A stretch of 64,000 nucleotides of DNA, from contig NC_080418.1 of the NCBI RefSeq assembly GCF_029873635.1, positions 13,061,562 to 13,125,561 of the forward strand, read 5' to 3'. The translations under genes were made by a program, and so were the position numbers. Under the pieces are notes generated by a model. That model made no database searches, was not told the origin of the DNA, and saw nothing but the letters and a program-made list of their open reading frames with translations. The DNA is from Malania oleifera (taxonomy: Eukaryota; Streptophyta; Magnoliopsida; Santalales; Ximeniaceae). Of the stretch, positions 1 through 64,000 are shown piece after piece. Within the stretch, counting starts at the first letter, position 1; every line of letters begins with the position of its first letter.

Positions 1-1544
1 TGGGGATTTATCTTCCGGATTAACACCAAAACAGCATCCCTTGGACTGTCTATCAAAACTGTCCCATCGAGAAGATTCTTGAATCCAAAGAGGCAATTCA
101 CAACAATTGTCTCATTCCTATCTAACCGGAGCTCTTCAATTTGGACAGTTTCCCATTTCTGTGCTATGCACTTATACTCAAAAGGAATATTAAAGCGCTC
201 ACAATACTTTCCCAAACGCCGCCCCGTCTCCTCTACCCTTTCTGCAGGCCGGAAACCGGGCTGGGGTAGCTCTATAGCAGTAATCCGAAGCTTAGAAGGC
301 TGACCGACTCCGTCTGCGAGACGTTGGATAACAATGGGCCACTGAAAACCATACAGGATACCAAAATCTATGATATGGAGAGTAGTTGCTGTCCGCGCTA
401 ATTTCAAAATGAGGTGGTTTGCGAAAAAAATAGCCATCCTTGTGAAAGGGCAGGTTGATAGATAAAGCTGGTAAGCTTTCAACATATTTGTAGCTGATGT
501 CCTCTGGCGAGCCAAGCCAGCATAGATTTGGGTCCCAGTGCCAGCTAAGCGCGCCTCAAGAGCATTGGCAAAGTAATGGGCAGTCCTTTGAGTTCCATCA
601 CCAAAAGGAGAAGAGTACTTCCTGATCTCCTTTAACAGTTCATTTGCACTCCTGTGATCATTATTAGTGACTGCTCGGGAACAATGAATGAGTAGAGCCC
701 TCAAATCCACTACTTCCTTTTCCTTTCTCTGTTCCTTTCTGCAACCCTTCCCCGCATTAAATAGATATGTTTGCACATTCTGCTGCGGTAATCCACCTGC
801 TCTATTCGGCAAAGCTTCATTATCTCCAGTAGAACTGGAAGGCCCATTCTTGTTTGATTCTGGACAAAGCAAAACCCGATCAAACATCTCTGATAGCTCG
901 ACCTCGTCAAAGCATACCGCTAACTGCTTGCTAGTCCTTCCTTCTTCCACATCTATATCCCCACTCGAGTGATTCTTCCTTCCCCTTCCACCACATGGCA
1001 AATAGTCCCTCTCATTGGTTCCAAGAGGCGGCCTATGGCTCTCCAAATCAATAGTCAAGAGACTTGTGCTAGGAAGGAATTTACTAGCTTCCTCCATCCC
1101 TCTTCTGAACTGCAATATGGAATCGCTCTCGATACAAGTACTCGGAACAAGAGGCACAGCAAAACTGCAAGTAGATGTACCAGCACCAACACCAACATCA
1201 CTGAAGCTATTGATCGAAAAGGTGGAAGGTATTTGGGGAGTGGCCTGGAAAACGTAGTCAACGGGAGGAAGATTAACAGGGGATTGCAAGAAAGAGGGCT
1301 CATTACTGTTTCTGCAGCCATGATCTCCGTTAAGATTACGACCGGTCGGAGGGGGTAGTTGGGTGGGTGAGAGAGGATACTTCTGACCGATAGCGTCGTA
1401 GAATGATTTCTCGGCGGCTTGGAGAGCCAAGGGATCGTGAAACATACACGACCTCATCTCCATGTCCTCTTCCATCAACATCTGGCCTATGTACTGGAAA
1501 ATGGCATCGGAAAACTCTTTTTCATGTCCAGAATGATGGACCAT

Positions 1545-1577
<33 letters not shown>

Positions 1578-1751
1578 AGCTGGCGCAGGCACCGGCGCCG
1601 CCGGCGCCGGTAGATGGGCTTGATTATAAGAACCCATCAAGTTGGGATCCAGTGAAGAATTCTGCTGATGAGAACTGTGATGAGCGGTCTCATCATCATT
1701 CCATTCATACCCATATTGGGAATTGAAGAAACCACTGTAGTTCGGATCCAT
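1..1751 (-). CDS. GRAS transcription factor, LISCL subfamily (SCL14/SCL9-like), 3' end outside window
   Basis: An uninterrupted intronless frame runs leftwards from the ATG at 1751..1749 to the window edge (583 full codons, no stop reached). The start MDPNYSGF and the acidic block around FQYIGQMLMEED are typical of LISCL proteins, whose divergent N-terminus acts as a transactivation region. The GRAS domain starts near residue 348 (EVVDLRALLIHCSRAV, leucine heptad repeat I). The VHIID motif appears as LHIIDFG at residues 458-464, followed by ELPQPGFRPAERVEETG. The frame leaves the window in the PFYRE part (LIRKINPH), so the rest of PFYRE and the SAW motif are missing. GRAS proteins are nuclear regulators; SCL14 of this subfamily works with TGA bZIP factors in the xenobiotic response, but transferring that role here is inference. 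Over the shared region it is roughly two thirds identical to the right-edge gene, so the two are tandem paralogues. I found no frameshift or stop. Confidence 0.95.
1545..1577 (-). repeat. GGCTCC hexamer repeat coding Glu-Pro repeat
   Basis: A short run of GGCTCC hexamers inside the left GRAS gene codes a (Glu-Pro)n tract after a Pro/Ala-rich stretch, around residues 50-68. In-frame hexamers change only the repeat number, so this linker is likely to vary in length between alleles. Confidence 0.8.
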
Positions 1752-1777
1752 AATCAATGAAATTTCTAATTCTAACA

Positions 1778-1909
1778 CTGCAAAATAAAAATTCCCAACA
1801 CCCAGATTTCGGTTTCCAATCGTCAATCCGATTTACATAAAATAAGAGCGAGAATTAACTGAACGAACCTGAGAGGAAGAGATGTAAAGGTTCTAGCTGA
1901 AGAACTTAC
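1778..1909 (-). other. Predicted 5'-UTR intron of the left GRAS gene
   Basis: On the minus strand a strong donor (AGA|GTAAGTTC, GT at 1909-1908) and a strong acceptor (TTTTTATTTTGCAG, ending at 1778) bracket 132 bp. The acceptor lies 26 bases before the ATG. The interval is T-rich. A single intron in the 5' leader with an intronless coding region is common in this subfamily. The call rests on splice consensus only. Confidence 0.5.
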
Positions 1910-2343
1910 TCTACAGAAATGGCTTCCCTGAACTCGCCAGAATCGGAATTTAAAGGGAAGAGAGGGGCAATGAGCCGCGCGCCTTGGTTCGTTTTCCGTT
2001 GAACTAATTGCCGCCCTGTCTCTCAGCGTTGGGTTGAGATCCTCTACTTTCCCATACAATGTAGGAATTTGTTTGACAGCCGTTTTTCAACCGTCAGATG
2101 AGCAGACCCAGTCCCCTGATGAGTGACCAAGTAAGCAGTAACTCAAGTTCAGGTTTTACAACTTGAGGTAATTGATATTCGTGGTGGGCCCATAAAGGCA
2201 TTGCACTGTCCCCACCCAATGTGTCATGAATTTGGCCGCTTGGATCTTGGTAATCTTTTGTCATTTATTTTTCCCTCACAATAGCATTTTTTTAAGTTAG
2301 ATATTTCTCCAAATAATGCAATTAGAAACTTGAATTTATTATA

Positions 2344-2378
<35 letters not shown>

Positions 2379-4812
2379 TAAATATTTTAGTTATAAATGA
2401 AAGAGCTGTGTGTAGTGAATTTTTTTTAATTGTTTACAACTCCAATTCATAACTCATGATGAATAGTAAAGAAAGTTAATAATACAGACAAAAAAATTCA
2501 AAACTTTCAAATAAAAATTAAAAAAGAGTCAAATTATGGTTTCATCTAATATTTTTCAATGAGGAGAAAATTGATGGGAAAAAATATATTTTTCAACCTT
2601 ATTACCATTTTAAAATTAATTTTTTGACACTAAAAACTATATATATTCAATACTTCCTTAAAATATGTGCATTTTTGTCTTCGCTTGCTTAATGTCAAAA
2701 AGGACAACATTGAAATATAAAATTTAAATTATTTTATTGAACAACGTGTTATATGAGAAAACCTACTCTTATAAGATTTCTAATACTTCCCAAAAAAAAT
2801 TAAAAAAAAAGTACATAATAATTCTACTCTATTTTAGACCATCATACACCTCACAATATAATTCTTACAAAAGGCTCAAAACATCCAATGTTTCCAAAAT
2901 ATAACAACAAAACTAGAAAGCTATACTCTCCTAATACACATGCAATGTGCTCCTTTTCTGTTTGTTAACACTTGCATTCGATAACAAAAGTAGAATGAGA
3001 GACTCGACAAACAAGTGAGATGAAAGGATTATATTTGATTTTGAGAATATAACGCTAAACAAGTTTCTTGTTCTCAATTTTTAGTTTCTAATTTTATTTT
3101 ATTTTTATATTCACAATTTTTGAAAAAGATACCAGATAACTTTTTATTTGTTGAAAAAATTCAACGACATGCGTCATTGACTTCTTACTTAAATATGTAA
3201 GACTTGTATAAAAATATTGCATAAATTATTTAACTATAAGCAAGTTAATGGTCCTAACAAAAAATTAAATCTAATCGTAACTTACATGATGCAAAATGAA
3301 AGAAATGAGAAAATTTGGAATAGAAATGACGATTTTTGTCTAAAAATTTGTCACGTGTCTAAAATAAAATTATAACTAATTTACGTGTTTACTGTACCAA
3401 TTTGAAAGCATGATCACATTTATGTGATATTTAGTCATGCGATCTGAGATGCTCTCCAACTTTGTGATTCTTGGGAATATTAACACCTAAATTGTAGAAT
3501 TCTTGTTCACATAGGATTCAAAGATTCACATGGGAATAAATTTCTGAGAATTAACATTCATTTTATTGGTTTATTTTTGAAAATGTTAACGTTGGATTCT
3601 GTTTGAGACACTAACAAAAAGGGAATGACAGCCCCCAAACGAGAAAGAAAATGAGTTTTGATTAAAAAGCAATAAAAATAGTTAACAGAGTTGTCACTTT
3701 ATTTTTATTTTTTTGAAAACACAAGAAAAATAAATTAAAACCTTGCAAAAGGTTTGCAAAAATCAAAAAACAAGTTTAAGAGTACACTTGTGTGTAGAAA
3801 AGGTGATTAGTCAATCATCTTAATGATGATCACCCTCTTACCAATCTTAACGACACCCATTTGCAGAACGGTTATATTAATTACGCATATGTTGTCTTCA
3901 AAAAGAAAAGAAATAAAAAATAAAATAGAAAAGACCCCTTTTATCCTTTAGTGATAGTATCATTGTCTAAGCACTCCAGCATGACTTTAACAAGTCCAAC
4001 ATATTGCTTTAAACAGAGTTAACCTTAGAACTCTAAGTGTTAGTGAAAACATGATGATGATGGTGATGGATGAAAAATTGTTCATTTAAGAAATGTCAAA
4101 ATTCTATTATTGGCCTAGAAAAACCAAAGCTTTTAGAAAAAGGAGCATCGGGTTTGTATCACCGATATTTGACAATGGGAAATTAAAAGAGTGAGTTCAA
4201 AAATGAGAGTTTGAATTGAAATATGTAGTGATATGCTTGAGCTTTTTGAAATTCTAGGGCTTCATCATCGGCCTCACTAAAAATCGAGGAAAAGTTGTAA
4301 AAACACATATTTTTATATTTTTAAAAAATATATTTGAGAGAAAGAAGACTCTGACCCCAAAAGAACTAAACATGATTCATTCAGACTAATTTTATTGGTT
4401 GGACCCCTAACCCTAATCAAATTATATGATTCTCGAAAGGTTTAAACCTCTATCATGCCTAGTGATAAGGGGAAGAAAGCACTATATAGTAGAATTCTTC
4501 CATTTATCTCATCATTATCTAGAAAATAGACTATGGGAACCACTAGACCAGACTCATAGTTTTTTGAGATTTTCTTTTACCTTTTTAAAATTTTTTTGAA
4601 CTTTTTATAAAAACAGGATAAAATACACACACTAATACATACACTGTTAGAGAACTCATTCTCAAAACCTAAGTATCAAGAAGAGAGAGCTGAGAGGATC
4701 TTATACTAGCTTTAAAATTGCTCATAGAGACGATGTGGGACTGAACGCACACTAATACTCCCCCTTGAGCCCATGGGGGGGAATGAGACAATGAGAAGTC
4801 CAACCCACGAAG
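1910..4812. other. Upstream flank of the left GRAS gene, no gene seen
   Basis: AT-rich intergenic DNA. The part next to the gene (1910 to about 2100) should hold its leader and core promoter; a CT/GA-rich stretch is visible but no clear TATA box. A (TA)n run lies at 2348-2375. An imperfect inverted repeat (GGTGAT...ATCACC) lies near 3802-3834. At about 4644-4800 a stretch beginning TGTTAGAGAACTC and containing GATGTGGGACT and ACTCCCCCTTGAG resembles the ends of small TRIM-type LTR elements, but I could not pair it with a second copy. I see no coding region. Confidence 0.6.
2348..2375. repeat. (TA)n microsatellite
   Basis: Uninterrupted TA dinucleotides in the AT-rich upstream flank. Confidence 0.95.
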
Positions 4813-5229
4813 GATATTATCTACTTAGACATATACCTTTTACATATCCACATACGAACATATATACATCTTTCCACAACACACACACACAAACACACAT
4901 ATAATAACATAAGAATAATAATATTTGCAAAGAAAATATATATACTACATACATATTTATACACATGCATTCATATATACATACACACATACATGCATGC
5001 ATCACATGGCTATCATGGGTAGCCATACATTCATACATATATACATGTATACATGCATACGTTCATCATACATATCATGCATATGCATCATGCATCCATG
5101 CATCATTAGTACTACATGCATGCTATGCACCTACATACATGCCCATTCATCCATACTTGCATATATGCATCATGCACCCTCGCACGTACCCATTCATTCA
5201 TGCACACATGCATATGCATGTATACCTAT
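4813..5229. repeat. CATA/CATG low-complexity tract, left half
   Basis: Degenerate tetranucleotides of the CATA, CATG and CATC kind fill this stretch. The same composition resumes at 19766 directly after element A. The two halves are therefore one ancestral tract split by the insertion, and the last five bases (5225-5229, CCTAT) are the left target-site duplicate. The peptides rich in His, Tyr, Ile and Met readable on both strands come from the tetranucleotide and are not genes. Confidence 0.85.
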
Positions 5230-5962
5230 TGACTCACTCGGAAAATGAGTAGCTCGGAAGTTATTCCAAGTATAGGAGTTCAGTCGTGTAATAATTAGCC
5301 CAATGGTCAGATCGTCTCCTCAGGGAATGTAATTTAATTTCAGAATTCATGTAATCTCAAAGAAAATAAGAAAATAAATTTTTACTGAACACAGTTCAGA
5401 TTCGGTTCTTGGAATGTTTTAGATTTTTGCAATGAAACTTTAACTTTAACTAAAAATTTAACACACATAAAATAACTAAATAAATGACAGATTCAATACC
5501 AGAATAACGGAAGAAATAACCTTGCAATTATTCAAAAAAAATAAAAAATACTTACTTTAAACATAAAACCAAACAAACATAAACTCTAACTGAATAAAAA
5601 CGCTAAAATTAATAATAAAAATACCCAAAGAGAATATTTAAATGCAAACAAGATTCCAAAAGGAAAAACTCAATTAAGATTCAACTTCGACAATGTCCTA
5701 AAAATAAAGAAACTTAACTTGATACAAATTAACCAATCCAAAATAAAATTCCAACAATAAATTTTTACTAAAAGCAACTAAAGAGAGAGTAAGAGAAATA
5801 GAGAATATGAGAGATTAAGCTTAAACACAAATTAATTCTAATTAAAAGTCTTAACCAATAAAATAATTTAAACACACTAATTAATTTAATTATGATAATG
5901 AGTTTAAAGTAAAATAAATCTCCTCACTAAAAATACTCAAACAAAAATTAGATGAAAACAAG

Positions 5963-5964
<2 letters not shown>

Positions 5965-6042
<78 letters not shown>
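5965..6042. repeat. (AG)n microsatellite in A's 3' LTR
   Basis: About 39 AG units. The sister LTR has a much shorter run at the same place (about 19095-19121), so the tract changed length after insertion. Confidence 0.95.
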
Positions 6043-6043
<1 letters not shown>

Positions 6044-6699
6044 CCATGAGAGAGCTGCCCTCCAAGCTGTTGTGCACACCTCCTCTAGCCCCAGCCTGCT
6101 GTTAAAGCTGATGCCCCCTAAAGAACTAAAAAAAAAACAGCTAAAAAAAAACCCTAGAATATGCCTCTCCCTTTTTGAATTTTCAAAATAAAAATAAAAA
6201 TAAAAAGGAACTCCTCAGCCCCTTTAATTCCAATTCGGTGCCCTAGCAAAGACCAGCACATAGGCCTAGCATGCAGCACTCTCACATGGTCACATCACTT
6301 AATGGGCCCTTATTTATTTATTTTTTCTTTTGTTAACACTTGGTTGGTTCACTTTCAAACCCAATTTTGACCTTCCTACAACCTGTAGCTCTCAAAATTC
6401 AAAACACAAAAGTTGTAGAACATTTACTTGGCTTACCACAACATTTTAAATCATCTCGATCGGAAGTTGAATGAGAGAGTTATGCCCAGATTACGAAGTG
6501 ATATCGGCTTTAATGCCCATAAATTACCCTGTAATAATAAAATACCAAAAAATCATAATTTATTGAATATGTTGACTCTGGTGCAATCCCAAGAGGGGGG
6601 TGAATTGGAAATTTAAAAAATTTCTCCCCTAGGTTCAACTAATCCAGCAACAGTATTACACAACTTAGGGTCTTTCTAAAATAGACTCAATTCCCTAAG

Positions 6700-6702
<3 letters not shown>

Positions 6703-6747
<45 letters not shown>
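6703..6747. repeat. (TA)n microsatellite
   Basis: TA run inside the left part of solo LTR B. Confidence 0.95.
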
Positions 6748-6755
<8 letters not shown>

Positions 6756-7539
6756 TATATGCAAATATTTAAAGTAATTAAAACATTCACAGCAAATCAA
6801 GTACTAGCGTATATGAGGAATTGAAAGTGTAGAAATTAAACAGAGAGTCGACACAAAATATGTTATCGGGGTTCAACCAATACTGCCTCCGTCCCCGCCT
6901 TGGGTCACGAGCACAAGGATTCCACTACGGCTTACTTAATGGGTGGAGCAGCACCTAAATACAACCAGGTCAATTAGCACAGGGCTGACCTCAACCTTTA
7001 CAACCAATCCTTCAGGGTTAGATTTCTGCCCCCTTAGGCCATGCTTAGAATACAACCAATATTCAAAACAAGATGCATACAAATATTATGTTTCTTAATC
7101 AAGTAGATTTGCACTAGTAATAACCAAAGAACACCAATAATGTATGAATAATAAGCTCCATATGTACAATTAACACTCAAAGTAAAGATTATCTCAAATT
7201 TAAGTACAAGAGTATATCTATAAGCTAATATTTGAAAATATATTTAGATAAAAATGTCAATCACGGTTTTAGGGTTTCAAAGATTTGTATCAAGAGTAAT
7301 ATGAATATCTCAAAAATATTTTCTCAATATTAAAGCACACAGAGATATTCAAATCTGAGCTTGTAAAAAGATTTTTGCACACACAAAAATATGAGCTAAG
7401 GTGTCTTGCAATATGAGTGCAAACACTCGCAAGTTCTCAGCTTTCCCACCCAATGATTTATTAGATTAAGTCTAAAGGGAAAACTAAGCTCAACCCTCAA
7501 TCCAAAAATCAACAATGTAATGAACAAATGAGGGTTTCT

Positions 7540-9899
7540 TGTAATGACCCGAAAATTAAAACTATAAATAATTGGGAAATATAATTAATGAAAAAGATAA
7601 TAAGGGGGAAAGGAAAAAAATTGGAGAAGTAATAGCAAGCCTCGTCGAAGAATGTTCTATCTTTGTCGACGAGTGTCCTTCTAAAGATCATCAACAAATT
7701 CAGTTCCTCGTCGACGAAGGAATCCCGAGAGAGTAAATTTTAAACTCTGAATTTCATCGATGAAAGTATCTTCTCGTTGACGAAGTAACTTCAGTGACTC
7801 ATCCACGAACCCACGTGTCTTGTCGACGAATCCACATGGCAGCAGTGTCTATAAAAAGGTCCAAGGTTGCTTCCACGCGAAGAAAATAATTTTTCTTCAT
7901 TTCTCTCTCTACAAATTCGGTTTTTCTCCCTTCTCTCTTCAATTTCGGGCTAGATTTGACCCGATTTGACTATCTAGAACCACCATGAGGTTCATAGGAT
8001 CGTTCTCTGCCAGGCTATAGGAGCTGATCGTTGGTTTGAAAGGTTTGGAAAACATCCCAAATCAAGGTAAGTGAGTTATGTTGGGAATTTCTTAATGAAT
8101 ATTGTTATTTGGAGCCTATGAAGTATTAAATAAGTATTTTTCTTAAGATTTGAGTCAGTTGGGGTTTATTTAATTAAACTAGGGTTTCTAATTCAGGGTC
8201 CAAGTGAATGTTGTGGGTATCAGTTCAAGGATCCTGCCAGCGTAGTTTAGAAGTCAGGTAAGGGGAAATTATATATTAAATCAGGTTTTATAAAATTAAA
8301 GGTAATAAATTATGTTATATTTATGTATATGTTTTGATGTGAATTATTAAAATGTCAACCATGTAAATTATGTTTTCTGAGCCTAGGATTGCTTATATAG
8401 CTATGTATATGTGAAAATAAACTGATGAAAGTGAAAGGTATTTTCAAGAAAATTATGTAAGAAATGATGGGTATTTTTAGCATATAAATGTTAAATGTGG
8501 GTTGGCTTATTTTATAAGAAATATGTATGAATTTTATTGCTAAACTGTGTGTGGCATGAGTATATGTAAATCCTGTGCAAATATATGTTAAATGTATAAG
8601 ATGCAGGTTAAGTAAGTAAAGCATTAAGAATAAAATATGAAATGAACTATGCTACTTGTGTATGTTAATGCAACCATGTAAATGTAAGACAGTTGAAAAG
8701 AGCCATGTTAGCAAATTCTACCACATTTCTATGTAGACTAACTGATGACAGCTAAAAGGAGCTGTAGACTAACTGATGATGGCTAAAGACCAGTTGTAGT
8801 ATGAATGAATGAAATGAAAATGGAATGAAATGGCAATGAAATGACAATGGAATGAAATATAAAATGTGAACGATGAAAATGGGAAAAAGTCACTTAAAGT
8901 GAAATGTAATACAATGTTAAAGCTATAAACATGAACAGAAGTGAATGGTTGAATAATGACAGAAATAATAATGTATTATGATATTAGAATTATTTATGCT
9001 TGTAGAACATGTTAAGAGTGGGTGGGGCGCACTGTTCGCTCGAGTGCATGCTGAGAAAGTCGAGTGCGCTAGTAACTTCATATGTGGCAGTAGCTGCATA
9101 ACGTACTAGGGCAGAGGGAACCTACTTGTATGAGCGGGTAGATTTCCCTATTCTTGGGAGCCTTCACTGGTAAACCTTTGTTTGAACCATGTGAGTACGA
9201 GATCAATCTAATACTTGAGGGCTTACTAAGTAAGGTGAGTGCCCTGGTATGCTTCAGCAGCAATCTTAGGGTTGCCTAAGTATCAGAACAGAGGGGTGCT
9301 ACTTATATGGGCGAGTAATCACCCCTATCCTTGGGTAATCTCGTGGGTTAAATCTTTTGCATGTGATTGATTAGGTTCAAAGAATGGTTTCAGTGTTTAT
9401 GATAATGTTTTGCAAATGTTATTAAATAATATTTATAAACCTCATGTTAGCCACACGCTATTTTTAATATAATGTTTCTTCCCTTACTAAGATGTGTCTC
9501 ATTCGAATATGATTATTTATTTTTCAGGACATCCTCGAGATCGGGCTTAGAGAGCTCGAGGGTTTATAGCATTTTTTTAGGATTATAAAGAGGAAGGGTA
9601 TATTTTGATATATTGTTGGGTTGTATAAAGTTTAGGTTTATGTTTTATGTTTTAAGTCCGTTAGGAAAGGAATGATTGTGAATATTGGTTTTGTGGATTT
9701 AGTTTTGGAGGTATATAGATTTGTGAATATAGGTGGATGAATGGATAATATGGATTATAGATAGAAATAGTAAACTCTGGTATTATATTTATGGAGATTA
9801 TGTTTATGTTTTCCACTGCGTATATATTAATTTATGGATTATTAGGATTTAATCAGGTATAATGCACCGGACCCGAGTTTAAGGGTTCGGGGCGTTACA
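7540..9899 (+). mobile_element. Solo LTR C, long Tekay/Del-type Ty3 LTR
   Basis: A 2.36-kb LTR with terminal inverted repeats TGTAATGACCC and GGGGCGTTACA and perfect target duplication TTTCT (7535-7539 and 9900-9904), inserted into solo LTR B. Order along it: U3 with a phased palindrome array (7640-7830), TATA box TATAAAA at 7850, leader, donor-like AATCAAG|GTAAGTGAG near 8066, second donor-like GTCAG|GTAAGGGG near 8255, a short duplicated segment near 8740-8800, then CTTACTAAGATGTGTCTCA near 9482 and an acceptor-like TTTTTCAGG near 9527. There is no coding region, so it is a solo LTR. The palindrome array and order of parts tie it to the LTRs of elements G, K and L. Confidence 0.9.
7640..7830 (+). 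promoter_or_regulatory. Phased palindrome array upstream of TATA in LTR C
   Basis: Eight intact or decayed copies of TCGTCGACGA have their GTCGAC-equivalent core at about 7644, 7665, 7690, 7710, 7756, 7776, 7801 and 7822, giving spacings 21-25-20-46-20-25-21. CCCGAGAG sits in the central gap and CCACGTGTC (ACGT core) lies between the last two sites. TATAAAA follows at 7850. Function as binding sites is inferred from conservation and phasing. Confidence 0.75.
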
Positions 9900-9984
9900 T
9901 TTCTAGCAATAGCACACAATGAATAACACACTCACAAAGTTAGATTTCTCAAAGGAATGGTAGTATATGAGTGTATAGGGCTTG

Positions 9985-12116
9985 TGTTGACCTTATAGGT
10001 CACGCCCGGTTTTGATAATGACAAATACCCACATATTTAATGAATATCAAGTCCATGAGCAAGTCTATATTAGCAGATACATTTATGGCACGTGAATGCT
10101 TAAAGCTTGAAGACAAATTCATGTTTTCGACTGTAATATTCAATAGTGAACTTTGTCTGTAATAGTAACTAGGATATTTGGTTTGTAATAAATACACACA
10201 TCACATGTATGGTTTATTTTGTAAGCTCAAACCAGATGCGAACTAAAAAGTGACCATAGAAAGACCTTAGGGTTTACCCTTCGGTTGACTGACACCGGAC
10301 TTTTTTGGTGTCTTAATTTTGGACGTAAATGACCCTAGGACACATATATTTGCACATATATTTGTTAAACACTTGAATAGGGTTGTATGTTTCGAAATGG
10401 GACCGAAATGCACACTTGGTGCACTTTCGATCGACCGGCCAACATAGTTCATTTTGGCCTGGTCGACCAAACCGGGCCTGGGTCAACAGTTGACCAAGGT
10501 CCTAGTCGACCGAACTATGTAGTTCAAAAAGCCTCGGTTAACCAAAACCTCTCTAGGTCAACATTTTGATCATCTGGTCGACCGAGCCACTTTTGTACTC
10601 CAACTACCTGGTCGACCGAGGGTCCTCAGGAGAAATCCCAACGGTCTGGTCAACCGAACCAGCCAGTTCAAAATGGCCCAATTGACCGAACCTCGGAGAT
10701 TTGAATAATCGCCTTCTCCTGGTCGACCGAGCCTTTAGTTCAAAATCCCCCTAGTCGGTCGAACCATATGAGACCTGGTCGACCAAAACATTTGTGATCA
10801 ACCGGACCTCTCAGGTTGCCCTGATTTTTACCGCGATTAAATATTTTTTAAATAGGGTTAAAATGTTTTAAACGTCATTAAACTTTTCTAACAATCCCTA
10901 ATAGGTCCCCAACGGTCAAAAATTTTGGTATGTCTATATATACCCTCTCATTTGGGAAAATGAAAAAGCGGATTAGAAAATCAAATTCTCTCTCAAGCAA
11001 AATATTTCTCATTGCTCATACTCTTCCAAATACACTCTAACTTACATTCAAAACTCATTAAATCATCTATAAGTGTTCTTAAGTGTTTAGATAGGAAGGT
11101 TTGCTCTCTCGTTGTTGTGATATTGATCCATTTTTATTGAGAGTCAAACCAAAAGGATTCTTAGGGGACTTTTCTAATAAGTTCATCCTAAGAAGACTTT
11201 ACTAGATCTTCTGAGACTGCATATTCGTTGCAACATCTTGAGAAGCTCGTATTTGCTTTTGGTTGCGAAATATTTTCAAAATCATTTACAAATATCTATT
11301 GCTCTTTATTTTGAAAATCATTTGAGGAGATATTTGTTTTTGAGGTGAAACATCTTTGTTGCAATATTTATTCACTCATATATTTTTGCTGAAAATAAAG
11401 ATCATATATATTTTGCAAGTCCAAGCATATACATATTTATGTGATTGAGATATTCTGTTGATCGATACTCTTGAGGCTTGCTTGATATTCTGTGTGAGCA
11501 CGTTTGATTGAATATCTTGAAATACATAGATTGTCATTGACACTCTCACGTACGTATTACATTGATAGAAAATATATTTGAGAGTTGAACTATTTAGACC
11601 ACACTGAACTTACATTATTAAATCATCTGTGGTGTTTGTGATTGTGCGCATTTGGGTACAATTCTACTTTACGTGAAAGCACCCTTATATTGTACCTTTT
11701 GATTGTATATTTGAGAGATTTCAGGCGTGCCCTAAGGGGGCGGTAATCCAGTCCGGTAAGGATTGGTGTAAAGGTTGAGGTTAGCCTTGTGCTAATTGAC
11801 CTGGTTTGTATAGGTGTCGCTCCATCCGTTTAAGTGAGCAAGTTATTGTGATAATCCTTTTGCTAGTTAGCCAAGGCGGGGACGTAGGCAGTTGGCCGAA
11901 CATCGATAACATATCTGCGTGTCACCCTCTCTTTACTGCTTTCTGGTGCTTGTATGATTGATTAAACTGCTTTACTTAATTTCTGTTGTATCTATATTAC
12001 TTGCACTAGATTGACCAGAGGATTGTGAACATACTGCTGTTAGGAGGAATACCTAGGGGATAGATTTTAAAAATACCAATTCACCCCCCCCTCTTAGGAT
12101 CACGGTAAAGCTAACA
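9985..12116 (+). mobile_element. Solo LTR D (copia-like)
   Basis: A 2.13-kb LTR beginning TGTTGACC and ending GCTAACA, with target duplication GCTTG (9980-9984) versus ACTTG (12117-12121; one mismatch). It is inserted into the piece of solo LTR B that follows C. It holds an array of GGTCGACC-type palindromes at 10430-10802, TATA (TATATATACC) near 10933, and near 11876 the motif GGGGACGTAGGCAG. From memory, that GGACGTAGGC motif is common near the 3' part of some copia LTRs. The end has TTCACCCCCCCCTCTTAGG. There is no coding region. The superfamily call is by motif only. Confidence 0.82.
10430..10802 (+). promoter_or_regulatory. Array of GGTCGACC palindromes in LTR D
   Basis: About fourteen intact or decayed TGGTCGACCGA sites lie within 370 bp, upstream of the TATA box near 10933. 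Clear cores are at 10462, 10505, 10577, 10611, 10722 and 10778, with variants (GTCAAC, GTTGAC, ATCGAC) between. Spacing is irregular (about 20-40 bp), unlike the Ty3 LTR arrays, but the GTCGAC core and the position upstream of TATA are the same. Confidence 0.7.
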
Positions 12117-13230
12117 ACTTGTATGAGAAAATAGGGCTTAGGAAATTTCAGAGAGTTTCTTGCTAATCAAATTGCTAATTGCTTGCTAATCCAAGCATAT
12201 AAACCCCTATACATAGAGAAGGTTAAAATTATAACCATTGGGGATACACATGGTATTATTAAATTTGTTTTAAAACTGTTTAGGAAAATTAACCCTATTT
12301 AACTTAAAATAACCACGGTAAAAATTAGGACAACCCGAGAGTTTCAGGCGCCTAACCCTTGGTTCGGTTGCTCAAACAGACACAACATGAAAAGTGATTT
12401 TTTCAAGGTCCGGGTCCCTAAATAAGGGTTTTGTTTGCTGAGCGAAGGCGATTTTCCAAAAGACCACGGTTCGGTCATCCGGTATCAAGTTCGGTTTATC
12501 GAACATGAACATTCGATAGCTCGAGGCTGTTTTGAACGTGAGAGTTTGGACTGCCGAGTTGGTGGAAAAAGTAAAAATGGACGTTCGGTTAACCTTGGAC
12601 GGTGGCGCCCTTTTTCGGTTTGGTCACCCGAAGCCCTTGTGATTTAGCCCTTTAAGTCCTAATTTAATTCAGTTGATTCTCCAAATATTATATATAATCT
12701 TGGGGACAATTTTGGGTGTAAGTGCAAGGACCTAGGGTCTTTTCTAAGGTCAAGGCTCTTTGAATAAGCCTAAAAAACCTGGCGTCGGTTGACCGAAAAG
12801 GTCTTTCGATTTCCAAGTGATGTGTAGGGACCTAGAGTCGTTCTAAGGCCTTTGAGCTTATTAATTCCTACACACATGATATGCAATAATTATTACAGAC
12901 ATTTCCTATATTACTATTACAGACCCGAAATGAACATAATATAAAATTACAACAAGTGAATCGGTTGGGTCATCTTTTGCTTCAAGATAACATGTGCCAT
13001 CATACGATCTTACTAAAATGAACTTGCACACAAACTTGATAGACATTAAATACCGGAGTATTTGTCATAATCAAAACCAGGTATAACCCATAAGGTCAAC
13101 AGAATAAAACTCAAATATTATAAATTTAGCGCAATGTTAAAATATTGAACATAATTAGACATTTAATTAAAATTAAAATCTTTAATATACGATTTTAAAC
13201 GCCTAATTACACAATTTTGACGCGTAATCA

Positions 13231-13243
13231 CACCCTCCCAACT
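13231..13243 (-). other. Polypurine tract of element A
   Basis: The minus strand reads AGTTGGGAGGGTG directly before the 3' LTR start TGATTACGCG. This is the expected plus-strand priming site and fixes the LTR boundary. Confidence 0.75.
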
Positions 13244-13891
13244 AAAGTTTTGCTAATTCCTAGAAAATAAAAAAAAAACTAAGAAAACTACCAAATCCTA
13301 TCTACCTCCTCTTTCGCGGGAAACATTATTGCATTTACCAAATGCAACAAGACTTTAAACTCCTAGGTCGATCCTAGTGGATAAGTTGTAGTCTCATGAG
13401 GGTTTCCAGGGTGACACCCAAAAACACCAATTCCAATGAATGTACATGCAACACGAATATACCATTTCATATACATGAATATCACCAGATTACACACAAG
13501 CTCATACACAATTCATGCAATTTCGAAGCAAGTCATTCATACAAGTTTCATCATTATATAGCCATTGAGAACAGTATACTCACATAAAGTTAACCAGCAA
13601 TACAATTCAGAGTTAATGTTGTTATATAAATTCGAGTATAAAATACGAAATCTCAAGGTATGTGTAATGTGTATGACTCGTTACACTCAGAATATCCATG
13701 GACACCTACAGAACGGTCGTTTTGACTCGACCTCACTAGTATACCCTCAAAAATACTCAAAAAGGATGGGTTCACTCGTCATATGTGGGGAGGAGTGTCA
13801 TGATCAAACATCCCACATATTGTAAGGAACAAATGCTAAATGTATGGAGTGGACTAATCTGAAAAGGAACCAACCTATTTTTTAGGAGTTG
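13244..13891 (-). other. Element A internal DNA between polypurine tract and LTR E
   Basis: Non-coding internal sequence of A. No retroviral domain can be read in any frame, and the short frames here lack recognisable motifs. It is the 3' untranslated part of a gag-only element. Confidence 0.5.
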
Positions 13892-14028
13892 TGTAACGAC
13901 CCATAAAATATTGATATTCAAATATTAAATAAAAAGGAAAAATGGAAACAAAAACAGAAGGAGGAAGTAGGCTTGATCGACGACATCGCATTTTGAAGAT
14001 AATAATAATTTCAAGAGATTGCCAGAAC

Positions 14029-14255
14029 TCGTCGACGAATACAAGCTTCGTCGATGAGTGCATAAGGAAACTCGTCAATGAATACAAGGCTTTGTCAACG
14101 AGTATATAAGGAAATTCGTCAACGAATTCAGGGCATCGTCGATGAGAAAATACCGAGAGGGGGTATGGAGCAGCCTGAATTTCATCGACGAATACAGGGA
14201 CTCGTTGACGAATTTAATGAAAGACTCGTCGATGAGGTGACGTGTCTCATTGACG
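14029..14255 (+). promoter_or_regulatory. Phased palindrome array upstream of TATA in LTR E
   Basis: Ten sites of the TCGTCGACGA type with cores near 14031, 14050, 14074, 14094, 14118, 14138, 14184, 14204, 14228 and 14249. Spacing alternates about 20 and 24 bp, with one 46-bp gap that contains ACCGAGAGGGG. GTGACGTGTC lies between the last two sites, and TATAAAT follows 17 bases later. This is the longest version (six plus four sites) in the window. Confidence 0.78.
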
Positions 14256-14811
14256 AATATGGCAGTATAAATGGAGGGAAACCGGGAAATTTTGTCATTT
14301 TCAGTGCCCTTCTCTCTCTCCTCTCTCTCTCTCTCTCTATGACTCTCTCTCATTTCTCTCTTCGTTTTTGGGCCTGTTTCTTGTCGGATCAAAGATCTGA
14401 GGCTACCACGACTCTCCTGGTGAAATTCTCTACAAGTTTGCCATAGCGAATCATCTAAGAAACAAAGTTGGATTTCATCCCAAATTCAGGGTAAGGCCTT
14501 TTAGCCTATTTTTGGCTTTATGGTAGTTATAAGAAATGATGTACATGATGAAATACTGATGTTTTGTTCTGGGGGATCGCGTTTTTAGGATGTTGGGCTA
14601 GGAACCCTACGGGTATAGAGTCAGAATTATATAGGGGCTTTTCAAAGTTAAGGTAAGGGAAATATGCTATGCTAGGAGTTTTCATAATGCTATTAGAAAT
14701 TTCATTGACACATGTTTATACTAGTTTATTATACAGTATTTACAAATTATGAGTTTAAATACTTGTGTGGCCTAAGTAGACTTTTATGTCACAATGAAAT
14801 TTATATAGATT

Positions 14812-14816
<5 letters not shown>

Positions 14817-14850
<34 letters not shown>
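14817..14850. repeat. (TA)n microsatellite
   Basis: TA run inside LTR E; a second run lies at 15022-15050. Confidence 0.95.
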
Positions 14851-14854
<4 letters not shown>

Positions 14855-15019
14855 CATACCATACTGAATGCATGAAAGTAGACAGCATATACAGTTTACA
14901 TAGTTTTTCCCAGTGAATGGAGTTATACAGAATATGCAGCTACAGATATATATTCACAAAAAATTATACAAAGAATTGTACATGCATTCACAGCTTTTAT
15001 ACGAATAGTTTCATGAAAC

Positions 15020-15056
<37 letters not shown>

Positions 15057-16217
15057 CATGTATACAGTATTATTCAGAATAGTATTTATATCACAGCTTT
15101 ATACAGAACAATAAATACAGAGTTTAGTATGTCATGTTTCCTATTACCATAACATACAGAGCATACAAACAGAGAATATAGACAGTGATATAGACAGATA
15201 TATATATATATATATAGAGGTAGCTTCAAGATGATACAGATACAGAATACAAAGTTTATAGTATTTACAGTACAGAAAGGTAGCATGATGGTAATTTTGG
15301 AAACATGGCGAAAATAGTAAATGAGTATATATGTATATATGTATATAGTATCAGATCCCTGTGGAAAGATTACAAACAAATACAGTACAAATATAAATTA
15401 TAGAGCATGGTATCGTTGCTATATACAGATAGAGTGCAACCACATATCTCAAATAGTGTGTGGGTACCATCTAACCGTGCTCGGAGAGGATGCAGCTCCC
15501 CAGTACGCTGGGTAGAGGGGGCCGGTTAGATGAGGTAGTAGCCAGTCCCGCGCCTAGGAGAGGATGTAGTTTAGCCGGACTGAGGTAGTGTAGAGTATAT
15601 TGACTTATCTGGAGGGCCGACCAGATAGAGTCCGACCTACGAGCCGCACAACCTTGTTATGAGGGGTCAAATCATGACGTACAGAGTCCCAAGGATAAAG
15701 CACAGTTATGTATATGTATACAGTATTACAGTATATGATGAGTATAGTATGATATTATCAGTATGAAAAGTAGAAAATACAGACGATACAGTATATTTTA
15801 AATTGAGAAAGATAGACATGCTTGAAAGATGTATTTTACAGATTGTTGCATTATAGTTCAGTTGCTATTTTTAAAAGTATTCTTAACTTAGCTGTCACAC
15901 ACTAGTAATAGCATATTTCAACTTACTGAGCATCGACTCGCCCCATTATTTTACCATTTTTCAGGTGAACTAACTAGGCAAGCAGATCAGGCTTGTGGAT
16001 AGAAAGTAGTTAGATCACCCTGATTATAGGGTGAGTTTTTGTCAGAGCTGTATATTTTTGAGTAGATGATACTGGAGGGCTATTTTTGTATGGATATGGT
16101 CTGTATATACTGGATTCTAATATTGTATAGTAAATATGTGATTGGTTGTATGTGTTATGTTTCCGCTACTTAGGTATGGATATATATATAAAATGGATAG
16201 AATTTAAGGTCGTTACA

Positions 16218-17333
16218 TGTCGGGTCCTTCCCCTTAACATCTTCTCACATACTCATCATATCCAACCAAAACCAACCTAGATCAACTTATTCACAAATCA
16301 GGCATGAATATTTTGGAGGCATAAAGTGGTTGAAATGTCTTCATAAGTGGAGAACATGTGTCATGCCCGTAACTTTTTGTTGTAGTTGTGTGGAGCGGGT
16401 ATTAATCTTTCACCACATTCTAGTGCATTTCTATTTTTCTTATTCTTTCTTCTGCTCATTCTTCAATTTCTGTATTTTTATGGTAAATTAAGACAATCAT
16501 TACACTTCTTTTGTTGTCTTTATACCTCCTATGGAAATTAAGCTCGAATAGGAGTCCATAAAATAAGTCTATTTCTAGGGGTGGCTCAACCTTCACATCT
16601 TGAGTAGGCTACAAAACCTAGGTTTCTATCTCCCCACTAGATGTCACCTTTAGGCTAACAAGTCAAAAGCTGAGACTAGTGTACAAAGAATATCCAGAAA
16701 AAAAAAAAAGAAGGGAAAGTTGAGTTTCATGAACTCTGAGTTGACGTCAAAAACTCGAAAGAACGATAAATGGCTCAATAGTACCTCACAAGGTGTCGAA
16801 GTCGCCACCGGCGTTCTCTTAGTGCTCACAAGGAACCCTAAGTGCTACAAGTCACATAAACGTGTATTTTTAGTCTCATGAGATATCATGTAAATACAAG
16901 AGTTTATATAGTCAGATTACATGAATGAACTACTAGTTAACCTATATAGAGTTACAATTCCTATATTAGCCATATAAAGAGAAAATACACATAAATAACC
17001 TACTATACAGCTTAAGTGTGTAACTCTTAGGTTATATGCAAATATGTAAAGGGTATAAGTCAGTGTTAATCATGACCTAATCATCCATATTCAAATTTTT
17101 TTTTCAATTTTTTTCAATGTATTTTCTCACCCCCCCCCCCCCCAAACTAAAGTGGAACATTGTTATCAGTGTGAAAGCATAGGGAAAATAGCAAAGATAT
17201 GCACGGGGGAAGTAGAGCGTATTTGGGTGGAGAAGTAAGGGAAAATAAAAACTAAAACTAAGGAAAAATGTGCCTGAAAATTAACTAAAAATAAAATAAG
17301 GTATAACAAAATGAAAAGAAAGGAAAGAAAACA
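16218..17333 (-). other. Element A internal DNA between LTR E and gag
   Basis: Untranslated internal sequence of A. It includes a C-run near 17130-17143 followed by a GGAACATTG stretch. I see no protease, RT, RNase H or integrase motif on either strand. Confidence 0.5.
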
Positions 17334-18868
17334 TCATAGTCTGTCTGGCGGAGACTCTAGAGGAATTTTATCTGGTGAGTGCAAGTCTATAAATTGAACC
17401 GACGAGTCTCCAAATTTGAGTCGCCACAATGAATCAGTCTTATTACCTGCACAAAAGTTAGCCTCAAAATCAATACGTTCTAAGGTACCAGACAAAATAT
17501 GTGTAAAGTGCCTTCCTTGTCTTAACAAGAAAGGATCTGTATTCGGTATATTTTCGAGGAAATTCACTTCTTTAAGAACCGATCTTTGAGGCAAAGTTGT
17601 TAGAGCAGTTACCTTTGGTTCTTTAGAAGTATCAACATTAAAATTTTTACATGATTCCTTGAAAATTAAACGTTCACCATTCTGCTCACCCTCTTTGTCG
17701 GGTGTACCCATCACCTTACCACTGCGGGGATTTGCTTCAGCATTGCACTCCTTGACATTTACTCTAGTAGGGAGTGATGGTTCCATGGCTATCAATCTTT
17801 GAGGGTAAGGTACCATAAGTTGGTACTCCTTACTGGTCTCAGTCTCCATGTTAACTAACTTCTTCAATTCTATTCTCGCTTCCTCTGATTTTTCTTAGAC
17901 CTCATTTATCTCAATTGTAACTTCAAATGTCGGGACAACTGTTGGTCAATCGATGAGTATCTTGGGTTGGGAAACTTCTTTTCCACTTCTCGAAGTAATA
18001 ATGGCCTCCACTTTCTCAAGAGAAACATTATGTATTTGTTGCTGTTGATGCTGATATTATTGAGGATTAGGCTGAGGTTCTATCAAAAATTCCTATTTTT
18101 CTAAGATATTCAATTGTGTGTTCATCTCATTAATGTTGTCCTACAATGCATTTGTGGTCTGAGTATTAATCTGCATAAACTACTGAAGAGCATCCTCAAG
18201 TGACTTCTCTGGTGGAACAAGTGCTACATTAGATCGAAATCCTGAAGGTACATAGCTCTGAGAGATATGTTGTGGTTGATACTGATGCTGAAAGGTAACC
18301 TAATGATATGACGGCTGATAAGGGGGTGGATAGGACTAGGCAGGTTGATTCCAAAGTTTCTCTATACTATTCTCCTTTTCCATCTCCATAGCTTCTACTC
18401 TTCTGATGAGTTTAGCCAGATATGCTTTAACACAAAAATCATCTCTCAGCTCATACCACTCTTCACCATGTATTGCTCTCAATGGTTGAGTTGCATTTGG
18501 TCTTCTGTCAATCCTAGTGTTCCACTATTGAGCATAGTCAACTAAATGATCTAGAAAATCCAATGCCTCATCAGGCTCCTTGTCGAAGAAATATCCTGAA
18601 CGCATAGTATGAACGAACTGTTTCAATTCAGGGGTCAACGTAGTGTAGAAATAGTTGACCAGGCACCATGATTCAAATCCATGGTGGGGACACATGTTAA
18701 CCAGATCTCTAAATCTCTCCCAGCTTGCATGAAATGTCTTATCAACTCCTTGCATGAATCGATTGATCCATTCCTACGAAAATTGAGTTCTCTGTAAGGG
18801 AAAAAATTTATGCAGAAATTCGTTTTGCATATCAGCTCAACTAGAGATAGAATTAGGCCAAAGAGAGT
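17334..18868 (-). pseudogene. gag: Athila/Tat-type gag, N-terminally deleted and with several stops
   Basis: One minus-strand frame reads as an Athila/Tat-type gag across the whole interval but is broken by scattered stops. The best block (about 18530-18760) has ASWERFRDLVNMCPHHG followed by FYTTLTPELKQ and a DEALDFLDHL segment, the usual retrotransposon gag core. Downstream comes a region like the TLRSGKE linker (TSRSGKEVSQP near 18000) and VPYPQRL, normally just before protease in this lineage. Here the frame instead continues for about 150 residues into a tail I do not recognise (ending SPPDRL, stop at 17334). Several stops are TAG where the family has Gln. The N-terminus is lost: at 18868 gag runs directly into LTR sequence. 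Gag would form the particle shell that packages element RNA; this copy cannot. Confidence 0.8.
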
Positions 18869-19765
18869 TAACCAATCCAAAATAAAATTCCAACAATAAA
18901 TTTTTACTAAAACCAATTAAAGAGAGAGTAAGAGAGAGAGAAGATTAAAGATTAAGCTTAAACACAAATTAATTCTAATTAAAAGTATTCAACAATAAAA
19001 ACACACTAATTAATTTAATCATGATAATGAGTTTAAAGCAAAATAAATCTCTTTACTAAAAATGCTCAAACAAAAATTAGATGAAAACAAGGTAGAAAGA
19101 GAGAGAGAGAGAGAGAGAGAGGTCGTGAGAGAGCTACCCTCCAAAGTTGATGTGCACGCCTCCTCTAGCCCTAGCCTACTGCTAAAGCTGCTGCCCCTAA
19201 AGAACTAAAGAAAAAAACTAAAGAACACCCTAGAATAAGCCTCTCCCCTTTTGACTTTTCAAAATCAAAACAAATAAAAAGGAACTCTCCATCCTTTTTA
19301 ATTCCAACAGTGCCCCAGCAAAAACCAACGCATGGGCCTAGCATGCAGCCCTCTCATGTGGCCACATCACTTAATGGGCCTTTATTTATTTATTTTTTCT
19401 TTTGTTAACACATGGTCGGTTTACTTTCAAACCCAATTTTTACCTTCCTACAGCCCGTAGCTCTCAAAATTCAAAACATGAAAATTGTAGAGCATTTTCT
19501 TGTCTTTCCACGGCATTTTGAATCATCTCGATTGGAGCTCGGATAAGAGAGTTATACCTAGATTACAAAGTGACGTCGACTTTAATGTCCATAAATTACC
19601 TTGCAATAATAAAATACCAAAAATTCATAAATTATTAAATAAAACCCAAATATTAAAAATTTAGTGCAATGTTAAAATATTGAACATAATTAGGCATTTA
19701 ATTAAAATTATAATCTTTAATACACGATTTTAAACGCTTAATTTCTCAATTTTGACGCGTAATCA
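18869..19765 (-). repeat. Truncated 5' LTR of element A
   Basis: 897 bases aligning to 5731-6569 plus 13102-13230. The outer end (TGATTACGCGTC at 19765) is intact and followed by the CCTAT duplicate. The inner end is missing: alignment with the 3' LTR begins at TTAACCAATCC and the remaining 500 bases are deleted. It preserves the site where B later inserted in the sister LTR. Confidence 0.85.
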
Positions 19766-19770
19766 CCTAT

Positions 19771-20054
19771 TCACGTATTCACATATGCATGCCAACATAC
19801 GTGCATACATACACATACAAATTCATAAATTCATGCATCCACACACCATGCATTCATGCATTCATCATTCATGTATACATGGATCAACATGCATCTTCCT
19901 CATGCATCATCATATATATCTACGTGCATGCATGCATTCCTCACACGCACACCTGAACACACACACACACTTGCACGCAAGCACACACACATCACATAGC
20001 ACACACTTATGCACAAGCCCCCTACCACCTTTGGGGGCTTTTATAAAGAGGGAA

Positions 20055-20109
<55 letters not shown>

Positions 20110-20312
20110 TAATTTTAAAAATTAAAAAACAAAAAAGGAGTGGTAGCAGAGCAGCTTCGCCACAGTTGCCAGTGCGGCCGGCAAAGGCGGCATAAGGGAG
20201 AGGATAAGGACACATAAGGCAAAAAGGTGTGGGGGGGGGGGGCATAGGAAAGTGATAAGGAGAGAGAGAGAAAGAGAACACCACAAAAAATAAGGTCATT
20301 AGTGACGGTTTG
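19771..20312. other. Right half of the CATA tract, (GA)n run and short GC-rich spacer
   Basis: CATA/CATG low complexity continues to about 19940, then CA/CACACG repeats, then a (GA)n run at 20057-20102, a GC-richer stretch near 20140-20190 and a G-run near 20230. No coding region is supported; frames here only translate repeats. Confidence 0.7.
20057..20102. repeat. (GA)n microsatellite
   Basis: About 23 GA units between the CATA tract and element F. Confidence 0.95.
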
Positions 20313-20544
20313 TGTAGAAACTAGAACCCAAAAAATAAAAGAAAATAAATTTAAAAGAGAGAAATAAAGGAAACAAAAGAAAAATGAAGAAATTCAGCTG
20401 GCAGGACCAAATTGTAGACAATTTTTGAGAGCAAATAAAAATCCTTGTCGATTTTGGGTCAACTGGGTGAGTCAACCACAAAATCGGCGACATTTTTGTG
20501 GGAACGAGGGAAACCAGTGCCGATTTTCTCCTAGGCTGCTCACC

Positions 20545-20766
20545 TATAAATAGAAGTGAGCTCATTTTTTTAAGGAATCTCAAATTTTTCACTTTTGAAG
20601 TTCTGCTAAGGTTTCGAGTATTTTTCACTAAAAGGCTCCTATGGGCTCTCTCTTACTCCCGGATCACTCTCCCTTCCCGGCTCATAGGATGTCGAGTTTC
20701 CACCGGTTCAAAAGCTAGGGTTTCAGTTTTTCCATCTGTTTTGGTTTCTTTTTCAGAATCAGGTAA
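20545..20766 (+). promoter_or_regulatory. LTR F promoter, leader and splice-donor-like site
   Basis: TATAAAT (20545-20551) is followed by a pyrimidine-rich leader that ends in TCAG|GTAAGG. The same unit recurs in the 3' LTR (TATAAAT at 36035, donor border 36255/36256). An acceptor-like TTATTTTCAG ends at 22662, just before the gag ATG. Splicing here would remove about 1.9 kb, including the primer-binding site, from a gag mRNA while unspliced RNA kept it. Use of these sites is inference. Confidence 0.5.
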
Positions 20767-21115
20767 GGGGATTACGTTAAGTCAACTTTTTAATGAATTT
20801 GAACCGTACGAAATGTTTTTGGAGTAAGTATATTTATGTTTTTAGTTGATATTTCAAAAACCAACTGTTCAAACGATCCTTTTTCAAACCTAGGATACAA
20901 GTTATTCTATTTTAAGTAAAAATGAATGGTAGGAAGTTTGGTTTATCTTCTAAACCGATGATGCTAAGTTTTTCTTGGTTGCCTACGGGCTATGTTTTAA
21001 AATACGGGAAATTGTGTGGCAGGTAAATGATATGTACGTAGTACTTTGTAATCGAAATGATGAATGTTTGTGAAATACTAGAACTATATGTGAAAATGTA
21101 GGGAGTTTTATATGT

Positions 21116-21230
21116 ATGATGGTCACGAGGGCCGAGCTATATGTATGATGGCTGCGAGGGTCAAGCTTTATATCATGGCCATGAGGGCCAAGTTATATAT
21201 ATGATGGTTGCAAAGGCCGAGTTTTATACT
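21116..21230 (+). repeat. Tandem short stem-loop array in LTR F
   Basis: Four imperfect units of about 29 bp carry GGTC-ACGAG-GGCC, GGCT-GCGAG-GGTC, GGCC-ATGAG-GGCC and GGTT-GCAAA-GGCC. Every unit can fold a 4-bp stem when G-U pairs are allowed. The 3' LTR has the equivalent array at 36636-36712. Confidence 0.65.
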
Positions 21231-22209
21231 ATGACAAGTTTTATATGAAATGAGTTGAAATATGGTTTTATATTAGTTAAATTGCATGATATGCTTTAGG
21301 AACCCTAAGGACCCTTATGTTTTGAGCACGGTATCGTTGCTAAACGTTCTTTATGTGGTCGTGTGCACCCACACTGTACTACAAGAGTGGTGTCAGTGGT
21401 TTCAGCCGATTAGCCTTAGTAGAGAGTGTACCTTCCGTAAAAGCTCGGACTTTTAGAATGTGGTAGAGCAATCAAAACCACGCAAGCAATTTGCGGATGC
21501 CTGCATAGTTGGAGTAAGACCTGGATGTATGTTTGACCTTGTCTGAGTTGATCACCCCAGGCTTTGTCCAGCCTTTAGGCCACACAACCCTGACCATGGT
21601 GGTTTATACATGGCATTTACGGATTGTCTTTTATGCATATCTGTAGATTTATGTAAATGATATTATGTAATTAATGAAATGTTTATATAAGGAATATTAA
21701 GCAAGTATTTCCAATTGTATGAGTACGTATAATGCAAAGTAGCTATTTTTGGTCAAATGAAGAATGAATGTTTTCTCTAAGCACTAAATGCATGCTGCCC
21801 ACATAGTAATATTAACTTGATCATCCTTGCTGAGAAGTGTTTCACCCCAATATACAAATCATCTTTTCAAAAATAACAGGTATCGTGCTTAGCAGGATCA
21901 GAGGGTGAAGGTTAGAATAGTTTCTTTTTGGGAAGATCTGTATGGTCTCAGGTGTATGTAAATTATGTTGTAAGTCATTAGTCTTGTATAATGGTTGAAT
22001 GGACCAAACTAGTTGTCCTTTTTGGGTCGGATTGTAATATGGATGTTTGGAAACCTTTATGTTTGAAAGGAACTTAGAACTCTGGTAATGTATGTTTGGA
22101 TAATGTTTCATTACTTTTGCTGCATTTATTATGATAAATATGGTATCAGGTACATAGACATCACTAAAGTAGCTGCCCGAGCCCATGTGGCGGGTCGGGG
22201 CGTTACAAG

Positions 22210-22222
22210 TGGTATTAGAGCC
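22210..22222 (+). other. Primer-binding site of element F
   Basis: TGGTATTAGAGCC lies two bases after the LTR end. It differs by one base from the plant initiator Met-tRNA site TGGTATCAGAGCC. Confidence 0.85.
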
Positions 22223-22663
22223 TAGGTTTGCTAGGTTCTGCAGACTTTGACCATTAAGGATTACCATAGTAGGATTACCAGAGTATAGGTCAAGATGAGA
22301 TGAGGATAAGAGTTAGTGAGTTAGGCGGGTTTTAGTGTTGAGGCTTGGAGGCGGATTTCATCTGACGGTCTCTATGCTTTTTCTGGGATGACGATTTCAG
22401 GGAAACCATGGAAAATCCATCAATGGTTTCGTTTCTAGGTTGAGGGACTGGAGCACGAAAATGTAGGTTGGGAATGATAGGTTGGAAAAGTATGTATGTA
22501 TCAGCGTCATGATTAGGGACCTATACATTGGCAGTTTTGTAGCAAAAATGTATAAGTGATTCCTTTAACTACAAATTTGTATGTTTTAACATTAGTTATT
22601 CCATAGTTACATCGACCTTGATAAATGTGTAATTTCTAAATCGATTTCTATCTTATTTTCAGG

Positions 22664-23981
22664 ATGGATCTCAGGGGAAAGGAGGTCATGGATGGAGGGG
22701 ACAATCATGTGAATACCTCCAGCGAAGATGACGTTGAGGCCTCAGTTTTACTACGTAGTATAGCATAACAAGCTAAGAAAGAAACTTGAAGGGAGTCTCA
22801 AGAGTAGGGTTTAGCTAGCAGTTGATAGAGGCTACACATTTCAGAAATTTTCTCATATGAGTCCGCCGGTATTCTTGGGAAGACCGAACCTGATTGCGGC
22901 GGAAGACTGGATTCAGGAGATGGAGGAACTATTGGGTGTACTAGAATGCACATAGGAGCAAAAAGTGAGGTTTGCCACCTTTAAATTAGTGGGAGAGGCA
23001 AAGAGATGGTGGAGATCAGTTAAGCTGGTGCAGGAATAGCGACTAGGGTATACATCTGTTACCTGAAGCCATTCTAGGGAAGTCTTCTTCAACAGATACT
23101 TCCCCATTGCCACCAGAGAGGAGAAGGCTGAGGAGTTTCTATATCTGACATAGGGGTCCAGGTCTGTGCAGCAATATGCGGCCATGTTCATGGAATTGTC
23201 TCACTTCGCTCCACATGTAGTCCCAGATGAGCTAAAGAAGGCTCGAATGTTTAGGAGGGGCCTGATGCAAGGTATTCGATCACAAGTAGTAGCGTTACTG
23301 ACATAGAGTTTCACCGAACTGGTGGACAGAGCCATGGCAGTCAAGACCAACATTTAGAAGGGGGAAAGAGCAGCAAACTAGAAGAAGAGGTCCGTTGTCT
23401 CAGAGGTTTCAGTCTAACTCCAGCCAAAGTATGTGGAAGCGACTCAGTAATTTTACGAGCCAATGACAGAAGACAGGATCACGAGCCCCTTAGGGGAGTT
23501 CTCATAGTGCCACTTGTCCAAGATGCCATAGGAAACATTGGGGCGAGTGTAGGGCTGGAACAATTGTCTGCTACCGGTGCGATGTGGCAGGGCATCAGGT
23601 GCGAGACTGTCACATAACAGTGAATTACACACCTCGGCAACAACCATATGGGAGAGGGGGTCAGGCACCCCAAGGTGGTCACCAAGGGAACACCGCCTAG
23701 GCGTAGGTGTATTTTATGACATCGGGTAACACCGAGCATGTAGGGGATGTAGTTATAGGTATTATTTACATGCTTTCCAATAAAGTTATTTTGCTCTTTG
23801 ATTTAGGTGCGACCCACTCGTTTGTGTCTCAAGGGTTTCTTAAAGTGTGGGGAGTAGAGACTCAATCGTTAGGGGTTGAGCTAGGGGTGGTCATGCTAAT
23901 AGGGTCAGTTGTTGTATGCAGTAAAGTGATTAGAAACTGCCTAGTGGAAATTCAGGGGAGAAGGCTACATGTTTGTCTAAT
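22664..23981 (+). pseudogene. gag: gag and start of protease of element F
   Basis: The frame opens at ATG 22664, right after an acceptor-like TTTTCAG. Readable family blocks include VFLGRPNLIAAEDWI, the KLVGEAKRWW motif and SRSVQQYAAMFMELS, which are typical Ty3 capsid motifs. Near 23517-23615 come two zinc-knuckle-like units, CPRCHRKHWGEC and CYRCDVAGHQVRDC; the second fits CX2CX4HX4C. A frame change then leads into a retropepsin start with LFDLGATHSFVS near 23800, where the catalytic DSG/DTG has become DLG. Many stops interrupt gag, mostly TAG in place of Gln codons. The frame is cut at 23981 by element G and resumes at 32318. The product would have been the particle shell and RNA-binding protein. 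Confidence 0.82.
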
Positions 23982-24535
23982 TGTAATGACCCAAAAATTA
24001 CACCTTTTTTTTTATATAATATATATATATATATGAAATAGATTAATCTTTTACCCCTGTTAAACCTGTTATAACATCTTAGGCCTTATATGGGCACTGA
24101 GGTATCCCTGTATATGAATATACAACCTATGCAGTGGAAAACATAAAGTCATACATCCATATATATACAATACTAGAATTCAATGTTTCCGAACCATATA
24201 TACTTATTTACACATCTCCCCAATGCCATTACTCAAAACATAATCTTCTGAATACACTAACCCTATAGGCAGGCCAAAACAAATGATCTCTCTATCTGAG
24301 AGCTTGATGTGCTTGCCTAACTTATTCACCTGAAAAATGTTAGATTATTGGTCTGATAAATATATGTAATACTTATCTGATAAACATCTATGTGGTAAAT
24401 ATTTGTCTATACATGTATATATTGTAAATCATGATATTCTGGAAAAACTACATAAATTTCGTATCAGACGAATATCCACTCAAGCCACACAAATAATAAT
24501 AAAACTCATATCCTGGAAAAACTGGATGATAAACT

Positions 24536-24537
<2 letters not shown>

Positions 24538-24592
<55 letters not shown>
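24538..24592. repeat. (TA)n(GT)n compound microsatellite
   Basis: TA run followed by GT units inside the 3' LTR of G. The 5' LTR has a TA run at 31547-31580 in the same place. Confidence 0.9.
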
Positions 24593-24960
24593 ATTATGTA
24601 TATACAAAATTTTCTAATAACCTTGCTAAAATTCCTAGTATAGCATATTTCCCTTAAAGCCCTTACAAAGTCTAGTCTCGCACCCACGGGGTTCTACATT
24701 CAATATCCTGAAAATAGCATCTCCCTAAACAAAACTTCAGTATTTCTTTAACTACTACATTTTCTACAACTCTGGGAAAGAAAAATACTAAATAAAAAGT
24801 CTTACCCTGAATTTAGGATGGAATTCAAGTCAGCCCCACCAATGATTTACTCCGGCAGACTTGAAGAGAACTTTTCCAAGAGTGTCGTGGTGGCCTCGGA
24901 TCGTCGAACCAGCGAGAAACAGAGCTGAAATTGAAGAGATAAGGGGAGAGGGTCGATTTT

Positions 24961-24997
<37 letters not shown>

Positions 24998-25055
24998 TTC
25001 CTGCGCGATTTTCTGTGAAAAATCAAGTTTTTGGCTTACTTATAGACCCGAATTC

Positions 25056-25238
25056 GTCGACAAAACACGTCATCTCATCAACAAGTCCATGAAGGAAGTT
25101 CGTTGCCAAACATAAAACCCTTATCGACGAATTTCAGACTACCAAACCCCCTCTCAGTAACTTCTCATCAACGAGACACGTGTCTATGTCGACAATCCCT
25201 AGTAGAATACTCTTCGACGAAGTCCTGCATTAGTTGAA
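25056..25238 (-). promoter_or_regulatory. Phased palindrome array in LTR of element G
   Basis: Eight sites with cores at about 25056, 25077, 25102, 25123, 25167, 25188, 25213 and 25233 give spacings 21-25-21-44-21-25-20, nearly a mirror image about the centre. CACGTC lies between the two TATA-proximal sites, and CCTCTCAGTAAC sits in the central gap. The TATA-like sequence (TATAAGTAAGCC on the minus strand) is about 15-20 bp away. Confidence 0.75.
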
Positions 25239-25591
25239 GAGACCCTTCAAATCCTTTTTGAAATTTTCCTTTCCTTCTTTTTTATTATTTAATTATCATA
25301 ATTCTACAGATCTCTACATTTTCCCCTCCTTATAAAATTTTTTCCTCGAAATTTACTATCTATATTGAACACCATCCATTAAGTAAAATAGACTAATTAT
25401 TTTATTACTTACCCTCACTTATGGCAGAGGAATATTGTGGTTACATTTAGGGTTTTGGAAGATTACAACTATGTTTATAAAAGAAAATTCTCCCAAAACC
25501 AAAATACTACCTATCCTAATCTAAAATTACATTATACATTCATTACCCTATACTAAACAAAATAAAACTATCATTACTTTACAAATCACTG

Positions 25592-28500
25592 TTATACCCC
25601 AATAAACATATGTGGGTATGTCTGTTTGATTTTCTCTTCTAGTTCCCAAGAAGCTTCCTCCACTACACGATTCCTCCATAAGACTTTTACTAGTGGTATT
25701 TTCTTACTGCGCAACTCCTGTTCTTTTCTATCTAAGATATGTACTGGAGTTTCCTCATAAGCTAGAGTATCACTGAATTCTAATTCTACATAACTGATGA
25801 TATGGGAAGGATCAGGGGCGTATTTTCTTAACATAGAGACATGAAATAAATCATGTATTCCGTACAAAACTGGTGGTAAAGCTAGTTGATAGGCAACTAA
25901 CCCAATCTTCTTAAGTATTTCAAACGGGCCAATAAACCTAGGGCTCAACTTACCCTTCTTCCCAAATCTCATGACTCCCTTCAGTGGTGCTATTTTCAAA
26001 AATACATGATCACCCACTTTAAATTTCAATTCCCGGCGGCGAGTATCTGTGTAGCTTTTCTGCCGAATCTGTGCTGCCCTGATTCTATCTTTAATAAGTC
26101 AAACTTTATTGTATTGTATGCCTGCTGCACTATTTCTGGCCCCAAAACTTGCCTCTCACCTAGCTCATCCCAGTATAGAGGAGAACGCCACCTCCTACCA
26201 TAAAGCACCTTGTAAAGTGTCATGCCTATGCTGGCATGATAGCTATTATTGTAGGCAAACTCAACCAGTGGCAAATTCTAGGTCCAGCTACCCCCAAAGT
26301 CCAATACACACGCTCGCAGCATATCCTCAAGTACTTGAATACACACCGGCACTCCGTGGGGTTGAACAATCTCCTGAATGTAAATCTTTGCCAATATGTT
26401 CATAGGGTAGCTAACTTTAATAGGTATAAAATGAGTTGTTTTCGTTAGCCGATCAACAATTACCCAGATGGTATTCTAACTATGCGGTGCTGGCGGTAGC
26501 CTAGTGACGAAGTCCGTAGATATGTGGTCCCACTTCCACTTAGGGATAAATAGTGGTTGTAACTGCTCTGCCGGTCTTTGGTGCTCAGCCTTAACCTGCT
26601 GGCACATCAAACACTGCTGCACAAATTCGATAATTTCTCTTTTCATGCCACTCCACTAGAAATACTCTTGCAGATCCCTATACATTTTAGTACTGTCAGG
26701 ATGAACTGTGTATATATCTGTGAGCCTCTTCTAAAATCATTCTCCTAATATCATCATCTGTAGGCATCAGAGATACTAAACTCCTCTCCCTAATCATCCC
26801 GTACTTTGGCTATTACCTCTGCTAATTTTGCTTCGTCACCTTAAGCGGCGTTAATCTTTTCATATAACGTAGGATGCCAACTAGGCTGGCAATAAATGCC
26901 TGAGGATTATCCTCTACTACCTCTATGCCAAGTCTCTCCAAATCCATGAGGATCGGATGCTGAACCTCTATAGCTGCCAGTGCTGGTCCCACTGATTTCC
27001 TACTCAAAGCATCTGCAACCACATTCGTTTTCCTTAGGTGGTAACTAATAGTGCAGTCATAATCTTTAATGATTTTTAGCCACCTTCTTTGCCTCATATT
27101 CAATTTTTTCTGGGTAAAGAAATATTTTAAGCTTTTGTGGTCTGTGAAGATTTCGCATTTCTCCCTATATAGATAATATCTCCTGATTTTTAAAGCATAA
27201 ACCACTGCAGCTAATTCTAAATCATGCACAGGATAGTTCTTTTCATATTCTTTAAGCTGTCTAGATATGTAAGCTATGACTCTTCCATGCTACATTAACA
27301 CACATCCAAGACCCTTCAAAGATGCATCAATGTATATCACAAATCCATCCTCTCCTGATGGAATAGCCAGAACCAACCGCTGCTTTAACTCCTGGAAACT
27401 CTGCTCACAATCACCGGTCCAATCAAACTTCACATTTTTTCTCAAAAGTCATGTTAATGAACCCGATAATCTGTAGAAACCAGCTACAAAGTGTCGATAG
27501 TAGCTTGCCAAACCCATAAAACTCCTGACCTCCTGGACATTTCCTGGCCTTTCCCCACTCACCACTGCCTCTATCTTACTTAGGCCAACCGATATGCCGC
27601 CCTCGGAGATCACATGCCTGAGGAAAGTAACCTGCTTTAACTAGAATTCACATTTCTTGAATTTTGCGTACATCTTCCTTTCTCTCAACGTCTGCAACAC
27701 CAGCCTCAGATGATGCTCTTGCTCCTCAAAACTCCTCGAGTAGACCAATATATCATCAACAAATACAACAACAAACTAGTCCAAGTACTGATGGAATAAA
27801 TGATTCATTAAATCCATAAATACTGCTGGTGCATTAGTTGACCCAAACGGCATCACCAAAAATTCGTAATGCCCATATCTGGTTCGGAATGTTGTTTTCA
27901 AAATATCCTCTATTCTAACTTTCACCTGATGATAACCAAACCGTAGGTCAATTTTGGAGTAGACTTGAGTCCCTTGGAGCTGATCAAATAAATCATCGAT
28001 CTTAGGGAGAGGTATTTATTCTTGATTGTCAGTTTGTTTATCTCCCTATAATCTATACACAACCTCATGGTACCATCTTTCTTCTTCACAAATAAAACCG
28101 GTGCCCCCCAGGGCGACACACTGGGCCTGATAAATCCCTTATCTAGCAACTCTAGTAACTAATCTTTCAATTCCTTTAATTTGATTGGAGCCATATGGTA
28201 TGGTGCTATAGACACCGGTGCTGACCCCGATAATAGATCCACGGTAAATTCAATTTCTCGATCTGGTGGTAAGCCAGGCAATTCCTCTGAAAAAACATCG
28301 AAAAATTCTCTACCTACTGATATATCAGCTTGTTTTAGTTCTTCTTTTGGCAATTCCTTCATATAGGCAACATATCCTTGGCAACCACCCTGTAGCAATC
28401 TCCTCACCTAAATAGCTTACACAAGCTGTGGCGAGGCACGTACACGTGAACCCAAAAATTTGTATTCTTACTCACCCAGGGGTCTGAAAATCACTTCTTT

Positions 28501-28899
28501 TTTATGGCAATCTATGATGATGTGATTAGCTACTAGCCAATTCATACCCAGTATTACATCAAACCCCTGCATATCTAGGACCATGAGATCAGCTGGTAGT
28601 ACTTTCTCCTGAATGCTTATTGGAAAGTTCCGAAGCACCTTCCTACATCTTACCATAAATCCCGACGGCATGACCACAGACAACTCTACATCTAATAACT
28701 ATGCCTCTACCCCAGTTACTCTAACATAGCCCGTTGATACAAAGGAATGGGTGGCACCTGTGTTAAACAAAATAATAACTTTATATGATAACACAGTAAG
28801 TGTACCTATGAAAACGTCTCCAATAGTCTCGACGTCTCCCGACATCAATGCATATACCCTCGCTGACGCTTGTTCCTCTACTAGCCTCCGTGAGGCGCC
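25592..28899 (-). pseudogene. pol: pol of element G: protease, RT, RNase H, integrase, chromodomain
   Basis: Read from high to low coordinates. The protease has LFNTGATHSFVS near 28770 (catalytic Asp of DTG changed to Asn) and the flap-side DMQGFDVILGMNWLV near 28560. RT runs from about 28150 ([24 protein letters not shown]) to 27500, with the catalytic FVDD intact near 27750 but a TAG just before it. RNase H follows ([11 protein letters not shown] near 27130, then the ADALSRKS linker). Integrase follows, with its HHCC finger near 26590-26750 and a catalytic-core stretch above 26400. The C-terminal part (25592-26029) holds the GPFEILKKIG module and the chromodomain-like IPLVKVLWRNRVVEEASWE, typical of Tekay/Del. 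Stops and frameshifts occur throughout. The enzyme would copy element RNA to cDNA and insert it. Confidence 0.85.
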
Positions 28900-29880
28900 T
28901 AATGACCACCCTGGTTCAATCTAGGAGTTGGTGCATGAATCGGCATCATATGATATGATCGAGCCATATGGAAGGATCTCCCACAACGGTAGCAGACATT
29001 CTCCCCCAACCAGCACACACCTAGATGTCTCCATCCACATCTAGGGCAAGTGGGATAAGACTATCCACCCTGGAATCCACTGTGTTCTACCTTCCGCCTC
29101 TGACCCCACTCGATCTACCTCCTTTCCAAGGGCCTTGGCTGGACCACGCCTGAAAACTCGAGGGTGCGGTCTTCTTCTTCAAGCTCTGTATCTTAGTCTC
29201 TCTTGGCAAAATCTCCTCTGCTATTATAATCCGGTCAACCAGCTCTGAGAAATCATGTATCCTCAGTACTACCACCTGTCTATAAATACCTCACTTCAAA
29301 TTCCTCTCAAACATCCTAGTCTTCTTAACTTCATCTCGAACAATATAAGGGCAAAAACATGATAACTCTATAAATTTTGCCACGTACTGCTGGACTGTCA
29401 TCGATCTCTGGGATAAGTTCAGAAACTCCTATACTCTAGCCTCTCTGATTGAGGGAGGATAGTATCTATCAACGAATATGTCCCTAAATCGGCCCAGATC
29501 ATCGGCACTAGAATTGATCTCTGCTCCTCCAGTAATTTAGTGGTCATCCACCATCTCTCAGCCTCCTTTATCAGCTTATAAGTAGCATAAAGGACTCTCT
29601 GCTCATCGATGCAGTGAAGTACAATCAAAATCTTCTCTACCTTCCGCACCCAATTCTCCGCAACTGCAGGATCAGCCATTGCTGAAAATGCTGGTGGTTT
29701 CATTTTCGTAATTTTTTCTATCATGCACCGCTGAGCTAGAGATGGACCTCCCTATTCCCTGGAGCTCCGAGCAATCTCAGCCATGACCTGCTGAGCTACA
29801 CTGCATAGCACAGCATCTGAATCCCCACCTTCTACACCAGAAGGCCCTGCTCCGTCGTCGCCACTAGAATACTAACTAAC
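28900..29880 (-). pseudogene. gag: gag of element G
   Basis: The minus-strand frame begins near 29880 with family-typical DDGAGPSG and VMAEIARSSRE, but I see no ATG in the expected place. It continues as KMKPPAFSAMADPAVAENW (29700 region) and the KEAERWW-type capsid motif near 29565. Near 28980-29050 are two zinc knuckles, CPRCGWRHLGVC and CYRCGRSFHMARSY; the second has lost its final Cys. Several stops break the frame. Confidence 0.78.
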
Positions 29881-30167
29881 TAAAATACCCCTAACCTCTT
29901 ATTACTAATTTAAGGTCAAGCCCTATCGTATGGAAATAGAAATCATCGATAGTTTACTATGGTTTTCTTGGAATTGTCACCCTAGAAAAATCACAGAAAC
30001 CACCCTGAAACTCTACCTCCAAACCGCAGAACAGAACCCTAAATTTTCATTCTAATTTCCCAGCATTAATTCACTAATATCTTGTTCCACTCTTCTTAAG
30101 ATTCCTTTTCTAAATTTTGGTATTGTTTTCCACTGTACTCTAGAATCTACAAAACCTAGCTAACCTA

Positions 30168-30180
30168 GGCTCTGTTACCA
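30168..30180 (-). other. Primer-binding site of element G
   Basis: The minus strand reads TGGTAACAGAGCC a few bases from the 5' LTR end at 30184, a one-base variant of the Met-tRNA site. Confidence 0.82.
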
Positions 30181-30183
30181 AAC

Positions 30184-31542
30184 TGTAACAACCCAAAAAT
30201 TACACTCTTTTTTTTCTTTTATATATATATATATATATGAAATAGATTAATTTGTTACCCCTATTAAACCTGTTATAACATCTCAGGCCCCAGATGGGCA
30301 CTGAGGTATCCATGTATATGAATAGACCACCTATGTAGCGGAAAACATAAAGTTATACATCCATATATATATATACAATACCAAAATTCAATGATTCTAA
30401 ACCATATATACTTATTTACACATCTCCCCAGTACCATTACTCAAAACATAATCTTCTGAATACGCTTACCCTATAGGTAGGGCAAAACAAATGATCTCTC
30501 TATCTCTGAGCCTGATCTACTCACCTAACTAGTTCACCTGAAAAATGTTAGATTATTGGGATGAGACGACGCTCAATAAGTGGAAATATGCTATTACGAG
30601 TATGTGGCGACTGAGTTTCATAAATACTATAATAATATCTGAAATTGTATTAGCTGGTAAATCAGTATAAAGTATAGCTTACATTCATCGTAGTTTAAAA
30701 CATAACTGTATCATCTGAGTTTCTACTTTTCATACTGCTACTATCATACTATATTTGTTAAATTATGTAAATCTTTATACATATACATAACTGGGATTTT
30801 TCCCAGGAAAAATGTATGTCATGATTTAACCCCTCGTGATAGGGTTGTGTGGCTCGTAGGCTGGACTTAACTTTGGTTGGCCCACCCGATAAGTCAACTA
30901 TACTCTACCAATCCTCAGTCCGGCCAAACTGCATCCTCTCCTAAGCACGGAACTAGAAAACTACCTCGTCAAACTGGGCCCCCTCAACCCAGAGTACTAG
31001 GGAGACTACAAACTCTTCGAGCACGGTTGACGGAATCCACATACTATCTAAGAAATGTTGTTGCACTCTGGTTTGAAAATAGCAATGGTACCGTCCTCTG
31101 CTGACTAAATCTATCTGAAATAATTCATTAGGGATCTGATACTATATATACTAGTACTATAATTACCCTACTATTTTCATCATGTTTCCAAAATAACCAT
31201 AACACTATATATCTCATCTTTAAATGTTGTAATATCTGAATAAAATAACTGTATGTCTGACTATAATATCTAACTGAATAATCTGTAAAGTATGAGTGTT
31301 ATGGTTTTGAAAAACATAGCATTCTATAATTGTCATAAAATACTGGTCTGATAAATATCTGTAATACTTATTTGATAAACATCTATCTGGTATATCTGTC
31401 TATATATGTATATACTGTAAATCATGATATTCTGGAAAAACTACATAAATTTTGTATCAGGCTAATATCCACTTAGGCCACACAAATAATAATAAAACTC
31501 ATATTCTGGAAAAACTGGATGATAAACTGACACACACACACA

Positions 31543-31588
<46 letters not shown>

Positions 31589-32312
31589 CATGTATGTATG
31601 TACAAAATTTTCTAATAACATTGCTAAAATTCCTAGCATAGCATATTTCCCTTACTTGATTTCGAAAAAGCCCCTACAAATTCTAGTCTCAAACCCGTGG
31701 GGTTCCACGTTCAATATCTTGAAAATAGCATCTCCCTGAACAAAACTTCAGTATTTCTTTAACTACTACATTTTCTACAACTATGGGAAAGACAAATACT
31801 AAATAAAAAATCTTACCTTGAATTTGGGATGGAGTTCAAGTCAGCCCCACCAACGATCCACTCCAGCAGACTTGAAGAGAACTTTCCCAAAAGTGTCGTG
31901 GTGGCCTTGGATTATCGAACCAGTGAGAAACAGAGCTGAAATTGAAGAGAGAAGGGGAGAGGGTCGATTTTAAGAGAGAGAGAGAGAGAGTAAAGTTCTT
32001 GCGTGATTTTAAAAATCTGGTTTTTGGCTTACTTATATACCTGGATTTTTCGACAAGATACGTCATCTCATCAACGAATCCATGAAGGAAATTTGTCACC
32101 AAACATGAATCCCTCATCGATGAATTTCAGACTGCCAAACCCCCTCTCGGTAACTTCTCATCGACGAGAGACGTGTCTACATCGACGATCTCTAGTAGAA
32201 TACTCGTTGACAAATTCCTGCATTCATCGAGGAGACCCTTTAAATCCTTTTTGAAATTTTCCTTTCCTTCTTCTTTTATTATTTAATTATCATAACTCTA
32301 CAGGTCTCTACA
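30184..32312 (-). repeat. 5' LTR of element G
   Basis: 2129 bp. It retains the whole module: palindrome array near 32049-32238, donors (GGGTAAGAC- and CAAG|TAAGGG-like), the block with GGTTGTGTGGC near 30843, GATGAGACGACGCTCAATAA near 30560 and TTTTTCAGG near 30540. By eye it clearly differs from the 3' copy at many positions, so the insertion is not recent. Confidence 0.9.
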
Positions 32313-32317
32313 CTAAT

Positions 32318-35300
32318 CGTCTTCGATATGCATGGATTTGACATTATTCTGTGGATAGATTGGCTAGCCTCCAGTTACATAAGCATAGAATGCTACAAGA
32401 AGGAGGTAGTATTCAGACCTCTGGGGGAGCAAGAGTTTAAATTTGTAGGGTTGACGTGCGCTCTGCACCATAGATCCTTTCGGCGATTTAGGCAAGAAGA
32501 TTACTTCTGGAGGGTTGCCAGGGGTACTTAGCATGTGTAAAAGAATCACCAAATGAGGAATTGAAGTTGGAGGATATCCCAATGGTAAGGGAGTTCTTGG
32601 ATGTATTTTCTGAGGACTTACCGGGGTTGCTTCTTGATTATGAGGTGGAGTTCGCCATTGAGTTGGCTCCAAGAATGGTGCCAATCTCTAAGGCTTCGTA
32701 TCGAATGGCTCTGACTGAGCTAAAGGAGTTAAAGGAGCAACTATAAGAACTTCTGGATAGTGGTTTCATCCGACTTTGCATATCAACCATGGGAGCATTG
32801 GTGTTGTTCATGAAAAATAAAGATGGGTCGATGAGGATATGCATCGACTATAGAGAAATTAACAAGGTAACGGTGAAGAATAAATACTCATTACCATGTA
32901 TTGACGACCTATTTGACTAGCTAAAGGGTACTCAGGTTTTCTCTAAGATCAATTTACCATCTGGGTATCACTAATTGAAGGTGTAGTCAAAGGATGTATC
33001 GAAGACAGCCTTCCAAACCTGGTATAGCCATTATGAATTTTTGGTTATGCCGTTTGGTTTGGCGAATGCGTCTACAACATTCATGGATCTGATGAATACG
33101 GTGTCCCATACATACTTAGATCAGTTTGTGGTGGTATTCATTGATAACATCCTGATTTATTCGAGGAGTCCTACAGAGCACTAAGCTCAATTGAGGCTGG
33201 TACTTCAGGTACTCAAAGAGAAGATATTCTTTGCTAAATTCAAGAAATGCGAGTTCTGTTTGGAACAGATTACATTTCTAGGACATGTAGTGTCTAGGGA
33301 AGGAATATCAGTAGACCCAGGAAAAGTAGAGGCAGTAGTAAACTGGGCGAGACCGAAGAACATACATTAGATCAGAAGTTTCTTAGGACTGGCATGGTAT
33401 TATCGTCGATTCATCACGGGTTTTTCTAGGCATTCAGGTCCTTTGACCTAAATTACGAGAAAGAATAGTAGGTTTGACTGGACTAGTGACTATGAGCAGA
33501 GCTTTCAAGAGTTGAAGCAATGTCTAGTCACAGCCCCAGTGTTAACCATTCCATCAGGGGATGGTGGTTACGTTATCTATAGTGATGCATACTAGAAAGG
33601 GCTCGGGGGTGTTTTGATGCAACAGGAAAAAGTTATTGCGTATGCTTCTCACCAATTCAAGGAATATGAGAAGAACAACCCTACACATGACTTAGAGATG
33701 GCAGTAGTGGTATTTGCACTAAAGATCTGGAGACACTACCTATATGGTGAAAAGTGCAAGATCTTTACTGATCATAAGAGTCTCAAATACTTCTTCACCC
33801 AAAAGGAGTTGAATATAAGGCAATGCAGGTGGCTTGAATTGATTAATGACTACGACTATATTATTAGTTACCACCATGGGAAAGCTAATGTGGTTGCTGA
33901 TGCTTTGAGTCGGAAGTCAGTGCTTGCATCAGTCTCTGCAATTGGGATTTAGTATGAGATCAGGATGGACCAGGAAATGTTGGGGGTAAAGTTAGTAGAA
34001 GGAAATCACCAGGTATTCATTACTGGTTTGGTAGTGCGACCAACCTTACAGGAGAGGATCAGATATGCTCAGATGAAAGATGTAGAGCTGGCAGAGATTG
34101 TGGGTGGAGTACAAGATGGGACGAATGCAAATTTTAATGTCTCTGATGATGGGGTGTTGATATTTCACACCCGGATCTGTGTACCAAATGATGATGAGAT
34201 TAAACAAACCATCCAAGAAGAGGCACATCGCTCCTTATATATGGTACATTCAAGAAGCACAAAGATGTACAGGGATTTATGAGGTTCTTTATGGTGGTTT
34301 AACATAAAAAGAGAGATCGCCCATTTTGTAGAGCAGTTCCTAACGTTTCGGCAGGTGAAGGCCGAGCACCAAAGGTTAGCAGGACCACTACAAAAACTTG
34401 ACATCCTTAAGTGAAAGTGGGAGCATATCTCAATGGACTTTGTGTCTGGATTTCCTTCAGTGGTGTGTAGGAAAAACGCTATCTGGGTTATTGTAGATCG
34501 GGTGACAAAGACTGTGCACTTCGTTCCAATCAGAGTTAGTTACTCCATGGATAAGGTGGCAGAGCTTTATGTACAAGAGATAGTACGACTTCATGGCATC
34601 TCGATTTCTATAGTTTCATATCAAGATCCATGGTTCACCTCTCGATTCTGAAAAATTTTGTAGGACGCCTTGGGATCTTAACTCACCTTCTGTACCGCAT
34701 TTCACCTATATATAGATGGATAATCTGAGAGGACTATTCAAATTCTGGAAGATATGCTGCTGGTGTGCGTACTGGATTTTGGTGGTATTTGGATCAAATA
34801 CCTGCCGTTAGTGAAGTTAGCATAAAACAATAGTTATTAGGCCAGTATTGAGATGGCACCATATGAAGCTTTGTATGGTCGTTGGTGCCAATCTTCGTTG
34901 TACTAGGATGAGGTAGGTGAGCAACAGGTGTTGGGTCCAAAATTAGTTCAGCAGACGTTTGTAAAGGTTGAACTTATCAGGGAGAAGATAAAAGTAGCAC
35001 GAAGTCGACAGAAGAGTTATTCAGATATTCACCGATGGGAGCTAGAGTTCGAGACTGGGGATTTGGTATTTTTGAGGATTGCTCCGATGAAGTGAGTGAT
35101 GAGGTTCGGGAAGAAAGGCAAACTGAGCCCTTGGTACATTGGACCATTTGAGATCCTGGAAAGGATTGGTCCAATTGCTTATCGAGTGGCGTTACCCCGA
35201 GCAGTGTCTAGAGTTCATAACGTCTTCCATGTTTCAGTGCTGAGGAAGTACGCATCAGATCCTACGCATGTGATCAACTATGAACCCTTAGAGACTGGGG

Positions 35301-35485
35301 ATGTTTTGGCTTACGAGGAGGTACCAGTTCAGATTCTGGATCAGAAAATACAGGAACTACGTATTAACGAAATACCATTAGTGAAGGTACTGTGGCGTAA
35401 CCATGCGGTCAAGGAGGCTTCATGGGAGCAAGAGATAGAAATATGCCGGAAGTACCCACAGCTTTTCAGTGAGGATCAGTATTAG
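32318..35485 (+). pseudogene. pol: pol of element F, second part: protease end, RT, RNase H, integrase, chromodomain
   Basis: Resumes after G with the protease segment DMHGFDIILWIDWLAS. RT spans about 32740-33430: [20 protein letters not shown], then the active site reads FIDN (33139) instead of FIDD, so it is catalytically dead. RNase H spans about 33540-33910 with [23 protein letters not shown] and [11 protein letters not shown]. The integrase finger and core cover about 34200-34900 (WVIVDRVTKTVHF at 34480). The C-terminal GPFEILERIG module and chromodomain-like IPLVKVLWRNHAVKEASWE end at the stop near 35485. Many in-frame stops, several at former Gln codons. Confidence 0.85.
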
Positions 35486-35804
35486 GTAGATCGGTATAGT
35501 TGAATAGGTACGTGTTAGTTTTATTTGTAGGTCAGGTATGGTAAGTATGTGTAGTTTGTTAGTTGTTTATGAGTTTATATATGGATGGTCTTTAGGAGAA
35601 TTATGTATAGTATTGTAATATCATGATACTTTGTATTGTAACCATGGTATTCCTCCGCCATAAGTGAGGGTATGTAATAAACTTGGGCCGAAGCCGCTAT
35701 GTGGGAGGCTACTGACTCTTCGATAGAGATAGATCGTGAATTTAGGACGTAATTAGTATCAGTTAGCAAATTTCGAGGATGAAATTTTTATAAGAAGGGG
35801 AGAT
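35486..35804 (+). other. 3' untranslated region and polypurine tract of element F
   Basis: Short non-coding stretch after pol. The purine tract AGAAGGGGAGA (35793-35803) borders the 3' LTR start TGTAGAAACC at 35805. TTTCGAGGATGAAATTTTTATAAG just before it is matched, in opposite orientation, at the same place in elements G, I and L. Confidence 0.8.
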
Positions 35805-36385
35805 TGTAGAAACCTCGACCCAAAAAATAAAAAAAAATTTAAAAGAGATAAATAAAGGAAAAAAAAATAAAAAGGGAGAAATTCAGCTGGCAAGACCAAA
35901 ACCGTCGACGATTTTTGAGAGCAGAGAAAAATCATCACCGATTTTGGGTCAACTGGGTGAGTCAACCACAAAATCGACGACGGTTTTGTGGGAATAGGGG
36001 AAACTGGCACCGGTTTTCTCCTAGGCCACTCACCTATAAATAGAAGTGAGCTCATTTTCTTAAGGAATCTTAAATTTTTCTCTTTTGGAGCTCTACTAGG
36101 GTTTCAAGTATTTTTCACTAAAAGGCTCCTACGGGCTCTCTTTTACTCCCGAATCACTCTCTCCCTTCCCGACCCATAGGATCTCGAGTTTCCACTAATT
36201 CGAAAAGCTAGGGTTTCGATTTTCCCATCCATTTTGGTTTCTTTTTCAGAATCAGGTAAGGCGGTTAAGTTAAGTCAGCTTTTTAATGAATTTGAACCGT
36301 ATGAAATGTTTTTGGAGTAAGTATATTTATGTTTTTAGTTGATGTTTCAAAAACCAACCGTTCAAACGACCCCTTTTCAAACCTA

Positions 36386-36428
<43 letters not shown>

Positions 36429-37509
36429 AGGTACAAATGAACAGTAGGAAGTTTAGTTTATTTTTTAAACCGACGATGCTAATTTTTTCTTGGTTGCCTA
36501 TGGGCTATGTTTTAAAATACGAAAAATTGTGTGGCAGGTAAATGATATGTATGTACAACTTTATAATTGAAATGATGAATGTTTGTGAAATACTGTAATT
36601 GTGTGTGAAAATGCAAAGAGTTTTATATGTATGATGGTCGCGAGGGTCGGGCTATATGTATGATGACCATAAAGGCCGAGTTATATATATGATGGCCGCA
36701 AGGGCCGAGTTTTATACTATGATAGGTTTTATATAAAATGAGTTGAAATATGGTTTTATATTAGTTAAATTGCGTGATATGTTTTAGGAACCCTGAGGAT
36801 GTTTATGTTATGAGCACGATACCGTTGCTAGAGGTTCTTTATGTGGTCGTGTGTGCCCACACTGTACTGTGAGAGTGGTGTCGGTGGTTTCAGTCGATTA
36901 GCCACAGTAGAGGGTGTACCTTCTCAGGAAGCCCGGACCTTCAGGATGTGGTAGGGCAATCGAAACCATGCAAGAAATTTGTGTGTGCCTGTGTAGTCGG
37001 AGTAAGACACGGATGTATGTTTGACCTTGTCTGGGTTGATCACCCCAAGCTTTTTCCAGCCTTCAAGCCGCACAACCCTGACCATGGGGCTTTATACATG
37101 GCGTTTAGTCCTAGGGATTGTCTTTTATGCATATCTGTACATTTATGTAAATGATAATATGTAATTAATGAACTGTTTATATAAGGAATATGAAGCAAGT
37201 ATTTCCAATTGTATGAGTACGTATAATGCAAAGTAGTTATTTTCGGTTAAATGAAGAATGGGTGTTTTCTATAAGCAAAGCACTAAATCCATGCTGCCCA
37301 CACAATAATATTAACTTGATCATCCTTACTGAGAAGTGTCTCACCCCAATATACAAATCATCTTTTCAAAAATAACAGGTATTGTGCTTACCAGGATCAG
37401 GGGGTGAAGGTTAGAATAGTTTCTTTTTTGGAAGATCTGTATGGTCTCAGGTGTATGTAAATTATGTTGTAAGCCTCTGATCTTGTATAATGGTTGTATG
37501 GACCGAACT
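35805..37509 (+). repeat. 3' LTR of element F, truncated at the right
   Basis: Aligns with 20313 to about 22010 of the 5' LTR, with a (TA)n expansion at 36389-36426. It carries TATAAAT at 36035, donor CAG|GTAAGG at 36255/36256, a stem-loop array at 36636-36712 and CTTACTGAGAAGTGTCTCAC near 37326. It stops at GGACCGAACT, where H begins; the terminal 200 bp expected from the 5' LTR is not found anywhere to the right. Confidence 0.87.
36389..36426. repeat. (TA)n microsatellite
   Basis: TA expansion present only in the 3' LTR of F. Confidence 0.92.
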
Positions 37510-37987
37510 TGTAATGCCCCGACCCTCTACGTGGGCCCGAAGTGCTACTAATCCATTCATTTCCCTGATAATCCACATACTAATATCATGTATGTAGCGG
37601 AAAACATAAATATAATCTTTCAACAAATATAATACCACAGTTTACTATTCCCATCTACCAACCATAATAAATTAATCATCCACTTGTATTCAACATATAT
37701 AAATATCTCCAAAAGCATCCAGTATTCACATCACCAATATGTTTCACAACCATTCATAAAATCTAGAAGACTTAAAATATAAAACATAAAATATCAACAT
37801 TCCCAAAAACGTCATTAAAATGTTTATACCCTTCTTTTTATATCTCCCAAAAATGCTATAAAACATCGAGCACTCTAAACTCGATCTTGAGGAAATCCTG
37901 AAAAAAAGATAAATTCATATTCAGGTGAGACACATCTCAGTAAGGGAAGAAACCATATATTAAAACAGTGTGTGGCCAACATGAGTC
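37510..37987 (-). mobile_element. LTR H, 3' fragment of an LTR C-type Ty3 LTR
   Basis: Begins TGTAATGCCCCGACCC, the reverse of a GGGGCGTTACA end. It aligns over 480 bases with the reverse complement of LTR C (about 9425-9899), including GAGACACATCTCAGTAAGGG and TGTGTGGCCAACATGAG. The match ends abruptly at 37987. The left edge is a clean LTR terminus inside F's 3' LTR; the remainder is lost. Confidence 0.78.
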
Positions 37988-38196
37988 TATACCCACAATG
38001 GTGACACGTGGCTTTTTTTTTTTTTTTTGAATTTACTATAGCAAGATGACGTCAGCATAAACTAATCTACCACATGGTAGTTCCTAGTTGGTTCCACATA
38101 TTGGATACAGATTGTAGACGTGGTTGCATTCCAACCATTCAGAAAAAACACAAATTGGATGGACAGGATTGTGCCACGTCACACTCGAAAGCGCGG
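37988..38196. other. Unassigned 209-bp segment with ACGTGGC motifs and a T-run
   Basis: Matches neither LTR C nor LTR I. It has GGTGACACGTGGC near its left end followed by a run of T, a TGACGTCAGC in the middle, and GTGCCACGTCACAC near its right end. It may be a fragment of another LTR's U3 or a small inverted-repeat element. No gene is seen. Confidence 0.5.
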
Positions 38197-40150
38197 TGTA
38201 AGGACCCAAACCCAAATGGGTTCCTGAATATAAATTTTCAACGAAAGCAAAGAAAACTCAATTATTATTTAATATTACCAGAGTACTAATTGATCCCATT
38301 ACATTCATATTTTCAATATCAATAAAAAAAACATTTAAAACTTAATATTACATCAATTTTTATTTTAACAACTATTTCTAATCCCCGCCCATGCATTTGC
38401 TACTCCTAATTTCTTGTATGCTCCTCAAAGTTATGTAAAATATAAAATAATGATTGGGGTGAGACGACGCTGAATAAGTAAATAAAATTATTATTAGTGT
38501 GTGATCAAAATGAGCTTTTATAATATTATAATTTCATAAAATAATATTTAATTTTGAAACTTTGAGACTGCATTTAAAATAAATGTAAATTTAAAATTTT
38601 CTATATAAAACTATAGCAGTAAAATTTTAATAAATGTACATTGCAAATGTTAAATCAAACTTGTTTAACTTCAAAAATGTAATTATAATATTTATTTATA
38701 TATATGTATACTTTTCCTTACACGTTTCCTTTAGATCATCATTTAGGCACAAAAATGGTCAAGTTCACATTAGCATATACTTTTCCTTTAAATCATCAAT
38801 AACTCTGTACACGTAATTAAATATGTATATACGTATTCTGTAAAAACTTCCCTTAGGCCTGTTAATCGTAAGTCATGTTTACTTCCATGACTGGGTTGTG
38901 CGGTCCGAAGACTGGACTTAACTGGCTGGTCGATCAAACTAAATCAACGTACATCATCATCAAGCAAGATTTTCTCTATTAAGTCTTGACCCAGAACCAG
39001 GTATACACTCAAGAGAAATCCACTACCATATATAATCACTCTATAAACAATGTGAGTGCACTCTGACCCATTTAAACTTTAGGCTACGGTACCGAGTATT
39101 CGTAATTTTCTATATCTTCTGAGCCATAAGAGGTTTTGAAAACATCTTATTATATACTTTATGTAATTAAAATAATATCATGAAGATCTTATTTTTACTC
39201 ATATTTTTATGAAATATGCAACGTAGAAATAAACTCATACCATGCGATTTTTGTGTTAAAAATATTTTCTCAAATAGAAATTAATGCTATAAAATACCCG
39301 AAAGGTTTAGAACATTTCTTAACTCAAAAATAAACACAAATATATTAAAGATAAAATTGGTATAGTTAAATATGCATAAAAATAAACTCAGAAAAATTTT
39401 ATAAAAAGTAACTAACATAATGAAAATTTATTTACCAGTAATTCGGGTATAAATTTTAATAAAAATCTAATATAGTCAAATTTACTTACCATTTCTTAAC
39501 CTTGTGAAATGGTCACCACGAATATCTCTAAAAATGAGATTGGAAAGAGTGTGTGAGTGATAATTTTATTTATAAAAAAAATTCTCCCTCCACTAATTCT
39601 TTCACTTAATAATCCTTCTTTTCCTTTGGAAAATTTTTGTGAAAAATGAAGGTTGAGAGCTTCATATTTATAAGATAATTTTGAAAAAGAAAATGAAATT
39701 TATAAAAGTGTGGGGATAGGAGTGAAATTATAATTTTTAAAAAAATAAATGAATGGGCATGGGATATGCTTGGTATGGGATAGAGATGAGGATACAAGTG
39801 GGGGAGAAAAAAATGGGAGTGCTTGCCAACACTCCCATTTAATTAGTTTTTAATTAATTTACTTACTTAATTAATTAATTAATTAATTTTTTTTTTTTTG
39901 AAATCATTACATCTTCTATGTCTACTCTATTTATTGTATAAAATTCTATTTTGACTAGGCCAATCTCCACGAAGTGACTGAGCCGCAATGGTCTTTGAAC
40001 ACTCGCTTAGATAAGATTTTTCTTAAGCATCAAACATGAAGGATCCTAATAAAAAAACACTTTAGTTTTGATACTGACTAAATGTCCATTTTTATTATTT
40101 TATTGTTATTATCATGTTCTACTATTATATACATTTTTGGGGTTGTCACA
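38197..40150 (-). repeat. 3' LTR of element I
   Basis: 1.95 kb from TGTAAGGACCC to GGGGTTGTCACA, followed on the right by a purine tract on the minus strand (ATGAGGGGAGGA, 40162-40151). It carries GATTGGGGTGAGACGACGCTG near 38453, GGTTGTGCGGTCC near 38894, and donor-like sequences near 39487. It has no GTCGAC palindrome array, so the array is not universal among these LTRs. Confidence 0.82.
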
Positions 40151-40244
40151 TCCTCCCCTCATAAAAATTTTGTTCTCGATATTTGCTAAAATTAAAATGA
40201 GTACCTTGTATAATGTTGTGCTTTTATCCTATCATGCTATCGTA

Positions 40245-42256
40245 AAAAAGATGTGGGTATTTCTAGCTTATTTCTACTTCTAGTTCCCATGATGCTTCCT
40301 CAATGTCATGGTTGTGTCAGAGCACTTTTACTAATAGAATTTTCTTTGTACGTAATTTCATATCCTTCTTGTCTAAAATCTGGATTGGTACTTCTTTATA
40401 TGATAGAGTATCACTAACTTTCAATGACTCACAGCTTATCACATGAGAAGGGTCTAGAATGTACTTCTTTAACATTGAAATGTGGAATACATCATGAATT
40501 CTAGATAGTGTAGGGGGTAGACAATTATGTAAGCGACTAGACCAATCTTCTCCAATACCTCGAATGGTCCAATATACCTGGGGTTTAGTTTGTCCTTTTT
40601 CCCAAATCTCATGATTCTTTTCATTAGAGCGACTTTTAAAAATATATTATACCCCACGTCAAACTCCAACTCACGCCGACGGGTATCCGCATACCTCCTC
40701 TGCCAACTTTGAGCTGTTTTTATTTTGTCCCGAATGAGCTTAATTTTCTCAAAGGTCCTTTGTATAATCTCGGGACCTAAAAGTTGTTGTTCGCCAACCT
40801 CTTCCCGATATAATGGGGATCGTCACTTTCGACCATATAACACTTCATACGGTGTCATCTCTATGCTAGACTGATAATTGTTGTTATAGGCGAAATCAAT
40901 TAATGACAGATACTAAATCCAACTTCCTTTGAAATCTAATACACAAGCTCTCAACATATCCTCCAATATCTGAATGGTTCTCTCCGATTTTCCATCTGTT
41001 TGAGGATGAAATGCCACGCTGAAAGTAATTCAAGATCCCAAGGCTCTTTGCAAACTCTTGCAGAATTATGATGTGAATCGTGGATCTCGATCTAATACGA
41101 CGGACACGGGCACACCATGTAGTCTAACTATCTCTTGAACATACAACTCTACAAGCTTGGTTATAAAGTAGTTAACTTTGATCGGAATAAAATAAGCAGT
41201 CTTGGTTAGACAATCAACCACCACCCAGATAGCATTTTGCCCATGGAGTGTTAGAGGTAACCTGATTACAAAATCCATGAAGATGTGCTTCTATTTCCAC
41301 TTAGGGACATAGAGTAGTTGCAGTAGCCATGTTGGCCTCTGATGTTCAGCCTTTACTTGCTGACAAGTAAGGCACTGTTCCACAAACTATGCAATCTCTC
41401 TTTTCATGTTATTCCACCAAAAAGACTCTCTCAAGTCCCGATACATCTTCATGCTTCCCGAACGCACTGTATAAAGAGATCAATGAGCTTCTTCCAAGAT
41501 TGTTATTTTGATATATTTGTCATTGGGAACACACAATCTAGTTTGAAATCTCAAAACCACATCGTCAGAAATGTTAAAGTCTCCCTTCAGCCCACTCTGT
41601 ACCTTACCCACAATCTTCACTAGCTCTGCATCTTCCATCCGTGCAGCCTTAATATTTTCCAATAAGGTCGGTTGGATTACCATATTAGAAATGAGAGCTT
41701 GATAATTTCCCTCCACTATTTCCACACCAAATCTTTCCATATCCATCATGATTTGATGTTGGGTCACCATTGCTGAGACTGATGTATTCAATGACTTTCG
41801 ACTTAACGCATTTGCTACCACGTTGGCTTTTCCTAAGTGATAGTTGATGGTGCAATCATAATTTTTGATTAATTCTAACCATCTTATCTATCCTATATTT
41901 AATTCCTTTTGCGTGAAAAAGTGCTTGAGACTTTTATGGTCTGTGAAAAATCTCACACCTTTCACCATACAGATAGTGTCTCAAGATCTTTAGTGCGAAT
42001 ACCACAGCTGTCAGTTCCAAATCGTGTGTAGGATAATTCTTCTCGTACTCCTTGAGTTGTTGAGAAGCATATGCAATGACCTTCCACTATTGCATTAATA
42101 CACACTTGAGCCCTTTCCGAGAAGTACCACTATAAATCACAAAATCACCTTCTTCTAATGGAATTGTTAGCACCGGGGCCGTGATGAGTCGTTGCTTTAA
42201 TTCATGAAAGCTTTGCTCATATTCATCAGTCCACTTATACTTCATGAAAAGAAAGG
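40245..42256 (-). pseudogene. pol: pol of element I: RNase H, integrase, chromodomain; truncated by LTR J
   Basis: On the minus strand from 42256: RNase H with HSLKY- and [16 protein letters not shown] blocks and the linker VANALSRKS (41800 region), the integrase finger and core with WVVVDCLTKTAYF near 41230 and DRDPRFTS near 41075, then the GPFEVLEKIG module near 40560 and a chromodomain-like end with EEASWELE near 40290. The LTR-proximal stop lies near 40240. RT, protease, gag and the 5' LTR are absent: the frame is cut at 42256 by J, and the missing half does not appear further right. Stops and frameshifts are frequent. The chromodomain would guide integration to heterochromatin in an active relative. 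Confidence 0.8.
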
Positions 42257-42567
42257 TGTACTCCCAAGAGGGGGTGAATTGGGATTAAAATTTTCTTTAT
42301 ACCCTCTTTAATTAATTCTTTCTTAACCCTTTTTGGCTTCAACAATTACACAATCACAAATACAGCAGATAATTAATTCAAGATTGAATCTTTATGAATG
42401 AGAATACTAATTTGAATACTTTGCAAGTTCGTTAGCACATTTAATAACTTAATCTAATCATTCAAAATAAGTTTTCATAATATGAAACCATACAACAATT
42501 TCAGCAATGCTTCCAATATTCAGATTTAGATTTGAGCTTAAATATATAACTAATGAATAACCTTTAC
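42257..42567 (-). mobile_element. LTR J, terminal fragment of a copia-like LTR
   Basis: 311 bp starting TGTACTCCCAAGAGGGGGTG, closely like the 3' ends of solo LTRs B and D. It is cut by element K at 42568. The other end is missing from the window. Confidence 0.7.
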
Positions 42568-43574
42568 TGTGACAACCTGCCAATTTAAAATATTTTTTTT
42601 TCATAATAACATTTAATATAATAAGTCCGATATCCTATTCAACTAAATAACATAATCAACCTGGACCCATGGGCACCAGGGATATAGCGGAAATGCAACT
42701 TTGATACCTAAGCAGCAGGAAATGTAATCACATACATATCATCCAACCAATCACAATACCATAGTTTTATTAAAACTAATATATACATACAATCATCTAC
42801 CAAAAGGACCAAAAGTAGCCTAGGGTCACTTCCCAAAAATAAATCCAACCCTGGCTCTACCACTCACCATTCTGTCAGGGTAGCTCGATCAGACTCTACT
42901 ACCGCGAATCTCTATCTGCTCCTCTACTTGGATTCCCTAAAATGTTTATATATAGCTGTGGTGAGACACCTCTCAGTAAGGGAAATAAACTAATTTTAGT
43001 GTGTGGCAACATGAGTATTTTCGTGTTATACATAATATCAGTACATACATCATAACTGGTAAAAACTGCTAATATCATATCTAAATAAAACATGATTTTT
43101 CATAACATAATATAACATACTAAATTACTAACATGAAAATCATCTTATATAACTGTACAATATTGATTTACACCCAGGATGAATAGTTAACTAATGTCAT
43201 GTCTTACCCCCACATGACTAGGTTGTGCAGCCCAAAGGCGGGACCTAGCAATGGCTGGCCGACCATGCTAGATCAAACATGAGTCTATAAGTACGATGGG
43301 CCTGCCCCTACTTGGTCCTGGGACTGCCACGGGGACTACTCCACTCTACACTGATGCCACATTGACTGCCATATCCCACACTATTGGTCATGTGGTAGCA
43401 CTATCATAATTCTAAACATATAGCTATGGTACCGTGCTCCTAAAACTGTACTAAACCATGCCATCCGAGTTCTGATATCATATAATAAATTTCATATACT
43501 GAACATAGTTGTTTCGTATTTCATAATAATAACTGTCATGTACATATTTCATAAATTCTTTCTGATCATACTTG

Positions 43575-43690
43575 ATTATGGCATCTACACCAACATGAAC
43601 GTCGGCATCTGTGCCAACATAACATAACATGAAACACAGCATCTGCGCCAGCATAACATAATGTGAATCACAGCATCTGCACCGGCATAA
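43575..43690 (-). repeat. Stem-loop repeat array in LTR K
   Basis: Four imperfect units; on the minus strand they read GGCA-CAGA-TGCC or GGCG-CAGA-TGCT. Each gives a 4-bp stem with a CAGA loop. The place in the LTR equals that of the GGCC arrays in F, but the sequence differs. Confidence 0.6.
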
Positions 43691-44429
43691 CATAATATAT
43701 TGAACATAATTTTTATGTACTGTTTAATATGTAAAAACATGATTCTTGTATTGTTTTATAATTGCCCATGCTTGATCTAGGAAAAACATTCTATTCTGAT
43801 ATACACATTATATGGAAATTAAACTCATGCCACACAGAAGTAGGGTAACCTCTTGAATGTAAAATTTGTTCCAAAATCATATTTGCTTATTAAACACTTT
43901 TAAATCATATTCCTGTTCATAACAGTATTTTCCAAACATATTTATATAATATACCTACTTTCCTAAAATTTAATGCTGTAAAAATAATAAATAATTTCAT
44001 GAAAGATTGTGCTTTAGTTTATCCCCTTACCTGGCTTACTGAGAAGCCCACAAAACCCCTAATTCCTACACTTGTAGTGTTCCCAGCACAACACCCTGAA
44101 ATTAACATTTTTCCCAACAAAACTTCTGTATTTACTTTCCTAACATATCTTCCTTAGTCCAAAAACACCAAATACCCAAAAATACTGAAATTAACTTACC
44201 TAAATTTTTGGGATGGTTCCCAAGTTAGCCAAACCAACGATCTACTCCAGCAGATGTGAAGAGAATCTTCCCAATGGTAGCATGGTGGCTTCGGATTGTC
44301 GAACCGGTGAAAACTCGATCCAGAAACTTAGAGAGAAGGTAGAGGGGATGAATTCTTTGAGAGAGAAAGAGCCACATGCAAATTTCCTGCGCTGAAATCA
44401 GATTTTGGCATACTTATACACTGGCCTTC

Positions 44430-44611
44430 GTCGACAAGACACGTCACTTCATTGATGAGGTCCAAAACAAAGTTTGTCGACGAACATTTACTTATCATCG
44501 ACGAATTTCAAGCCCTACAACAACCCTCTTGGTAATTTCTCATCGATGAGACACGTGGCGTGCGATGAATCTAGTAGTGAGTTCATCGACGAAACCAAAG
44601 GGTTCATCGAC
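44430..44611 (-). promoter_or_regulatory. Phased palindrome array in LTR K
   Basis: Cores near 44430, 44451, 44476, 44497, 44542, 44562, 44585 and 44606 (spacings 21-25-21-45-20-23-21). ACACGTCAC lies between the two TATA-proximal sites, and CCTCTTGGTAA is in the central gap. A minus-strand TATAAG lies about 15 bp from the first site. Confidence 0.75.
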
Positions 44612-44966
44612 GAACCCTGCAATTTCTTTCTTTTTGAATCTCCTTTTTCTCCCTCTATTATTATTTAATTTTTATAATTCTTCGGGTCTCTAGATTCTCC
44701 CCTCCTTATAAAATATCATCCTCAAAATTTACTATTTGAGCGATTTACCATCCCTTAAAGAAAATGGGCTACCTATTTTATTACTTACCCTCACTTATGG
44801 CAAAGGAATACCGTGGTTACATTCAAGGTTCTAGGAGATTACAAATACATAAAATAAAATTCTCCCAAAACCAAAATATTATCTACTACCAAAAAGACTA
44901 TTACATGCACTGACTAACCTGCAAAAGAAATATTACATATTTACCTATATCTTTTCCTAATTACTA

Positions 44967-45973
44967 CTATTCCCCGCTGAACAGATGCGGGTATTTCTGT
45001 TGTATCTGCTCTTCGAGTTCCCACGAAGCTTCTTCCACCGTATGATTCCTCCACAACACTTTTACTAATGGAATCCTCCTACTATGCAATTCTTGTTCCT
45101 TCCTGTCCAAAATCTGCACTAGAGTTTTCTCATAAGCCAAAGTATCACTGAGTTCTAACTCGGCATAATTGATGACATGAAAGGGATCTGGAACGTATTT
45201 CTTTAACATGGAAACATGAAATACATCATGAATTCTAAATAAAGCTGGTGGTAAAGCAATCCGATAAGCCACTGAATCCACTCTTTCAAGTATCTCGAAA
45301 GGGTCAATGAACCACCCTTTCTCTCAAACCTCATAACTCCCTTCAATGGTGCTATCTTCAAAAATACATGGTTCTCAACTTCAAATTTCAATTGTCAGCG
45401 GTGAGTATCAGCGTAGCTTTTCTGCCGGCTCTAAGCTGCACTGATTCTATCTCTGATGAGCTAAACTTTATCATATGCCTGCTGCACTAACTCTGGCCCC
45501 ACCATTCACCTTTCACCTATCTCATCCCAGTATAGAGGAGAAAGACACCTCCTACCGTAGAGCGCCTCATACGGTGTCATGTCAATGCTGGCCTAATAGT
45601 TATTATTGTATACAAACTCTACCAACAGCATATACTGGGTCAAACTACCCCCAAAATCCAATACGCACGCTCGTAACATATCCTCTAATATCTGAATCAC
45701 CCTCTCAGTCTAGCCATCCGCTTGAGGATAAAACGTCATGCTAAAAGATAACTGAGACCCTAAAACCTCCTAAAAGCTTTTCCAAAACCGTGATGTGAAA
45801 CGTGGGTCTCGGTCTGACACTATAGACACTAGCATACCATGAGAACAGACCATCTCCTAGATATAAATCTCTGCCAGTCTGTCTATGGAGTAGTTGACCT
45901 TAATAGGAATGAAGTGAGCGGTCTTCGTTAATCTATCATCGACCACCCAAATAGCATTCTAACCATGCGGTGC
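44967..45973 (-). pseudogene. pol: pol of element K, 3' part: integrase core end and chromodomain
   Basis: The minus-strand frame ends at 44967. It contains the IRIALPPALFRIHDVFHVSML segment and the chromodomain-like IPLVKVLWRNHTVEEASWELE, typical of Tekay/Del. Upstream blocks of the integrase core (about 45400-45970) are readable with stops. It is cut at 45973 by element L within the sequence GCGGTGC|C and continues at 55249. K's target-facing LTR is intact, but its gag, RT and 5' LTR are gone. Confidence 0.78.
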
Positions 45974-47838
45974 CTATAACAACCTATTATTTGTTTAATA
46001 TATTTTTTATATTCATATACACAAATATTCACTATCTATAATACTACTGATAATTTCTCAAGCTCAAATGAGTATAGAAGAAACTTTATGCACCATACAT
46101 ATCTAAGCAGCAGTATACAAAAAATTGGGAAATACTATATACAAAACTAGAAAGCTACCCTATTTTGAAATATATATAGATTTACAATACAAAAATATCC
46201 AGTGACGTCACTATAATCTAAAAACTATCCCAAAACACTGGTATCTCAAAAATACCTACCCTTTCCTGTATGGTAGTACAAGCTAATCTTTATTCGTGAG
46301 CCCGATCTGCTCGCCTAACTGGATCTCCCGAAAAATAAAAAGTCACTGGGATGAGTTGACGCTCAGTAAGAGGAAATATGCTATTACTAGTATGTGGCGA
46401 CTGAGTTACACATTTGAAATACTAAAATAATATTGTTGCTGTAATCCAAGTAAGTTGATAAACTGTACAGAATATATGGGATATAATTTAAAACATAGTT
46501 GTGTGTCTAAGTTTTCTATCTGAAGGTACTACTAATATAATAGTATAAACTATTGTTGTGTGATATATCTGTACATAGGAACTTCTGTTATAACTTGGGA
46601 TCTGTATATCATGATATATCCCCTCATGATAGGGTTGTGCGGCCCGTAGGCTAGACTTACTCTGGTTGGCCTACAAGGCAAGTCAATCTAAATCTCTAAC
46701 ATCTGCCAATCTATGTAAATCTAGCCCACTACAATCACTCCGGGCCATCTCTAACCTCTGTCATTGTCTAACCGGCTACCTCAACCCAGCATGCTGGGGA
46801 GACTGCAATCTCTCCTCGCACAGTTAGACGGAATCCACATACTATCTAAGTCATATGATTGAACATATATGAAATAGTAACGGTATCGTGCTCTACTGTA
46901 TATTTTTGTTTGTAATATCCACAGGGGTCTGATATCGTGTAATAATGTATACATATATAAATATATAATCATCTTGTTGCTTTTAACATGATTTCAAAAA
47001 CAACCATAACACTATAGTTCTGAGCTGTATTATTTAAGATATTTGATTGAAATATATATATAATATATGTCTGTATCATCTATGATTTCTGTTTGTACTA
47101 TCTGTAATATCTATATAAAATATATGTATATAATATCTGTATATTCTAAATATAATATCTATAATCTCTGAACAATCTAACTGTAGAATCTTGATGCTAT
47201 AACTGCATAATCTGTCAGAATAAGCTGTCTGAGTGTTATGGTTTAGAAATCATGTTATTCTGAGAAATACTGTAAGTCTCATTCATTGCTATAATCTGTA
47301 TAACTGAATATCTGTAATATTGTAAAATCTACATACTATACTTTAATAAACTCATGCCACACATTTGGGTAATCAAAATCTCATGCTTAATTTCTGTAAT
47401 TCTGCTGTAAAAATAATATTCATGCTATTTTGGAAAAATAATCTGATTTGCATGCTTGTAAATACACATTCATAATCTTCTAAAATATATAAAGAAATCT
47501 CTAGCATAGCATATTTCCCTTACCTAAACTCTGGAAAACCCCTACTGTACTCTGGCCCTATACTCGTAGGGTTCCCTACTCAACATCCTAAAAATAACAT
47601 CCCCCAGAACAAAATATTAGTATTTTTTTGCATATAACATTTCTTATAACTGTAGGGAAAGCTAATCCTGAATAAATTGCCTTACCCTGAAATTGGGATG
47701 AATTTCAAACTATCTCCACCAACGATTAGCTTCGGCAAACTTGCAGAGAACTTCACCAAGAGCATCGTGGTGACCTCAGATCTTCAATCCGGCAAGAAAT
47801 AGAGCCAAGAGCGAAGAGAGAAGGGGAGGAGTGTGTTT

Positions 47839-47880
<42 letters not shown>

Positions 47881-48109
47881 TTGTTTATGCTGAAAATTGA
47901 GTTAAAAATCCAGGTTTCAGCTATTTATAGAGCCAGATTCGTCGACGAGACACGTCACCTCGTCAACGAGTTATGTAGAAAGTTTGTCGACAAACCTACA
48001 CCCTCGTCGACAAGTTTCAGAATTCCAAAAACCCTCTCTTGGTATCTTCTCGTCGACAAAACGCCTGTGTTAGTCAACGAGGCCAGGAAAAATTTCTTGG
48101 GTTATTACA
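45974..48109 (-). repeat. 3' LTR of element L
   Basis: 2136 bp; its left end is TATAACAACC (decayed TGTAACGACC). It carries the GCCCGTAGGC block near 46640, donor-like CAGGGTAAGG near 47685 and AGGTAAGGGAAATATG near 47513, an (AG)n run at 47840-47877, and palindrome cores at 47941, 47962, 47986, 48006, 48052 and 48073 (spacings 21-24-20-46-21). Confidence 0.9.
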
Positions 48110-48347
48110 TTCTCCCCTCCTTATAAAATTTCGTCCTCGAAATTTACTATTTGTATCATACATCGTTCTCTGAGGAAAATGGTCTACTTATTTTATTACT
48201 TACCCTCACTTATGGCGAAGGAATACCGTGGTTACATTCCAAATTATGGGAGATTACACATAAAAAACTAATAACTACTTTTATCTATTCAATACATGTA
48301 CCTGCAAAAGAAACACTATCTAGCTATTATAATTTACCTGATTACCT

Positions 48348-51300
48348 CTAAACCTCTTGAAACAACTCCTGGTATTTCTATCTCATTTGCTCCTCGAGCT
48401 CCCAAGAAGCTTCCTCTAAAGAATGATTCTTCCACAAAACTTTTAGTAGCTGAATTTCTTTAGTGCGTAATTCTTGTATCTTTTTGTCTAATATCTGTAC
48501 TGGTGCTTCTTCATAAGCTAATTATGTGGGATGGATCTGAGACGTATTTCCTCAACATAGTAACATGAAACACGTCATGTATTCTAGATAAAATTGGCGG
48601 CAGAGCTAGCCTATAAGCAACTGACCATATTTTTTCTAATATCTCAAAAGGGCAAATATACCTAGAGCTTAACTTGCCCTTCTTTCCAAACCTCATAATC
48701 CCTCTCAGAGGAGCTACCTTTAAGAGTAATCGGTCTCCCACGTCAAACTCTAATTCTCGACGATGAGTGTCTACGTAGCTTTTCTATCGACTCGGTGCGG
48801 TACTGATTCTTTCTTTAATTAGTTGGACATTTTCATACGCTTTCTAAACAATCTCTGAACCCAAAACTCGCCTCTAGCCTACCTCATTCCAGAAAAGAGG
48901 AGAACGACATCTCCTGCCATACAGTGCCTCGTACGGAGCCATGACGATACTAGCATAGTAGCTGTTATTATGAGCAAATTCAACTAGTGGTAGAAACTGA
49001 GTCCAGCTACCCCTAAAATCTAGCACGCATGCATGAAGCATATCTTCTAATGTCTAAATCGTCCTCTCAGTCTGACCATCTGTCTGGGGATGGAAAGCAG
49101 TGCTAAATGCTAACTGTGTACCCATAGCCTCTTGGAAACTTTTCCAAAATCGTGAAGTGAACCGAGGATCTCAGTCCAAGACTATAGATATCGGTACCCC
49201 ATGGACATGAACTATCTTTTGAACATATATTTCTGTCAATCTGTCCATGGAATAGCCAACTTTAATAGGGATGAAATGGGCGGTCTTCGTCAGACGATCT
49301 ACAATCACCTAAATTGCATTCAATCCCTATCGCATCAGTGGTAATCCCGTAACAAAATCCATGGAAACGTGATCCCACTTCCACTCTGGAATAAAGAGTG
49401 GCTGGAACTATCTTGCTGGTCTCTAGTGTTCAGCCTGAACCTGCTGGCACGTCAAACACTGCTGTACAAACTCGGCTATCTCCCTATTCATTCCACTCCA
49501 CCAAAAATACTCTCGCAGATCCCGATACAATTTAGTGCTACCTGGATGTATGATGTATAGGGATATGTGAGCCTCTCCAATATAGTTCTCCTGATCTCGG
49601 TATCCACAGGAACACATAACCTAGTATGGAATCGTAGGGCTCCATCATCTGATATATTGAACTCCTTTTCCTAACCATCCCGCACTTTAGTCATTACCTT
49701 CGCCAATTCTGTGTCATCACCCTGAGCTGCTTTAATTTTCTCGTATAATGTACGTTGTACAACCAGGATGGCAAAAAATGCCTGAGGATTATCTTCTACT
49801 AACTCTATGCTAAGACTCTCCAAATCTATCAGGATCGGATGCTAAATCTCCATGGCCCAGTGCTGGTCCCACTAATTTCCTGCTTAGAGCATCTGCTAGC
49901 ACATTTGCTTTCTGTGGGTGGTAATTAATAATGTAGTCATAATCTTTAATAAGTTCTAGCCACCTTCTTTGCCTCATATTCAATTCTCTCTAGGTGAAGA
50001 AATATTTTAGGCTCTTGTGATCCGTGAAGATTTCGCATTTTTCACCATACAGATAATGCCTCCAAATCTTAAGAGCGTATACCACTGCAGCTAACTCCAA
50101 ATCATGCATAGGATAATTCTTCTCATATTCTTTAAGCTGTCTAGAAGCATATGCGAGAACCCTGTCGTGCTATATTAATATGCATCGAAGACCCTTCAGG
50201 GACACATCACTGTATATCACAAACCCATCCTCCCCTGAGGGGATAGCCAACACTAGGGCAGTCACCAACCTCTGCTTCAATTCCTGAAAGCTCTACTTAA
50301 AATCATTAGTCCATTTAAACCTTGCATTTTTCCTCGTGAGTCGCATCAACGGACTTGACAAACTGGAGAAAACATCCACAAAGCGTCGATAATAACCTGC
50401 TAAACCCAGAAAACTCCTAACTTCTTGAACATTACCAGGTCTTACCCAATTTACCACTATCTCTATCTCACTCGGGTCAACAGATACACCTGCCTTAGAG
50501 ATCACATAGCCAAGAAAAGAAACCTGCCTCAGCCAGAATTCACATTTCTTAAATTTCGCATACAGTTTCCTCTCTCTCAATGTCTGCAATACCAACCTCA
50601 AATGATGCTCATGCTCCTCAAAACTTTTTGAGTAGACCAGTATATCATCAATGAATACAACCACAAACTGGTCCAGGTACTCATGAAACACTCGATTCAT
50701 TAAATCCATAAACACCACCAGTGCGTTAGTCAACCCAAATGGCATCACTAGGAACTTGTAATGCCTATATTTTTTTTGAAACACCATTTTTGAGACGTCC
50801 TCTACCCTTACTCTCACCTGATGATAACCTGACCGAAGGTCAATTTTAGAATAGACCTGGGTCCCCTAGAGCTGATCAAACAAATCTTCGATCCTTGGAA
50901 GAGGATATTTATTCTTAATTATCAGTTTATTTATTTCCCTATAATCTATACACATCCTCATAGTCTCATCTTTCTTTTTCACAAATAAAACTGGTGCTCC
51001 TTAGGGCAACACGTTGGGCCTGATAAATCTCTTATCCAATAATTCCTACAATTGATCTTTTAACTTTTTTAACTCGACAGGGGCCATTCGATAAGGAGCT
51101 TTAGATACTGGCGCTGACCCCGGTGGAAGATCCACAGCAAACTCAACTTCACGGTCTGGTGGAAAACTAGGTAATTCTTTTGGAAATACATCTGGAAATT
51201 CTCTGACCACAGGGATATCAGTTTGTTTCAATTCTTCTTTTGGCAATTCCTTAATGTAAGCGACAAATCCTTGGCAGCCTTCTTGAATCAATTTTCTCAC

Positions 51301-51839
51301 CTGAATGGCCGATACAAGCTATGGCGAAGAACGTACCCGCGAACCAAGAAATCTGTATTCTCACTCGCCTGGAGGTCTGAAAATCACTTCTTTCAAATGA
51401 CAATCAATACTAGCATGATTGATTGCCAACCAATCCATACCCAGAATTATGTCAAACCCCTGCATATCTAATACCACCAAATCAGCTGGTAGCGTCTTTC
51501 CCTGAATAGTCATTAGAAAGTCCCTAAGTATCCTCCTGCATCTCGTCACTAACCTAGTCGGCGTAACTACAGCCAACCCAATATTTAACAATTATGCCTC
51601 ATACCCCGTTAATTTTGCATATGTCGATGAAATAAAAGAGTGGGTGGCACCTGTATCAAACAAAACAACAGCTATAAATGAGAAAGCGATAAAGGTACAT
51701 GTAACTACATCTCCAACTACATCGGCGTCACCCGGCGACAATGTGTACACTTTCATCGGTGCAGTGTTCCTCTACTGTCCTCCACAAGGCGCCTGATAAC
51801 CACTCCTGTACGATCTAGGAGCTGGTGCCTGAGCTGGAA
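48348..51839 (-). pseudogene. pol: pol of element L: protease, RT, RNase H, integrase, chromodomain
   Basis: From high to low coordinates. The protease has LFDTGATHSFISS near 51640 (catalytic DTG intact) and DMQGFDIILGMDWLAI near 51450. RT spans about 51050-50300 with [23 protein letters not shown] and an intact FIDD near 50645; stops are TAG near 50865 and other single sites. RNase H spans about 50250-49870. Integrase follows, with an HPGSTKLYRDLREYFWWSGM- and CLTCQQVQAEH-type HHCC finger (49430-49600), the core, then GPFEI-like and RNHSLEEASWELEEQM chromodomain segments ending at the stop 48348-48350. It would reverse-transcribe and integrate the element, with the chromodomain directing insertion. 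Broken by a handful of stops. Confidence 0.87.
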
Positions 51840-52767
51840 ATCTCTAACACGACCAAGATCTATGCCTGGGTCTCCCACAATAGTAGCAAACATCCTCTCC
51901 CATTCTGCATTCACCTGGATGTCTACGGCCACACCTAGGAAAGGTAGGAACAGCCTGTCCACCCTGAAAACCACCACAGCCCGTCATTCGTCCCTGACCA
52001 CCTCCATATCGATCTCCTCTCCATGGTCCTCGACTAGAGCTCACCTGTAAATCCTGAGACGTAGATCTCTTCCTCTGACCCTGAGCTGCAGCACTCCTCT
52101 GCATACCATTCTCAATAATAGCAGCTCTATCCACCACTTCTGCAAACGTTTGAGCCCGAAAGCCAATAACTTGCTCAAATAAACTCTAATTCAAACCTTC
52201 TTCAAACTTCCTTACCTTTTTCTCATCGCCTGGTGTCAAATATGGGGCGAAACGGTACAACTCAAGAAATCGCGCAGCATACTGTGTCACTGTCATCAAC
52301 CCCTAAGTCAGATGCAGAAATTTTGCTGCCTTTGTGCTCTGAACGATAGCAGGGAAATATCGCTCGAAGAATAATTCCTTGAACCGATTCTATGACACTG
52401 GCACTGGATCCGGCCTCTGCTCCTCAATCACCTGTACTAATATCCACCAGCGCTTTGCTTCTCCTGTCAGTTTAAACGACGCAAATGCCACTTTATGCTC
52501 GTCTGTACATACCAGTATTGCTAAAATCTCCTCTATGTCCTGAATCCAATTCTCAGCTACAATCGGGTCAGGCCCTCCAGCAAAAGAAGAAGGCTTCATT
52601 CGTGTAAACTGCTCGATCATGCAGCTACGTTCTCCTCTGCTCCTGGCCATCTCAGCCATCACCTATTGGGAGACCCTGCGTAAAATGGCATCTGTATCTC
52701 CACCTCCCATACTGGAGGGTCCTGGTCTATCACCTCCAGCATCGATGCCACTGCTACCCAGATCCAT
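51840..52767 (-). pseudogene. gag: gag of element L
   Basis: Starts at ATG 52767 (MDLGSSGIDAGGD), preceded by an acceptor-like TATTTTCAAG, the same context as gag of element F. The frame continues with GGGDTDAILRRVSQ, one TAG where relatives have Gln, then VMAEMARSRGE, the PSSFAGGPDPIVAENWI block and KLTGEAKRWW. The C-terminal zinc knuckles lie near 51870-51940: the first is FPRCGRRHPGEC (first Cys lost), the second CYYCGRPRHRSWSC fits CX2CX4HX4C. It is close to intact compared with the other gag copies here. Confidence 0.82.
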
Positions 52768-53074
52768 CTTGAAAATACAAAGAACGCTTTTTCAGAATCT
52801 TATTTCCCGCACAGATCTAATTTATCTTATTCAACTAAAATCTCAGTTTCTCTATTAGTAACTCCCTTGTTTTTACCCAAAAATTAAATCCTGCAACCTA
52901 AACACATGACTCATTGATAGTTTACTATAATTTTCCTGAAATCGTCACCCTAATAAAAACACAGAAACCACCACAAAAATCCTATATTTAGACCACAGAG
53001 CAAACCTCAAATTCTTTCCTATTTTCTAGTATTGTATATACTGCATTCTAGAGTCTACAGAACCTAACAACCTA

Positions 53075-53087
53075 GGCTCTGATACCA
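53075..53087 (-). other. Primer-binding site of element L
   Basis: The minus strand reads TGGTATCAGAGCC three bases from the 5' LTR end, an exact match to the plant Met-tRNA primer site. Confidence 0.9.
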
Positions 53088-53090
53088 AAC

Positions 53091-54167
53091 TGTAACGACC
53101 TGTTATTTCTTTAATATTATTTTTTTTATATTCATATACACAAATATTCTTTGTTCATAATACTACTGATAATTTCTCAAGCTCAAATGAGCACTAAAGA
53201 AACTCTATGCACCATACGTATCTAAGCAGCGGTATACAAAAACTGGGAACTACTATATACAATACCAAAAAGCTACCCTGTCCTGAAATATATATAGATT
53301 TACAATACAAAAATATCCAATGACGTCACTATAATCTGAAAACTATCCCAAAACACTGCTATCTTAAAAATACCTACCCTTTCCTATATGGTAATACAAG
53401 CTAATCACTATCCAGGAGCCTGATCCGCTCGCCTAACTAGATCTTCTGAAAAATAATAAGTCACTGGGATGAGTCGGCGCTCAGTAAGAGGAAATATGCT
53501 ATTACTAGTGTGTGGCGGCTGAGTTACACATTTGAAAAACTAAAATAATATTGTTGCTGTAATCTGAGTAAGCTGATAAACTGTATAGAATATATGGGAT
53601 ATAATTTAAAACATAGTTGTGTGTTTGAATTTTCTATCTAAAGGTACTGCTAATGTAATAGTATAAACTGCTGCTGTATGATATATTTGTACATAGGAAC
53701 TTCTGTTATACCCTGGGATCTGTATATCCTGATATATCCCCTCATGATAGGGTTATGCGGCCCGTAGGCTGGACTTACTCTGGTTGGCCTACCAGGCAAG
53801 TCAATCTAAATCTCTAACATCCGCCAATATGTGTAAATCTAGCCCACTGCAATCACTCCGGTCCACCTTTAACCTCTATCATCGTCTAATCGGCTACCTC
53901 AACCCAGCATGTAGGGGAGACTACAATCTCTCCTCGCACGGTTAGACGGAATCCACATACTATCTAAGTCATATGGTTGCCCGTGTCTGAAATAGCAACG
54001 GTATCGTGCTCTGCTATATATCTCTGTCTATAATATCCACAGGGGTATGATATCGTGTAATTCTGTATACATATATAAATATATAATCATCTTGCTGCTT
54101 TTAACATGATTTCAAAAACAACCATAACACTATAATTCTGAGTTGTATTATCTAAGATATCTGACTA

Positions 54168-54212
<45 letters not shown>

Positions 54213-55243
54213 CTGTCTGTATCATCTGTGATTTTTGTCTGTACAATCTGTAATATCTCTATAAAATATTTGCATATAATATTTGTATATTCTATATATA
54301 ATATATGTAATCTTTGAACAATCTAACTATAGCATCTTGATGCTATAATTGCATAATCTGTCTGAATAAACTGTCTAAGTGTTATGGTTTAGAAATCATG
54401 TTATTCTGAGAAATATTGTAAGTCTCATTCATTGTTATAATCTGTATAACTGAACATCTGTAATACTGTAAAATCTACATACTATACTATAATAAACTCA
54501 TGCCACACATTTGGATAATCAAAATCTCAGGCTCAATTTCTGTAATTCTGTTGTAAAAATAGTATTCATGCTATTCTAGAAAAATAATTTGATTTGCATG
54601 CTTGTAAATACATATTCATATTCTTTTAAAATATATAACGAAATCTCTAGCATAGCATATTTCAATTACCTAAACTTTGGAAAACCCCTATTGTACTCTG
54701 GCCCTATACCCGCAGGGCTCCCTGCTCAACATCCTGAAAACAACATCCCTTAGAAAAAAATATCAGTATTTTTTCTACATGCAACATTTCTTATAACTGT
54801 AGGAAAAGCTAATCCTGAATAAATTGTCTTACCCTAAAACTGGGATGAATTTCAAACTATCTCTACCAATGTTCAGTTCCGGCAGACTTGTAAAGAACTT
54901 CGCCAAGAGCGTTATGGTGACCTCAGATCTTCAATTCAATAAGAAATGGAGCTAAGATCTAAGAGAGAAGGGGATGGGTGCGTTTTAGAGAGAGAGAGGA
55001 ATTTTCTGTGCTGAAAATTGAGTTAAAAATCCGAGTTTCAGCTATTTATAGAGCTGGATTCGTCGACGAGACACGTCACCTCGTCGAAGAACCTACACCC
55101 TCATCGATGAGACTTCCAAAAACCCTCTCTAGGTATCTTCTCGTCGACGAGATGGGTCTTCATCGACAAGATCCTGAAAACCCTCGTCAACAAAACCCCC
55201 GTGTTCGTCGATGAGGACTGGAAGAATTTCTTGAGTTATTACA
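53091..55243 (-). repeat. 5' LTR of element L
   Basis: 2153 bp, TGTAACGACC to GTTATTACA. It contains the full module including TTTTTCAG (minus strand near 53440), the GGTTATGCGGCCC block near 53750, a (TA)n run at 54178-54207, and palindrome sites near 55063 and on to about 55212. One part of the array (about 55090-55120) is shortened relative to the 3' LTR. Confidence 0.9.
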
Positions 55244-55248
55244 GTGCT

Positions 55249-55817
55249 GGTGGCAACCCCGTCACAAAGTCCATAGATACATGATCCCACTTCCACTCTG
55301 GTATGAAAAATGGCCACAACTGGCCCACCGGCCATGGTGCTCAACTTTTACCTGCTAGCACGTCAAACACTGCTGTACGAACTCGGCAATTTCCCTCTTC
55401 ATGTCGCTCCACCAGTAAAACTCTCGCAGATCCCTATACATTTTAGTACTACCTGGATGAAGTGTGTACAAGGACCTATGAGCCTCCTCTAAAATCGTCC
55501 TTCTGATATCAGCATCTGCAGGCACACATAATCTAGTGCGGAATCACAGAGCTCCGTCATTTGAGATACTAAACTCTTCCCCATGTCCATTCTACACCTT
55601 CTCGATCAACTCCACCAACTCCGCGTCATTCTTCTGGGTTGTCTTAATCCATTCCTGTAGAGTAGACTGCACTACCAAGATGGTAATAAATGTCTGAGGA
55701 TCACTTTCTACCAACTCTACACCGAATCTTTCCAGATCCATTTGGATCAGATGCTGAACCACCATAGCTGCCAATGTTGGTCCCACTGATTTCCTACTCA
55801 GAGCATTAGCTATCACT
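55249..55817 (-). pseudogene. pol: pol of element K, continued: integrase N-terminus and RNase H end
   Basis: Resumes K's integrase after L (GTGGCAACCCCGTCAC on the plus strand). It reads on the minus strand as the HHCC finger region (55330-55480) and, further right, the RNase H to integrase linker with [11 protein letters not shown] (55780 region). It is cut at 55817 by LTR M. The rest of K's RNase H, RT, protease and gag are not present to the right. Confidence 0.75.
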
Positions 55818-56764
55818 GTAACAACCTACTTAAATTACCTTACAATTAATCACATATAATATATATGGTCAACCCGCACCCATGGGTAATGGGGACGCAC
55901 CTGGCATACACAGCAGAAACCTAAACAGCAGTAAATATAAATTACATCCATCAAACCATAAAATACATAATACTAGAGCCACCTACAATCCACAGTAATA
56001 CTGTATTCATATACAATCCCCAAAATATCCAAAAATATGTCTAGGATCTCGCAACAAAAATCTCCTGATCCTAGTACAAACTTACCCTCCTAACGGGGCA
56101 GTACCAAATTAACTCAACGGCGGCCTCAATCTGCCAGTCTTTCTAAGTTTATTGAAAATTTAATTAAGTTAGGGGTGAGACACCTCTCAATGAGGGAAAA
56201 TAAACTAAATACAGTTGTGTGGCAACATAAATATTTAATGCTAATATAGATATACAGTACATTTTGCATACCAGAAAACATTAATCATTTAATAACTGCA
56301 TAAACATATACTTTCATATTTCTAATAAATGATATTGTTCATGAAATGTCTAATATAGCTAATAATACTAAAAATTTGCCCAGGACGTTTAGCTAGCTGA
56401 TGTCATGTATTACCCCCCATGACGGGTTGTGCAGCCCGAAGACAGGACCCGACAATGGCTAGCCGACCACTGCCAAGTCAAAAATGTCTGTAAGTATGAT
56501 GGGCCCGCCACACCCTGGTCCGGACTACTAGGTGGACGTCTATAACTCTACACTAAAAGCCACACAACTATTCATCTCCCACCCCCTTTACTAGCAAGGG
56601 CGGTTAGCACAAGTCTGAAACATAATAATCTGATCTGTATAGCTACGGTACCGTGCTCCTAGAACTAAACTGAACTATCATCCAGGTTCTGATAATATAT
56701 AATACATGATAATATACAGTTTAACGTAAATAGATTGATAGCATTTTTAGTAATAGCCTAAATA

Positions 56765-56895
56765 CATATGGCCTTGTGCTGATTACTTTCATATCTGCGG
56801 CCTTGCATCGAACATTTCATAAATATGTCCTTGAGCTGAAATCATATATAATACACGGCCTTGCGCCGACTATCAATCACGGCCTTGTACCGAAC
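56765..56895 (-). repeat. Stem-loop repeat array in LTR M
   Basis: About five imperfect units; on the minus strand the best reads CGGC-GCAAG-GCCG, a 4-bp stem with the same GCAAG loop found in LTR F but with a different stem. The sister array in LTR N is at 58630-58735. Confidence 0.65.
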
Positions 56896-57651
56896 ATTTC
56901 ATACATATTATTCTGAATAAATAATATGTTTATCATGTATTTTGAAACCATAATGTACTGCAATATTCCATCATTTCTGAAAACATACCTTATTCATAAA
57001 ATTGTCATAACATAATACTTTTCACGTAAAATAATATTCATGCCACACATTGCTGAATAAAACCATACATTCTATTCTAAAATCATATTTTCTGGCATTT
57101 CTTACTAATACATGCATTTCAGTATCATAATAATATTTTCCCAAATATGTATTTTCTTAATAATATTCAGATATAATACATGTCTTCCTGAACATAATTC
57201 TTCTAATAATTTAATAATAATTTTCATAAAAAAAATAATTGTTTTAGTTTATTCCCTTACCTGATTTCTCAAAGAAACCCCCTAAATATCCTTGTCTTAC
57301 AGCCGTAGGGTTCCCCGCACAACACCCTGAAATCAACATTCCCCAGAATAGAAGTTCAGTATTTCTACGCGTACTATATTTTCTACAACTGTAGGGAAGG
57401 TCAATTACTAAATAAAAGTCTTACCCTGATTTTGAGATGGATTCCAAACTAGCTCCACCAACGATCCACTCCAACAAATTTGTAGAGAACTCTCCCAGGA
57501 GTGTCGTGGCGGCTTCAGATCATTGATCCAACTAAAAGCGGACCCAGAAAACTAGAGAGAAGGATGGGAAATCGAAGAGGAGAGAGGAGAGAATCTGCAC
57601 AAGAAATTTTGGCCAAAAATGAAGTTTTTTCCTATTTATACACTGGCCTTC

Positions 57652-57814
57652 GTCGATGAGCCACGTCACCTCATCGATGAGATTAAGAAGGACGTTCATC
57701 GACGAACATTTGCTTCTCATCGACGAAATTCATAGATAGGCAGATAGTCTCTCGGTACTTTCTTGTCGACAAAGCATACCCTTATCGACGAGCTCAATAT
57801 GTCACGTCGTCGAC
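57652..57814 (-). promoter_or_regulatory. Phased palindrome array in LTR M
   Basis: Cores near 57652, 57673, 57698, 57719, 57765, 57784 and 57809 (spacings 21-25-21-46-19-25). CCACGTCACC lies between the first two sites, CTCTCGGTACTT in the gap. Confidence 0.75.
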
Positions 57815-57870
57815 GAACGCGACCTGTAGTGCCCCCTTTTTAATTTCCTTTTTCTCCCTCTTTATTATTT

Positions 57871-59708
57871 ATATACAATCTCCAAAACACAAAATATTTA
57901 CATATCTAGGAACCCACAACATAAATTTCTTGTCCCTAGATCAAAACTTACCCTCCTAGTAAGGTAATATCACACTATCTCAACGACGACCTCGATCCGC
58001 CAGTCTTTCTGGATTTCCTGAAAATTAATTAATGTTAGGGCTGAGATACCTCTCAGTAAGGGAAAATAAATTAAATGCTGCTGTGTGACAATATGAATAT
58101 TTAGTGCTATAAAACATTTACAGTACATTTCATATGCTAGAAAACATTCATCATAATATACCAAATAATCATATACTTTCATAATTTTTAATAATTCATA
58201 CTGATCATGAAATGTTTGATATAACTAATAATAATGAAATTTACCTAGGATGAATAGCTAGCTGATGTCATGTATTACCCCCCATGACAGGTTGTGCAGC
58301 CCAAAGGTGGGACCCGACAATTGCTAGCCTTCCACTGCCAAGTCAAAATGTCTATAAGTACGATGGGCCCGCCACACCCTGGTCAAAACTGCCAAGTGGA
58401 CGTCTACAACTCTACACTGAAAGTCACATCGACTATCCATCTCCTACCCCCTCTACTAGTAAGGGTAGTTAGCAAAAGTCTGAACATAATCATCTGATCT
58501 GTATAGCTACGGTATCGTGCTCCTGAAATTGAACTAAACTATCATTCAGGTTCTGATAACATATAATACATGATAATATACTTTTCTAATATAAATAGAT
58601 TGATAGCATTTTCTGAAATAACATACATACATATGGTCTTACGCCAGTTTCTTTTATATCTGCGGCCTTGCGCCAAACATTCATAAATATGGCCTTGCGC
58701 CAGCTATCAATCACGGCCTTGCGCCGAACATTTCATACATATTATTCTGAATAAATAATTCATTTATCATGTATTTTAAAACCATAATGTACTGCATTAT
58801 TGCATAATTTCTAAAAACATACTTCATTCATAAAATTTACCATAACATAATACTTTTCTTGTAAAATAATATTCATACCACACGATGCTAAATAAAACCA
58901 TACATTTCATTCTAAAATCATATTTCCTATATAACAACAGTATTTTCTCAAATATGCATTTTCTCAATAATATTCAAATATAATACATGTTTTCCTAAAT
59001 ATAATTCTATTTATCAATTAATAATAATTTTCATGAAAAAATAACTGCTTTAACTCATTCCCTTGCATGATTAGTTGAAAAGAAACACCCCTAAAATATG
59101 CTGGTCCTGCCTTCGCAAGGTTCCCTATTCAATACACTGAAAATGATAACTCTCAGAACTAAATTTCAGTATTTTTCGGTGAATAACATTTCCTATAACT
59201 ATGGGAAGACCAATTTCTAAATTAATAGTCTTACCTTGATTTAGGGATAAATTTCAAACTAAGCCCACCAACGATCCACTCCAGGAGATATGCATAGAAC
59301 TTCCTCAGGAGTGTTGTGGTGGCTTCAGATCGTCGAACCGACGTAAATCCAACCTATAAACTTAAAGAGAATGGAGGGAAAACGAAGAGGAGAGAGAGTG
59401 TGGGTTTTGGGTTAAATTTTCTGCGTAAAATCTAAGTTTAGAACTATTAATACACTAACTTTCGTCGACGAGCCACGCCACCTCGTTGACAAGGTCAAGA
59501 AGGCAATTCGTCGACAAACTTCCCCCCTCATCGATGAAGTTCAAAGTCGCCCAAAACATCTTCTGGGTATCTTCTTGTCGACGAAGCACACCCTCGTCGA
59601 CGAGCCCAAAGTGCAACGTCGTCGACGAAGTCTGCTGCCGCCTTCTTTTATATTCTCATTTTATTCTCTCTTTTATATTTAAATACCATTATTCTTTGGG
59701 TCATTACA
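57871..59708 (-). mobile_element. LTR N, missing its 3' end
   Basis: Aligns with LTR M from about 56009 onwards and ends cleanly with GGGTCATTACA at 59708. Its palindrome cores are near 59464, 59485, 59510, 59530, 59577, 59596 and 59621 (spacings 21-25-20-47-19-25). The left 190 bp of the LTR is missing at the join. The right flank (AGTAT) does not match LTR M's left flank (ATCAC), so M and N come from two different insertions. Confidence 0.85.
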
Positions 59709-59713
59709 AGTAT

Positions 59714-60098
<385 letters not shown>

Positions 60099-60157
60099 CT
60101 ATACTACATGGATCAAAATCTTAGGCAACTAAAAAATAATATATTAAAAAAAAAGTT

Positions 60158-60478
60158 GATTAGATGAGAAAGTTAAGGTGGATGAATGATGTATCATTAA
60201 AAAATAAACTAAGAAATGAACAAATTCACAATAAGTTAAATATAATTTCTATAAATAAGATCAGAGAGGAACAATCAAACAATTTGGGCATCTGTAACAT
60301 ATGTTAAATAGTACATTAACTAGTTATTGTGAGAGGCAGTAGAAGTGGTAGAAATAAACCTAAAATAAATTCGGATGCAATAGTAAAAGTTTAATAGCCA
60401 CGAATTTGTCAAAAAATCTCTCATGATTATATAAATTGATGAAAAAAATTTATATAACTGAACCTACCTAACAAAAGA
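60158..60478 (+). pseudogene. LINE reverse transcriptase C-terminal relic (RTE-like)
   Basis: Plus-strand reading gives KLRWMNDVSLKNKLRNEQIHNKL followed, after a frameshift, by a QFGHL segment, then VRGSRSGRNKPKINSDAIVK and, at the end, a YITEPT segment. These match, in order, the end of plant RTE-type LINE proteins (LRWM..., RNE..I, WFGHVQ, GRGRPK, HIADP). It has stops and at least two frameshifts and no 5' part. The match is from memory of the family, not from a search. Confidence 0.6.
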
Positions 60479-60653
60479 CTGTTAATTTTTTTATACGCAT
60501 TAATAAAATTTTTATATAATTATTAGCTTTACAATTATAATATATCTTGTTTTGTAAATCATCAAATTCATATGCTATGGTGATTATTTTATTTCTAAAA
60601 ATAAACATTTCCCAAACACAATGAAAAAACTCCTCAATAACCAATTTGAGAAA

Positions 60654-60656
<3 letters not shown>

Positions 60657-60711
<55 letters not shown>
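60657..60711. repeat. (TA)n microsatellite
   Basis: Pure TA run of about 27 units. Confidence 0.95.
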
Positions 60712-60713
<2 letters not shown>

Positions 60714-61829
60714 GAGGCTTATTTTTTTATAAAAACAACACCCTCATGCCACACACTTCAAGGCACAACTAGAAAGAAAAATAAAAAAATCTCCTGAACA
60801 AACAAGGAATTAAAATTCGGCAAAACCAAACCACATGTGAAATAATCAAACATGATAATATCAAAAAGGCTTTTAAAATAAAAAGAAAAGAAAATCACAA
60901 ACAGCAGAGCCACATGCAGCAGCAAACAACTCGCACCACAAGATCAAAACCATCCACCACTAGCAAAAGCCTTTTCAGCTTTCGGCCCAACTATGTCATG
61001 CCAAATGCAATTCTTGGTTTGCAGGCTATAATGAAACCCCAGCAGCACTTTCATCCCTGGAAACCTCTTTAAGTTTAAATAGTTGCTCTCTATACGGGAT
61101 TGATTTTTATCTTCTTCCTTTTTTTTCCCCTTAATTTATCTGTTAGATCCTTCATCCCCCCCCCCCCCCCCCCCCCCTCTCTCCTCGATTACATCTAGAA
61201 ATCACAGAAAACAGAACTGGGAACAGAGTAGAGATTACATGCAATTGTAAAAATACGCAAAGTGATTTCTGCATGCGCGCGAGAGAGAGACAGAGAGAGA
61301 GAGGAAGAGGGAGAGGCTTAACCATGATTCATGAATGAGTTTACTATAATGAAACTCTTCCCAGATCGCCATATATTACATCATTGATTTGGAGCAAATG
61401 CATTTCTCAATACCAGATCGAGTCTGCACCAATCCTAAGCAGAAGGAATGAAGTAAGATAAAGACTTTCAAGCTCAACTAAATTCTTGGGGTTTTCTATA
61501 GTGTTTTTTGGGCCGACCTTCTACAAGGCCTTTTGATGATTTTAGAGGTCATTTGTGCTCTATCCTTGGAGGAGGAGATGCATCAATAGAGGCAATAAAA
61601 GAAAATGGATGAACTATGCAAATTATGCAGAAGGCTGGGTTATCCTATAGCAGCATGACAAATCTAGCAAACCCATTTTAAGTAACAGAGCACATCAAGA
61701 GCAGCATCAGTTCAGGCCTATTCAACAAATGCATTTCCTTCCCATTGAACCCATTTAGCAGAATCCTTCTTGTGTATCGGTTTATACCATGTATCGGTTT
61801 ATACCATGTAGAACAATCAGTGAAATCAT

Positions 61830-61831
<2 letters not shown>

Positions 61832-61869
<38 letters not shown>
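61832..61869. repeat. (TG)n microsatellite
   Basis: About 19 TG units. Confidence 0.95.
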
Positions 61870-61870
<1 letters not shown>

Positions 61871-62464
61871 ATGCCCTCGTGCGCGCACCTGTGTGTGTGT
61901 ATTTTAGAGTTCACCCCCATCAAAAACCTCTGGTAGTCAAGACATGAAATGAAACACAACATAATGAAATGAACAAAAACAAAAACCTAGGAAACGGGGA
62001 AGAGAAGGCAATTCTATAAGCTCAAAAAATACCACTCATTAATACATCTGACTATATAAATACTACAACTCCCAAGCAACAGTAAATATTTACAGAGGCA
62101 GAGATGCACAAGTCCTGATTCTCATTGCAACCACTATGAAGGAAATGAAAAAAGACCAGGATCAGAAAAATGGCATGACAAGCAAGACATATGGCTGCGC
62201 AATGTAATTAGCCTCTTCATCATGCCAATAGTTGTGACTTGTTTCGTGTCTTGATTCTGTGGGCAACAAGTTCATGTCAATGATTCCATCACCACAGATT
62301 TTAAACACGATGACCCTCCACACAATGGCCAGAAAGCATTCAAGAAAGAATCTTATTGCAGTGCCAAGACACTGTACATTATCTGGTGAAGACAACAGAC
62401 AGCATGAATAGCACCAATACACCACAAGTTTGCTCTGGAAGAAAGTACCTCCACCTGAACAGAT

Positions 62465-62682
62465 CTGAAAACATCAAGCCGCCAGATTAGCTTACGTTTT
62501 GCTTCCTGTCACTACAAAACCAAACTACTGACTAGAGAGGATAAAATAACATTTTAAAAACATGAAAACAATAACTAATCACCTCCAGAATAGGTATATA
62601 AAAAACAAGAGTTTTTATTTGTGTGTGAGTGGGTGACACCGCAGGTGGAATAAGATAAATATTCACAGAACAGCATTACCTT
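62465..62682 (-). other. Possible 3'-UTR intron of the right GRAS gene
   Basis: On the minus strand, just after the stop codon, AAAG|GTAATGCTG is a fair donor and ATGTTTTCAG|ATCTG a good acceptor near 62465. The interval is T-rich. Based on consensus only. Confidence 0.35.
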
Positions 62683-62794
62683 TGTCCTCATTCACAGTCT
62701 TCCCTGACATACAGCAATGAAACAAGAAGGCAGTAGGTTTCAGGGAAAAAAATCATAGTTCTTCAACGTTCTGACAAAAAAATAAAAATGCCAT

Positions 62795-64000
62795 TCAAGA
62801 TTCATTTGCAGGAATCCAACATGAAGATGCATAAAGAATTCGGCCTTTCCATCCCTGCAGCATCCAGTGCCCATCTTCATCAACCACAAAATCCTTGTGA
62901 AAGCCAGCTTTCACCTTAGTCCTCAATGCCTTCATAAGATCCCCATCCAATGGAAGCAGCCTGAACCCAGCCCTTCCAATTCGGACCTGCCATTGCTTGT
63001 ATGTCTCAGGTCTCACCACTCTTTCTAAGCCCTCACATGCTATGACATTCATAGTCTCCCGCCCATAAAATTCTTTCTCAAACACCATTCTCTCCTGATT
63101 TTCACGGGATAAGTTAGCATCAAACATGTCAAAGAATGCAGAGAAGTGAAATAGCAGCTCCCGGAAGCGTGTGACGAAGAAGGGAGCACTGTAGCAACCA
63201 TTAACAACAGAAACCGTGAAGATATCAGGATTTATCTTCCGGATTAAGTTCAGAACAGCATCCCTTGGACTGTCTATAACAACTGTCTCGTCAAGTAGAT
63301 TCCTAAATCGGAACAAGGAATTCACAGCAATCACCTCATTTTTTTTTATCTTGAGGTCTTCAATTCTGATAGTTTCCCATTTTTTTGCTATGGCATTATA
63401 CTCAAATGGAACATTAAAGCGCTCACAATACCTTGCCAAACGATGCCCAGTCTCCTGAATTCTTTCTGCTGGCCGGAAACCAGGTTGGGGAAGATCTATC
63501 CCCGTAATGCGAAGCTTGGGAGGGCCACCAGGTCTGGATGAGAGATGATGAATGAGCATGGGCCATTGGAAACCATACAGGATACCAAAATCTATAATAT
63601 GAAGCGTCGTTGCTTTCTCAGCAAAACCAAAAATGTGGTGATTTGCAAACTTCAGAGCAATCTTCTTGAAAGGGGATGCCATGAGATAAAGTTGGTAACA
63701 TTTCAACATATCAGAAGCTGATTCCAATCTGGAAGCCAAGGCAGTATAAAGTTGAGTCCCAGTACCAGTCAAGCGTGCCTCAAGGGCATTAGCAAAGTAA
63801 TGGGCACACCTTTGAGACCCATCTCCAGAGGGAGAAGAATGCTGCCGAATCTGTCTTAACAGTTCATCTGCAGTCCTGCGATCATCAGCATTGACAGCTT
63901 GAGCACAGAGAATAAGCAAAGTCCTCAAATCCACGACTTCCTTCTTATTTCCTCTTCTCTTTGCACGACCCTTCCCAGCATTTAATCTGCCCGCTGGCCC
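62795..64000 (-). CDS. GRAS transcription factor, LISCL subfamily (SCL14/SCL9-like), 5' end outside window
   Basis: One open frame of 401 codons runs from the right window edge to the TGA at 62797-62795. The true start lies beyond 64000: the GTG at 63934 is the second Val of the conserved EVVDLRTLLILCAQAV, not a start codon. All GRAS parts are visible in order: leucine heptad repeat I, VHIID as LHIIDFGILYG (about 63604-63572), the LPQPGFRPAERI block, leucine repeat II, PFYRE (VNGCYSAPFFVTRFRE; FYGRETMNVIACEG), and a complete SAW end with the conserved Trp residues (WQVRIGRAGFR, GWKGRILYASSCW). No intron, frameshift or stop is seen. It is the tandem paralogue of the gene at 1..1751, on the same strand and upstream of it in the transcription direction. 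The role, by subfamily, is nuclear transcription regulation. Confidence 0.95.
   Translation of the reverse strand, partial: GPAGRLNAGKGRAKRRGNKKEVVDLRTLLILCAQAVNADDRRTADELLRQIRQHSSPSGDGSQRCAHYFANALEARLTGTGTQLYTALASRLESASDMLKCYQLYLMASPFKKIALKFANHHIFGFAEKATTLHIIDFGILYGFQWPMLIHHLSSRPGGPPKLRITGIDLPQPGFRPAERIQETGHRLARYCERFNVPFEYNAIAKKWETIRIEDLKIKKNEVIAVNSLFRFRNLLDETVVIDSPRDAVLNLIRKINPDIFTVSVVNGCYSAPFFVTRFRELLFHFSAFFDMFDANLSRENQERMVFEKEFYGRETMNVIACEGLERVVRPETYKQWQVRIGRAGFRLLPLDGDLMKALRTKVKAGFHKDFVVDEDGHWMLQGWKGRILYASSCWIPANES

Follow-up and report, generated by a model that had tools for sequence, protein, structure and literature searches.

Why should a row of short palindromes keep its layout in LTRs when the spacers between the palindromes have diverged almost to saturation? 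Promoters of retrotransposons change rapidly, and for most cis-elements the exact spacing matters little. The stretch of 64,000 nucleotides analysed here (the window) comes from a plant and is rich in decayed LTR retrotransposons; it contains such palindrome arrays just upstream of the TATA box. Our work suggests that several related Ty3/gypsy families of plants probably use the array as their proximal promoter, in which it would offer a docking platform of conserved geometry to a putative host DNA-binding protein.

Nine arrays and the elements that carry them

The array is present in nine LTRs of decayed plant Ty3/gypsy elements in the 64-kb window (Table 1). An earlier note on this DNA had found it in at least seven LTRs; the array is real, and the count is nine. 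The same note had placed it upstream of the TATA box, and this position holds; seven of the nine copies lie on the minus strand, with the TATA box at their left, and only those at 7642 and 14029 on the plus strand. A left-to-right reading thus runs from the TATA box outward in the seven minus-strand arrays and toward it in C and E, a difference that is easily missed because the near-symmetry of the layout hides the orientation. Throughout, sites are numbered from the TATA box outward.

The consensus of the array site is YTCGTCGACGAR, a CpG-rich 10-bp palindrome, and TCGTCGACGA is its own reverse complement, as had been claimed. With at most one mismatch, the window has 38 copies of TCGTCGACGA, where 0.21 would be expected. 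A scan tolerant of transitions (C>T, G>A) gives 86 matches, 67 of them inside the nine clusters; five shuffled windows give 18-38. There are eight lattice sites in C, G, H and J, ten in E, seven in L, M and N, and six in K. Three sites (G8, H3 and J6) are too decayed for the strict scan and were placed by the lattice; J6, which was set at 150 in the spacing count and shifted by 2 bp in later comparisons, is doubtful. Because all copies come from this one window, they represent about six or seven independent lineages, and the figures given here ignore kinship among them.

The orientation of the elements is fixed by their LTR tips, by target-site duplications (CTAAT for the element at 23982-32312, bounded by G and H, and TTTCT for the solo LTR C; none was seen for E), by the PBS-like sequences TGGTAACAGAGCC beside H and TGGTATCAGAGCC beside L (on the reverse strand), and by a purine-rich tract (PPT) beside G and K at the inner junctions. 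These features support the position of the array upstream of the TATA box within LTRs. A Pfam scan of nine internal ORFs returned reverse transcriptase once, RNase H twice and SH3_Tf2-1 (integrase) three times, with three ORFs giving no match; RVT_1 lies in the K/L element and RT_RNaseH in the G/H element. Five of the nine ORFs have a reverse-transcriptase or integrase-type match, and a further RNase H lies on a neighbouring plus-strand element. These domain families assign the elements to Ty3/gypsy, a placement judged from the families and not from a tree. A weak Chromo match on one of the nine ORFs (44967-45320, beside LTR J), itself among the three with SH3_Tf2-1, has an E-value of 1.5e-4 and 22.0 bits, below the cut-off of 25.1. 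Among the best 120 of 7975 relatives of the G/H integrase ORF, 21 carry PF00385, the top identities belong to Malania oleifera proteins (75, 73 and 69%), and the best E-value to a Tanacetum protein of 52% identity. The array-bearing elements are probably Del/Tekay-like chromoviruses, the clade name being our assumption from LTR and PBS features and from the prevalence of Del in Malania: in the available text of a study of that genome, Del is the commonest Gypsy clade (PMC6377399).

The reverse-transcriptase and integrase ORFs had no relatives in IMG/VR, and the former had none in prokaryote genome contigs. The exact doublet pattern matched ten stretches in IMG/VR, nine of them with 58-72% GC and one with 40%; at one mismatch these contain at most one neighbouring pair at the array spacing, and we take them as chance. 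An antisense reading of the array, used as a protein probe, gave no candidate in a first search and, with six of the nine copies, 1683 candidates, none at E <= 1. LTRs M and N (56004-59708) are 77% identical over 1899 bp; they share one orientation and appear to follow each other head to tail, with no internal region to separate them.

Table 1. Positions of the arrays and associated features in the window, with site-to-site spacings read from the TATA box outward
Feature	Positions	Strand	Spacing (bp)	Remarks
LTR C, solo LTR	7540..9899	+		tips TGTAATGACCC...GGGGCGTTACA; 5-bp target-site duplication TTTCT
Array C, 8 palindromic sites	7642..7829	+	21-25-20-46-20-25-21	starts 7642, 7663, 7688, 7708, 7754, 7774, 7799, 7820
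CCCGAGAG element of array C	7724..7731	+		begins 16 bp past start of site 5
ACCCACGTGTC of array C, ACGT core	7809..7819	+		between sites 2 and 1
TATA box of LTR C, TATAAAAA	7850..7857	+		30 bp from site 1 start
Array E, 10 lattice sites	14029..14256	+	21-24-20-46-20-24-20-24-19	in LTR 13892-16217; outermost doublet duplicates its neighbour in tandem (44 bp)
Array G	25054..25240	−	21-25-21-44-21-25-20	3' LTR of complete element 23982-32312; site 8 placed by lattice
Decayed integrase C-terminal region, element G/H	25592..26095	−		Tf2-type SH3 domain, chromodomain-like tail
Array H	32047..32233	−	21-25-21-44-21-25-20	5' LTR of element 23982-32312 (G/H); site 3 placed by lattice
Array J	44428..44613	−	21-25-21-45-(19-24)-21	close to 'K' of the earlier note; site 6 strongly decayed, bracketed steps hinge on this uncertain site
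Array K	47939..48080	−	21-24-20-46-21	3' LTR of element K/L; ~43 bp (two sites) deleted
Array L	55060..55214	−	21-20-40-19-24-21	5' LTR (53091-55243) of element K/L; ~24 bp (one site) deleted
Array M, 7 sites	57650..57816	−	21-25-21-46-19-25	
Array N, 7 sites	59462..59628	−	21-25-20-47-19-25	

Layout of the array and divergence of its sites and spacers

From the TATA box outward, the common layout consists of a step of 19 bp to site 1, followed by steps of 21, 25, 20/21, 44-47, 19-21, 24/25 and 20/21 bp; the exceptions are K and L, which lost units, and E, which gained one. The spacings that the earlier note had given for C, G, M and N were reproduced, and those it listed for 'K' nearly match the copy at 44428 (J). 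Its statement that spacing does not drift holds across families to within 1-3 bp, but not for unit-sized changes: K lost about 43 bp, L about 24 bp and a further 6 bp in the centre, and E gained a doublet of 44 bp. The distance from the start of site 1 to the TATA box is 19 bp in eight of the nine copies and 30 bp in C, and the gap left between the last site and the box is 9 bp in those eight and 20 bp in C, in place of the 15-30 bp proposed before. For H, which reads TATATAAG, the second TA was taken as the start of the box; otherwise its distance would be 2 bp less. The stretch from site 1 to the TATA box (7830-7849) is 11 bp longer in C than in the other eight copies, which is roughly a helical turn.

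Two further elements accompany the sites. The central gap of 44-47 bp, which is about one 21-bp plus one 25-bp step, houses a CCGAGAG-like element. Its sequence is degenerate, but in every one of the nine copies its offset from the start of site 5 is exactly 16 bp. Between sites 2 and 1, eight of the nine copies have ACGT, a core that we take to be G-box/bZIP-like, and N has GCGT. A second CACGT element, resembling the one between sites 2 and 1, lies between sites 6 and 5 only in G (25175-25185), H (32168-32178) and J (44550-44558).

The idea that all sites share one face of the DNA is not supported: at 10.5 bp per turn and with idealised positions, the doublets lie at about 0, 128, 223 and 343 degrees, as the 25-bp and 44-47-bp steps rotate successive doublets by about 95-130 degrees. 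A single face is thus kept only within a doublet, where 21 bp make two turns, and the array as a whole follows a rotating path. Nor is mirror symmetry supported as a property of its own: the mirrored look follows from the repetition of a 21/25 doublet. The outermost site is missing in M and N, and E extends on one side only. The distance from site 3 to site 6 is a near-constant 86 bp in five of six families (permutation p 0.015, a post hoc figure that uses the doubtful J6).

Downstream in the LTR, a leader block from CCACCA (or a variant) to GGTAAG measures 86-88 bp in all nine copies (e.g. 7980-8071). It is as constant in length as the array, and length constancy therefore marks other parts of the LTR as well. 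The gap rate in pairwise alignments, a weak measure because the aligner gaps freely, does not differ between array and leader (5.75 vs 5.89 per 100 bp). At its end the leader block resembles a splice donor (CAGGGTAAG or CAAGGTAAG, for example), which suggests a spliced leader inside the LTR.

Families resemble one another more in their sites than in their spacers, in line with the multi-site array proposed before: over all 36 pairs of the nine copies, whole-site identity averages 0.78 and spacer identity 0.67. In the LTR pairs of dead elements, whose two members started out identical when the element inserted, the order is reversed, with 0.76 for sites vs 0.88 for spacers in G/H and 0.80 vs 0.86 in K/L. 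This contrast suggests that selection acts in active elements only, and selection on active lineages would be the simplest account, if not a proven one, of the conserved sites and spacing.

When positions were split by base in seven representatives (C, E, G, J, L, M and N), site A/T positions agreed in 582 of 604 comparisons (96%) and spacer A/T positions in 707 of 1139 (62%); the values for C against the other six are 176/180 and 226/370. At C/G positions the sites (607/906, 0.67) do no better than the spacers (588/893, 0.66), and the case for site conservation thus consists of the A/T positions and the spacing. In the dead pairs (G/H, K/L), agreement is 52/52 at site A/T, 49/78 at site C/G, 83/93 at spacer A/T and 70/82 at spacer C/G positions. 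Decay sits at the CpG positions of the site and conservation at its A/T positions. Since the sites were located by their likeness to the core, register choice may contribute to the A/T conservation, and as site A/T positions are unchanged in the dead pairs, part of that conservation may reflect low mutability or the choice of register.

The spacers themselves have diverged almost as far as they can. With optimised gaps, those of C are 0.59-0.66 identical to those of E, G, J, K, M and N, against 0.51-0.57 after shuffling (about 1.4 to 2.5 sd above shuffled); they are therefore near saturation, yet the spacing agrees. In a self-comparison of the window, C had no match of at least 120 bp at E 1e-10 to the other U3s.

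The four A/T positions of the site are kept in 68, 66, 68 and 67 of the 69 listed sites, one of which (J6) is misregistered. The flanking bases are Y and R in 61 of 69, and they do not covary site by site (complementary flanks in 26 of 69, shuffled mean 30.1). That decay proceeds mostly by C>T or G>A, as the earlier note had it, is borne out by 87 of 108 substitutions, or 86 of 99 without the misregistered row J6. In LTR sense these changes are strand-asymmetric, with 55 C>T vs 32 G>A in the 69 sites, which could be due to shared ancestral variants or to biased deamination. The variant TCATCGATGA, in which both outer CpGs are changed, occupies site 4 of four copies (C, H, L and N), and the true tolerance may therefore be TCRTCGAYGA.

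A proposed promoter of constrained geometry and competing explanations

In the promoter that we propose, about eight copies of YTCGTCGACGAR would form four doublets upstream of the TATA box. Each palindrome is most likely bound by a dimer of a putative host DNA-binding protein, since each copy is a full two-fold-symmetric site, and sites 21 bp apart would share one face as doublets. The dimers may be joined, at set distances from the TATA box, by a protein that binds ACGT and by another on the CCGAGAG-like element, so that the near-fixed gaps, the two accompanying elements and the 19-bp TATA step could together yield one assembly of constrained geometry. Protein binding, cooperativity and activation at the array are what we infer from the sequence. 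To our knowledge, none of the bZIP, IDD, DREB, ARF, WRKY and B3 families has a known site equal to TCGTCGACGA.

The array shows how its units come and go. In K and L, the two LTRs of one element, the break points of the losses lie at sites, and the outer doublet of E duplicates its neighbour (36 of 44 positions identical over 44 bp); units of the 21/25 lattice are thus gained and lost through the sites. The array probably grew by duplication of a doublet of roughly 45 bp, after which selection on active elements would have held the sites and the spacing while the spacers diverged; once an element was inserted and silenced, its sites would decay mostly by CpG transitions.

If duplication built the array, it might be nothing but an old tandem repeat without function, the spacing being inherited and the sites alike by shared origin and by low mutability of A/T. 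We consider this improbable. The duplicate in E fits it, with the period of 44 reported there by Tandem Repeats Finder and with E spacers that resemble one another by about 4 sd (mean direct score -1.80 vs -4.27 shuffled), and so do the spacers within C, J and M, at 1.2-1.4 sd above shuffled, and the unchanged A/T positions of the dead pairs. However, among the six of nine arrays examined, G and N have spacers whose mutual likeness does not exceed that of shuffled ones, and Tandem Repeats Finder detects E alone of the nine; a recent tandem repeat without site conservation, the outcome that was to speak against a promoter, is found only in the extra doublet of E. Moreover, from family to family the sites have diverged less than the spacers that were duplicated along with them, whereas in dead pairs whole sites change faster, and a mere repeat leaves the fixed steps to the TATA box and to the CCGAGAG-like element unexplained. 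A role of the palindromes in the U3 transcript or in single-stranded cDNA, where the mirror spacing would make a nested hairpin, seems very unlikely. Against dinucleotide shuffles, the three arrays folded out of nine give z-scores of -1.87 (C), -4.31 (N) and -9.29 (E), and three of the four mirror partners in E are exact reverse complements; but rows of palindromes fold anyway, and five arrays (E, M, N, K and L) lack mirror symmetry. Over the nine copies mirror partners have 76 mismatches against a permuted mean of 73.5 (p 0.76; 0.73 with G-U pairs allowed), and shuffles that leave the sites intact, whether of spacer letters, of the order of spacers or of the order of sites, give z from -2.3 to +1.8 in eight copies. 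This permutation in nine copies and the site-preserving shuffles in eight speak against pairing of mirror partners in RNA or DNA; E alone is striking.

Silencing deserves attention because of the base composition: the nine arrays have observed/expected CpG ratios of 1.36-1.93, the sequence downstream of them 0.35-0.73, and the heavy C>T and G>A decay suggests, from the type of substitution, that the sites were methylated in the dead copies. The array could then be a CpG-dense target of methylation or of a repressor, or a methylation-sensitive switch. We give this little credence, as an element would have no obvious gain from keeping a repressor array, and the fixed TATA step and the ACGT and CCGAGAG-like elements would fit an activator better; a methylation-sensitive activator would unite both readings. 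Palindromes and fixed distances occur near LTR ends in general, and the sites might therefore serve replication, packaging or integration, e.g. by binding integrase or Gag, and not transcription. This is hardly to be expected: where tips are recognisable, the outermost site lies 78-137 bp (C, E, G, H and N) or 29 bp (K and L) from the tip, and the distance to the TATA box is 19 bp in eight of nine copies, unlike this variable tip distance.

Beyond the promoter of constrained geometry that we favour, it is tempting to go one step further. The same GTCGAC-cored type of palindrome is found in unrelated LTRs of the window, namely in a Sirevirus-like array (10428-10804) and in the LTR family at 35805. 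As a tentative idea that we would not expect to hold in full, selection may keep a rigid, enhanceosome-like grammar of doublets at set 21/25-bp steps, a second element and a TATA box at set distances across several Ty3/gypsy families, and one conserved, methylation-sensitive plant factor may have been used convergently by all these LTRs. Nearly saturated spacers combined with persisting sites and spacing make these LTRs a natural experiment on strict promoter geometry, setting dead LTR pairs against living lineages would test for selection directly, and YTCGTCGACGAR doublets are a concrete bait for the protein that would activate these abundant plant retrotransposons.

Relation to known LTR motif clusters

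Our literature search, which covered a minority of subscription journals, found no paper on the array. Among the matches listed, the exact 10-mer returned no LTR title, and GTCGACGA combined with retrotransposon and LTR no plant LTR by title; nothing was found on Tekay with DAP-seq or on palindromic LTR promoters with spacing. CGACG is known as the G box coupling element (CGACGOSAMY3 in PLACE), which has 5 bp and is neither palindromic nor arrayed. TCGTCGACGA holds CGACG on both strands, with an ACGT core nearby, a short match that could be due to chance. The portion available of a general paper on LTRs describes the TATA box and the LTR tips and mentions no such array (PMC3601003).

A functional analogue is provided by ONSEN/COPIA78 and other Brassicaceae COPIA elements, whose LTRs also contain clusters of a short motif for a host transcription factor: according to the text available, these are heat-responsive elements, and the number and spacing of their units bear on their strength (PMC5059998, Pietzenuk et al. 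2016). There, however, nGAAn units at most 5 bp apart, putatively bound by heat-shock factor, belong to Ty1/copia elements (PMC5059998), whereas the arrays described here consist of 10-bp palindromes in steps of 21-25 bp.

Other LTRs of the window also carry palindromes. At 10282-10804 (10428-10804 for TGGTCGACCG itself) there is a TGGTCGACCG-like array that resembles the Vitis type of Sirevirus boxes; with at most two mismatches CGGTCGACCG has 15 matches in the window against 3.3 expected, ten of them within 10282-10785. The spacings in this single copy are less regular, from 16 to 41 bp, with 32 occurring four or five times, and TATATATA follows at about 10935, some 130 bp past the array. 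A different LTR family lies at 20313-22207 and 35805-37512; in its copy at 35805, AAACCGTCGACGATTTT and similar sites precede a TATA box (36035) at another spacing, and in the copy at 20313 the AAACCGTCGACGATTTT-type sites have decayed.

The closest known system is that of the repeated motif (RM) boxes of Sireviruses, a group of Ty1/copia elements. As far as the accessible part of their description goes, these are palindromic, CpG-rich repeats with at least eight copies per element; most of them occupy the upper half of the LTR, a short way before a conserved TATA box, and they stay conserved while their flanks diverge (PMC2829016, Bousios et al. 2010). The arrays studied here share the palindromic, CpG-rich repeats in the LTR upstream of the TATA box, and they come with 6-10 lattice sites per LTR; the RM count includes the linker (PMC2829016, same part). 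From the same source, the Vitis RM box CGGTCGACCG has the GTCGAC core of our array site, and the Tnd-1 box ACAATCGATTGT has ATCGAT in common with the TCATCGATGA variant. All RM boxes given there but that of Tnd-1 show a CGG-CCG signature (PMC2829016), which TCGTCGACGA lacks, and the G/H and K/L interiors as well as the neighbourhood of J give Ty3/gypsy-type domains. Membership among the Sireviruses thus fails, because of the other superfamily and the lack of a CGG-CCG core. The RM motif is called Sirevirus-specific and absent from classic Ty1/copia elements in the text at hand, with Ty3/gypsy outside the set analysed, and that text does not report fixed spacing between boxes (PMC2829016), whereas the spacing here is near-rigid. 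Our work therefore extends the palindrome arrays of Sireviruses to another superfamily, in a new variant that differs from the RM boxes by its Ty3/gypsy carrier, its other core and its near-rigid spacing.
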